DNA from: a virus
Reading direction: 5' to 3' (one strand)
Length of the DNA: 42,234 bases
IMG/VR virus record: IMGVR_UViG_3300017967_007425
Location: 1-42,234 of that record
This document shows positions 1 to 42,234 of this stretch, one piece after another (the stretch's first letter is position 1; every line of letters begins with the position of its first letter). Position numbers and translations under genes: made by a program. The notes beneath the pieces are model-generated. The model was not told the DNA's origin, ran no database searches, and worked only from the letters and a program-made list of their open reading frames with translations.

Positions 1-295
1 GGGACATTCTTCCACAAATCAAATCAACTGTTCCGGCTCCAGAGTCTCCTCTGCCGCCATATCCAGAAAAAACAGAAGACGGGCGATCTTTCCCGACTAC
101 TACATAAGCATTCGTTCCATTTTCCATTACCTTTTCCGCCTGTGCTTGTTCAAACAAAGGCATTGGTTCAGATACTCTAGAGCCTGCAATCCCTCTTCCA
201 TATTTATTGTTCAAATACGCAGGTGAAGATTCTAAATCTTTTTTCAATTCTTGCTTCAAGTTTTCTAAGCTTAGTGCTTTTTTGTATTTTGACAT
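1..295 (-). CDS. Conserved phage protein, 3' end cut by window edge
   Basis: The first 98 codons are visible and run off the left edge, so the C-terminus is unknown. The start ATG (293-295) has a GGAG box seven bases upstream. The N-terminus is a lysine-rich helix, and the later part is rich in Gly and Asp (GYGGRGDSGAGTVDL at about residues 77-91). I do not recognise a catalytic motif. It is directly downstream of the tail lysin, so a tail or baseplate role is possible, but that is only context. The reading frame is open throughout and has a good ribosome site, so the gene itself is secure. Confidence 0.75.
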   Translation of the reverse strand, partial: MSKYKKALSLENLKQELKKDLESSPAYLNNKYGRGIAGSRVSEPMPLFEQAQAEKVMENGTNAYVVVGKDRPSSVFSGYGGRGDSGAGTVDLICGRMS

Positions 296-326
296 TACGA
301 TTCTCCATTGTATAATTAGTGCAAAA

Positions 327-3248
327 TCACAATATTGTAATATGAACATGTTGCTGATAATATTCGACAGTTACACTACCGCCTTGTTCTTCTGCTGCCG
401 CCACAACAGCAGCAACAAACCTAGTTTCTAGCATCTGTTTTTTTGACAGCTTTGAGGCAGTCTCATAGCCAAACTCAACTTTAAGATGACTTCTCGTATG
501 TATATCGACAGCAGTACCATTACCATGTCCTCTGGCTCCCGGTTTAGAATACTTTTCCTGTACATGCTTTGAGTAAGCCGCAATAGCCAAATCTCTGGCA
601 TCGGCAGCTCCTGCTTTATGTCGCGCCCATTGATTAGCCACCTCGTTATTGTACCATGTATCCGCATAAAGATCTGTAATTCCGGAAGTTGATCCTTCCT
701 TGTCGCACTTTTCCCACATTAAACGAACTTGTGTCTCTACTGTCCTAAAAGTACCCGAAACTTTTACCTTGCCATGATTCGAATCTGCAATTATTGGATC
801 ATTCATTGGTATTTTAGCATAAAGTGCTGCCGAAAAGCGATTCATAAAATCGATAATAACATTTGACATCATCATACTTGAGCCAGCAGTCCAAGGCAAT
901 TCTTTATAATTGGGCAACTCATCGAATCTCATGGTTGGAGGCTCAACCATCATTCCAGCACCATTTGGCATAGGCATACCTCCACCGGGAAATGGAGTAC
1001 ATTGTAGCCCGGGCTTTCCATTGTTTTGAACTGCTGTAGCGTCTGCCGGAGTCTGGGAATTTGAGACGCTTAATGATGGATTATCATTTATTCCTGCGGT
1101 TGGTGTTCCAGATCCATCCAAGCCAGTAGGTAATTTAGCATTTCTATTCGCTCGTCGAGTATATTCTGTTGGCGTATCGATACCATTGTTCGCAGCTATT
1201 ACATTATCTGGGAATCGATAATTAGGATCCCCAATGCCTAGTGGATAGAATACAGCCATGTAAAGATCCATTGGAGTCGAATAGTTTGAATTCCTTCTTT
1301 TGTGAGGAAGCTCAAAATATCTTTGTACAAAATCCATCTGAGTTCTGGCATCAAGAGAACGTAAATAGCTAGTAGTTGTACCTAAATCTGTTGCTGCACC
1401 AGTACCAAATTGAATTAACCCAGTGTATCCCAATGAATTGGTGATACTTGGATCAAATGTACCGGCACTTTCAAAATTAATCAGATTCGCTAACCAATAA
1501 GGGTTTGTTCCAATATTTCTTGCAACCTGTACAATCTTATCAGCAAATCCAGCAGATTGTGGATAAGCAGTTGCTATTTCTTGTGCGTATTGTTGATCTG
1601 AAATATTCGAAGAACTTGTAGTGACAGATTGCTGGCTTGTGGTTGTTGAATTGTCAGAAGTTGGCTGTGCAGTAGAAGCTTCTGGTGCTGGAGTGGTTGT
1701 CTCTGTTGGAGTGGCTGCAGTAGTTACCGGATCTATAACGTTTGCTTTTTCTTCCTCTTCTACTGTCACTTTGCTATTTAGCAAGTTTTGCTTTTCTTCT
1801 TCAGTCAGCTCCATTTTTTCCCAAACTGTATGCATCATACTACCTTTGAGTCTAAAATAATTGTCGTACAGTACTTCACCAATACCAGTAACAACTTCCT
1901 CATCAATAATACTTGAAGTTCTTTCGCCATAAAGACATGGGTTTTGAGGAGATTTAAGAAAATTTACCCCATCTAGATAATAAGCTTGCCTTGTTATCGA
2001 AGGGCGATCAACAAGATCATAGATAGTTTCATCATCATAATTTCTAAAATCAAAATGATTATCCGAAGCGTATATAAAATCTATCTTCAAGCTTTCTTCA
2101 TCTTCATTGGCAAAAAAATCATAATTTACTGTTCTCTCTGTTATATAGCCATAAAACTCTATCGATAATGAATTGGTATTATTATAGATCGTATCATTAA
2201 TTGTCATTATTTGTTCAATTGTTTCATCAAAATATTGATACATGACGTAGTCCAAAGGAACTAGTTTTCCTATTTCTATTAGAAAAATAAAATTGTCAAA
2301 AAATTTATCATAACTTTGCTTTATCATGACTCCTATCTTAATGCCCAAACTAAAACATTCTTGCAAAACCGCAATTAAACGATCAGTGTCTTTAATGGTT
2401 CTATTTCCATCCGCTATTGTAATACATACATTAAAAACTTCTTTTCTAGTGAGAATCTCTTTTGTTTCTGCTGGGCTTTGAAACTCTTTTATACTGTTAA
2501 ACTCATCAATCGAAACCAAATACAAGGCTCTTTGAGCTCTAGTGATCTTGTCTTGCCTCTCTTGCTCTTCTATAGATTCTTGTTCTTCCTTAGATATTGG
2601 CTCTTCAATTCCTTCTGTTACTCCTTCTATCGCCGGATCATTTGTTTTCTCGGCTTCTGTAGGGTTTGTTTGTTGAGAATCTCCTGTTGGCTGAGTCAAG
2701 TTAAGCGGAGGAGCTGCAGCTTTTAAAGCATCGGCAGTCTTACAAACTCCACCGCCAGCAGGAGGTGCCGAACTATTTACATTCGCAACAACTTGGGCTC
2801 CTGTAAAATTATTCTTATCTTGAAAATCAATTGTAACAATATCGCCAACCTCTGGTATTGCTTTATCTTTCATCAATATCGCCTTTGGATGTCGGTTGAT
2901 CGCATCATAATCTTCAGAATCGACTGGCTCAGGTAAGTGTGCATGCAACTCTGGTATTCTAAATCTTATCTCTACATAATCCGGGATCACTCCCTTTTCT
3001 TTTTTAAGATAGGACATCATTGGATTTTTCCAAAGTATATTATCAATAGGCTTATCTTTGATGACTTCCAATACAACAGCATTCATCTGCCCTACCTGTT
3101 CAAAAGCATCTGCTGTGTGCTTATCTCTGATATTCTTTTTCAGTTCATGAAAAATAGATTGCCTAGAGCGATCAGAAAATGATCTTCTTGCATTCTTTGG
3201 TGATATTTGATTTAGTTCTCCAACCGGTGGTATAAACTTTGACGACAT
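327..3248 (-). CDS. Baseplate-hub/tail lysin with transglycosylase-like and M15 peptidase-like domains
   Basis: This 973-residue protein probably sits in the tail tip and opens the cell wall during DNA entry. Residues about 90-160 look like a small beta-barrel (PEVGDIVTIDF), as in gp5-type hub proteins. A Thr/Ser/Pro-rich linker spans about 505-550. Residues 553-705 resemble a soluble lytic transglycosylase or lysozyme fold, with candidate catalytic Glu593 in LINFESAG and the GYTGLIQFG motif. The C-terminus resembles a D-Ala-D-Ala-type M15 peptidase, with GHGNGTAVDIH (His908, Asp915) and QQHVHI (His967, His969) as zinc ligands. Two different hydrolases in one chain would cut both glycan strands and peptide stems. 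The gene starts three bases after the small coiled-coil gene upstream. Confidence 0.8.
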   Translation of the reverse strand: MSSKFIPPVGELNQISPKNARRSFSDRSRQSIFHELKKNIRDKHTADAFEQVGQMNAVVLEVIKDKPIDNILWKNPMMSYLKKEKGVIPDYVEIRFRIPELHAHLPEPVDSEDYDAINRHPKAILMKDKAIPEVGDIVTIDFQDKNNFTGAQVVANVNSSAPPAGGGVCKTADALKAAAPPLNLTQPTGDSQQTNPTEAEKTNDPAIEGVTEGIEEPISKEEQESIEEQERQDKITRAQRALYLVSIDEFNSIKEFQSPAETKEILTRKEVFNVCITIADGNRTIKDTDRLIAVLQECFSLGIKIGVMIKQSYDKFFDNFIFLIEIGKLVPLDYVMYQYFDETIEQIMTINDTIYNNTNSLSIEFYGYITERTVNYDFFANEDEESLKIDFIYASDNHFDFRNYDDETIYDLVDRPSITRQAYYLDGVNFLKSPQNPCLYGERTSSIIDEEVVTGIGEVLYDNYFRLKGSMMHTVWEKMELTEEEKQNLLNSKVTVEEEEKANVIDPVTTAATPTETTTPAPEASTAQPTSDNSTTTSQQSVTTSSSNISDQQYAQEIATAYPQSAGFADKIVQVARNIGTNPYWLANLINFESAGTFDPSITNSLGYTGLIQFGTGAATDLGTTTSYLRSLDARTQMDFVQRYFELPHKRRNSNYSTPMDLYMAVFYPLGIGDPNYRFPDNVIAANNGIDTPTEYTRRANRNAKLPTGLDGSGTPTAGINDNPSLSVSNSQTPADATAVQNNGKPGLQCTPFPGGGMPMPNGAGMMVEPPTMRFDELPNYKELPWTAGSSMMMSNVIIDFMNRFSAALYAKIPMNDPIIADSNHGKVKVSGTFRTVETQVRLMWEKCDKEGSTSGITDLYADTWYNNEVANQWARHKAGAADARDLAIAAYSKHVQEKYSKPGARGHGNGTAVDIHTRSHLKVEFGYETASKLSKKQMLETRFVAAVVAAAEEQGGSVTVEYYQQHVHITIL

Positions 3249-3251
3249 TCA

Positions 3252-3554
3252 TTAATCCTCCTTATCTTTATCCTGGATCATATCGTAAATGTCATCTTTG
3301 TCATTTCCAGAAAAAGAAAACATTGAATCTTTCTTTTCGTTTTTTTGTACTAGTGCAGCTATCTTGACTAACTGCTCGTTTGATCTCTGAAGTGTTTCAA
3401 CATATTTCGCCGCTGCCAGTGACACTTCTTTATGTGCATGTTCGCTTTGCCCTGCAATAACAATAAGATCGCTCAACAATTCTTGGGTTGTTTCACGATC
3501 TTTTCTAATGTTTTCAACAGCTTCTTCTAATAATTTATTTAATTTTTTGGACAC
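3252..3554 (-). CDS. Small helical protein of unknown function
   Basis: This 100-residue protein is predicted by eye to be almost wholly alpha-helical, with long heptad-like stretches (ENIRKDRETTQELLSDL) and an acidic, Asp/Lys-rich tail (DKDDIYDMIQDKDKED). No catalytic motif is visible. Its start overlaps the stop of the late sigma factor gene by one base, so the two are co-translated. It could be a sigma partner or a tail assembly factor, but the sequence gives no proof. Confidence 0.7.
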   Translation of the reverse strand: MSKKLNKLLEEAVENIRKDRETTQELLSDLIVIAGQSEHAHKEVSLAAAKYVETLQRSNEQLVKIAALVQKNEKKDSMFSFSGNDKDDIYDMIQDKDKED

Positions 3555-4243
3555 TACTCTTCACCATTCTCATACCTTTTTTTGAAATCTTCGTATTTCT
3601 CTCTCATTTTTGAAAGTTGAGCAACGATCTGTTTTGTGTTTAATCCAGTTATTTCTCTAAGGTATAAGTAAATAGCCTTTTTATTAAATATTTCTATCTT
3701 GTCTGCATTGTCAATAAGAGTATTGATAGCGTCATATACTTTTCTTTCATTTGGGCGCATTGAGATAGACTCCCAAGAAGAAATTTCATCTTTAAGTAAA
3801 TTCATGAATTCTTGTCTTTCCGAGTTTTCATGATATACATCTTCAGAGCCAGGCTCAAACCCTGCTTCTATTTGCCCTTCAAGCGAAGTTTCTCTTTGGT
3901 TTTTCTTTTTGTTTTTCTTTACTTGCGCTATAAACCAATTCTTTGTAATAACCGAGAAATAGGAAAAAGCTTTGTGTCCTTTTTCTGGCTTAAACTTATG
4001 CAAAATAGTCACCAACATAACCTTACAATCCTGTTGTAATTCAGTAATGTTTGGTAAAGTTGTGAACTTGTATGTATATACAATTTTATCCACCATCTCA
4101 TTTAGGGCAGGGTGGATTAGTGTTTCATAAAGTTCAGATTTTCTTTTTGAATCTGTATTTGGATCATTGAATTCAATGATCGCATTTTCATGCACTTTAG
4201 TAAAGTACATTCTTTTTGTTCTAGGCTTCTTCTGGTTTGTCAT
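3554..4243 (-). CDS. Late-transcription sigma factor, T4 gp55-like
   Basis: This 229-residue protein resembles T4 gp55, the small sigma factor that directs host RNA polymerase to late promoters. The supporting segment is about residues 82-116, where FKPEKGHKAFSYFSVITKN and WFIAQVKKNKKK match the sigma region-2-like block conserved in gp55 homologues (aromatic-rich helix followed by a basic stretch). The rest is helical and charged. It is somewhat longer than T4 gp55 (about 185 residues). The start at 4243 is supported by GAGGAAG upstream and overlaps the previous gene by 23 bases. It sits in the operon led by the promoter at 5023-5050, a sensible order if that promoter acts before late genes. 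Confidence 0.75.
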   Translation of the reverse strand: MTNQKKPRTKRMYFTKVHENAIIEFNDPNTDSKRKSELYETLIHPALNEMVDKIVYTYKFTTLPNITELQQDCKVMLVTILHKFKPEKGHKAFSYFSVITKNWFIAQVKKNKKKNQRETSLEGQIEAGFEPGSEDVYHENSERQEFMNLLKDEISSWESISMRPNERKVYDAINTLIDNADKIEIFNKKAIYLYLREITGLNTKQIVAQLSKMREKYEDFKKRYENGEE

Positions 4244-4532
4244 CTATTTCTTCCTCCAATTCATCTTCAAATACAACCATCACTTGAGAATATTTTTCAA
4301 TATCTCCTGCTAATCTTTTCATATGCTGAATAAGGGCGGTGATTGTTGGATCTCCATAGAAGGATTCGACTTTGTTTATAGCCCTTAAATGAGTAGCAAA
4401 TTCGAGCAACTTATCTTTCAATTCATAGAATTGATCTTCCATAGATATTAAGTTCTTCAAAAGTTTATAAATATACCACCCCAAAAGAGCATTGATGAGG
4501 ATTGAAAATCCTAATATAAAATATAAAATCAT
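4221..4532 (-). CDS. Small membrane-anchored coiled-coil protein
   Basis: The protein has 103 residues. Residues 1-27 form one hydrophobic membrane span (ILYFILGFSILINALLGWYI). A charged helical region follows, with an acidic tail (EDELEEEIDDKPEEA). The expected topology is a single inner-membrane anchor with a cytoplasmic helical domain. Function is unknown. It overlaps the zinc-ribbon gene upstream by four bases and the sigma factor gene downstream by 23 bases, so it belongs to the same operon. Confidence 0.7.
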   Translation of the reverse strand: MILYFILGFSILINALLGWYIYKLLKNLISMEDQFYELKDKLLEFATHLRAINKVESFYGDPTITALIQHMKRLAGDIEKYSQVMVVFEDELEEEIDDKPEEA

Positions 4533-4780
4533 AATTTAAAATTCCTGTCAATATTCTTTTTGTATTCCTTTACTTCTCTTTTTGTTTCTTCGATTGTACG
4601 ATTGACTACATCACCAACTCTTTCTGTTGGAGTATTGATCTTTGTTTCCCCAAGCAAAGCAGGAATACGAACGACAGAAGGAGCATCACAAACATTACAA
4701 TTCGTGTGCTCCTCAGTCATTCCATGCCAAACTTCATATTCGCTCTCACAAGCGTTACAGCAGTATGAATACTTCGGCAT
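4529..4780 (-). CDS. FmdB-type zinc-ribbon protein
   Basis: This is an 83-residue protein. Its N-terminal half matches the FmdB regulatory zinc-ribbon pattern: MPKYSYCCNACESEYEVW followed by a second Cys pair (CNVCDAP), giving two CxxC knuckles that would bind one zinc ion, with the typical Tyr and Glu residues between them. The C-terminus is a charged helix ending in KNIDRNFKL. FmdB-like proteins are common in bacteria and phages, and their targets are mostly unknown. The start ATG overlaps the upstream stop (TAATG). Confidence 0.8.
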   Translation of the reverse strand: MPKYSYCCNACESEYEVWHGMTEEHTNCNVCDAPSVVRIPALLGETKINTPTERVGDVVNRTIEETKREVKEYKKNIDRNFKL

Positions 4781-5001
4781 TATTGTACACTCGTCTCAAT
4801 TGTTCCACCTTCGGGTTGATTTTGAGTTCTCAAAATAGGTGGATTCATCACGATCACGCCTTCAGTTGGGTGTACAGTCAACTTCAAGCCCTTAAGGACG
4901 GGTACAATGTCAGTTTGATTAAGAAGGCTATTTTGTAAAGCCATCATAATTGCTGCTAATGCTTGATCAGATAAATGTGTAGTTTGAACTTCATTGCTCA
5001 T
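4780..5001 (-). CDS. Small protein, first gene after promoter
   Basis: This 73-residue protein has no recognisable domain (LSDQALAAIMMALQNSLLNQ in the N-terminal half, then a possible beta-hairpin). It is the first reading frame after the promoter-like element at 5023-5050, and has a strong AAAAGGAG ribosome site. It leads the operon that continues through the zinc-ribbon, membrane, sigma factor and tail-lysin genes. Confidence 0.7.
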   Translation of the reverse strand: MSNEVQTTHLSDQALAAIMMALQNSLLNQTDIVPVLKGLKLTVHPTEGVIVMNPPILRTQNQPEGGTIETSVQ

Positions 5002-5022
5002 ATTATTTCTCCTTTTAATTAT

Positions 5023-5050
5023 TATACGATTTAGGTGTTGGTTTTATTCA
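5023..5050 (-). promoter_or_regulatory. Phage promoter element P1 (TGAATA-N16-CGTATA)
   Basis: On the minus strand TGAATA is followed by 16 bases and CGTATAAT, ending 22 bases before the ATG at 5001. It overlaps the 3' end of the methyltransferase gene. It would start the operon containing the late sigma factor. Confidence 0.7.
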
Positions 5051-6224
5051 CTTTTTCTTTACCAAATAAACAAATTAAATTATCTCTATCGCCTCTAATC
5101 GTTTTAATTTTTTTAGATATCTCATCATAAAAATTCCAAGCGAGTATCAAAATATCTAAATCTTCATCCCAATTAGCTAATCTTTCTAGCCCTACGATAG
5201 GTATATCTAGTTTAGGTATCGATTTACCAATTTTAAGTTTGTTTTCATCTACAACATACTCCGGAGTTATATTAAGTGAATGCAGAGCCACCACACCTTT
5301 TGCAGCCGCCCCAAATGCAACCAAAGGGTTAGACGTCAGATTATCATAAAAACTGTTCTCAAGGGCGAATATGCTGCTCTGAAATGTGTCATAAAGTTCT
5401 ATCCCATATCTTCCAGACTCTATTTCTTGTTGTATACGTTTTTGGAGTCTGTCAGTTTTATAATCTTCCATGCTGATTATAAATACATAAGATTTTCCAT
5501 GGATTTCCGGAAGTATTATATCATTGACAAACAATCCAACTCTAGAACAAACTGCTTGCATAGATCTAACACTAAAAAAGGATAGATGTTCATGATAGAC
5601 TGTGTCAAACTGACGTTCTTCAACCATATCTCTTTGGCTAGTTTGGATAACTATTTTACCACCGACTGCAAGATTTTTCTTACATTCTAACAAGAACTGT
5701 TTAGGATTTGGGACATGAGCAAAAACATTTAATGCCGTGATGAAATCAAACTTACAGTCGAACCCAATATCATCCGATCCAAAGAAGCTTACATACGTAT
5801 TAATTCCTTTCTTTTTTGCTAATGGTTCTAGATTTTCAGCCGGATCGACTCCATACAAATCCCATCCATATTTGTTAAACTTATCTAAAAACGTACCGTC
5901 GTTACTGGCAATGTCTAAGATTTTGGCACTTTTGTCGTCGAACATGTTATATAAAATGCCTGATAAGTATTCACAATAGTCGTGCATTGTCTTAGAAGTA
6001 CCAGTAACATAGTAATAATCTTTAAACAACATTTCTGGCTCAACTGAAACAGATAACTGGGAATGCCAACAGTTTCCACACACATTTACGCTCAGTGGTG
6101 CTTGGTAGTATTCATCACTAAAATTTGATACAAGGTTGTTTGCTAATGGCTGTTCACCTAAATCTAAAAACTTTTTCATCTTATTGCTTCCACAGCAAAG
6201 ACATTCGCTTAATTTTTTATGCAT
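5031..6224 (-). CDS. SAM-dependent sugar C-methyltransferase family protein
   Basis: This looks like a three-domain methyltransferase of the type that modifies nucleotide sugars (NovU/TylCIII family). The N-terminal zinc-binding part has CLCCGS and a later CGNCWHS pair. The middle has a class I Rossmann fold with ILDIASNDGTFLDKF as the SAM-binding loop. The C-terminal part (VAFGAAAKG, VDENKLKIGKSIPKLDIPI) matches the family's extra Rossmann domain. I place the start at 6224 (MHKKLSECLCC), because GGGAGAAAAGAAT precedes it; a longer frame from 6290 would overlap the previous gene by 74 bases. It is the last gene of the glycan cluster and would methylate a sugar precursor. Confidence 0.8.
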   Translation of the reverse strand: MHKKLSECLCCGSNKMKKFLDLGEQPLANNLVSNFSDEYYQAPLSVNVCGNCWHSQLSVSVEPEMLFKDYYYVTGTSKTMHDYCEYLSGILYNMFDDKSAKILDIASNDGTFLDKFNKYGWDLYGVDPAENLEPLAKKKGINTYVSFFGSDDIGFDCKFDFITALNVFAHVPNPKQFLLECKKNLAVGGKIVIQTSQRDMVEERQFDTVYHEHLSFFSVRSMQAVCSRVGLFVNDIILPEIHGKSYVFIISMEDYKTDRLQKRIQQEIESGRYGIELYDTFQSSIFALENSFYDNLTSNPLVAFGAAAKGVVALHSLNITPEYVVDENKLKIGKSIPKLDIPIVGLERLANWDEDLDILILAWNFYDEISKKIKTIRGDRDNLICLFGKEKVNKTNT

Positions 6225-6882
6225 ATTCTTTTCTCCCAATAGTCTGAAATGTTCCACCAAATTGTTGAACACGATAGACAGATCGATCATATGAAATTTT
6301 CATCCCACCTCTAGGATTTGGATGAAGCCAGTTTCCCTCTCCGTTCTGTTCAAAGACAGAATGTCTCACATTATCAGGCGCATAAGGATCAATTCCAGTT
6401 GTCTTAAATGATGTAAATCCTTCATCTAGAAGCCATGCAACCGCTGTCTCACCCGAACTGATCACAGAGTACATCCTAACATCCTCTGTTTCTGGATAAG
6501 GGTGGAAATTAAATGTGTAATTAAACACATTGATGTGTTTCGGAAGTGTATCTTTAATCAAGTCATACGCCAAAGTATCACCTTTATTTTCTAGGTTGAA
6601 TCTTAGTGGTATGATAAGGTTTTCAATCTTATCAAAATAATTTGGTATTTTTAAAAACTGCTCATATATGTACAAATCTCCTAAAAATTGAAAATTAATT
6701 CGATCCGTCATTCTACCAGAAGTATTGAGACAACACGTATACATTGAATCATCCGCCTTTACATATCTGCATGTCGGCCCTTTGCCAATTAATACAATCT
6801 CTTTGTTTCTGTCATATTCACTAGGCAACTGCTTCTTTACATCTCTTTTTCCTTTTGGTGTTCTTAGCCAATTCATTGACAC
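6217..6882 (-). CDS. Sialyltransferase-like / MptE-like glycan protein
   Basis: This 221-residue protein begins its fold with IVLIGKGPTCRYV, which resembles the GNGPS nucleotide-binding loop of GT42 sialyltransferases and MptE-like (DUF115) proteins. A later segment, SSGETAVAWLLDEGFTSFKT followed by GIDPYA, matches the conserved GxxA...GID region of those families. Given the CMP-sugar synthetase gene nearby, a transferase using a CMP-activated sugar is plausible. It overlaps the methyltransferase start by eight bases and the HAD gene by ten. The family call is moderate; the activity is inference. Confidence 0.5.
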   Translation of the reverse strand: MSMNWLRTPKGKRDVKKQLPSEYDRNKEIVLIGKGPTCRYVKADDSMYTCCLNTSGRMTDRINFQFLGDLYIYEQFLKIPNYFDKIENLIIPLRFNLENKGDTLAYDLIKDTLPKHINVFNYTFNFHPYPETEDVRMYSVISSGETAVAWLLDEGFTSFKTTGIDPYAPDNVRHSVFEQNGEGNWLHPNPRGGMKISYDRSVYRVQQFGGTFQTIGRKEYA

Positions 6883-7265
6883 ACCTCCTGTAATATTTCA
6901 CTCCAATTGTTGTCATACTTTATAGCCTTGTCGTCAATGTAATATTTTGCTCTAGGTTTTTCATATGTAATGTAATCAATGTACTTTATTACGTCATGTT
7001 TTTCTAGCCACTCTTTAACCAATTCCATACCAGTCATGCCATTTACTAAAGGACGATCTGGACGTGCCTTTGCTGTGAATATAATTACATTGTATTGTTC
7101 TGATAGTTTCTTTAATGCTTCTAGAGATCCGGGCAGTGGATCGCCATAGCATGTACCATCCCCCCAGCCTTTAAAGTCGTGAATTACGCCATCGAAATCT
7201 ACAGCAATATTTATCTTTTCGTGCTCGAATCCCGGTGGCACATCTTGTTTTAAGAATTTACTCAT
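6873..7265 (-). CDS. HAD-superfamily phosphatase, small cap-less type
   Basis: This 130-residue protein carries HAD motif I (AVDFDGVIHDF, nucleophile Asp and acid Asp), motif II (IIFTAK) and a C-terminal acidic motif IV (YYIDDKA). It has no room for a cap domain, so the substrate is probably a small exposed phosphate such as a sugar phosphate. It sits between the SIS isomerase and the sialyltransferase-like gene. In heptose or related pathways an isomerase, a phosphatase and a nucleotidyltransferase work in series. The specific substrate cannot be read from the sequence. Confidence 0.8.
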   Translation of the reverse strand: MSKFLKQDVPPGFEHEKINIAVDFDGVIHDFKGWGDGTCYGDPLPGSLEALKKLSEQYNVIIFTAKARPDRPLVNGMTGMELVKEWLEKHDVIKYIDYITYEKPRAKYYIDDKAIKYDNNWSEILQEVCQ

Positions 7266-7873
7266 CTTCCCTCCAGTTTTTTGATTTCATTCATTCTTTG
7301 TTTTGCTTTTCCGCCAATCGAAGGACAAGGATATCCAGCGGCATGTATCAACTGATAAAACATCATTGTCGACATCACCTCTGAAGTGTGATAGTATATC
7401 ACATCTTGATTAATAAAATTAATTTGATCAACTTTCTCTTTTTTCTCTTGAGCACATATCATATGACATTTACAGCCTCTTTCGGCTGCCATACTAAGGG
7501 CATTGACTAAACTAAAAGAAGATGCCCCATTTACCGAACATGACATTCCTAAAATCAATACTCTTTTTGGATCTAAAAATCTTAATCGTTGTTCGATCCA
7601 TTTAGCAAACCAAACCTCAAAAGAGTTGTCTGATATGATGCTGGTTGCCACAATCCCAGATCCGGGACATATAGCATTCTTATTTGTTAATCTAGAGATA
7701 TCTACTGCTGCATGATCAGCGATTGACATATTACCTCCGTTTCCGACAATGAAAACATGATCCAGATTATTAAAATCATTTTCTAGTTTTATCCATTCGT
7801 CTGAATTCATAAGTTTGTTGAATTTTTCTTGTAGGTTTTCCATATCAACTATAGTTCTATTATTTTTTGTCAT
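7262..7873 (-). CDS. SIS-domain isomerase, GmhA-like
   Basis: This 203-residue protein has a SIS sugar-phosphate-binding domain. VFIVGNGGNMSIADHAAVD matches the phosphoheptose isomerase (GmhA) signature, and the C-terminal HAAGYPCPSIG resembles the GmhA tail. GmhA converts sedoheptulose 7-phosphate to a heptose 7-phosphate. An HldE-like nucleotidyltransferase lies at 21456-21881, so a partial heptose route is possible. The usual length is about 190-200 residues. The start at 7873 has AAGGAG ten bases upstream. Use of another ketose phosphate is possible. Confidence 0.75.
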   Translation of the reverse strand: MTKNNRTIVDMENLQEKFNKLMNSDEWIKLENDFNNLDHVFIVGNGGNMSIADHAAVDISRLTNKNAICPGSGIVATSIISDNSFEVWFAKWIEQRLRFLDPKRVLILGMSCSVNGASSFSLVNALSMAAERGCKCHMICAQEKKEKVDQINFINQDVIYYHTSEVMSTMMFYQLIHAAGYPCPSIGGKAKQRMNEIKKLEGR

Positions 7874-7880
7874 CTTTTTT

Positions 7881-8627
7881 CTACTCCTTAAACGGCCATG
7901 TTGAATATCCCAAGCCAGATTCTAAAAATTTAATTTGCCATGGGGCATCGATTTCCATCATGGTGTCTTGTATATATGCCCCTATTCTATTTCCTAAAAA
8001 AGGAAAAGGAAGAAGCCCACTGTTTTCCACTATTGCACTCTTCTTAATTATCCAAAAGGATCCATTCATGAAATAAGTTTTTCCTGCAGAGTTTCTGTCG
8101 TTTGCAAGTTTACCTCTGAGATTGTTTTTTATAAAATCTTGATCGACTATAGTCTGCAACTCTCCATCTACAATCTTAAATGCTCGGAAAGGATTGAACA
8201 TAGTATATTCAGAAACTGCTTGAATAGAATCTAAGTCTGGATTGCTTAGCATCATGTTGATGGCATTATCCAAATCTATAGTTCTTGCTCCCAGCGTATT
8301 TCCAAAAAGCACAACTAGGTAATCACAATTCTCTCCAGTTAAACGTTCTATTTCTTCAATACCATGCAGCATTGTGTCTCTGTGAGATGAATCATCTTGA
8401 CACAGATACTCTGGGCGTTTGATAAACTTATATCCATATTTTGTGGCGTTTTGTTCGATAATGTCATAATCTGAGGATACGTAGACATCTTTAATCATTT
8501 CGCTATCCAAAGCATATAGAGTATTATGAAGATACAGAGGCTTCCCTTTGATTTCCATAATGTTTTTATTTGGAACAGATTTACTTCCGGCTCTAGCAGT
8601 TTGAAGAGCATAAAAATTCTTTTTCAT
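7881..8627 (-). CDS. Acylneuraminate/nonulosonate cytidylyltransferase (NeuA-like)
   Basis: This 248-residue enzyme should activate a sialic-acid-like or related keto sugar by transfer of CMP. The N-terminal LQTARAGSKSVPNKNIMEIK is the NeuA/KdsB nucleotide-binding loop, with the family's conserved Arg, Gly, Ser, Lys and Asn residues. VSSDYDIIEQNATKYG matches the next block. The length fits NeuA (about 220-240). It overlaps the reductase gene upstream by four bases and has a strong ribosome site (CAGGAG). No synthase (NeuB) for a nonulosonic acid is in the window, so the sugar would come from the host or from elsewhere in the phage genome. Confidence 0.8.
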   Translation of the reverse strand: MKKNFYALQTARAGSKSVPNKNIMEIKGKPLYLHNTLYALDSEMIKDVYVSSDYDIIEQNATKYGYKFIKRPEYLCQDDSSHRDTMLHGIEEIERLTGENCDYLVVLFGNTLGARTIDLDNAINMMLSNPDLDSIQAVSEYTMFNPFRAFKIVDGELQTIVDQDFIKNNLRGKLANDRNSAGKTYFMNGSFWIIKKSAIVENSGLLPFPFLGNRIGAYIQDTMMEIDAPWQIKFLESGLGYSTWPFKE

Positions 8628-9331
8628 TTTTTTTCTCCTGTTAATGATAAATCAATTGGCATTTTGAAGCCAAAATCAAAGTCTTTCAATTGACAAGGCA
8701 AAACATTATCTTTTCTTTGTTTTGCTATTTCAAACAAAGTCCTTCTAATAGAATATACGTGTGAGACTCCTGTTTTATTCAGTTTAATTTCTGATAATAT
8801 TTTTGGAGCAATTATATCAATGTAGTCTTTGGAACTCCACTGATCGGTGAATGCTTTATCATACGGGAAGGTTTCTCCAAAAAAACTAGTCCTTATGACT
8901 AGCGAGTTATCATATGTTCTTACGATCAATTCTGCTGATGTTTTCGTTTTGGCATATTTTGAAACAGGGTTTATTGCATCAGTTGTTTTGTACCTTCCCT
9001 TGTTCCCATCAAACACTGCATCAGTTGAGATATAAATTAATTTTATGCCTCTTTTGACTGATTCTTTAAAAATATTGTATGTACCAATCACATTGACATC
9101 GATACACTTAATATAATCTGATTCTGCTTTTTTCACGTCTGTGTATGCCGCCATGTGAATTACGAGATCAAAATTATTTCTTTGAAAATATTCAATAACG
9201 TTATCTTCATTAGTGATATCTAATTCGAATGATGTAGGTGATAAAACGTCATATCCTCCATTTAACAATAGTGGAACTAGATTTGTCCCTAACAGTCCAG
9301 CCCCACCAGTAATCAAACATCTTGTCCCCAT
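8624..9331 (-). CDS. RmlD-like NAD(P)-dependent sugar reductase
   Basis: This 235-residue short-chain dehydrogenase resembles dTDP-4-dehydrorhamnose reductase. The nucleotide-binding loop is GGAGLLGTNL near residue 8. ADVTDSA-type acidic contacts are replaced by FELDITNEDNV. HMAAYTDVKKAE is the RmlD signature, and the catalytic pair is YAKTK after STDAVFDG. At 235 residues it is shorter than typical RmlD (about 290), and the C-terminal substrate lobe looks reduced. It lies two bases after the RmlB-like gene, and the set RmlB-RmlD-RmlC suggests a dTDP-deoxysugar. The exact product need not be rhamnose. Confidence 0.75.
   Translation of the reverse strand: MGTRCLITGGAGLLGTNLVPLLLNGGYDVLSPTSFELDITNEDNVIEYFQRNNFDLVIHMAAYTDVKKAESDYIKCIDVNVIGTYNIFKESVKRGIKLIYISTDAVFDGNKGRYKTTDAINPVSKYAKTKTSAELIVRTYDNSLVIRTSFFGETFPYDKAFTDQWSSKDYIDIIAPKILSEIKLNKTGVSHVYSIRRTLFEIAKQRKDNVLPCQLKDFDFGFKMPIDLSLTGEKK
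8754..8781 (-). promoter_or_regulatory. Intragenic promoter-like element P8 (TGAATA-N16-CGTATA)
   Basis: This is an exact copy of the two-part element with the same 16-base spacer, inside the RmlD-like gene and 127 bases before the NeuA-like start at 8627. It could give extra transcription of the downstream half of the glycan cluster. Since it lies in coding sequence, chance is a real alternative. Confidence 0.45.
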
Positions 9332-9332
9332 C

Positions 9333-10229
9333 CTACTTCATCCAATCTGTATAGATACGACATTTCTGCTCAGGTTGCCACCCTAAGTCTCTAAGTTTTT
9401 TACTACTCACAGAGTACCTTAAATCTTGTCCCCATCGGTTTGGGACAAACTCAATACACTCCCTACCTGTATTGTATCGATCTAATATCTGATCAACTAC
9501 TTCTAAGTTTGTCATGTGGTTTTCTGCGGCGACATTATAAATCTCATTTTTCTTTCCATTCTCTAGAATGCAAAAAAGCCCTGAGATATTGTCTTTTACA
9601 TATGTCCAATCTCTAATGTACGAGCCGTCTCCGTGAATAGGAATCTTTTTTCCCCTTAAGATACTACTAATACACTTTGGGATCAGTTTTTCTTCAAATT
9701 GTCTTTCTCCGTAGTTATTTGCACTTCTAGAGATAACATATTCAATTCCATAAGTCCTGCCATATGCCAAAATCATCATTTCTGCTGCCGCTTTTGTTGA
9801 TGAATACGGGTTTGATGGCGATAATTTATCTGTCTCAACAAAAGAACCCTCTAGCCTATCACCATAAACCTCATCAGTGCTAATATGAAAGAATAGAGGA
9901 CGATTGTATTCTCTTTTTCCTCTAATCAACTCTAGCAAGTTATGTACACCCATAATATTACTTTTAACAAATGGTTCTGTCTCTCTAATAGAATTATCAA
10001 CATGAGATTCTGCGGCGAAATTGAACAAAACATCACAAATAGGAAGGCTATCAATTTCTGAAATATCTGCCTTAATAAGTGTGTAATTGGGATGCTCATC
10101 CCAAGGCAATTCTTTGTTTGCTGCATATGTCATCTTATCGATATCCAAAACAGTATGTCCTCTATTTAAGGCTTCTTCTACGAAGTGAGATCCAATAAAA
10201 CCTCTACCTCCGGTAACTATAAATTTCAT
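9333..10229 (-). CDS. rmlB: dTDP-glucose 4,6-dehydratase (RmlB-like)
   Basis: This extended short-chain dehydrogenase would convert dTDP-glucose to dTDP-4-keto-6-deoxyglucose. It has GGRGFIGSHFVEEAL (NAD loop), NFAAESHVDNSI (RmlB signature), STDEVYGD with the Thr-Asp-Glu catalytic triad, and PYSSTKAAAE with the Tyr-x3-Lys pair. RSANNYGERQFEEKLIPKCI and GDGSYIRDWTYVKDN complete the family pattern. The length (298) is shorter than the usual 340-360. The thymidylyltransferase RmlA is not in the window, so dTDP-glucose must come from the host or from another phage gene. The stop is four bases into the next reading frame upstream. Confidence 0.88.
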   Translation of the reverse strand: MKFIVTGGRGFIGSHFVEEALNRGHTVLDIDKMTYAANKELPWDEHPNYTLIKADISEIDSLPICDVLFNFAAESHVDNSIRETEPFVKSNIMGVHNLLELIRGKREYNRPLFFHISTDEVYGDRLEGSFVETDKLSPSNPYSSTKAAAEMMILAYGRTYGIEYVISRSANNYGERQFEEKLIPKCISSILRGKKIPIHGDGSYIRDWTYVKDNISGLFCILENGKKNEIYNVAAENHMTNLEVVDQILDRYNTGRECIEFVPNRWGQDLRYSVSSKKLRDLGWQPEQKCRIYTDWMK

Positions 10230-10747
10230 ATTATCCTCCAGTTTAAATTTTTAGTTGAAAAAGATAAAAAACTTTCCGCACTTTTATCCTTATCTGATAA
10301 AATGCATTCTTCTTTATTAATTCCCCAATTTATATTCAGTTTTTTATCAAAAGGATCAATTGATCCTTCGCATTGTGGGTTATATAGCCCAGTTTGAAAA
10401 TATAAAATAGTCGTATCATCTTCCAAGCTCAGAAATCCATGTGCAAATCCCGGTTGAACATATATAGAATTATTTTTTTCGGGAGTACAATGAATGATTT
10501 CGTGAGTACCATATAATGGGGAATCGATTCGCAAATCTACTATACAATCCAATATTTCACCTTTAATTAAATTAATTTGTTTTCCCATTGGTGGCATGTA
10601 TTGATAATGCAATCCCCTTAAAACATTTTTTTTTGATATTGATATGCTGTATTGAGCTATTGTAGAATCAGTAATATTTGCTATTTCATGAAAACTACCT
10701 CTTGAATCTTTAAACTTAATATTATTATTGATTTTAAACTTACTCAT
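10226..10747 (-). CDS. rmlC: dTDP-4-dehydrorhamnose 3,5-epimerase (RmlC-like)
   Basis: This 173-residue cupin-fold enzyme would epimerise the 4-keto sugar made by RmlB. It has VLRGLHYQ with the catalytic His, GEILDCIVDLR, YVQPGFAHGFLSL (metal-free cupin strand typical of RmlC) and the TGLYNP block with the conserved Tyr. The length fits the family (about 180). It overlaps the RmlB-like start by four bases, so translation is coupled. Related epimerases that act at only one carbon share this pattern, so the product sugar is not settled. Confidence 0.85.
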   Translation of the reverse strand: MSKFKINNNIKFKDSRGSFHEIANITDSTIAQYSISISKKNVLRGLHYQYMPPMGKQINLIKGEILDCIVDLRIDSPLYGTHEIIHCTPEKNNSIYVQPGFAHGFLSLEDDTTILYFQTGLYNPQCEGSIDPFDKKLNINWGINKEECILSDKDKSAESFLSFSTKNLNWRII

Positions 10748-10748
10748 T

Positions 10749-11786
10749 TTAAAACCTCACAGCATTATTAAAGTTTGGTATACTCCAAATTTTACTAAAC
10801 AACATAATATCGCTCACAAATTGATGATCTTTTTTGAATTCTCCAATGCTATTTAAATTTGTAGATTCCTCATGGTATAAAAAGATGTCTTTTCCATAGT
10901 AATGAACTTGTCTTCTATCTGCAATGGCTCTTAAACAAATATCTATATCATTAAAAATCTTAGCAAAAGAAGGGTTAAGCCCTCCAACATTTGCTAGCCA
11001 TTCTAAATCAGTCATACAATACGCACCGTTATTAACATAAACTCCTTTATCACAATTTACATACAAATCTTCTTTTTGGGCACCCACTTTTGAATGAAAG
11101 AAACTTAAACCGTTATTTGCAAAATTAAAACCAGAGCCGCCATATTGTACTTTACCTTGTATAGAGTAATCAATCTCTCCATTTTCAGCTTTGACTCCAA
11201 ATCTTTCTCCTTTCCAATTTTTTTCAGGATATAGCAGTTTCGTACCCGACAATACAGGTTTATTTTTTCTGTGCCTTGTAATGAGCTCTTTTAATGTCGA
11301 ATTGTCAGGGAGATACATATCACTGTTCCAAAAAATAACCTCAGAAAATTGCATTCTCTTCATAATAAACGATCCAATATTAACCAACATAGCATAGTTA
11401 AACCCAGAATCATAATCACATCTAATGTAGCTAACAGAATCAAACTCTGATACTAAGCTTTTCAGACTTGGATCTGATCGATCATCAATTACAACAATAT
11501 TTACCATTTCTTCTGCATTATTGGAAACTAAATTATTTAAAGTATACTTTAATAAGTCTGGCATATTTCTAATTGGGAGTAGTAATGGTACCTTGTCTAG
11601 ACTAAAATTTCCTGATTTCTCAAATTTTACTTTATATGTATTCTTTTCTTTATCAAATTTCATACCACCGTTTTCTGCGTAATTTTCAAAGATCAGTCTA
11701 GATTGCTCGAATGAGAAATCAGTAATACCCTCCACCTCGAAATCATCTGAAAACAGTATCGTTCTAAAAAATTCTTTTAATTGCAT
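10749..11786 (-). CDS. Family 2 glycosyltransferase (GT-A fold)
   Basis: This 345-residue protein has a GT2 domain starting near residue 60. VPLLLPIRNMPDLLKYTLNN and VNIVVIDDRSDP form the nucleotide-sugar pocket, VIFWNSDMYLP stands in for the DxD metal site, and FNDIDICLRA resembles the acceptor-side acidic motif. About 60 residues precede the catalytic domain and have no visible function. No membrane span is seen, so it is probably a cytoplasmic transferase acting on a lipid-linked or protein acceptor. The start has a strong AAGGAG site. Confidence 0.78.
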   Translation of the reverse strand: MQLKEFFRTILFSDDFEVEGITDFSFEQSRLIFENYAENGGMKFDKEKNTYKVKFEKSGNFSLDKVPLLLPIRNMPDLLKYTLNNLVSNNAEEMVNIVVIDDRSDPSLKSLVSEFDSVSYIRCDYDSGFNYAMLVNIGSFIMKRMQFSEVIFWNSDMYLPDNSTLKELITRHRKNKPVLSGTKLLYPEKNWKGERFGVKAENGEIDYSIQGKVQYGGSGFNFANNGLSFFHSKVGAQKEDLYVNCDKGVYVNNGAYCMTDLEWLANVGGLNPSFAKIFNDIDICLRAIADRRQVHYYGKDIFLYHEESTNLNSIGEFKKDHQFVSDIMLFSKIWSIPNFNNAVRF

Positions 11787-11788
11787 AT

Positions 11789-12805
11789 TTATTTTTCTCC
11801 TTCATAATAGTCCCACAAATGAGAATCAATTAATCCTGATTCTCTTCTGAGATCTGTCTCGTACATCTCCATCGCTAATTCTTCAAAGTCATATTCGGGA
11901 ATCCATCCCAATGTTTTCATCATTTTAGAAGGATCTCCCCATAGTTTCGGAACTTCACATGGGCGATAAAATTGTGGATCAATTATAACATGTTCTTTGA
12001 TGTCAAGCCCAGCATATTCAAAAACATATTCTAGAAATTGTTGAACTGAATTAGTTCTACCAGTAGCCAAGACATAATCGTCTGCCACATCGTGCTGCAA
12101 CATCATCCACATTCCTTTTACATAGTCTTTTGCGTGTCCCCAATCTCTTAAAGGAGAAAGGTTTCCAAGACGAAGTTCTTTTTGACGTCCCAATTTAATT
12201 CTTGCTGCTGCTTTTGTAATCTTTCTAGTTACAAAGTTCTCTCCTCTTCTTGGAGATTCATGGTTGAAAAGAATTCCAGAACAAGCAAAAATACCGTATG
12301 ACTTACGATATGTCCCTACCATATGGTGTGCAGCCAACTTAGCACAAGCATAAGGAGAGACAGGAGAAAAATGTGTATCAAGTCCTTGAGGGCATTTAGT
12401 ATTATCACCAAACATCTCACTCGTAGATGCTTGATAGAACTTGCAGGATGGCTTTTGAAGGCGTATTGCTTCTAAAGCATACATACACCCCATCAAATTT
12501 ATTTCAGTGGTACTAACGGGCGTTTTGAAGCTTGTTCCAACGTGTGATTGAGCAGCCAAATTATAATACTCATCAGGCTGATATTCATGCACTAAACGAT
12601 ACAAAGAAGCGGAGTCTGTAACATCTGCTTCCTCTAATATAAAGTTTCCATTTTTCAATAAGTGCTTGATATTTTGTGTCTTGTTTTCAAAATCAGACAC
12701 AGTTCTACGATATGTTCCAATAACTTTATAACCCTTATCAATCAGAAATTCTGAAAGATAAGAGCCATCTTGCCCAGTTACGCCGGTTATAATAGCGGTT
12801 TTCAT
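11789..12805 (-). CDS. gmd: GDP-mannose 4,6-dehydratase
   Basis: This 338-residue enzyme converts GDP-D-mannose to GDP-4-keto-6-deoxymannose, the precursor of GDP-fucose, GDP-rhamnose and perosamine. The evidence is GVTGQDGSYLSEFLIDKGY (Gmd-specific NADP loop), NLAAQSHVGTSF, YQASTSEMFG (Thr/Glu catalytic residues), SPYACAKLAAH (Tyr-x3-Lys) and LFNHESPRRGENFVTRKIT. The length is close to normal (about 345-370). A phosphomannomutase-like gene at 22531-23334 would feed the same pathway. GDP-mannose pyrophosphorylase is not in the window. The start overlaps the GT4 gene stop by four bases. Confidence 0.92.
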   Translation of the reverse strand: MKTAIITGVTGQDGSYLSEFLIDKGYKVIGTYRRTVSDFENKTQNIKHLLKNGNFILEEADVTDSASLYRLVHEYQPDEYYNLAAQSHVGTSFKTPVSTTEINLMGCMYALEAIRLQKPSCKFYQASTSEMFGDNTKCPQGLDTHFSPVSPYACAKLAAHHMVGTYRKSYGIFACSGILFNHESPRRGENFVTRKITKAAARIKLGRQKELRLGNLSPLRDWGHAKDYVKGMWMMLQHDVADDYVLATGRTNSVQQFLEYVFEYAGLDIKEHVIIDPQFYRPCEVPKLWGDPSKMMKTLGWIPEYDFEELAMEMYETDLRRESGLIDSHLWDYYEGEK

Positions 12806-14079
12806 AAAATTATAACTCCTTCTTCATTTCCAGATTGAGTTTCGAAATCAATACTAAGCTCTTCGTTGAACCTATCATACCAATATTGTTCACCATTGTA
12901 AGAATTTCTCAACTCATCAGAAGCTGCACTCCAATATTCTTCATTTTCAAAAACATCTCGCATTTTCTTTCTAGCATCTTCGTCCCTGACATAAGCCCAT
13001 CTTGATTCTGCTTGTAAGACACCTTGCCATACTGCTTGTTGAGGGATCTGTTTAAGTTCATAGTCTACTGCTGCAAACATCTTTTTAGTTGTAGTAATCT
13101 TGCCTTTTGTTTTGCTTCCTTTGAACTTTCCAGGTTCATTGATGTTCTCTTTTAAAGTCAAGAAATCTAAATGCCCACTCCAGTCTGTAGCAACAACAGG
13201 AAGTCCATGCCATACTGCTTCATATAACGGAAGTCCAAATCCTTCTCCATGAGTAAAAGAAACCATTGCCTTTACTTTAGGATGGCTATATAAACCTTGC
13301 ATTTGTTCGTCAGTCAAGTTTCCATGTAGCAAATTAATTGAACACTTCCAGCCTTCTTTTTTAGCTGTATTAGTAATCAGTTCAAACTGACGCTTTGTAT
13401 TGTGATAATCAAAAACAGAGTCATTTGCGCCATGAACTTTCAAGAGTAATCCAACTTCTTCGTTTTTAAACTCTTCAATAAAATTATTGACAACAGCGTC
13501 AACATTTTTACGTGGGCCGAGCTGGGCAACACATAAGAAATTAAAATCATGTTTTAAGTTCAAATCCAATTCTTCAATATCAATATCACGCTTTGGAAAA
13601 CCAACAAAAGACATTGGAGTGGTACACTTATATTCAGGGATTTTTTGTCCTGTTGATTGATCAGATGCTTCATATGACGTATTCTTGTATACATCCATAC
13701 CATGCTTAGAGATAGTAATGATCTTGCTCATCTCATTTCCTTTTACAAGCCATTCTCCTGCTACTTTATCCGTCTCTATTCCTGCTGTATATCCTATGTC
13801 ATGAGGAGAAAGACGCTGCCATTCATTAGGAATTGTGCATTGAACGGAAGCGTCAAATTGTCCGCCATTTTGTCGATATAAAACTGTTTTTTGAAGTAAA
13901 GCGTCAATCATTTTTCTTTCTTGATCGTCCTTCCATATCCAACCAGATTTTCCCCAGTTGATATTATGGATGTATAAGTCAATTTCGGGATTTGACATCA
14001 TTGCTCTAAAAGCAAATCTTCCCATTTCTCCATAACCAGAACGAGAAAGAACTGGTGCTACTAATAATACTTTTTTCAC
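12802..14079 (-). CDS. Family 4 glycosyltransferase (GT-B fold)
   Basis: This is a GT-B transferase with VLLVAPVLSRSGYGEMGRFA as the N-terminal glycine loop, FLCVAQLGPRKNVDAVV at the domain junction, and HGEGFGLPLYEAVWHGLPVV as the donor-binding E-x7-E block. I chose a GTG start at 14079 (425 residues), because GGAGGT precedes it and it overlaps the previous stop as GTGA. An ATG at 14124 would overlap by 49 bases and has no clear ribosome site. The neighbouring GT4 gene is a probable distant paralogue, so the two may add successive sugars. Confidence 0.82.
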   Translation of the reverse strand: MKKVLLVAPVLSRSGYGEMGRFAFRAMMSNPEIDLYIHNINWGKSGWIWKDDQERKMIDALLQKTVLYRQNGGQFDASVQCTIPNEWQRLSPHDIGYTAGIETDKVAGEWLVKGNEMSKIITISKHGMDVYKNTSYEASDQSTGQKIPEYKCTTPMSFVGFPKRDIDIEELDLNLKHDFNFLCVAQLGPRKNVDAVVNNFIEEFKNEEVGLLLKVHGANDSVFDYHNTKRQFELITNTAKKEGWKCSINLLHGNLTDEQMQGLYSHPKVKAMVSFTHGEGFGLPLYEAVWHGLPVVATDWSGHLDFLTLKENINEPGKFKGSKTKGKITTTKKMFAAVDYELKQIPQQAVWQGVLQAESRWAYVRDEDARKKMRDVFENEEYWSAASDELRNSYNGEQYWYDRFNEELSIDFETQSGNEEGVIIL

Positions 14080-15341
14080 GCTACCTCCAATAATCTGTAA
14101 TTTGTATGCTTTCTTGTTTCCCAAGAGCCTTCTTCTTCGTGAATTTGTGTCATTAAATCAACCCATGCTTTTTCAAAGACTTCGAAACTATAATTTTTGA
14201 CTACATGATCTCTACCTGATCTACCAAGAGTGTCACGATAATCTTGATCTGCCATCATCATATTCTTAAATGCTGCAGATACTTTTTTACCATTCAATCT
14301 ATCTTCGTAGATATACGGAACATCTTGTGAGCCAATGATGGCTTTAGAGTCTGGCTCTAGTCCAATACCAAACCAAGCCTTACCATCTGTTACTTGCTCT
14401 TGTAAGCCTCCAGTCATATTCACAATGATCGGAGTACCACAAGAAAGAGACTCTAATGTAGCCAATCCAAATCCTTCTGCATCTGAAATATTAACTGTAC
14501 AATCTACAAAATTATAAAACATTGCTAGTTGCTCCATTCCTACTTTTTGAGTAGAAAACAATACTTGCCCTTTATCTACGCCAAGTTCGCGAACAATAGC
14601 ATTAAGATTCTGCCCATATCCATCTCTAGGATCTGTATGCATAATCAATGTTGCTTTATCGTGCCCCACATCATCTAAAAAGTCTTTAAACCAATAGATT
14701 AGAGATCCACTTTGTTTACGTCTTGCATTTCGATTATTCCAGAAAAACAAAAACTTTCCTTCTGTTCCATGTTGTTCATCGAACGATTGTCTAAATTGCT
14801 CTACTTGCTCTTTTGGAAGAGGTTTAAAGAAATCAGAATTTACAGCATGTGGAACATATAAAGATTTGACATCAGGTGCAACCGTCTCTACAATATCTTG
14901 TGTTACTTTTGATATAGAAGCAATAAAATCATTTGATTCATAAGCTGCTTGATTAAACTTAGGATATGGGTAATTGTCCCATACATGATAATACACCATA
15001 GGAATTAAAGAACGAATTTCTGCTTCAATTTCCCATAGCCAACCATAAAAACGTGGATCTGTCATAAAATACAAAATATCAGGACGTTCATTCCTGATGA
15101 TAGATCTTACGATATCTTGTGTGCCATAGCCATCAACAGGGAAGATCTTCCATCTTTCTCCCCATTCTTCCGTGATCTGTGGCTTGTGATCCGGATGCTT
15201 GATTGCCCCACCAAGACTAACAATATCAAATTTATCAGACTTGAGCAGGGCTTCGATAATATATCTAGTTTGAGTTCCGACACCCGATGGCGAAAGTGGG
15301 TGATCGGATATCGTCAAAACTTTAATTCTTTTTTCCGACAT
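14076..15341 (-). CDS. Family 4 glycosyltransferase (GT-B fold), second copy
   Basis: This GT-B transferase begins with VLTISDHPLSPSGVGTQTRY, a nucleotide-sugar GT4 N-terminus. FFWNNRNARRKQSGSLI leads into the donor domain, and DAEGFGLATLESLSCGTPII is the E-x7-E motif. The start at 15341 (MSEKRIKVL) has AGGAGAAGAA in front; the ATG at 15365 would overlap the nuclease gene and lacks a site. It is the first gene of the glycan cluster proper and lies 14 bases after the nuclease gene, so it may be expressed from the promoter at 16167-16193. Confidence 0.82.
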   Translation of the reverse strand: MSEKRIKVLTISDHPLSPSGVGTQTRYIIEALLKSDKFDIVSLGGAIKHPDHKPQITEEWGERWKIFPVDGYGTQDIVRSIIRNERPDILYFMTDPRFYGWLWEIEAEIRSLIPMVYYHVWDNYPYPKFNQAAYESNDFIASISKVTQDIVETVAPDVKSLYVPHAVNSDFFKPLPKEQVEQFRQSFDEQHGTEGKFLFFWNNRNARRKQSGSLIYWFKDFLDDVGHDKATLIMHTDPRDGYGQNLNAIVRELGVDKGQVLFSTQKVGMEQLAMFYNFVDCTVNISDAEGFGLATLESLSCGTPIIVNMTGGLQEQVTDGKAWFGIGLEPDSKAIIGSQDVPYIYEDRLNGKKVSAAFKNMMMADQDYRDTLGRSGRDHVVKNYSFEVFEKAWVDLMTQIHEEEGSWETRKHTNYRLLEVA

Positions 15342-15355
15342 TTCTTCTCCTTTTG

Positions 15356-16135
15356 TTACGGACAATGTTTAGTCCCCTTGAACTCACAATTAGCACAAGA
15401 GAGCCTATTCTTAATATAAACACCATTATCAATGTTGTGAAGTGCTTTCACTAATAATTCCATAGCATTTTCTGTTCTTCTTTTGCCAGAAGTTACTTTA
15501 AAAATTTCTATTTCATTAGATTTTGCGGTTCGCTTCAACAGTCCAAAATGGCATTCAATCCTATCAGGATCAATCCCATGCTTTAGGGCATAATAATGCT
15601 TATAAAAAATCAATTGATAGACAATCATTTTATCAGATTTCTTTTTAGCATCCCATCCCCAAGAACAGGTTTTCCAATCCAAAATATGATAAATATCGTC
15701 TTTTTTGACAACCAAATCAATAAATCCTTTAAATTTAAAAGGATTCCCACTATAGTTAGAAATATCCTCATAAATCTCTTCTTCGCATTTAATAACTTCA
15801 TAATTACCACCGAAGTAGGAATCTAATTTTGATTTATATTTTTCTACTAAATTCTCTCCTTGTGATTTGAATTGATCAAAATGGCTATCTTGAATTTCTT
15901 CAACCAACAATCCTCTTTCTTTACCAAACGCTTCTCCAAAATAATCTCTTAATTGAGATTCATTAATTTCATTTTCTAAGTGCTTCTCGATTGTTTCATG
16001 CAATGCAGATCCAAAAGCAGTATAAATATTTCCAGAAAATGATCCATCAACTTTATCGATGTTTGCCAACTTATGATAAAATGGACACTTAGCCCAGTTT
16101 TTAAGTTGTGAAAAAGAAATATATTTGTTAGTCAT
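15356..16135 (-). CDS. PD-(D/E)XK nuclease with iron-sulfur cysteines (Cas4/RecB-like)
   Basis: This 259-residue nuclease has His46 in the ALHETIE helix, Asp140 in GFIDLVV, Asp153-x-Lys155 in ILDWKT, and a Gln174 motif (YQLIFY), which together are the RecB/Cas4 catalytic set. Four cysteines (Cys17 in WAKCPF, then Cys247, Cys250 and Cys258 at the C-terminus) have the spacing of an AddB/Cas4-type 4Fe-4S cluster that locks the two ends. In phages such enzymes process DNA ends during recombination, replication or host DNA breakdown. There is no CRISPR array here, so an adaptation role is not supported. The start overlaps the upstream stop (TAATG). Confidence 0.85.
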   Translation of the reverse strand: MTNKYISFSQLKNWAKCPFYHKLANIDKVDGSFSGNIYTAFGSALHETIEKHLENEINESQLRDYFGEAFGKERGLLVEEIQDSHFDQFKSQGENLVEKYKSKLDSYFGGNYEVIKCEEEIYEDISNYSGNPFKFKGFIDLVVKKDDIYHILDWKTCSWGWDAKKKSDKMIVYQLIFYKHYYALKHGIDPDRIECHFGLLKRTAKSNEIEIFKVTSGKRRTENAMELLVKALHNIDNGVYIKNRLSCANCEFKGTKHCP

Positions 16136-16467
16136 TAGTCCCCCGATTTTTTAACTTTACTCTTTTTATACGATTGGGTTTCTTTTTTATTCAAAGTTTT
16201 TTCTTCTTTTTTTTCAATTTTGCTAAAAATCCAAGTACCTTCTAGATTAGCCGACTGTCCTTTGGTACTATAAGAAGACAATAATTTGTTAGTCTGGGAC
16301 TCCAATTTATATTCTGTAATAATAACTCCTTCTTGTTTCAAATACTCTTGAAGTTCAGAGTTAGAAAATTCTTGTACTGGATCTCTTGCATACTTTCTTT
16401 CTGGAAGTTTCACATCTACGATCATCTTTCCATCTTCTTCTGTTTTGTTGATAATAATTTGTTTCAT
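16135..16467 (-). CDS. Small basic protein of unknown function
   Basis: The protein has 110 residues. The first 80 look like a small alpha/beta fold (IIINKTEEDGKMIVDVKLPE, then GTWIFSKIE). The tail is a Lys/Glu-rich low-complexity stretch (KKEEKTLNKKETQSYKKSKV). The promoter-like element P10 lies inside the 3' end of this gene. It has a strong ribosome site (AAGGAG). No family is recognised. Confidence 0.7.
   Translation of the reverse strand: MKQIIINKTEEDGKMIVDVKLPERKYARDPVQEFSNSELQEYLKQEGVIITEYKLESQTNKLLSSYSTKGQSANLEGTWIFSKIEKKEEKTLNKKETQSYKKSKVKKSGD
16167..16193 (-). promoter_or_regulatory. Promoter element P10 (TGAATA-N15-CGTATA)
   Basis: TTGAATA, 15 bases, then CGTATAAA, ending 32 bases before the nuclease start at 16135. 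It lies within the last codons of the preceding gene. It is well placed to drive the nuclease and the glycan cluster. Confidence 0.6.
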
Positions 16468-16479
16468 TGATTTTTCTCC

Positions 16480-17151
16480 TTAACTTAATTTAAAATCAGT
16501 ATTTTTATCTAGTAATTCTATTCTAGAATATAATATTGGTGATATTTTCTTCAGTTGCAGCCCACCTTCTAGATAGTAATCCTCAAAACCAGTAGCAAAA
16601 TATTCACGCACTGATGTGGCTGCATATGGGCGTATGAAGAGAGTTGGAGCCATATTTTCAATTTCTGTATATCCAACTTTCTCATATAAAAACTTATCAA
16701 ATTTAGGATCATACTCGGTGTTAATAAAATCAAAATATGACATTCCAAAATAATCCAAATCATAGTCCTGAGTTATTAAATCGTGCAATCTGTTCATCTT
16801 TCCTAAATACTCATTGATAATCTTGCCATCTTCATATATTTTTTCAGAATTATTTTCTTCAAATCTATGAGCAAATTCATGAACCAAGTCATCAATAACG
16901 TCTTTTTCGTGTTTAGCTTTTGTGCTATCAATGTAGATATTATCTTTATGATGAAGTGCAGTAAGTTTTCTTTTTGTCAAGATATCAAATTCTCCAAAAT
17001 AAACATTCTTAATGCCAATATATGACGAAATAGGCAAGTTAGATCGTAACAAGCCCATTATCTTTTCAATATTAATGTCATCATGAAGTTTGTCTTTAAC
17101 GACAAATTCTACACCTCTATTAAAATAGAAGCGCTTTCTTTCTGCCAACAT
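16480..17151 (-). CDS. Zinc metallopeptidase-like protein (HEFAH)
   Basis: This 223-residue protein carries LVHEFAHRFEE at about residues 89-99, a zincin HExxH motif. VREYFATGFEDYYLEG downstream contains a possible third ligand Glu, as in gluzincins. The layout resembles compact metallopeptidases such as the anthrax lethal-factor-like fold found in phages, but the match is by motif only. I set the start at ATG 17151, one base after the upstream stop; ATG 17226 would overlap that gene by 74 bases. Neither has a convincing ribosome site. No signal peptide is visible, so it should act inside the cell or in the virion. Confidence 0.65.
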   Translation of the reverse strand: MLAERKRFYFNRGVEFVVKDKLHDDINIEKIMGLLRSNLPISSYIGIKNVYFGEFDILTKRKLTALHHKDNIYIDSTKAKHEKDVIDDLVHEFAHRFEENNSEKIYEDGKIINEYLGKMNRLHDLITQDYDLDYFGMSYFDFINTEYDPKFDKFLYEKVGYTEIENMAPTLFIRPYAATSVREYFATGFEDYYLEGGLQLKKISPILYSRIELLDKNTDFKLS

Positions 17152-17152
17152 G

Positions 17153-17401
17153 TTAGTCTGCGACTGTTGCAGTAACGTCGTTAAGTTCTTTCTGTTCTTT
17201 GACAATACGCTCTCCTTCTTCCACATCGTTCAATGCTTGTTCATATCCACGAATCCAATTTTCTTCAGCGATAAGCAAGAGAAAATCAGGAAATTCTTCA
17301 GCCATGACTTCTACAATATGCTCAACAGTTACGTCTCCATTTTCAGGATTTAGTTTTTCTCCAACATAATTGATAAGAATTTCTTTAATAGTTTTTTCCA
17401 T
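17153..17401 (-). CDS. Small conserved phage protein
   Basis: This acidic, helical 82-residue protein (HIVEVMAEEFPDFLLLIAEE, then NWIRGYEQALNDVEEGE) has no catalytic motif. It is the first gene after promoter P2 and has a clear CTGGAG ribosome site. The pattern ENWIRGYEQAL seems familiar from other marine T4-like phages, but no function is known to me. It is followed at once by the metallopeptidase gene. Confidence 0.7.
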   Translation of the reverse strand: MEKTIKEILINYVGEKLNPENGDVTVEHIVEVMAEEFPDFLLLIAEENWIRGYEQALNDVEEGERIVKEQKELNDVTATVAD

Positions 17402-17424
17402 TATTATCTCCAGTTTATAATGTT

Positions 17425-17452
17425 TATACGATTATATGTAAAGATTTATTCA
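17425..17452 (-). promoter_or_regulatory. Phage promoter element P2 (TGAATA-N16-CGTATA)
   Basis: ATGAATA, 16 bases, CGTATAAA, ending 24 bases before the ATG at 17401 in a short non-coding gap after the PhoH gene. This is one of the clearest copies, since it overlaps no gene. Confidence 0.72.
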
Positions 17453-17456
17453 TTTT

Positions 17457-17484
17457 TTTTACATAAAAACTTTATTATGTAAAA
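17457..17484 (-). other. AT-rich hairpin between PhoH gene and promoter P2
   Basis: A 10-bp inverted repeat (TTTTACATAA / TTATGTAAAA) has an eight-base loop. It lacks a trailing U run on either strand, so it is not a good intrinsic terminator. It may shield the PhoH mRNA end or bind a regulator next to P2. Confidence 0.35.
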
Positions 17485-17499
17485 GAAATGCGATTTTCT

Positions 17500-18924
17500 T
17501 TACAAACGCTTAGCAGCTTCTGTGGCTAATCTAGATCTTTCTCCTTTCTTAAAAGAAACATGCCCTGCAATAACAGAGTCTTTAAACTTCTCAATTGCAT
17601 ATGTGAGTCCATTAGAAGTCTCATTGGTGTAAACATTATCAATCTGCTCAATATCTCCAGTGAGAACAACTTTAGTGCCTTCTCCTGCACGAGTGATGAT
17701 AGTCTTGACTTCATGTGCTGTAAGATTCTGAGCTTCATCGATAATGATAAATGCGTTAGAAATAGATCTACCTCTAATATATGTCAAAGCCTCAAGTTCG
17801 ATCACACCTGATTCCATCAACTGTTCCATAACGAGTTTATCATTCTTTACTATAAACTGAATATTATCTTGAATCGGCTTGAGCCAAGGCATCATCTTCT
17901 CTTCCATTGTACCAGGCAAGAATCCAATATCTTTTCCCATTGGCTGCACAGGACGCGAGACAACCATCTTATTAAATGATATCCCTTCTTCCTCATGCTC
18001 AATCACGTTATATTTCTTGGACAGTTCAGCCTTATGTTTTGCAGTAGTTTTTTCATTAAACATTTTTTCAAATGTAATTGATTGTTCCATCCCTGCAGCA
18101 ATTGCACATAAAGTTTTTCCAGATCCTGCTTGTCCAGTAAGAGTTACTAAATGAATATCAGGATCCATTAGCAAGTCAAACGCAAATGTCTGTTCTTTGT
18201 TTCTAGGTTGTACTCCCCAATTGAGACTATTTTTGCAGTCTAATAAACGATCTACGGGATCATTACAACTATAATATCTGCACAATGCAGTTTTCTTTTC
18301 ATTAAACGAGGACACTAACATCAAAAAGATGTTAGGATACAAAACAATTTTTTGCTCTGCTGCATATTCTTGAGTAATAAAAATATCTTCACCATCATAA
18401 AATTGATCAATCAGTTCATCATCTACCAAAATTGTAGCCATTCCTGAATATAGCTTGTCGGTATCTTCAACAACTTGCGAAACAAGATAGTCTTGTGATT
18501 TCATGCCAACAGAATCTGCAATAACTCTCAAATTAATGTCTCGAGAAACTAAAATAACCTTTCTAGATTTTGAACTATTTGCCTGAACCGTCATGGCTGT
18601 TTCCAAGATCATGTGATCGGCAATCCCAGAAGTTAAATCTTTAGGAAGCTTTTCGGAAACAGAATCATATGTCATTACGGAAAGTGTACCCTTTCCTTTA
18701 TCAATACGAACACCTTTTTGTAAAGAACCTTTTTCTCTTAAACCATCCAATATCCTAATGAAGGAGCGAGCATTTGAACCAACAGAATCTTGTCGTTTCT
18801 TGTGCTTATCAACTTCTTCTAATACTTTCAATGGAACAACAATATCATTGTTTTCAAATTTATGGATACAACTAAAATCACTTAAGAATACGCTTGTATC
18901 AATCACGTATGTTTTTTTTGCCAT
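17500..18924 (-). CDS. phoH: PIN-PhoH fusion protein (PhoH2-type)
   Basis: This 474-residue protein has an N-terminal PIN nuclease domain (VIDTSVFLSD with Asp9, Glu37 in LEEVDKH, VSRDINLRV with Asp129). A PhoH ATPase follows, with Walker A GQAGSGKT at 264-271, Walker B FIIIDEAQN near residue 390, and the LTGDIEQID sensor. PhoH2 proteins are RNA helicase/nucleases, and phoH is widespread in marine phages, where its role is unsettled (RNA turnover or stress response). All key residues seem intact. The start has GAGGAG upstream. It follows the cupin-like gene by 10 bases and is followed by a hairpin and promoter P2. Confidence 0.9.
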   Translation of the reverse strand: MAKKTYVIDTSVFLSDFSCIHKFENNDIVVPLKVLEEVDKHKKRQDSVGSNARSFIRILDGLREKGSLQKGVRIDKGKGTLSVMTYDSVSEKLPKDLTSGIADHMILETAMTVQANSSKSRKVILVSRDINLRVIADSVGMKSQDYLVSQVVEDTDKLYSGMATILVDDELIDQFYDGEDIFITQEYAAEQKIVLYPNIFLMLVSSFNEKKTALCRYYSCNDPVDRLLDCKNSLNWGVQPRNKEQTFAFDLLMDPDIHLVTLTGQAGSGKTLCAIAAGMEQSITFEKMFNEKTTAKHKAELSKKYNVIEHEEEGISFNKMVVSRPVQPMGKDIGFLPGTMEEKMMPWLKPIQDNIQFIVKNDKLVMEQLMESGVIELEALTYIRGRSISNAFIIIDEAQNLTAHEVKTIITRAGEGTKVVLTGDIEQIDNVYTNETSNGLTYAIEKFKDSVIAGHVSFKKGERSRLATEAAKRL

Positions 18925-18934
18925 GTAGACTCCT

Positions 18935-19210
18935 CTATAGCAGCATCTTGATCTCTAATATCAGTTTGCTTGTACCTCTAATTATTCTATGATAAGACAT
19001 TTTGGGAATAAAATATTCCTTTCCTTCAATTAATTTCTTTGGCAATTCGTTATCCATCTGAAGATACCAAGATTGCCCTTCAACTACTTTTACGACTCTA
19101 TCCTCTCTATCCAAGTGCCAAACTAGTTCAGATGGATCTACATCCATTTTAAATGTTCTTAGAAATATATTTTCTGTTAATTTGACTTGTTTAAATGGAA
19201 AATCGTCCAT
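18935..19210 (-). CDS. Cupin-like small protein
   Basis: This 91-residue protein is mostly beta-strand by eye. LVWHLDREDRVVKVVEG, then SWYLQMDNELP, and GKEYFIPKMSYHRI with a late His follow the two-motif pattern of a single-domain cupin. The metal ligands are not complete, so binding is uncertain. I use ATG 19210, which overlaps the upstream stop as TAATG and has GGAAGA before it; a TTG two codons earlier is possible. Function is unknown; similar short cupins occur in marine T4-like phages. Confidence 0.65.
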   Translation of the reverse strand: MDDFPFKQVKLTENIFLRTFKMDVDPSELVWHLDREDRVVKVVEGQSWYLQMDNELPKKLIEGKEYFIPKMSYHRIIRGTSKLILEIKMLL

Positions 19211-20511
19211 TACCAAAATCTTCCCGGAACATTTGTCCCGAAATCTTTATGTGCTCTACAAGCCCAATATCCAGCTTTAGTGCGATCTTTCTTCTCAGCG
19301 CAGTTATGGCGTGAAGCAAAGTTCTTACGAGCCTCAGCGCTGTTCCAGTTGCCTTTAAGTCCACCTTTTGCATCTCCATAAGAGATCTTTTTGATACGCC
19401 CCGATGCTGATCTAACATATACTTTGTATTTTTTACCAGCGCCAGTATTCTTCATTGGCTTTCCGATTGGAGGATCTTTCTTCTTTTTCTTTTTCTTCTT
19501 TTTAGCTTCTTCGATTGTCTCTATGTACATTGGGAAATCAAGTGGGACTCTTTCTCCTCTGAAAGTTGCCCATTCTCCAAGATCAGACTCAAGCATTTCT
19601 TTTTCTTCTTCATTAAGAGGAGTATATCTACCCTTCTTGTAATGAACTCTGGCTTCCTTAATCAATTGAAAATAAGCATCGGAGCCAATTCTATAGATAT
19701 TTTCAGTAAGTGGGATCTTAGCTTTTTTATGATATTCTAGCCCTTCGTTCAGTCCTACATCATTACCAATATTATTGGAAATCAAATCTTGAATATTTGT
19801 TAGTTGAGCCAAGCTTCCACCTTTAACTAACATCATTCCTTTATATGCCATGTTGAAACTAGTACCCTTTACAATGATTATAGGATCATCAATATATTCA
19901 GAAATTTGTTTAATATTATGGGTATTTAAAAATTTCTGAATATTGTCAACACTATTAATATTCTGAGCGAAATATCTCCTCAATTCTTTGTTTCCCATTA
20001 CTATTTCTTTTCCAGTTGCCAATTCTGAGTTTTGTTCGATTTTATCCATTGCATTCTGTACAAAATCCATTCTAGCATCTTGATGTTTCAAATCTTTATG
20101 ATACATAACCACTATGTTATCAAAATCCAAACTTGGCTGTTCAGAAGCAACTTCAATTTGATCATAACTAGGAGTCTCTGCTGCCGCCTCGCCAGAATTA
20201 AGTCCACCTAGAGCTAAACCGGCACCAAAAAGCCAATCCCTAATAGATTCATCTAATCTCTCTTCTTCTGACTCTTCATCATCTTCTAGTTCCTTTTTGC
20301 CAGCGGCATACATTTGCGCTGTATGATCCAAGCCAAATGTATCATATTCTTCATCTGACTGTTCTTCTTCCGCTGCCTGTTGTAACCAATTTGGAGGCTC
20401 AGGCTCATTTTCATATGAGTCTTCTGAATTTTCTTCGTCTTCCAACTCCATCAAAACTACGCTCAATTCTTCTAGAATAATTTTTTTTAAATAAGATTTT
20501 GCAACTTTCAT
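19210..20511 (-). CDS. Probable internal/prohead protein with acidic N-terminus and poly-lysine basic C-terminus
   Basis: This 433-residue protein starts with an amphipathic helix (MKVAKSYLKKIILEELSVVL) and a very acidic stretch (EDEENSEDSYENEPEPP). The mid-part has no known fold. It then switches at TIEEAKKKKKKKKKDPPIG to a basic C-terminal domain rich in Lys, Gly and aromatic residues, with CAEKKDRTKAGYWACRAHKD. The same acidic-to-poly-Lys layout is seen in the next gene. T4 internal proteins and core proteins are cut by the prohead protease after short N-terminal pieces, and a similar fate is plausible here. The basic domain would neutralise packaged DNA. This is inference. Confidence 0.6.
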   Translation of the reverse strand: MKVAKSYLKKIILEELSVVLMELEDEENSEDSYENEPEPPNWLQQAAEEEQSDEEYDTFGLDHTAQMYAAGKKELEDDEESEEERLDESIRDWLFGAGLALGGLNSGEAAAETPSYDQIEVASEQPSLDFDNIVVMYHKDLKHQDARMDFVQNAMDKIEQNSELATGKEIVMGNKELRRYFAQNINSVDNIQKFLNTHNIKQISEYIDDPIIIVKGTSFNMAYKGMMLVKGGSLAQLTNIQDLISNNIGNDVGLNEGLEYHKKAKIPLTENIYRIGSDAYFQLIKEARVHYKKGRYTPLNEEEKEMLESDLGEWATFRGERVPLDFPMYIETIEEAKKKKKKKKKDPPIGKPMKNTGAGKKYKVYVRSASGRIKKISYGDAKGGLKGNWNSAEARKNFASRHNCAEKKDRTKAGYWACRAHKDFGTNVPGRFW

Positions 20512-21305
20512 TTCTTTTTTCCTCTTTGTTTTCTTCGTTTAGAATCTTTCTTGCCCCAAGATTTACCCTTAGATCCTTTCATTTTTTTGCAAGCACCCGG
20601 AGTAGGGCGACAAGCAGGATATCGTTTGCGCTTTTCTCCAGAACCTCTACCACAGGTTTTATACCCACCTTTGCCATCTGGAGCATTGCAGTCAACCCAA
20701 CCGCCTTTCTTACCTTTGGCTCCTTTTCTCTTGAACCAGTCCCTTAAATTAGACTCTGATGAGGGTTTTGATGTGAGCTTTCTTTCGTCAATGTTTGCTT
20801 TTTCTAATTTTTCATAATAATCAGGATCGTCATCTAAATGATCTTTAGCTGTCATTTCAGCATTATCAAAATCACCTTTATCTAACTTGCCCCTCGTATG
20901 CTCGAGTTCATGCTTAGTGCCTTTTTTCAACTCTTCTTCATCATAGTCTGCATCTTTTCGATATTTTCTTTCATCTATTTGTAATTCTTCATTAGTGGAG
21001 TTGCCCCAGTTCTTGGCACCGACTTTGCGACATTTAACAAGAGCACCAGAAGCATAAGCACTCGGCCATGTTGTATATCTAGATTTAACCTTGTAATAGC
21101 AAGCATCCTTCTTACCAGATGACTTCTTTTTCTTCTTCTTTTTCTTCTTGCGCTTCTTTTCATCCAGAAGATCTTCAACCTCATTTAGAATATCTGAATA
21201 GTCTTCTAGATCTTCAAAATTATCTTCTGATATTAATGATAAATTTGGATCATATTCGTACTTTGGTTCTTCATCAATAAAGAACTCTCTCCATCTATTA
21301 TTCAT
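20508..21305 (-). CDS. Probable basic internal protein with two Cys-rich modules
   Basis: This 265-residue protein begins with MNNRWREFFIDEEP and an acidic region ending in EVEDLLDEKK, then a run of nine lysines. A first Cys module follows (CYYKVKSRYTTWPSAYASG...CRKV), then a mixed-charge linker. A second Cys/Gly/Arg module closes the protein (GWVDCNAPDGKGGYKTCGRG, YPACRPTPGACKKM), which ends in RKQRGKKK. I recall both modules from giant viruses and marine phages, without known function. The start follows GAGGG and the gene overlaps the next by four bases. A virion or nucleoprotein role is likely but unproven. Confidence 0.6.
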   Translation of the reverse strand: MNNRWREFFIDEEPKYEYDPNLSLISEDNFEDLEDYSDILNEVEDLLDEKKRKKKKKKKKKSSGKKDACYYKVKSRYTTWPSAYASGALVKCRKVGAKNWGNSTNEELQIDERKYRKDADYDEEELKKGTKHELEHTRGKLDKGDFDNAEMTAKDHLDDDPDYYEKLEKANIDERKLTSKPSSESNLRDWFKRKGAKGKKGGWVDCNAPDGKGGYKTCGRGSGEKRKRYPACRPTPGACKKMKGSKGKSWGKKDSKRRKQRGKKK

Positions 21306-21344
21306 GAATAGCCCTCGTTTTTATTTAAATAGTAGGATATAAAC

Positions 21345-21378
21345 AAAAAAAGAGAAGATGTATTCACATCTTCTCTTT
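21345..21378 (-). terminator. Intrinsic terminator after the HldE-like gene
   Basis: A perfect 13-bp stem (AAAGAGAAGATGT paired with ACATCTTCTCTTT) has a four-base loop and is followed on the minus strand by a U-rich tract. It closes the unit that starts at promoter P3 and lies before the 20508-21305 gene. A run of seven C residues (minus strand) lies 13 bases upstream of the stem. Confidence 0.8.
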
Positions 21379-21455
21379 AAAAATCAAGGAGGGGGGGATT
21401 CAAAAATGACATTTCTATATTTTTAAATATGCTTTGAAACAACGAAACACATTTT

Positions 21456-21881
21456 TTATAAAATAAAATTATATTTTTTTACCACATTTTTTATTAAATC
21501 TGAGGAAGAGTTAAATTTATAGTCTCCTCCGATACCCCAAAGCATATCAACTCCCAATTCTTCACAAACATCTTGCTCCGGAGTATTAGATTTTCCTCTA
21601 TCCCCGCCATTGGCAAAATAGTCCGGACGAAGCAATCGAATTGCTTCACATACAGTACCATCAAAATCATCTACTGCAGAAACCAAAATTACACCTTTAA
21701 TCTCTTTAAGGATTTTAGCTCTTTCTTCGTATGTCATAAAGACATACCCTTTCTTTTTTATCAGCCAATCATCAGAATTAGCTACAACAATTACATTCCC
21801 ATATTGCGCAGCATCTCGAATCATTTGCACATGCCCTCCATGTATGGGATCAAACCCACCAGACACCATTACTGTTTTCAT
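21456..21881 (-). CDS. HxGH nucleotidyltransferase, HldE C-terminal/GCT type
   Basis: This 141-residue enzyme has VSGGFDPIHGGHVQMI (HxGH nucleotide-binding motif), VANSDDWLIKKKG and a YEERAKIL helix. FANGGDRGKSNTPE and the C-terminal GGDYKFNSSSDLIK complete the pattern. This matches the C-terminal domain of HldE (heptose 1-phosphate adenylyltransferase) and glycerol-3-phosphate cytidylyltransferase. With the GmhA-like and HAD genes in the glycan cluster it could form an NDP-heptose, but it lies 14 kb away under another promoter. Its start overlaps the preceding stop by four bases. An intrinsic terminator follows. Confidence 0.78.
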   Translation of the reverse strand: MKTVMVSGGFDPIHGGHVQMIRDAAQYGNVIVVANSDDWLIKKKGYVFMTYEERAKILKEIKGVILVSAVDDFDGTVCEAIRLLRPDYFANGGDRGKSNTPEQDVCEELGVDMLWGIGGDYKFNSSSDLIKNVVKKYNFIL

Positions 21882-22399
21882 TTTATCTCCTTTATTGTAA
21901 CTTTTTCTCTAGCTTCTTCAATTATATCCATAATTTCCTCTTGTCTAGAAATTATATGATTTGCTTTTCCTATAAAAAATTTTGGCAATTCTTTAAAATT
22001 TTCAGATGAAGATCTAATCCTTTTATTTGCTCTATCAATTAATCCGTCAGTCAACAAATCAATCATTCCTTTTAATTCTTTAATAGTTAAAAATAATATA
22101 GTTAACATTAAAATAGTTCTAGAATCTTCAGGATCGTATGAGATTAAATCTGACTTAAGCGTTTGATATCCATCAGTGATATATAAATATATTTCTTTTC
22201 CTTCATATTCAATAAGTAAATCCTTCTCGCTCGTATATCTAAACGATAATTCTTCACTTTCTTTTGTCATACTTTGAAACAAATCAGTATACATCATGAA
22301 AAAATTTTCTTTATCTGAATCATTCAAAAATTTAAAATAAGAGACATCCATTCCATGCATTACAAATGCTTCTAACATTTCTTCAATTGATTTACTCAT
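21878..22399 (-). CDS. Helical protein of unknown function, follows tRNA
   Basis: This 173-residue, acidic, helix-rich protein (SIEEMLEAFVMHGMDVSYF, EEIMDIIEEAREKVTIKEIK) has a central hydrophobic helix (TILMLTILFLTIKELKG). It has no motif I recognise. The open frame could extend to 22465, but that part lies in the tRNA. I place the start at ATG 22399, with CTGGAG just before it. It is transcribed after tRNA-Arg from P3. Confidence 0.68.
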   Translation of the reverse strand: MSKSIEEMLEAFVMHGMDVSYFKFLNDSDKENFFMMYTDLFQSMTKESEELSFRYTSEKDLLIEYEGKEIYLYITDGYQTLKSDLISYDPEDSRTILMLTILFLTIKELKGMIDLLTDGLIDRANKRIRSSSENFKELPKFFIGKANHIISRQEEIMDIIEEAREKVTIKEIK

Positions 22400-22410
22400 T
22401 TTTTCTCCAG

Positions 22411-22486
22411 TGGTACGCTCGGCTGGACTCGAACCAGCAATCGATTGCTTAGAAGGCAATTGCATTATCCATTATGCTACGAACGC
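22411..22486 (-). tRNA. tRNA-Arg (anticodon UCU)
   Basis: A complete 76-nt cloverleaf. The acceptor GCGTTCG pairs with CGAGCGT (including G-U pairs). The D arm is GCAT/ATGC with GG in the loop, and the anticodon stem ATTGC/GCAAT encloses CTTCTAA (UCU). The T arm is GCTGG/CCAGC with TTCGAGT. Discriminator A and an encoded CCA end are present. It reads AGA codons, common in AT-rich phages and rarer in many hosts, so it should aid translation of phage genes. It begins 11 bases after promoter P3. Confidence 0.92.
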
Positions 22487-22496
22487 TTATAATTCC

Positions 22497-22524
22497 TATA
22501 CGATTAACATTATATTTTTATTCA
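22497..22524 (-). promoter_or_regulatory. Phage promoter element P3 (TGAATA-N16-CGTATA), tRNA promoter
   Basis: TTGAATA, 16 bases, CGTATAGG, ending 11 bases before the tRNA 5' end in a non-coding gap. This is strong functional context for a promoter, since the tRNA has no other visible start signal. Confidence 0.72.
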
Positions 22525-22530
22525 AAATTC

Positions 22531-23334
22531 TTATACGTAATCGTAAATTATTCTATGAATTCTTCTGACAGTATCTTCTGTATTTCTAGTTTGCTGTGCA
22601 AAAGTTTTAGGATGCATGAAAATTTCATAATCATTACCATTTGGTTCACATCGATCTCCAATAAAATAAATTTCATCATAATCTGAGAATACATCTGTCT
22701 TTTCTAGAACATATGTTTTATCCCACCCAATAGGGAATATATCGAATGAAGTGTCTCCACCATATTTTACATCTAGTTCAACATCTGCTGCTGCAAGATC
22801 ACCATAATGATTAATATCTTGCTTTATATGTTTTTTAAGGGTATTTAAAATAGGGCGTCTGATCTTGTTATTCTCATCAATCTTGTTCCATACCTCTCTG
22901 TCTTCTAAATTTGCGTTTCTGCCAATTGGACACCAATTTAACATAGAGCCTCTATAATTAAAAAAATGCCCAGTTAAAGGAAAATCATTCTGTAGAACCA
23001 ATTGATGTTGCAAACTTGAAGCAATAATCATCAATCTTCTCCACAGTTTTTCACCCATATAATCCCTCATATCTTGCTCATAAATCATTTCTCCGTTGAG
23101 AATATATTTTGTTCCATTGCAAGGCAGAAAATGGATTTTAGAGGTATCTACAAGGCTCAAATCAAATAATCCAGAGCACTGTTGTCTGATATAATTCATG
23201 TCTGATCCTGTGATGATTCCAATCTCAAACCCTGCATCTTGAATCTCCTTGAGTGATTGCTCCATGTTGATATCCATTTTCTGCCTAGGCTCAGTTAGAG
23301 TACCATCCATATCAAATAAAACAACTTTTTTCAC
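22531..23334 (-). CDS. Eukaryotic-type phosphomannomutase (HAD family)
   Basis: This 267-residue protein matches the eukaryotic PMM1/PMM2 family rather than bacterial ManB. It has VVLFDMDGTLTEPRQKM (HAD nucleophile Asp8 and Asp10), IITGSDMNYIRQQ, and the PMM-specific YRGSMLNWCPIGRNA. Further matches are the DTSFDIFPIGWDKTYVLE block, YFIGDRCEPNGNDYEIF and RNTEDTVRRI. It would make mannose 1-phosphate, feeding GDP-mannose and the Gmd enzyme. I choose GTG 23334, which has GGAG five bases upstream; a TTG at 23349 is also possible. It lies just after an intrinsic terminator, so its expression needs read-through or a promoter I cannot see. Confidence 0.88.
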   Translation of the reverse strand: MKKVVLFDMDGTLTEPRQKMDINMEQSLKEIQDAGFEIGIITGSDMNYIRQQCSGLFDLSLVDTSKIHFLPCNGTKYILNGEMIYEQDMRDYMGEKLWRRLMIIASSLQHQLVLQNDFPLTGHFFNYRGSMLNWCPIGRNANLEDREVWNKIDENNKIRRPILNTLKKHIKQDINHYGDLAAADVELDVKYGGDTSFDIFPIGWDKTYVLEKTDVFSDYDEIYFIGDRCEPNGNDYEIFMHPKTFAQQTRNTEDTVRRIHRIIYDYV

Positions 23335-23346
23335 ACTATCTCCAAA

Positions 23347-23380
23347 CAAAAAAATGGCAGTTTTTTAAAGAGAACTGCCA
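23347..23380 (-). terminator. Intrinsic terminator after the lipoprotein pair
   Basis: An 8-bp stem TGGCAGTT/AACTGCCA with a 10-base loop is followed on the minus strand by TTTTTTTG. It lies 16 bases after the stop of the second lipoprotein gene and just before the phosphomannomutase gene. Six C residues (minus strand, 23387-23392) lie six bases upstream of the stem. Confidence 0.78.
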
Positions 23381-23395
23381 AACTCAGGGGGGTTA

Positions 23396-23569
23396 TTATT
23401 CTTGTGGTGTCGAAGTATCTTGAGGATCTTCTTCAACTACCTCTTCTTGGGCAGTATCTTCCTCTTGAGCTTCTTCTTGTTCGCATTCACAAACACACTC
23501 TTCAGCTTCCATGCTTGTGTCTTCTTCTTTATCTCCACAAGCAAAAAGCATAAACATTAAACTAATCAT
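23396..23569 (-). CDS. Small lipoprotein B
   Basis: This 57-residue protein has an N-terminal signal of hydrophobic residues ending in a lipobox (MFMLFACGDKEED, lipidated Cys11). A very acidic, Glu-rich mature part contains a CVCECEQEE cluster. The start at 23569 follows AAGGAGAAGAGAATA and overlaps the stop of lipoprotein A by eight bases. CGDKEE is shared with lipoprotein A, so the pair may have arisen by duplication. Known phage lipoproteins (T5 Llp, Cor-like) block receptors against other phages; that role is possible here but not shown. Confidence 0.75.
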   Translation of the reverse strand: MISLMFMLFACGDKEEDTSMEAEECVCECEQEEAQEEDTAQEEVVEEDPQDTSTPQE

Positions 23570-23771
23570 TATTCTCTTCTCCTTCAACATTAGTTGTATT
23601 TTTTTCAGTTACATTAGTAACTTCCACCATTTCTGTATTAGTTTCGGTAGTAGTTGTATTTTGCACATCTACTTCTTGTTCGGTTACTGTTTCAACAGGA
23701 GTTGCGATAGTTGTTTCTTCCTTGTCTCCACATCCGATCAAAAGTGTCATTGCTAATAATTTAGTTTTCAT
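23562..23771 (-). CDS. Small lipoprotein A
   Basis: This 69-residue protein has a signal ending in the lipobox LLIGCGDKEE (Cys14), then a Thr/Val/Glu-rich low-complexity region (TTTTETNTEMVEVTNVTEKN). It is the first gene after promoter P4, and has an AAAAGGAG ribosome site. The pair is expressed as a separate unit bounded by P4 and a terminator. The envelope location (inner or outer membrane) cannot be decided. The shared CGDKEE with lipoprotein B supports paralogy. Confidence 0.78.
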   Translation of the reverse strand: MKTKLLAMTLLIGCGDKEETTIATPVETVTEQEVDVQNTTTTETNTEMVEVTNVTEKNTTNVEGEENND

Positions 23772-23790
23772 TGGTTTCTCCTTTTTATAT

Positions 23791-23817
23791 TATACGATTG
23801 AATACTAATTTTATTCA
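23791..23817 (-). promoter_or_regulatory. Phage promoter element P4 (TGAATA-N15-CGTATA)
   Basis: TTGAATA, 15 bases, CGTATAAT, ending 20 bases before the lipoprotein A ATG. With the terminator at 23347-23380 it makes the lipoprotein pair a self-contained unit. Confidence 0.7.
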
Positions 23818-23820
23818 ACA

Positions 23821-24774
23821 TTAGGCAATCTTTTTTTGCCCATGAAGTTCTAAATATCTTAGAACAGTAAGTTCTTTCATTTTTGCTTCTACCATAATAT
23901 CAAGCAAAACACCATAAGTATCTATCTTTTGATAAATATAGTCAGAATGTGCTTGAGGTTTTATAGAATTGTCACCTTGTTCATCTCGTCGAGATTCAGA
24001 ATAGTGTACAACCGGTACTATGTCTCCCCACGTTGAGGCTGCCAATTTGACTGCTTCTTCTTGTGATAAGCCGCCAGTACAGAAGCCGTGGTGATGGTAA
24101 TCGTGCACAATAGGAGTGCCGATACGTGTAAACACCTCGTCATAAAGTTCTTTTGTTGAGTATAAGGATTCTTTGTCATCATTTTCCACCGTTAGTCTAG
24201 AGCGCACACTTTCTGATAATCTCTCAAAATTCTTACAAAAATTGTCCAATGCCATCTTTCGATTATTATAGTGTGCGCCAACATGAATATTGAGTTTAGC
24301 ATAAGGACTACGAGGCAAGCAAAGCAAGTCAAATACTTTGCCGTGATTCTCAAGATCTTTAATAGTATTGAGAACAACTTGCTCTGTAGGAGATGTCAGT
24401 TTATTGAATGGGCCGGGATGCGAAGTAATACGCATACCATTCTCTTCAATAAACAAGCCACAATCAAACAGCACTTGCTCAATCATAGCAAACTGAGGGA
24501 GATCTTCTATATTATACTCAGAAGCCCAAGGAAACAAATCAGATGACAGTCGGAAGAAATCGAATCCATTTGCTTTGTTCCATTCTAGGATCTTAAGAAG
24601 ATCACGACAGTTTTGAAGTGCTAGTTGCCCAGCATATTGTATACCTTTTTGTTTAAAGGTTTTTTTAATCATTGTGCGATTAGTAGTAATACGTTCCGCT
24701 TTTGGATTTGATCCATAATTTTTTGGATCATTGAGTTGCATATTGATGCAAGCATAACCTATATTGTTAATCAT
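23821..24774 (-). CDS. uvsE: UV damage endonuclease (UvdE/UvsE)
   Basis: This 317-residue TIM-barrel endonuclease nicks DNA beside UV photoproducts. NIGYACINMQLNDP is the family N-terminus. WNKANGFDFFRLSSDLFPW, MRITSHPGPFNKLTSP, LNIHVGAHYNNR, RLTVENDDKESLYS and IVHDYHHHGFC contribute the conserved His, Glu and Asp metal ligands, with HYSESRRDEQ at the C-terminal side. The length is near the normal 300. A phage of sunlit water would benefit. The gene is first after promoter P5, with only four bases separating its stop from promoter P4, and no terminator in between. Confidence 0.92.
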   Translation of the reverse strand: MINNIGYACINMQLNDPKNYGSNPKAERITTNRTMIKKTFKQKGIQYAGQLALQNCRDLLKILEWNKANGFDFFRLSSDLFPWASEYNIEDLPQFAMIEQVLFDCGLFIEENGMRITSHPGPFNKLTSPTEQVVLNTIKDLENHGKVFDLLCLPRSPYAKLNIHVGAHYNNRKMALDNFCKNFERLSESVRSRLTVENDDKESLYSTKELYDEVFTRIGTPIVHDYHHHGFCTGGLSQEEAVKLAASTWGDIVPVVHYSESRRDEQGDNSIKPQAHSDYIYQKIDTYGVLLDIMVEAKMKELTVLRYLELHGQKKIA

Positions 24775-24804
24775 TTTAACCCCCGTTGTTTGATTTACAT
24801 GTTT

Positions 24805-24832
24805 TATACGTTTGAGAGAACAATTATATTCA
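24805..24832 (-). promoter_or_regulatory. Phage promoter element P5 (TGAATA-N16-CGTATA)
   Basis: TTGAATA, 16 bases, CGTATAAA, ending 31 bases before the uvsE ATG. It overlaps the last codon of the ADP-ribosyltransferase gene. Confidence 0.7.
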
Positions 24833-26011
24833 ATTTTGTTCTATAATTTGTTCTAAAACTATCTCAATATGCCCAAAATACAATATTTCTTCGATGTCTG
24901 AATCTGATTTACCTTTTATCAAATCTTGAATGCTGCTGATAGTACGACTTGGGATTATTCCCTCTTCATCCTTAGAAATATATTTCATCTCTTTTATTCT
25001 AAAGTTTCCATATGCAATTATCTCTTTCTCAGTACCTTCAAATTCAGAAAAATCATCAACATCCACACCATTCTGAAGTTCTGGAATATGGAATAAAACT
25101 CCCCACCTATCTCCATTTCCAGAGTTTCTTTCTAAGAAATCAGTTGCAACGCTTTTGTCAACTGTGAAAGATGTCAAGTTTTTAATTTCTATTACGGATC
25201 CAACTTTGTAATCGTCACTTGATAATCCTTGATAGCCATCTTGATCTTCAAGATACATTCCCAATCCACGATATACTTCCATAGGCTGCCCTAGACTGCT
25301 GCCTGCCAACTTTCTCAAAATAATCTTTGCTTTGACATATGTTTCTTTCGATGGCATGAATACATCTCTAATACCATCATTAACAAAATTCTGCATTCTA
25401 GCCAAGGTAGGATCAAAAGTATCAGGGTTCCTTATCTGTTCATAATTTGCCCCAGTGAAAAGCAATATTGCTCTAAAAATCTCTCTCTGGTAAGGATTAT
25501 ATACTGATATCAAAGCATCTCTAAACTTAACAGATATCTCTTCTTTCTTGGCTTTTAGCTGCTCTAATCTTTCTTCACCCATTTCTTCGGATGATTTAAA
25601 GTTCGTACCTAACATAGAATTAGTCAATGACTTAGCCCAATCTATAACATTGACTATTGTACCTGCTCCTTCTTCTTTTGTCCAATTGATTTCATCAATT
25701 TCGGCATCTGCATCCCCCAAAGCACTTCTCAAGGTTCTATCATTCTCAATCCTTTGTTTGACTTTTTCAGCATTCTGATCAAATTGAATCATTTCCCTCA
25801 TTTGTGCTTTGAAGAATTCTGGAGACTGTTTTTCTAATTCTTCGATAGATAAAGATTCAGGATCTAAATCTGCTTGAGGGAGAGAACTATCCTCGTTTAA
25901 TAAGACAGAAAGTATTTTAGGAATCATCTGAGATTCGTCTAATTTAATAACAGTTGTAGAATTTACAAATCTTCTCCATTCATTTAAAATAATTTTCATA
26001 TCATTTTTCAT
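24830..26011 (-). CDS. ADP-ribosyltransferase with virion-type N-terminal helix (Alt-like role)
   Basis: The C-terminal half of this 393-residue protein carries the R-S-E signature of arginine-specific ADP-ribosyltransferases. It has VYRGLG with Arg248, NLTSFTVDKSVATDF with Ser281-Phe-Thr283 as the S-x-T strand, and GTEKEIIAYG with Glu328-x-Glu330 as the ExE motif. The N-terminus (MKIILNEWRRFV at residues 5-16) resembles the helices of other probable capsid proteins here, and residues about 40-240 are helical and charged. T4 packages Alt, an ADP-ribosyltransferase, in the head and injects it to modify host RNA polymerase, so a similar role is attractive. Position among virion-type genes supports this; the target is unknown. 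Confidence 0.75.
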   Translation of the reverse strand: MKNDMKIILNEWRRFVNSTTVIKLDESQMIPKILSVLLNEDSSLPQADLDPESLSIEELEKQSPEFFKAQMREMIQFDQNAEKVKQRIENDRTLRSALGDADAEIDEINWTKEEGAGTIVNVIDWAKSLTNSMLGTNFKSSEEMGEERLEQLKAKKEEISVKFRDALISVYNPYQREIFRAILLFTGANYEQIRNPDTFDPTLARMQNFVNDGIRDVFMPSKETYVKAKIILRKLAGSSLGQPMEVYRGLGMYLEDQDGYQGLSSDDYKVGSVIEIKNLTSFTVDKSVATDFLERNSGNGDRWGVLFHIPELQNGVDVDDFSEFEGTEKEIIAYGNFRIKEMKYISKDEEGIIPSRTISSIQDLIKGKSDSDIEEILYFGHIEIVLEQIIEQN

Positions 26012-26026
26012 TTTTAAAAGCCCTCA

Positions 26027-26209
26027 TTAATTATGGCAATCACATGGATCACATTCGCAAGATAAGCAAAATGTATTTTCTTTGTTCCATCTATTGCGAC
26101 ACTCTCTTGCTGTTGCTAAATTGTAACAAGGAGTTTCTTTTTTTAAAATAGTGTCATAGATACTGAATTTTCCTAAATATTTAGTGGAATTTATAATTAT
26201 AAATCTCAT
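26027..26209 (-). CDS. Small Cys-rich protein of unknown function
   Basis: The protein has 60 residues and a C-terminal Cys cluster (CLSCECDPCDCHN), which could bind zinc or another metal. The N-terminus looks like beta strands (RFIIINSTKYLGKFSIYD). The start at 26209 follows GGGAGAGAGA and overlaps the previous stop as ATGA, so translation is coupled to the HTH-like gene. No family is recognised. Confidence 0.65.
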   Translation of the reverse strand: MRFIIINSTKYLGKFSIYDTILKKETPCYNLATARECRNRWNKENTFCLSCECDPCDCHN

Positions 26210-26544
26210 TCTCTCTCCCAAGTTTTAATTTCATAACCAAATTCTTTAAGACATCTTTTATATTGATTCATATCAATACCTAGCAATCTAGATGCTTCTG
26301 AATTATTCGAAGCAATTCCAATAATAGAATTAATTAAGGCTTCTGAAGTGATTTTGTGAAATGATTTCCATAATGGAAAATTAAAAAATTTAAAGTTCAG
26401 CGATCTCATAATTGTTTCTAGTTTAATACTAATGATATCTTCTAATGATAATGATTCTAAATAATATACGAATTGATCATCTATTCTATTCAACTTTTTT
26501 AATTCTGATATTTTAGAATAATTTTTATAATGTATTTCTTTCAT
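26206..26544 (-). CDS. Fis-type helix-turn-helix protein
   Basis: The last third of this 112-residue protein (NNSEASRLLGIDMNQYKRCL, then KEFGYEIK) matches the Fis/NtrC-type helix-turn-helix: AxxLLGI, a turn, then a recognition helix. The first two thirds are helical and aromatic-rich. It is likely a small DNA-binding regulator. No ribosome site precedes the ATG at 26544, which sits against an AT-rich inverted repeat, so an internal start is possible. A promoter-like element (P7) also lies within the frame. It is in the middle of the late-type gene block. Confidence 0.6.
   Translation of the reverse strand: MKEIHYKNYSKISELKKLNRIDDQFVYYLESLSLEDIISIKLETIMRSLNFKFFNFPLWKSFHKITSEALINSIIGIASNNSEASRLLGIDMNQYKRCLKEFGYEIKTWERE
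26465..26492 (-). promoter_or_regulatory. Intragenic promoter-like element P7 (TGAATA-N16-CGTATA)
   Basis: TTGAATA, 16 bases, CGTATATT, inside the 5' part of the HTH-like gene and 256 bases before the next start at 26209. The exact spacer match argues for function, but the coding location makes this less certain than the others. Confidence 0.45.
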
Positions 26545-26582
26545 ACTATAAATAGTATATTATATATTATAATAGTATATTA
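26543..26582 (-). repeat. AT-rich inverted and direct repeats before the HTH gene
   Basis: ATACTAT-AA-ATAGTAT forms an inverted repeat at 26543-26558, and a 12-base block (AATAGTATATTA) is repeated at 26551 and 26571, 20 bases apart. It fills the gap before the HTH-like gene and is a candidate operator, possibly for that protein. Low complexity makes chance likely enough to keep confidence modest. Confidence 0.4.
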
Positions 26583-26584
26583 GT

Positions 26585-27484
26585 TTAGAGCTCTAGATCA
26601 CCAGTATCGAGTTCCATTTCTTCCTCTCCACCTTCAGATCCCTCAGACTCATCGCCACCTTCTGATTCTATTTTATTTTCAGCATCTTCAATTGCTTGTT
26701 GAGCATCTTCAGGAATATCTGCTTGTGGATCATTAGAAAGAGCTTTTTCAAATTGTTTGAAATACATATTTAAATTTGCAATTAAAAATTTCTTAAATTC
26801 AATTCGATCTGCAGGATTACCCAAAGATTCATATGCACTTCTGATGTTGTTTTCAATCTTCTTGAAAGATGTTTCCGCTCTACGAACTCCAGTGACATCT
26901 TCTTTTTGTTCTATTGCATCTGCATTTTCAGAATCTTCTCTAGCTTGTTCTTTTTCCTTTTCCATTTCGGTTCTTTTTGGGCCTACGATCTTATCTTCAG
27001 GAGGATCTTCATCATCAACAGTAATTTGAATATCTGGTTCTTCTTGTTCGTATAATCTTAGTAATGATTCTTTGAGACTTTTTGTTTCTTCGTTTTTTGA
27101 AAGATCTTCTTGAGAAAAAATATCTAAAACTAGTTCCATGATTCTTTCTTTATAATCTCTTCTTTGTTCGTAAGAAGTTGTTAATATTTTATAATCTGAT
27201 TCTAGAACAGATAAAAGATTGGTATTAGAAAAGAGATCTTCAAGTGCGTTCATCCCAGTAGTCTTATGAATATATTGTTCTTTTTTGGCTTCTAGAAGTG
27301 TTACTAGAGATCTCAGATCTTTTCTGATCTTGTTTCTATAAATTTTTTCTGCTATCAAGTTCTTTTTCATTTTATTTTCTTGGAGAACTTTAAATCCTTC
27401 CAATTGTTTTCTGATTTTAGCACGGTATACTCTTTCAGCAAGGATTTGTTTTTCGATACTTTCAAATAAATCTTCTCTTTTCAT
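26585..27484 (-). CDS. Probable prohead core/scaffold protein, acidic, with internal repeat
   Basis: This 299-residue protein is highly charged and helical, and ends in an acidic tail (GGDESEGSEGGEEEMELDTG). Residues 14-28 (ILAERVYRAKIRKQL) and 43-57 (LIAEKIYRNKIRKDL) are near-copies, a duplicated basic helix. The acidic mid-part (VDDEDPPEDKIVGPKR) separates a helical coiled-coil C-terminal half. T4-like core proteins such as gp22 share this style, being helical, acidic and degraded after assembly. No direct family match is claimed. A GGAG ribosome site precedes ATG 27484. Confidence 0.6.
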   Translation of the reverse strand: MKREDLFESIEKQILAERVYRAKIRKQLEGFKVLQENKMKKNLIAEKIYRNKIRKDLRSLVTLLEAKKEQYIHKTTGMNALEDLFSNTNLLSVLESDYKILTTSYEQRRDYKERIMELVLDIFSQEDLSKNEETKSLKESLLRLYEQEEPDIQITVDDEDPPEDKIVGPKRTEMEKEKEQAREDSENADAIEQKEDVTGVRRAETSFKKIENNIRSAYESLGNPADRIEFKKFLIANLNMYFKQFEKALSNDPQADIPEDAQQAIEDAENKIESEGGDESEGSEGGEEEMELDTGDLEL

Positions 27485-27503
27485 AAATATTTTTCTCCAA
27501 AAT

Positions 27504-27531
27504 TGAATATTCTAATTAGTTCGTTCGTATA
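27504..27531 (+). promoter_or_regulatory. Opposite-strand promoter-like element P9 (TGAATA-N16-CGTATA)
   Basis: This is the only copy of the two-part element facing right. TTGAATA, 16 bases, CGTATAAG lies at the junction of two genes and would transcribe antisense to the 896-residue protein gene. By a rough base-composition estimate an exact chance match in the window is unlikely but not impossible. Confidence 0.4.
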
Positions 27532-30206
27532 AGATTACGAAGGACTTTTTCAACCAAATCGGTTACGATGTCATCTTCGCTATAATAGGGGGCTCGCTTG
27601 TCGGTATATGAACTATCAATTTTAAATTTGTTTTTGACGCTTTTCTTGAATCCTGCGTCGCTTATTCCATTAGACTTATGTCTGCTACTTGGAATCACTC
27701 TTACTGTCATCATAGACAAGCCGGGCTGTTGTGGAAGTTCCGAAGGATGGAATGTTGGCATTGAATTGCCACAGCCACACTCTTTAACGATTGAGTCATC
27801 CTCATCATCTTCGTCTTCTGGCTTAGATCCACCCATGTGTCCTTGAACGGCAGCAACGCCACTCATTTCATCTAATTGCTCTGCAAGGATCGATCTAACC
27901 ATTTCTTGAATAACGTTGATCGATTCGTTCACTTCTCCGGAGCCAAAGATGATACGCAAATAATCTTCAAGGTTTTGCCCTACGAAGTCTTTGAGAAGTG
28001 AATCTACTGGGAGGTTATAAACTTTTTTCAAATCCAAAAGAAGCCTAAGATCAGTTGCGCTGAAGTTTTCTTTATCTAGACTACTTGGAGTTGATTTCAT
28101 AAACTTAGCAACTTTTTTCTGATTTGCTTTGGACAAAGCTCCAATATAATCTTGAATAGTCGGATTGGCAGGTAACTTTTTTGCTGCTCTTGACGAAACA
28201 AGTCCTTTGGCAAGTTCCAATGCTTTGACTTCAATATCATCAGAAATCCTTTGAATAATATCAGCAGAATTTGACATAACATCCGAAATAGCCTGTGCAT
28301 ATTCAGGATCATGTTTAAAAGCAGGAACTAAAGTAATTTCTACATTTTCCATTTGTTCATAATATCCGAACCTTGCCATTGAACCGGGATCGTCTTTTTC
28401 TTTTTCTGACATAGCCAAATAAAACTTAGAATATTCTTCTGGATGGAAAACAAAATCTTGATATGCTCTTCTTTCATCTGTCTGTTGCATAATCTCAGCA
28501 AGAGCCATGATAGGAGAAGAACTAGGATTAGAAGATTCTACAATGGTGATATTCCCAGATGCTCCTCTAAGCATTAGTCTCCAAAGTTCGATTGCTTTCT
28601 CATATGTGATTTCAGTACCAGAGAATGGTAATAATCTTTTGGATCCTTTAGGAGCAGATACAAAGATCAAAACCTCATCAGCAATATTAGAAAGATGCTC
28701 AGCCATCAGTAAATGCCCTCTGTGTGGGGGCTTGAAAGATCCGGGCATCACTGCAACAGTTTTCGATCCAGTGGTGGTTACTTGTACTTGTTCTTCTGGT
28801 TCATCTCCCAGTTCGCCTTCGGTGGCATCATCCATTTCAGTAGATTCGTTGATAGGTTGTTGTCTACTCGCTGCTACTGCTTGAGCGAGATTACTGCTCA
28901 TACTATCTACAATAAAATCACCAGTAATCTTTACTGGGCGGTTTGTTTTAAAGATAGGTTCAGATCGCATTACAACACCTTCGTGACTTGTCAATGCTTC
29001 GTTTCCTACTTTAGATTTATTAACAAGAGTTGCTAGAACTACTCTTCCCAATATTCTAGTTGCATGATAGAATATGGCTCCTGAAGCAAATTGGTAAAAT
29101 ATATCCTCTGTAATTTCAGGATGTGCTTCTTGATCTAATAGTTCTCGTACAGAAAATTGCTGCCCTCCTTGATCTGGAATCAAGGCTACATAATTTGCTT
29201 TACTGAAGTATGCTCTTTTCTTTCCATCGGCATATGTGTATTTTTCAGTATAAGAAGGTTTCTCAATCTTACTGTCTGCAAGCCACTGTCCAATTGATTT
29301 TGCAACAGCCGTTTGTGAGTCCAATTTTAGCTCTACAACCTCTTCAAGTGCTTGAGTATAGTCAATGTCCACTTCACCTTTTAAAGCCACTGTATCAAAG
29401 GGTGAGAGGGCTCTAAAGCCTTGTACTGTATTGGTTTCGTTGATGACATTAACAAGATCAGTTAAAGCTTGTTTTTGTTCATCTGTGAGTCTAACTTCTC
29501 TTGTTTTTCTTGCTTTCTTTTTTGGATTTGGATAAAATATCTCTCTCAATCCGTGAAAAGCAATAAAGTCTTCGTCATATTTTACATTATTTACTTGCCT
29601 GTCTTCTCTAGAACTTTCATGAACAATATCGTTGTTAAGACACATATTCGGGTTGTTCCACATATTAAGTGTTCTCAGTGCTTGCTCAACCTCAGATGGC
29701 CTGGATCTCAAAGCATTATTTAGAACATTGAGAGCAACCGTACCATCATTAACAAAGCCGTGTCCTGAAGATACTGATTTCACCACAACAGACTTTTTCT
29801 GCTTTTTGTGGATAATTGTTAAGCTAGTCCCAATTTTGATATTATCCATTGGGATACCCATAGCAACCAACTTATGTAAAGGAACAGTCAATTCTTCATC
29901 ACTGTCAAGAGTTTGCAAAGTTGCTTTTTCAAATCTTTCCTTTAGGCGATCTGCGGTAACACCTTCATGATCAATTGGAGCCTGAGTCATTCTGTCAATG
30001 GCAAACTCTCTTTCACCAGCGGAATTAACAATTAAACGAATCGGCCCATTGACGCCATCAATCTTAATAGAAGGTGTAAACTTGTTAATATATTCTATCA
30101 CCTCGTTTTCAAACACCGATAAAAGATCTGCACCATTAGTAACTTGTGGGAGATCAAATGGGTGCCACATGTGCGAAACTCCTTCTATTAAGATTTTTTT
30201 GTTCAT
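27516..30206 (-). CDS. Two-domain protein: ligase-like nucleotidyltransferase fused to HxGH (NMNAT-like) domain
   Basis: This 896-residue protein has an N-terminal part with PSIKIDGVNGPIRL (Lys48-x-Asp-Gly51, like the covalent-lysine motif I of ATP-dependent ligases), FIAFHGLREI (motif III-like) and HEGVVMR (motif IV-like, 408-414), then PVKITGDF (motif V-like). A second domain has AVMPGSFKPPHRGHLL (HxGH at 495-498) and looks like a cytidylyl- or NMN-adenylyltransferase. The C-terminal 300 residues are helical and include ECGCGN. Marine T4-like phages often carry such FKPPHRGH proteins among virion genes, with unknown role. RNA repair or NAD metabolism is possible. Catalysis is not proven. 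Confidence 0.65.
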   Translation of the reverse strand: MNKKILIEGVSHMWHPFDLPQVTNGADLLSVFENEVIEYINKFTPSIKIDGVNGPIRLIVNSAGEREFAIDRMTQAPIDHEGVTADRLKERFEKATLQTLDSDEELTVPLHKLVAMGIPMDNIKIGTSLTIIHKKQKKSVVVKSVSSGHGFVNDGTVALNVLNNALRSRPSEVEQALRTLNMWNNPNMCLNNDIVHESSREDRQVNNVKYDEDFIAFHGLREIFYPNPKKKARKTREVRLTDEQKQALTDLVNVINETNTVQGFRALSPFDTVALKGEVDIDYTQALEEVVELKLDSQTAVAKSIGQWLADSKIEKPSYTEKYTYADGKKRAYFSKANYVALIPDQGGQQFSVRELLDQEAHPEITEDIFYQFASGAIFYHATRILGRVVLATLVNKSKVGNEALTSHEGVVMRSEPIFKTNRPVKITGDFIVDSMSSNLAQAVAASRQQPINESTEMDDATEGELGDEPEEQVQVTTTGSKTVAVMPGSFKPPHRGHLLMAEHLSNIADEVLIFVSAPKGSKRLLPFSGTEITYEKAIELWRLMLRGASGNITIVESSNPSSSPIMALAEIMQQTDERRAYQDFVFHPEEYSKFYLAMSEKEKDDPGSMARFGYYEQMENVEITLVPAFKHDPEYAQAISDVMSNSADIIQRISDDIEVKALELAKGLVSSRAAKKLPANPTIQDYIGALSKANQKKVAKFMKSTPSSLDKENFSATDLRLLLDLKKVYNLPVDSLLKDFVGQNLEDYLRIIFGSGEVNESINVIQEMVRSILAEQLDEMSGVAAVQGHMGGSKPEDEDDEDDSIVKECGCGNSMPTFHPSELPQQPGLSMMTVRVIPSSRHKSNGISDAGFKKSVKNKFKIDSSYTDKRAPYYSEDDIVTDLVEKVLRNLIRTN

Positions 30207-30219
30207 CTGTTTCTTTTCC

Positions 30220-30756
30220 TTATTTAGATTTTAAAATTTCTTCCATCATGGTACGAATTTTACGACGATAAGTTTCCATTGATTCATCTAGATCGACGCC
30301 TCTTCCTTTGAGGACATCTGCTCGTGTAACTTCTCCATCACCAGTTAGATCTGGGAAGCTGCCTTTCTTTTTATCTTTCTTTTTATTTTTGTCTTTCGCT
30401 TTCTTAACTGGAGGATGTTTAGATTTATCTACATTACCTTTTTCATCTCTATTTCCATGACTTGATTCATTAAAAGCTTGTAAAATTTGAAGCTTAGATA
30501 CTGGAACATTTCTTTTAACAGTACCATCTTTAAAACGAATATCATACTCAGTAACTTCTTGAAGATTTTCATCCCAATTATGATCTACGGTATATGCTTC
30601 AAACCCTTCATAAACTACGTGATGCGCACAATAATGATTTGGAGCAAAAATTCTATCTGCCCCTTCTTCGAGATTATATTCTTTTTTCCCACCAATATTG
30701 AATTTTTCCATTAACAACTTGTTCAGTTCATTATTTTTCCATTTATGTACTTTCAT
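30220..30756 (-). CDS. In-frame nested gene: C-terminal module with own ribosome site
   Basis: Within the metallopeptidase frame, ATG 30756 (MKVHKWKNNELNKLLMEKF) is preceded by AAAAGGAGAAACAATACA, a ribosome site stronger than that of the full-length start. Translation here would give a 178-residue protein with an amphipathic N-terminus, a basic linker and a dockerin/EF-hand-like C-terminus (DLTGDGEVTRADV). The layout recalls lambda C/Nu3 and herpes UL26/UL26.5, where a capsid protease gene contains an in-frame scaffold. This is inference; only the start signal is visible. Confidence 0.55.
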   Translation of the reverse strand: MKVHKWKNNELNKLLMEKFNIGGKKEYNLEEGADRIFAPNHYCAHHVVYEGFEAYTVDHNWDENLQEVTEYDIRFKDGTVKRNVPVSKLQILQAFNESSHGNRDEKGNVDKSKHPPVKKAKDKNKKKDKKKGSFPDLTGDGEVTRADVLKGRGVDLDESMETYRRKIRTMMEEILKSK

Positions 30757-31200
30757 TGTATTGTTTCTCCTTTTAAATGAATTTTTTCGATGGATGGATT
30801 CCATCGTTTGTCTTTTATATCCGTCTTCCCAATCTCGAAAACACATATTTCCTTCTAAATAGGCTTGTTTTTCCATATTTCTTAAATGTTCATCGTTTTG
30901 AGCATAGCCTTCTCCAACAGCCCCAATCTTGTCAAATTCGCCTCTGAGATTTTGCCCATGATGAATAAACTCATGAGCGATGCTTCTAAGTATGTCTTTA
31001 GGGTGCCTATTCGTCACATAAACAGTGATTACTCTATTTTGAGGATCATAGTAGGCTGTCTTTCCTAAAATGCTCTGAGCGTTATCCTCGTCGTCCTGAA
31101 GAGTGATTGCAGGCATAGATTTAAAGCCAACTTTCTGTTGAACTGCAGAAGCCAAGTCATCAATAAGAGGACTCAGATCCTGCAGATCCATATTAGACAT
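30220..31200 (-). CDS. Zinc metallopeptidase-like virion protein (HEFIHH), full-length form
   Basis: This 326-residue protein has an N-terminal zincin domain. SIAHEFIHHGQNLRGEF (HExxH at about 76-80) and EKQAYLEGN supply the His ligands and a possible third Glu ligand, as in phage gluzincins. The C-terminal part after residue about 149 is a different module (NIGGKKEYNLEEGADRIF, HYCAHHVVYEG), then poly-basic KKAKDKNKKKDKKKGS and an EF-hand-like FPDLTGDGEVTRADVLKGRG. I use ATG 31200, right after the upstream stop (TAACATG). It has no clear ribosome site. An internal start at 30756 yields the C-terminal module alone. Confidence 0.65.
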   Translation of the reverse strand: MSNMDLQDLSPLIDDLASAVQQKVGFKSMPAITLQDDEDNAQSILGKTAYYDPQNRVITVYVTNRHPKDILRSIAHEFIHHGQNLRGEFDKIGAVGEGYAQNDEHLRNMEKQAYLEGNMCFRDWEDGYKRQTMESIHRKNSFKRRNNTMKVHKWKNNELNKLLMEKFNIGGKKEYNLEEGADRIFAPNHYCAHHVVYEGFEAYTVDHNWDENLQEVTEYDIRFKDGTVKRNVPVSKLQILQAFNESSHGNRDEKGNVDKSKHPPVKKAKDKNKKKDKKKGSFPDLTGDGEVTRADVLKGRGVDLDESMETYRRKIRTMMEEILKSK

Positions 31201-31201
31201 G

Positions 31202-33025
31202 TTATTGATTTTGCAATTCATTGATAATACCTTCAAGCATATAGTTTGAGAAGAAGTCAAGATATGATTCTTCTAATGAATGCATAGATTCATTAACTTT
31301 GCCTTTTTTTGGCTTTGATTTAGAGAACATAGCCAATAATTTAACTTTGTTTGACAGTCCTAATCTTTCTAAATCTTTTTTCAAGAATCGACGAATAACT
31401 TTTAGAAGCCTTTGTTGTACTTTAGCGCCTTCTGGAGATTTCAGATCAAATCCTGCAGCTTTGAGTTTCGGCCCAATGATCTGTGCAATATTGATAACAC
31501 CATTTTTAATCTTTGGAACTTGTTGTGCCATTTGGTGTCTAGTTTTGGTTGGAGCATCCTTTAAAGCATTACCAAGTGTAGTAGCTTTGAACTCAGGATT
31601 ATTAGGATCATCTCTTTTTTCTTGTTGGTTGATTTGATTTGTGGCATAATCGTCCGCTTTCTTGTTTGCCAATTCTTTTGTTTCATCGTTCATCTTTGCA
31701 TGCAATATACCCATGTTTTTCATCGGAGTTCCAATCGGAAAGAGTTTACCACTATATTCAACAGTAGTTCTGCCTTGGTACTCTTTTTTGTTGCCAAGTT
31801 CAGAAAAATCTCCATCTTTTGCCATCCTTTTTAGTCTATATAAAAATTGTTGTATAAGTTTTCTCTTTTTCTTAGGATTGTCTGTTATAGATTTTACCCT
31901 CTGTAATCCTACTTGTAGGTATCGTCTCCAATCTTTCAATTGTTTTTGGGAGTTGGGATCCATTTTTTCTAACAAAACTTCGTTTTGGCTAGCCAAGTAT
32001 AAAGCACAAATAGTTTCCGCCAACTCCGCTCTTAATGATTCAGTAATAGCAATATCAGAGCCCTTAAGTTGTGCTTCGATGTCTCCAAGAATAGCAGCTA
32101 AAGCACTCGTATTTTTAGAGATGATTCTTCCTTGATCTCCGGGTTTATCTGTCTTACGATAATAATAAGTTCCTTTTGCTTTGGCAAGATCTGGGAACAG
32201 TTTAGCCAATCTAGATTGAAGACTGTTTTTTCCTTTTCGGATGTTGATAGATTCTCCACCTTCTCCTTCTTCATCGCCTTCACCTTCACCATCTTCGTCA
32301 GTTTCTGGCACTTCTTCTGGAGGAGGAAGTTCGCCAACAATTCTTTGCACTTCTGTGCCTTGTTGAGCCTGTGGCATTGCAGTGACGCCATTGATCAAAT
32401 CATAAACCCTTTCCCAAAATTTAGCATTTGAAGCAAATGCAAATTTATAAGAATCATATATTGAAGCCAAAATACCTTTTGCTTTTGGGCTTTCTATTTC
32501 TTTACCTAGATTTTGTACGTCTGTTCTTACATTTCCACTTGGCTCTTCTGGAGCTTCTGCTGCACCACCAGAACTTGCTGATGTACTTTCATCGCCCATT
32601 TCAATACTAAAGGCATTTCGCATTTGTTCAGCAGCCATTGGATCGATTTCTTTTACTTGTCTGATGATATCTCTTGCTTTGCTCATTGCTGCTGCCTCAC
32701 CAGGTTTATCTCCAGTTTCTTTTGCAGCAGCTAATGTCCCTCTCATTAAGTAATCTAACTCATGTGCCAAGTCGTCGATCTTTTCCTGTTTATCAGGTGC
32801 TAATTTTCTAATTGCTCCTTTAGCCAGATTCTTTAATCGATCCAAAAAGCCTTCATATAGCAATTCGCTTTCTATATTTTCATTAATTAATCTAGATTGC
32901 TCATAACTTTTCAATTCGTACATAAATCCACGAAAAGCTGATTCACTAAGGACAGATTGAGCTTGTTTGATCATTGTTGCTCTAGCAAACTCTTCTCTAA
33001 TAATTTGTTTTTGTTTGTCATTCAT
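31202..33025 (-). CDS. Large virion-type protein of unknown function
   Basis: This 607-residue protein is helical with charged stretches. The N-terminus has NDKQKQIIREEFARATMIKQ, followed by a helix-rich region and a Gly/Glu low-complexity loop near residue 250 (EDGEGEGDEEGEGGESINIR). The C-terminal part resembles a basic four-helix region (RLLKVIRRFLKKDLERLGLS). No catalytic motif is found. The start at 33025 has GAGGG upstream, a site also seen at two other probable capsid genes (20508-21305 and 24830-26011). It ends two bases before the metallopeptidase start. A core, portal-associated or internal role is possible, but not determined. Confidence 0.6.
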   Translation of the reverse strand: MNDKQKQIIREEFARATMIKQAQSVLSESAFRGFMYELKSYEQSRLINENIESELLYEGFLDRLKNLAKGAIRKLAPDKQEKIDDLAHELDYLMRGTLAAAKETGDKPGEAAAMSKARDIIRQVKEIDPMAAEQMRNAFSIEMGDESTSASSGGAAEAPEEPSGNVRTDVQNLGKEIESPKAKGILASIYDSYKFAFASNAKFWERVYDLINGVTAMPQAQQGTEVQRIVGELPPPEEVPETDEDGEGEGDEEGEGGESINIRKGKNSLQSRLAKLFPDLAKAKGTYYYRKTDKPGDQGRIISKNTSALAAILGDIEAQLKGSDIAITESLRAELAETICALYLASQNEVLLEKMDPNSQKQLKDWRRYLQVGLQRVKSITDNPKKKRKLIQQFLYRLKRMAKDGDFSELGNKKEYQGRTTVEYSGKLFPIGTPMKNMGILHAKMNDETKELANKKADDYATNQINQQEKRDDPNNPEFKATTLGNALKDAPTKTRHQMAQQVPKIKNGVINIAQIIGPKLKAAGFDLKSPEGAKVQQRLLKVIRRFLKKDLERLGLSNKVKLLAMFSKSKPKKGKVNESMHSLEESYLDFFSNYMLEGIINELQNQ

Positions 33026-33035
33026 GTTTGCACCC

Positions 33036-33371
33036 TCATTTGATAAATTTTTGACATTTTTCGTTATAATATATGAATTCTACCATATTTCCATCTGGAT
33101 CTTCAAGATATACACCTGTTGTGCCATCTCTGTGACTAACTTTGGTTCCAACTTTAGGTAAATCATCAAAGTTAGAGCATAAAATGCCCATATGGGGCTT
33201 AGAAGATGCATAACTTTTATCCAGAAGAGCAATATTGGTATTTGAAACTTTTAAGCGAACATAGTTCTCTTGACGATGAGTTATTTCTCCTCCCAAAGTT
33301 TCTAAATACCATTTTTCTGAGATTTTCAAGTTATCAACTAAGATTGCAACATGATCTATAATAGAATTCAT
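33036..33371 (-). CDS. VOC-superfamily protein (glyoxalase-like)
   Basis: This 111-residue protein has the beta-alpha-beta-beta-beta fold pattern of vicinal-oxygen-chelate enzymes. IIDHVAILVDNLKISEKWY is the first module, and the last strands (YLEDPDGNMVEFIYY) carry the canonical DPDGNxxEF signature. The His near residue 7 and the Glu in VEF are the usual metal ligands. Families here include glyoxalase I, fosfomycin-resistance and extradiol enzymes, so the substrate is open. It looks like a metabolic or host-derived gene among virion-type genes. It has a good AAGGAG site. Confidence 0.8.
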   Translation of the reverse strand: MNSIIDHVAILVDNLKISEKWYLETLGGEITHRQENYVRLKVSNTNIALLDKSYASSKPHMGILCSNFDDLPKVGTKVSHRDGTTGVYLEDPDGNMVEFIYYNEKCQKFIK

Positions 33372-33393
33372 GAATTATACTCCTTAACTCTAT

Positions 33394-33630
33394 CTAAGTA
33401 GTGCTTTTGCTTTCTATTTTAGCATTAATAGCTAAAATATTAACTATCTCATTGTTATTTCCATCGACAACCTTTAACATTGCAACTTTTCTTTGTCGTT
33501 GGAAGCCAATTTCTTTACCAACAAACTTTTCTAGAACAATTCCTCTTCTTTTTTTCTTTTTTTTACTAATATCTGTCCAAGAGACAAGATCCCCAACATC
33601 AATTCTAGAATAATTCGTTTCGCCAAGCAT
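33394..33630 (-). CDS. Small SH3-like basic protein
   Basis: This 78-residue protein contains a probable small beta-barrel (DVGDLVSWTDISKKKKKRRG, then KVAMLKVVDGNN). Similar short barrels are seen at 35875-36210 and 39963-40268. The start at ATG 33630 follows the upstream stop closely; a TTG two codons earlier is possible. Function is unknown. Confidence 0.6.
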   Translation of the reverse strand: MLGETNYSRIDVGDLVSWTDISKKKKKRRGIVLEKFVGKEIGFQRQRKVAMLKVVDGNNNEIVNILAINAKIESKSTT

Positions 33631-33632
33631 AA

Positions 33633-33845
33633 TCAATTCGCATTTGCAGAAATTTCAGATTCAGTAGACTCCCTAGATGCATTTTTAAGCATTTTATCTT
33701 GTTCTTTATCCTTTTTCTCTTGTTTTTCTTTCTCTTCTTCTTTTTCTTTTTGCTCTTCTCTCTCAGCATCAGCCAAATCATCTAAGATTTCGGCTTTTTT
33801 CGATTCACTCAGGTACTTTTTCCAATTTTCAAATAATTTTTTCAT
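33633..33845 (-). CDS. Small helical protein with capsid-targeting-like N-terminus
   Basis: The protein has 70 residues. The N-terminus MKKLFENWKKYLSESKK is a short amphipathic, Trp-containing helix ending near Glu. The rest is a Lys/Glu-rich low-complexity helix (REEQKEKEEEKEKQEKKDKE). A T4-like capsid-targeting sequence (about 10 residues, cut after Glu by the prohead protease) would look similar, so packaging in the head is plausible. It is one of the smallest proteins of this type in the window. The start lies at TATAAATATG, where the apparent late-promoter octamer overlaps the ATG. Confidence 0.6.
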   Translation of the reverse strand: MKKLFENWKKYLSESKKAEILDDLADAEREEQKEKEEEKEKQEKKDKEQDKMLKNASRESTESEISANAN

Positions 33846-33847
33846 AT

Positions 33848-34021
33848 TTATAATCCTCTGTATACTTTATAGACTGCTTCGTGAAAGTCCATGCCATTTT
33901 CATACAACTCAACAACCCTCCGGGCTGCATTGTATGCTCAATTGCCCCTAATGCCTGCTTCATTGAACTTCTTTTCTAGTTTTTTAATCATTGATTCTTT
34001 TAATTCTTCTATACTTTCCAT
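33848..34021 (-). pseudogene. Small gene interrupted by an in-frame TGA
   Basis: From ATG 34021 (with GGGAAATAAG before it) the frame reads 27 codons (MESIEELKESMIKKLEKKFN, then EAGIRGN), then TGA at 33938-33940. It continues in the same frame for 29 codons (AYNAARRVVELYENGMDFHE, then AVYKVYRGL) to TAA at 33848. Both halves look like one helical protein of about 57 residues, and a single C-to-T change (CGA to TGA) would explain the stop. Alternatives are read-through or a sequencing error. TGA is a normal stop elsewhere in the window. Confidence 0.65.
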
Positions 34022-34085
34022 CTTATTTCCCTATTATAAATTTAAATATACATTTCGGACATTTTTTTGGTTTAACTTTTGTTAA

Positions 34086-34646
34086 TTAGTCCGCTTTAAG
34101 GTTAACAACAAAAGAGTTGTGCCCATTTGTATCCTTAAGTTCGACAGTTTCTCCATCATGAAGCTTTTTCATATCTGATTTTGAGATTGACACGTCAATT
34201 TCCACTTGATGGGAAGCAGTATTAATCTTCCCTTCGGCTGATTCTTGCATCATGCCAGTATCCTCGCCTAAATACTTCTCCATATAGTGGTAAACAGCAG
34301 AAATATAGTCAGATGCTTTGGTGATTTTTGCCTGAACCCACGCTGGAAGATTCTGTTCACCAATTTGTTGCATTCTAGCAGACATAGATTGGGAATATTT
34401 TGCTGCTTTGTCCAATTGAGTACTAGCCATAGAGACTTCATGATCCAATTCCCCTGTAATTGTAAGAGCTCCAGTTGCTTTTGTGTCACCTGATGTCGGA
34501 TCTTTCATCATTCCTCCATGCATGTCAGGATTATATGGCTCTAAATCGTGTCCACAGCTACCAGTTTTTTCTAGACTTACATTTTCTTTAGCGATTTGTT
34601 CCATCAACCACTTAATCTCTCGTCTAGTCAAGTCATAATTACTCAT
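34086..34646 (-). CDS. Probable structural or core protein
   Basis: This 186-residue protein has an N-terminal helix (SNYDLTRREIKWLMEQIAKE), a Met/Gly/His-rich loop (MHGGMMKDPTSGDTK) and a conserved-looking segment LPAWVQAKITKASDYISAVY. The C-terminus is a beta-rich tail (VEIDVSISKSDM, NGHNSFVVNLKAD). I recall this W-x-Q-x-K-I-x-x-A-x-D-Y-I pattern from other marine T4-like phages, but without a known role. Start ATG 34646 has AAAGGAG upstream at normal spacing; the ATG at 34655 is too close to that site. Confidence 0.65.
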   Translation of the reverse strand: MSNYDLTRREIKWLMEQIAKENVSLEKTGSCGHDLEPYNPDMHGGMMKDPTSGDTKATGALTITGELDHEVSMASTQLDKAAKYSQSMSARMQQIGEQNLPAWVQAKITKASDYISAVYHYMEKYLGEDTGMMQESAEGKINTASHQVEIDVSISKSDMKKLHDGETVELKDTNGHNSFVVNLKAD

Positions 34647-34651
34647 TTTGT

Positions 34652-35107
34652 TCATTCTCCTTTCTTTTTCTTTGAATTCTTTCGGCGATTTCCATCTCCA
34701 CCACCTCCATCTCCGGCTTCGCTGGATGAAGAATCGCCATGAAGCATATGCATATCATAAAAATATGATCCAAAGTACTTTTTACTACGCCCATAAGTGG
34801 GATGACTCTTATTTTTCTTTGGCTTTTTACGCTTTTTCTTCTTTTTTTCATCGAGTAAGTCGTCAACTTCTTGTAAAAATTCAATGTCATATGAAATCTG
34901 AGTCTCGATCTCTTCATTTTTGCGCTTGTCTTTCTTCTTCTTGCCTTTTTTAGCCATTTGCTTGTCTGCGACACCGTATGCAACCTCTTCTGGAACACCC
35001 TTCGAGATTAAATACTCAGCACGATCCTCTTTATCTTTATAAAATGAAGGAACATACTTCTTTTCGCTTTTCTTTTTTTTGGCTTCTACAATAACTTTGA
35101 TGGACAT
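34652..35107 (-). CDS. Small basic protein with poly-lysine region
   Basis: The protein has 151 residues and is strongly basic. The N-terminus MSIKVIVEAKKKKSEKK is followed by YKDKEDRAEYLISKGVPEE, an acidic bridge (EFLQEVDDLLDEKKKKKRKK) and a Gly/Ser-rich tail ending in KKKKGE. The phrase EVDDLLDEKKKKK is near-identical to EVEDLLDEKKRKKKK in the 20508-21305 gene, so the acidic-to-poly-Lys junction is a shared design. A role in binding packaged DNA is likely by charge but not shown. The ribosome site is GGAGAGG. Confidence 0.6.
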   Translation of the reverse strand: MSIKVIVEAKKKKSEKKYVPSFYKDKEDRAEYLISKGVPEEVAYGVADKQMAKKGKKKKDKRKNEEIETQISYDIEFLQEVDDLLDEKKKKKRKKPKKNKSHPTYGRSKKYFGSYFYDMHMLHGDSSSSEAGDGGGGDGNRRKNSKKKKGE

Positions 35108-35136
35108 ATGGAAATAACCTCTCCATAAATAGTAAT

Positions 35137-35454
35137 CTAGCCCATTAGTTTGCTATAAAATAATGCAGCACCCATCAAAAACTGCACAAATGCAAAGATA
35201 GCCATTGATTTTGTTTTATACTGTTTTAAATCTTCGACTTCTTTTTTCATTTCTCTGAGTTGAGACGGAGACACAATATCATCAATTTTCTCTTTCCACT
35301 GTGTAAGCTGTGCAACACTATTTTGTTGCCCTCTAAGCTCTGCGACTTCGGTTTTCAATTCCTGTATTTCACTACGTAAATGGCTCATTCCATTGTTAAG
35401 ATCCTCTAATTGCTGCAACACCAGCTTACTATATACATCCCATCCTGCGTCCAT
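35137..35454 (-). CDS. Coiled-coil membrane protein, C-terminal anchor
   Basis: This 105-residue protein has a long heptad-repeat coiled coil (LRSEIQELKTEVAELRGQQN; LREMKKEVEDLKQYKTK) and ends in a single hydrophobic span (MAIFAFVQFLMGAALFYSKL). The layout resembles XhlA-type phage membrane proteins and other lysis accessories, but holin function is not shown. It should sit in the inner membrane with the coil in the cytoplasm. It is followed at once by the Nudix gene's reading frame upstream of it, one base apart. Confidence 0.65.
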   Translation of the reverse strand: MDAGWDVYSKLVLQQLEDLNNGMSHLRSEIQELKTEVAELRGQQNSVAQLTQWKEKIDDIVSPSQLREMKKEVEDLKQYKTKSMAIFAFVQFLMGAALFYSKLMG

Positions 35455-35455
35455 C

Positions 35456-35854
35456 TTATTTCCCTCCGAATTCCTTAAGTAAATAGTCTACCAATCCAGT
35501 ATGTGCGGTTCTTGTTAAGTAATAATCTTGTGCCCGTTCTACCGGAACCCATCGCCATTTCTCAATCTCTTCTTCTTGTAGGACAATCTCTCCAATCCAT
35601 TCCGTTACCATGAAATAAACCTTGTCCCTATCTTCGTCTTTTCCAATAAATTTTGCTTTTTTGATCTTTAATCCTATCTCTTCTAGACATTCTCTATAGA
35701 CGCCTTGTTCTTTAGATTCTCCAAACTTGATTTTACCACCGGGTATGTCATATCTGTCTTCACTGCCTGTTGGCTTAACTAATAATATTCTCCCCTCTTT
35801 AATGAAAAATGCTTTTGCTGATGTTTTTGTATCTCCAGGTTTTAAGCTTGTCAT
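35456..35854 (-). CDS. Nudix hydrolase
   Basis: This 132-residue enzyme has a complete Nudix box (GX5EX7REUXEEXGU) at about residues 39-61, starting GGKIKFGES and ending RECLEEIG. YDIPGGK precedes it. The family cleaves nucleoside diphosphates linked to other groups (nucleotide sugars, ADP-ribose, oxidised dNTPs, capped RNA). In this window ADP-ribose and nucleotide-sugar substrates would fit the neighbours, but no specificity motif can be read. It has a strong AAGGAG site and is close to the membrane protein gene downstream. Confidence 0.87.
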   Translation of the reverse strand: MTSLKPGDTKTSAKAFFIKEGRILLVKPTGSEDRYDIPGGKIKFGESKEQGVYRECLEEIGLKIKKAKFIGKDEDRDKVYFMVTEWIGEIVLQEEEIEKWRWVPVERAQDYYLTRTAHTGLVDYLLKEFGGK

Positions 35855-35874
35855 AATTTCTCCTTAGTTTGGAT

Positions 35875-36210
35875 TTAATTAGTCCGTTGCACCACAATAA
35901 AGCTTTCATTATGAAACCATTCTTCGTGAATCAGTCTGTAAGAATTATCACTACTTTCATTTTTCAAGCCCCATCTTACTGTAAAAACTTTTCCATTCTT
36001 AAGAATAGCATCTTTGCTTCTCAAAGGAAAGGCAAGGGTACCTATAAGCTCTTCTTTGCCTTCGATAATCAATAATTGATCGTAATCTTCTATAGCCGTA
36101 ACTAATCCATATGGGTATTTATTAACATTTGGAAAAACCCTATCCCATACTTTTGTAAAAGTAATTAAATCTCCTACATTTGGAAGTTCTACTAAATTTT
36201 TTGTTGTCAT
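35875..36210 (-). CDS. Small beta-rich protein of unknown function
   Basis: This 111-residue protein looks mostly beta-strand. PNVGDLITFTKVWDRV recalls the first strand of an SH3-like barrel as in 33394-33630, and KVFTVRWGLKNES and EEWFHNESFIVVQ follow. No catalytic residues are evident. No strong ribosome site precedes ATG 36210. Confidence 0.6.
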   Translation of the reverse strand: MTTKNLVELPNVGDLITFTKVWDRVFPNVNKYPYGLVTAIEDYDQLLIIEGKEELIGTLAFPLRSKDAILKNGKVFTVRWGLKNESSDNSYRLIHEEWFHNESFIVVQRTN

Positions 36211-36221
36211 GTTTTAAATAG

Positions 36222-36884
36222 TCATAAAGAGTCGATAATCTCTGGCAAATTAATTGGAACTACCCTAGTGATATTACCAACCAACTGCATTCTAGAATCT
36301 TCGCCAAAAACAGCAATAGAAACCACTACTCCTAAGACTTTACCCTCTTTATCAAAAACCACAGAACCAGAACTTCCAGGCATCGAAAAAGAGTCAATTA
36401 TATATCCCCTAGAGTCGTAAGCAGTAATCATTCCTTTAGATAAGTTAAAATTAGTTCCAATTGGATGTCCACAATGATATACTTCTTTTCCCAATAAATT
36501 ATTATCTGATAATTTAAATTCTGTGGCAAAGGTACCTGTCATTTTAGATATTGGTTTTATTATTGCCAAGTCAAGAGCAGGGTTTGATAAGATAACAAGT
36601 CCTGAAGCTACATTTCCGTTTTTTTCTAAGATATCTAAAAATAGAGATCCCGAGACAACATGATTGGCAGTAATGATGTACTGTTCTCCTTTATAGACAA
36701 AAAGATTTCCAGATCCGATTCCAAATCCTTCCTGTTTTATTGAAACTAGTTGTACAGAAGATTCAAAAGCTATTTTAAGTCCATCTTCTGCACTTTCATG
36801 AACTAAGCCGCTAATAGCATTGTGAACCTCTGCATTAGAAGTACCACCAATGAATAAAAATAATAAAAATAAAATGTTCTTCAT
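36222..36884 (-). CDS. Exported trypsin-like serine protease
   Basis: This 220-residue protein has a signal peptide (KNILFLLFLFIGGTSNA, probable cut after Ala18). A trypsin/DegP-type domain follows, with His75 in ITANHVV, Asp105 in LDLAII and the nucleophile Ser172 in MPGSSGSVVF. No PDZ domain follows, unlike DegP. A phage protease with a signal peptide would act in the periplasm or at the outer membrane, perhaps on a host receptor, envelope protein or competitor. Alternatively it is cell-derived. The ribosome site (GGGGGG) lies in a hairpin directly before the ATG. Confidence 0.85.
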   Translation of the reverse strand: MKNILFLLFLFIGGTSNAEVHNAISGLVHESAEDGLKIAFESSVQLVSIKQEGFGIGSGNLFVYKGEQYIITANHVVSGSLFLDILEKNGNVASGLVILSNPALDLAIIKPISKMTGTFATEFKLSDNNLLGKEVYHCGHPIGTNFNLSKGMITAYDSRGYIIDSFSMPGSSGSVVFDKEGKVLGVVVSIAVFGEDSRMQLVGNITRVVPINLPEIIDSL

Positions 36885-36889
36885 TTTTT

Positions 36890-36914
36890 AGCCCCCCTAT
36901 AAGTATATAGGGCT
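36890..36914 (-). promoter_or_regulatory. Hairpin enclosing the ribosome site of the serine protease gene
   Basis: On the minus strand AGCCCTATA pairs with TATAGGG...GCT, leaving three bulged G residues. The six-G run that should serve as ribosome site is inside the stem, six bases before ATG 36884. This could limit translation. It is not a terminator, since A residues, not U, follow. Confidence 0.4.
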
Positions 36915-39580
36915 TATCGGGCTTGAAGCAACTTTAGAACCTCTTTTCTTATGATCTCTTGTACGCCTTCTGGCTTTCTTGGTTGGGCTATTGAGTGCAA
37001 ATCTGCTCTGACTAAAGCCTCCATACATTCTTCAGCATCAATGTGCCATCCGTTATTGTCATTGAATTGTCCTAACATCATTTTACCAACTGTTTCAATG
37101 GTAGCAGCATCCCAATCTTCACAAGTAATTTTGATAGTTACAGAGTATCCTTCATTATCAATGATAGCTTGGAAAATCTTTTCTGGACTGATATCGGCAT
37201 CTCTATTGACTTCAATTCCTACTTCCATTTCAAGTTCGTTTAGTTCTGTAGCACCAGAGAGCCCTGAGTATAGATTCTGGTTATTGTAGAACTCTTGGTG
37301 TATCAAGCCGGCTTTAAGAATGTTCATACCTTCAGAACTCAACATAGAGGTTAATGTGGCTATATGATTAGAAAGCCTTTTTGCCATTTCAACCAACTCA
37401 GGATTATCTGGATCAAAGCTTTCATTGACACTATCGAATAAATCTTGAAGCCACACGTCATCTGAAAACTCGGCAGTAAATGATTGAATAATTTCTAATC
37501 CCATAGCATTATCTTCATCAACTTCTATGTCATCAATATTCCAGTTGGAATCTTCTTCAAGAGCGTCTTTGAATCTTGTCATATAGAATTTGCTTGAAAC
37601 ATCTGTTCTGATGTCTCCACCGCCGTGATATGAGGTGTATTCTTTTATGTAATTTTGTAGACTATCATCAACAGCAGGATCAGTAACACTATTTACCAAA
37701 TCAGCAATATCATTCAATGCATACATCCACGTATCAGGATCATAAGATTGGTAATTTTCATTATGCTCTGAATCGAAATGGGTAATGTGAAATTCAATTA
37801 TACAGACATTGGTGTATCCATAAGCAGAATCTCTATAATAAACAGTATAATCTTTGAACCAACTATTATCATAAAAGTATAAATCATCTGCTGAATCCAC
37901 AGCATCTGTCATCAAATCACTGACATCAGTGCCAGACTTTACGTATTCTATTTCATCACCAAAAGGTAATACAATCCTAACTTCTCCAGTCATATAAAAC
38001 CCTTCACCATTCCAATCCTGATCTACTCCAAGTTGAGAGAAATCAACTCTCCCTCCAGAATATTCATGCTTAAGATCGCTTAAAGCCTGTCTTGCTGTAT
38101 CGATATCCATTCCTGCGTATTGATCTTTGAGAGATTGTTCTAAATCATTTGAATACTGAACAGTCTGTTCGAATTCTAAGTCTCCTCTATCAAGTACTTG
38201 TCCAAAAAACTCTGGGATCATGTTAGTCATATGAGTATCTTCGTAGTGTCCCCCTACTCTAAGGAATCTACGTAAATCAATATTACCACTGAATTTGTCT
38301 ACAATATCTTGAATCTTTGTTCTTTGGGTATTAGCCAAAACTTTGCTGACATGCTCTGCAAATCCGGGAATGGTATCACCATAAGTTCTTTTTTCTGGTA
38401 CGGCAACTCTTGTAAGGATTTCTGAATAGTCACCTTTGTCTGCCAAGAAACCAACGTTTTTGATTCTAATTCTTCCAACAGGAGAAAACCCATCTATGCC
38501 TCTCTGATCATCAGAAAATAATTCGTCATCTTCATACTGATCTAAAAGATCTTGTGTAGGCGGCTCTTCAAATTCGTCTGGGTTGAGAGCATACGCAATC
38601 ATCCCATTTGCATGGGCTTCTGCAAGAGCACAAATATTATATTGATCATAGCGTGATAAATTACCTTTGTAATCCGAAGAAGGCAAAGAATGGCAAGATT
38701 CCATTCCTTGATGATCAGACATTCTAAATACATCAATAGGGTGACGAGAGAATACGACATATTCTGTTTCTCCAAGTGAAGCCTTATATTCATCCAATTT
38801 CTTTCCTTCGAAAAATTCATAGTTCTTCACATTAGAACCACCAGCGCCACTCATAAGCCATTGAGATTGTTTACTAGCCATATTTTTCAACTTAGAGATT
38901 CCAAAGAAATCCTCAACATCATTATCAGTTTCCTCGCCTCTTCCCCATCTTACTCTGCTAATATCTGCAAAGATTCTCATCGAAGCCTCGGCAGGCAAAA
39001 ACTTCATAATTGATTTCTTGAGAGCCAATCTCTTTCGGAACATATTCAAATAATTTTTATCCTTAAGATATTCTGGTTTAAACCCACTTGCTCTTCTATA
39101 GGAAGGAACAGGCTTTCCATCACTAAAGTTCTTTTCAGCGTACTCTTTCATATCTGAAACAGTTTTTTGCCATCCGTCCATTGTCTGCGAGACAGAATTT
39201 AAATATTTATTTAAATCTTGCATCCATTTTGTGATAGACATTTTTTCTTCTTTGGTTCTATGTTGGACTCCATCTTCTGGGTTAGCAATATAAGAAGATC
39301 TTACAGACTTGATAACCTCTCCCATATTATCTGGATTGAATCTCCACCCAGTACTGTTTAAAAACTTTTCAAACTGCGAGAAAGGAGAGTTAGGATCATC
39401 AGATTTAAAAGAAGACAAGATACGATACCTATCTCCAAATATATCTTGAAAAGGAAGAGCAGACTTTGGCATCTCTAGAACATCGTTAAGATGTCCAATT
39501 TCTTCTGCTGTTGCTTCATTAAGTTGTTTATTCATTTCTTCGATAATCAAAGATCTGAGAAAATCTTTTGTTAATTTCAT
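36914..39580 (-). CDS. Very large virion-type protein of unknown function
   Basis: This 888-residue protein begins with an amphipathic helix (MKLTKDFLRSLIIEEMNKQL) as in other probable capsid-associated proteins. The central part holds a Cys/His-containing block (VVFSRHPIDVFRMSDHQGME, SCHSLP, and NICALAEAHANGMIAYAL). This resembles a motif (rms-x-h...SCHS) I recall from several phage and mobile-element proteins of unknown activity. The C-terminal half has many beta strands and Tyr/Asp-rich segments (ADDLYFYDNSWFKDYTVYYR). No known catalytic set is complete. Size and position suggest a tail or head protein or an injected effector. It is followed by the serine protease gene. Confidence 0.6.
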   Translation of the reverse strand: MKLTKDFLRSLIIEEMNKQLNEATAEEIGHLNDVLEMPKSALPFQDIFGDRYRILSSFKSDDPNSPFSQFEKFLNSTGWRFNPDNMGEVIKSVRSSYIANPEDGVQHRTKEEKMSITKWMQDLNKYLNSVSQTMDGWQKTVSDMKEYAEKNFSDGKPVPSYRRASGFKPEYLKDKNYLNMFRKRLALKKSIMKFLPAEASMRIFADISRVRWGRGEETDNDVEDFFGISKLKNMASKQSQWLMSGAGGSNVKNYEFFEGKKLDEYKASLGETEYVVFSRHPIDVFRMSDHQGMESCHSLPSSDYKGNLSRYDQYNICALAEAHANGMIAYALNPDEFEEPPTQDLLDQYEDDELFSDDQRGIDGFSPVGRIRIKNVGFLADKGDYSEILTRVAVPEKRTYGDTIPGFAEHVSKVLANTQRTKIQDIVDKFSGNIDLRRFLRVGGHYEDTHMTNMIPEFFGQVLDRGDLEFEQTVQYSNDLEQSLKDQYAGMDIDTARQALSDLKHEYSGGRVDFSQLGVDQDWNGEGFYMTGEVRIVLPFGDEIEYVKSGTDVSDLMTDAVDSADDLYFYDNSWFKDYTVYYRDSAYGYTNVCIIEFHITHFDSEHNENYQSYDPDTWMYALNDIADLVNSVTDPAVDDSLQNYIKEYTSYHGGGDIRTDVSSKFYMTRFKDALEEDSNWNIDDIEVDEDNAMGLEIIQSFTAEFSDDVWLQDLFDSVNESFDPDNPELVEMAKRLSNHIATLTSMLSSEGMNILKAGLIHQEFYNNQNLYSGLSGATELNELEMEVGIEVNRDADISPEKIFQAIIDNEGYSVTIKITCEDWDAATIETVGKMMLGQFNDNNGWHIDAEECMEALVRADLHSIAQPRKPEGVQEIIRKEVLKLLQAR

Positions 39581-39595
39581 GTCCTACCTCTTTTT

Positions 39596-39997
39596 TTAAA
39601 TTTCAAAATCTAAATCATCTTGACTAGTGCTGGTTTGCTCTTCTTCGCCACGTAATTTTCTTTTTAATCTTTCCAATTCTTGTCTTCGTCTTTTATCATC
39701 ACTAACAGAAACTGGAACAGAACTATCAGCCTCATCATATGGAGGAATCTTTGGAGATGAACTTCCTTTTCGTTTCGCATCAGCATCATTTACAGCTTTA
39801 ATATATGCAATCACTTCATCTGGTGACATATCCTCAAGATTATCCTTGCTAGAGAATATAGCCTTAAGAGTCGCAATAGAAACACCTAATGCAGCTAGCA
39901 TTGCCCAATTATTCGGATCTGTCAGCATATCTACAACAGACTCTTTGATTAATTTTTTTTGTTTATTTTCTTTCAAAACTTTTACTTTGATTGGCAT
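39596..39997 (-). CDS. Small protein with hydrophobic helix
   Basis: The protein has 133 residues. The N-terminus MPIKVKVLKENKQKKLIKES is basic, and a hydrophobic stretch (NNWAMLAALGVSIATLKAIF) could be a membrane helix or buried core. The rest is charged and helical (RRRQELERLKRKLRGEEEQ). The start MxIKVxV and basic N-terminus resemble the 34652-35107 protein. The ribosome site is CGGAG at 39997. Function is unknown. Confidence 0.6.
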   Translation of the reverse strand: MPIKVKVLKENKQKKLIKESVVDMLTDPNNWAMLAALGVSIATLKAIFSSKDNLEDMSPDEVIAYIKAVNDADAKRKGSSSPKIPPYDEADSSVPVSVSDDKRRRQELERLKRKLRGEEEQTSTSQDDLDFEI

Positions 39998-40268
39998 AAT
40001 TTTTTACTCCGTTCGAACTTTGTATTATAAATAGTCGTTCATATGAATGCCAACCAATTTTCCTTTTATCTTTAAAGCGAAAAAAGGGAGATCTAGTCCA
40101 AGCAACTTTGACATAGATCTTCCCTTCTTCTCTTCTACTATCTAATATTATACCAATCCCGGATTTATTAATCCCAAGTTCTCCATTATCTGAGCTCATA
40201 CAAACCAAAGAACCTACTAAGGCATCTTTAATGTTTTTATATTCTTCTAAAGATAATATTAAATCCAT
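39963..40268 (-). CDS. Small beta-barrel-like protein
   Basis: The 101-residue frame reads as a beta-rich domain (VGSLVCMSSDNGELGINKSG, then GKIYVKVAWTR and GWHSYERLFII). It overlaps the downstream gene by 35 bases and the upstream stop by 10 bases (ATGGATTTAA). Both ends are consistent with the packed operon. It may be a KOW/SH3-like fold as in two other genes here. The function is unknown. Confidence 0.55.
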   Translation of the reverse strand: MDLILSLEEYKNIKDALVGSLVCMSSDNGELGINKSGIGIILDSRREEGKIYVKVAWTRSPFFRFKDKRKIGWHSYERLFIIQSSNGVKNYANQSKSFERK

Positions 40269-40498
40269 TCAGAATCTGAATCTTCTTCGGAGGATTCTTC
40301 TTCCTCGATAACTGATTCAATTTCTCCTTCTACTAAGATTTTATTTGATTCGATATTCATTGTAATGCTTTCTAATGATAAGTTATCGATATTCATTATT
40401 TCTGTCATTAAAATAAAATATTCCATAACAGCATTTTGTAGTTCCGGAAAGTCTCCAATGTCAATTTGGTATTTTTTCTTTTCATTTTGTTTAGCCAT
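40259..40498 (-). CDS. Small acidic protein
   Basis: The protein has 79 residues and ends in an extremely acidic tail (EEEESSEEDSDSEWI). A short alpha/beta part precedes it (YQIDIGDFPELQNAVMEYF). It is first after promoter P6, with a clear CAGGAG site. Acidic tails of this type can mimic DNA or bind RNA polymerase, but that is speculation. Confidence 0.62.
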   Translation of the reverse strand: MAKQNEKKKYQIDIGDFPELQNAVMEYFILMTEIMNIDNLSLESITMNIESNKILVEGEIESVIEEEESSEEDSDSEWI

Positions 40499-40519
40499 AT
40501 TCTCTCCTGATATACAATA

Positions 40520-40547
40520 TATACGAATAACTATTCAATATTATTCA
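40520..40547 (-). promoter_or_regulatory. Phage promoter element P6 (TGAATA-N16-CGTATA)
   Basis: TTGAATA, 16 bases, CGTATATA, ending 22 bases before ATG 40498. It overlaps the 3' end of the kinase-like gene. Confidence 0.68.
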
Positions 40548-41592
40548 AAAATATTTTCTTTTTTAATTTTAAAATTGTACCAATATCTTTAGATATGACT
40601 TCAATTGAATATTGATGTTCTTCAAATATAACTGTGGCGATACTCAAGCCCATACCTTTAACAATTAAAGAATCTTTTGGAAAGATGTTTTGATTAAATT
40701 CATCTTGTGTCATTCCTCTTCCATTGTCTTCAACATAAATTGAACCTTCATCATCAGAATATATTATAATTTTCTTTTCAATATTATCATTATACTTGAT
40801 TCCATTTTGAATTAGCTGCATAAGCCCAGAACACATAAGAGAAGAGTTTCCAACTAAAACCGGCAAATTTTTTACCTCTACATACATATCCAATGCTGTA
40901 ATAGATAGATAATCTTCTAATTCATCTTTAAGGTTGAATTCTCGAACTTCAATTTGTTTTGTTTGTTTAATAAGCCCAGTAAAAGAATATATTCCTCGAT
41001 AAACCATTTGCGCATGAGCTAATCCTTTTTCTAAAAACATTAAAGCAGGAGCTAGTTTAAGATCTTTAATAGCCTTATCGGTTAATTTTCTCTTTAGCAT
41101 TGCAATGCCTCTTGGAATATAAGTGTTAATCCCAGAGTGCATATCATGACGAATCACTTTGTTTGAATATTCAATAAAAAGCTTTGATTCGTAAAGTTGT
41201 TGCTTCTTTTTGAGATCATCTAGCATTTGCAATGTTGCACCATGATAATCAACAAGCCATTGATCATATTTTTCCAAGTCTCCAGGCATAATTTTTCCTG
41301 CTCTATAATGCGTTGGCATTCCTTCAACAAATATTACAGTAGGGAAACACTCAACCAAATAAATTTTTGGATACTTTAATTCTAGTTCCGACTTAACCTT
41401 GTTTGTAGGATTAGGAGAATAATAAAACTTTGGACACTGTTTAAGTTCAATAAATGCACCACCATCGTCAAAATCTATCGGCTGCCACAGAAGCGAAAAC
41501 CATTTTCCACCATCTTTTCTCATACTTATATATAGTCTTTCCAAGCCTTTCTTTTTTGTTTTTAGATAATCATAATCACTATTGTGTTCCAA
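40531..41592 (-). CDS. Histidine-kinase-like protein (HisKA and GHKL ATPase)
   Basis: This 353-residue protein has an H-box (KVIRHDMHSGINTYI, His149). The ATPase boxes are LMQLIQNGIKYND (N-box, Asn263), VEDNGRGM (G1, Asp289-Asn-Gly-Arg-Gly293) and KGMGLSIA (G2). About 140 residues precede the H-box and may be a sensor domain without a membrane span. No response regulator is in the window. The likely start is TTG 41592; ATG at the MRKDGGKW residue (codon 24) is the alternative. A histidine kinase in a phage is unusual. It could rewire host signalling or use the fold for another ATP-dependent role. Confidence 0.72.
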   Translation of the reverse strand: MEHNSDYDYLKTKKKGLERLYISMRKDGGKWFSLLWQPIDFDDGGAFIELKQCPKFYYSPNPTNKVKSELELKYPKIYLVECFPTVIFVEGMPTHYRAGKIMPGDLEKYDQWLVDYHGATLQMLDDLKKKQQLYESKLFIEYSNKVIRHDMHSGINTYIPRGIAMLKRKLTDKAIKDLKLAPALMFLEKGLAHAQMVYRGIYSFTGLIKQTKQIEVREFNLKDELEDYLSITALDMYVEVKNLPVLVGNSSLMCSGLMQLIQNGIKYNDNIEKKIIIYSDDEGSIYVEDNGRGMTQDEFNQNIFPKDSLIVKGMGLSIATVIFEEHQYSIEVISKDIGTILKLKKKIFLNNIE

Positions 41593-42058
41593 ACATTTCT
41601 TTTAAGCCTTGGTAGTCTCGTCTAATTAAATCAGCCAATCCCATAGCCTCATCAACAGACGATACAACAAAATTCTGAATAGGATATGTGATCATAAAGC
41701 GTTCTCCTGTTTCTATTTTATGAGGATGAGATTCCGGAAGCCATTCTTGATGTTTAATGGTAAATACAATACTCATTAAATCATAGTCATAATTTCCTGA
41801 TATTCGATAGAATGGCTTACGTCCTCCCACAGTGAAAGTCCCACCGGTTTTACTATTTTTAGCCAAATTAAAATTTCCCCTAATAGGATATGACTTGCCA
41901 TTAATTTCGATTTCCTCTACAGGACTCCATGAATATGGCGGCACATCCAAATCCTCTAGAGCAGTAAAGACTTCTCCCAGAGCATGATCGTAATCTTCAC
42001 GTTGAAAATTTTCTTTTAAAAACTTTTTAAAGCTTTCCATTAATAATTTCATTTTCAT
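41579..42058 (-). CDS. Virion-type protein with capsid-targeting-like N-terminus
   Basis: This 159-residue protein starts MKMKLLMESFKKFLKENF, an amphipathic helix like that of 33633-33845 and the ADP-ribosyltransferase. The rest looks beta-rich (EIEINGKSYPIRGNFNLAKN, GTFTVGGRKPFYRISGNYDY) and has no known catalytic motif. Start 42058 (or the Met two codons on) has AGAGAAAAAATT before it. It overlaps the kinase-like gene by 14 bases. A head-packaged protein is plausible. Confidence 0.62.
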   Translation of the reverse strand: MKMKLLMESFKKFLKENFQREDYDHALGEVFTALEDLDVPPYSWSPVEEIEINGKSYPIRGNFNLAKNSKTGGTFTVGGRKPFYRISGNYDYDLMSIVFTIKHQEWLPESHPHKIETGERFMITYPIQNFVVSSVDEAMGLADLIRRDYQGLKEMFGTQ

Positions 42059-42074
42059 AATTTTTTCTCTTATA

Positions 42075-42234
42075 TCAATCCCATAGACTCATATCTAACA
42101 TAACTAGTTTATTTGTGATGTTTGAAATGCCAATATTTGCCCCTTTAAGTTCCCTAGGCGGAATATCCATCAATACAGCAGCTCGGATAATTTTTTTCAT
42201 TTCAGGGTTTTTTAACATTGCATGAGCCATTTGA
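42075..42234 (-). CDS. Conserved protein, 5' end beyond window edge
   Basis: The last 52 codons of a gene whose start is beyond 42234. The visible part reads MAHAMLKNPEMKKIIRAAVL, then MDIPPRELKGANIGIS and NKLVMLDMSLWD, with a TGA stop at 42075. It looks helical with a hydrophobic C-terminus. No family can be called from so short a piece. Confidence 0.65.
   Translation of the reverse strand, partial: QMAHAMLKNPEMKKIIRAAVLMDIPPRELKGANIGISNITNKLVMLDMSLWD

Follow-up and report, generated by a model that had tools for sequence, protein, structure and literature searches.

A putative ADP-ribosyltransferase with a candidate head-packaging leader in an uncultured marine relative of phage T4

Background

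Phage T4 injects a few of its head proteins, and the injected proteins of other phages are mostly unknown because this cargo is not conserved. The DNA analysed here (the window, i.e. the whole 42,234-nt virus record IMGVR_UViG_3300017967_007425) comes from a marine T4 relative and carries a gene for a putative ADP-ribosyltransferase (ART), which raises the question of whether such an enzyme may travel in the phage head and, if so, which signal would load it. The features described below make it likely that the protein is packaged and injected and works like T4 Alt, while standing outside the Alt family and carrying a leader of its own. A gp55-like late sigma factor (3554-4243; phrog_234, E=3.8e-8) was also found in the window and fits a phage of the T4 superfamily.

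Genomic context of the ART gene

The gene and its parts are located as follows.
24830-26011, minus strand: ART gene, 393 aa, intact ORF with ATG start, stop codon counted in the coordinates
26021-26025, minus strand: gaggg, Shine-Dalgarno-like, 10-14 nt upstream of Met1
25520-25930, minus strand: helical N-terminal region, aa 28-164, mostly missing from the homologue in contig L073
24833-25519, minus strand: ART domain, about aa 165-393, from phrog_832, hhalign against the T4 Mod family and the L073 homologue

The opposite (plus) strand of 24830-26011 is full of stops. Met5 was also considered as the start but is disfavoured, since the gaggg run ahead of the gene points to Met1.

The ART gene is a single-gene insertion between a small ORF and the gene for a UvdE UV endonuclease (23821-24774, Pfam E=6.5e-56), outside the head genes. 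The latter gene is kept in relatives and was used as the anchor for finding them, and at this site the ART gene is absent in five close relatives. Such a clean insertion is expected for exchangeable cargo, but equally for any moron gene.

Catalytic residues and assignment to the ART class

The preliminary description of this DNA had claimed a complete R-S-E set, and when the translation was inspected Arg248, Ser281-x-Thr283 and Glu328-x-Glu330 were all in place. The corresponding codons, with the residues in the L073 homologue and in a Ruegeria phage protein (RpAliso), are
25268-25270, minus strand: catalytic Arg248 in YRGLG, invariant in both
25163-25171, minus strand: Ser281-Phe-Thr283, the S-x-T of the set, S-W-T in both
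25022-25030, minus strand: Glu328-Lys-Glu330, the E-x-E, E-E-E in both

The homologue, a protein of 312 aa (P0002, L073:8458-9393; phmmer E=2.8e-9 among 12,389 ORFs), was found blind in a set of proteins gathered solely by their leader (see below). It shares 30-33% identity with the window ART across the domain and keeps YRG, S-x-T and E-x-E, and because it was found independently of the catalytic residues and has all of them, the set is more than chance. It also matches phrog_16619, a family of minor head proteins, across the stretch from YRG to E-x-E (E=3.6e-6) and, weakly, PF03496 (E=0.057).

A profile search against ART families, as suggested in the preliminary description, gave phrog_832, annotated as RNA polymerase ADP-ribosylase, as the only PHROGs family matching the window ART (P0001; E=0.0068, aa 241-381). 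The full protein had no match in Pfam or NCBIfam, none by tblastn at E<=1 among 50,697 phage records, and nothing usable in IMG/VR or PDB, and PF03496 did not match the window at E<=10. With the ART domain alone tblastn against phages gave only five weak matches, including a Mod-like 'ADP ribosylase' of a Citrobacter phage, the nearest annotated phage match (E=0.8), and, at E=8, the Ruegeria phage protein, in which an R, an S-x-T and an E-x-E are likewise present. Searching the contigs related to the window with phrog_832 gave no match, and three profile scans (A1, A2 and A5) recovered at most the already known L073 homologue.

Profile-profile comparison of the window ART and its homologue (two sequences) with six phage Mod-type ARTs gave an hhalign probability of 89% (P=2e-6) with the R (YRG) and S (S-F-T) motifs in register. 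When the Ruegeria protein was added, the three-sequence profile placed two ARTs of solved structure, Vis and rat ART2, at the top of 177,635 PDB sequences (E=0.006 and 0.09), while the two-sequence profile recovered no ARTs from PDB. Modelling with AF2 from one and two sequences gave a strand order compatible with the ART fold at pLDDT 33 and 43, values that are poor because too few relatives exist, and Foldseek returned nothing for these models, which are too poor for this to carry meaning.

The C-terminal half is thus very probably a mono-ADP-ribosyltransferase of the Arg-type R-S-ExE class with predicted activity, and from the motif kept in a diverged homologue and the profile matches to phage ARTs there is little doubt about the ART assignment that the preliminary description had proposed. 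The individually weak profile scores and the poor AF2 models would agree with a protein that has the ART fold but is inactive as an ADP-ribosyltransferase, or with a coincidental motif match; this is very unlikely, as R, S-x-T and E-x-E are kept in both a ~30%-identical homologue and the Ruegeria phage protein, which would be unexpected if the enzyme were dead or the match due to chance.

The N-terminal leader

Two features were identified at the N-terminus (here and below a slash marks the end of a leader or a candidate cut).
25958-25999, minus strand: leader core Met5-Ser18, MKIILNEWRRFVNS, a degenerate copy of MKLLxENWRKYLxE, PSSM score 18.2 bits
25931-25942, minus strand: candidate prohead-protease site L24-D25-E26/S27, hydrophobic-x-E, aligned to the post-leader DKSQQ of the homologue

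The Trp-containing amphipathic helix, previously noted as being akin to those of other likely head proteins, was compared with a leader profile (PSSM) built without the window sequences. Internal Met sites, 2,880 in all, scored 6.3 at most, and the 18.2 bits of the helix were reached by none of 248,000 shuffled N-termini and by 3 of 200,000 shuffles of the protein's own N-terminus; the likeness therefore holds. The leader keeps the Trp, the Arg, the aromatic residue and the hydrophobic pattern of its class. However, the usual P1 Glu at leader position 14 is replaced by Ser18 (VNS/T) and E-N is swapped to N-E, a variant (N-E-W) of which a dedicated scan found no other case, and for these two reasons targeting or processing of the window ART could be lost. 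The nearest substitute for the lost Glu is LDE/S, eight residues beyond Ser18; taken alone as evidence of cleavage it was rejected, since hydrophobic-x-E occurs 15 times in the protein.

These two changes, together with the position beside UvdE outside the head cluster and the Mod-like protein as nearest annotated phage match, are what would be seen if the ART, as is the case for T4 ModA/ModB, were an early product of the infected cell with a helix that is a decayed, non-functional remnant of a leader. This is an unlikely explanation given that the Trp, the Arg, the aromatic residue and the hydrophobic pattern are retained at a score that shuffled sequences almost never match, and that the L073 homologue keeps a canonical leader, MKLLLENWRKYLVE, ending LVE/D. 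The gene of the homologue lies within a run of three leader-bearing genes.

The leader class in other phages

IMG/VR was scanned at the DNA level with a degenerate pattern encoding MK-x-hyd-hyd-ENWRK[FY], leaving positions after 11 unselected. This gave at least 120 stretches on contigs of uncultured phages, encoding at least 146 distinct proteins, of which at least 117 are non-redundant by cargo. Among the 117 non-redundant proteins listed, 91 have both a hydrophobic residue at position 12 and Glu at position 14, a combination that, with this spacing, has a frequency of 2.7% in the rest of these proteins (binomial P ~1e-118). The codons vary synonymously at Leu3, Leu4, Asn7, Arg9 and Lys10, indicating that selection on the leader acts on the protein; that it is kept merely as DNA through recombination was rejected on the same ground. 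In GTDB (257 billion bacterial and archaeal bases) the pattern had one match, with a frame that stops after 17 residues, and a 20-aa leader query gave no match in named phages, possibly owing to limited sensitivity.

The domains behind the leader were assigned with Pfam and PHROGs for the 104 leader proteins listed. They comprise four protein kinases (with two proteins matching a family annotated as 'inhibitor of host transcription'), three Zeta-toxin/AAA kinases, two to three 5' nucleotidases and two tRNA-ligase phosphodiesterase domains, as well as one each of M23 peptidase, Nudix, exonuclease, DNA methylase, GNAT, papain-like and alpha/beta hydrolase, a range as would be expected for injected takeover enzymes. 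A deoxynucleotidase that carries the Trp leader in contigs of marine origin has another leader, LLLEE/S, in Flavobacterium phage immuto, a phage whose leaders resemble the second type described below. Three leader proteins contain YHGT, YHAT or YHYT (L173:4259-4651, L104:9894-10448 and L069:4765-5892) and are perhaps H-type ART-fold (Tpt1/KptA-like) enzymes; only the one in L173 has a Pfam match, a weak one (E=0.034).

Other leaders in the window and a second leader type

Further proteins of the window that begin with a leader are as follows, and contigs related to the window have many more.
33633-33845, minus strand: 70-aa charged protein, near-canonical leader MKKLFENWKKYLSE/S, 37.9 bits
41579-42058, minus strand: 159-aa protein, leader MKLLMESFKKFLKE/N, 30.1 bits
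36914-39580, minus strand: 888-aa protein, leader of a second type, MKLTKDFLRSLIIEEMNKQLNE/ATAEE

The N-terminus of the 70-aa protein reads MKKLFENWKKYLSES and its orthologues in G001-G005 keep the leader, while the 159-aa protein starts MKLLMESFKKFLKEN. Directly downstream of the gene for the latter, a HATPase_c (histidine kinase/HSP90-like ATPase) domain is encoded at 40531-41592.

For the 888-aa protein several orthologues carry the second leader type (QLNE/ATAEE), and the orthologue in L118 has a Trp leader instead (FLSE/ATDEE), joined at the same LxE point. All 21 collected orthologues have hydrophobic-x-E at or next to the conserved start, with unrelated sequences upstream of it, and in G006 the gene sits between those of the capsid and the tail sheath. 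The family represents a structural-cluster protein with exchangeable propeptides and an LxE junction recurring before the conserved start.

The second leader type, MK(I/L)TKxxLxxIIxEE...LxE, can be found on many proteins (19210-20511 and 36914-39580 in the window, L054:1044-1406 and L200). It also adjoins gp21, in L200 (minus strand) and as gp21 neighbour in G006 and G029. A short recurrent domain, DACYxKVKSRYxVWPSAYASGALVKCRKVGA, occurs at 20508-21305 and at many other loci in otherwise different proteins, some of them with leaders.

Linkage to the gp21 protease

In T4, gp21 cuts after hydrophobic-x-Glu, and Alt is shortened by six residues at ITE-6 and by a C-terminal fragment at LTE-619 [PMC5694885], while the first ten residues of IPIII are enough for packaging [PMC9026906]. 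Among the matches listed, 11 of the 12 leader contigs larger than 100 kb encode a gp21-type S77 protease. The window, a 42-kb fragment, has no gp21 or gp23; the related contigs G006, G007, G008 and G014 encode both a gp21-type protease and a gp23 capsid protein. Both genes that flank gp21 in G023 have leaders of this kind, the preceding one starting MKLLLEHWNRYLQE and the following one with ATWRTFLNEG near its start. Because the leader class terminates in the motif cut by gp21, and does so in phages that have a gp21 gene, the leader is proposed to be capsid-targeting-like and to load the window ART into the head.

An amphipathic helix could also target something else, e.g. the membrane of the host or a different phage compartment within the cell, and the head location is here read from sequence. 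This seems quite improbable when considering that the leader ends in a gp21-type hydrophobic-x-E, that leader proteins directly adjoin gp21, that this protease is encoded in nearly all of the large leader contigs listed, and that a single structural-cluster protein is joined at one and the same LxE to either leader type as well as to other upstream sequences.

Comparison with known systems

The window ART resembles T4 Alt in being a T4-type ART with a proposed gp21-cut N-terminal propeptide ending after hydrophobic-x-Glu and proposed injection with the DNA. It differs in size (393 aa against about 680 aa in Alt) and in its leader, which is another and longer one, and nothing clearly equivalent to the cut of Alt at LTE-619 near the C-terminus was identified in it. 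The suggestion that it represents a family separate from Alt agrees with the searches, in which the full protein had no tblastn match to Alt or Mod (E<=1) and none to PF03496, leaving remote profile similarity only.

T4 ModA and ModB, which are synthesized inside the cell from early genes, have an Arg-specific R-S-EXE motif [PMC10468400]. Mod-type proteins are the best profile-profile match of the window ART family, with R and S motifs aligned, but they are early proteins of ~200 aa and those compared lack a leader. Phage ARTs predicted to ride in heads include Alt/VIP2 and polyvalent MuF fusions [PMC9503650]; a further point of likeness is the minor head protein family matched by the L073 homologue. 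In those ARTs the enzyme forms part of a fusion with MuF or another structural domain, whereas the window ART has a short leader only, which would make it a separate loading route.

T4 IPI-III have a short N-terminal propeptide, cleaved off by gp21, that on its own is enough for packaging [PMC9026906]. In common with these, the proteins described here have a short N-terminal leader and a cargo that varies between phages. The differences are the leader sequence, MKLLxENWRKYLxE, its presence on dozens of enzymes rather than on a few small basic proteins, and that packaging is here deduced. In the open-access papers searched, with full text queried for leader peptides, no leader with this sequence and such a spread of cargo was found. 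As packaged phage ARTs are already established (Alt and MuF/polyvalent fusions), novelty lies more in the leader system than in the ART.

Proposed route and its implications

The favoured reading is that the window ART, an R-S-ExE mono-ADP-ribosyltransferase that is probably Arg-specific, would be made late in infection and steered into the prohead core by its short N-terminal amphipathic helix. A gp21-type protease would then remove the leader after hydrophobic-x-Glu, probably at LDE/S (aa 24-27); the predicted cuts are after E14 in the peptide MKLLLENWRKYLNEEE and after E26 in the peptide MKNDMKIILNEWRRFVNSTTVIKLDESQM. Ejected with the DNA, the enzyme could ADP-ribosylate host proteins at once, ahead of any phage gene expression. 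By analogy with Alt the target might be RNA polymerase, which is only a guess.

In a wider sense, we lean towards the view that uncultured phages distantly related to T4 load the head with dozens of unrelated enzymes for injection by means of a modular N-terminal tag, which exists in at least two interchangeable types that both end in hydrophobic-x-Glu. This cargo would comprise protein kinases, nucleotidases, a DNA methylase, an acetyltransferase, proteases and ARTs, the window ART included. If the leader marks cargo, injected effectors could be listed from sequence alone, and a cargo with ARTs and kinases of the host-transcription-inhibitor family resembles a kit for host takeover that would arrive before any phage gene is active. 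The reading also yields clear single-residue predictions.

Other features of the window

The stretch 5031-15365 appears to hold consecutive genes for nucleotide-sugar and glycan synthesis, an assignment made from their N-termini only. A tRNA-Arg (tct) at 22411-22486 overlaps the start region of the ORF 21878-22465, the true start of which is probably further in. Two small overlapping ORFs at 23396-23771, both kept in relatives, have lipoprotein-like N-termini (LFACGDKEE and LIGCGDKEE).
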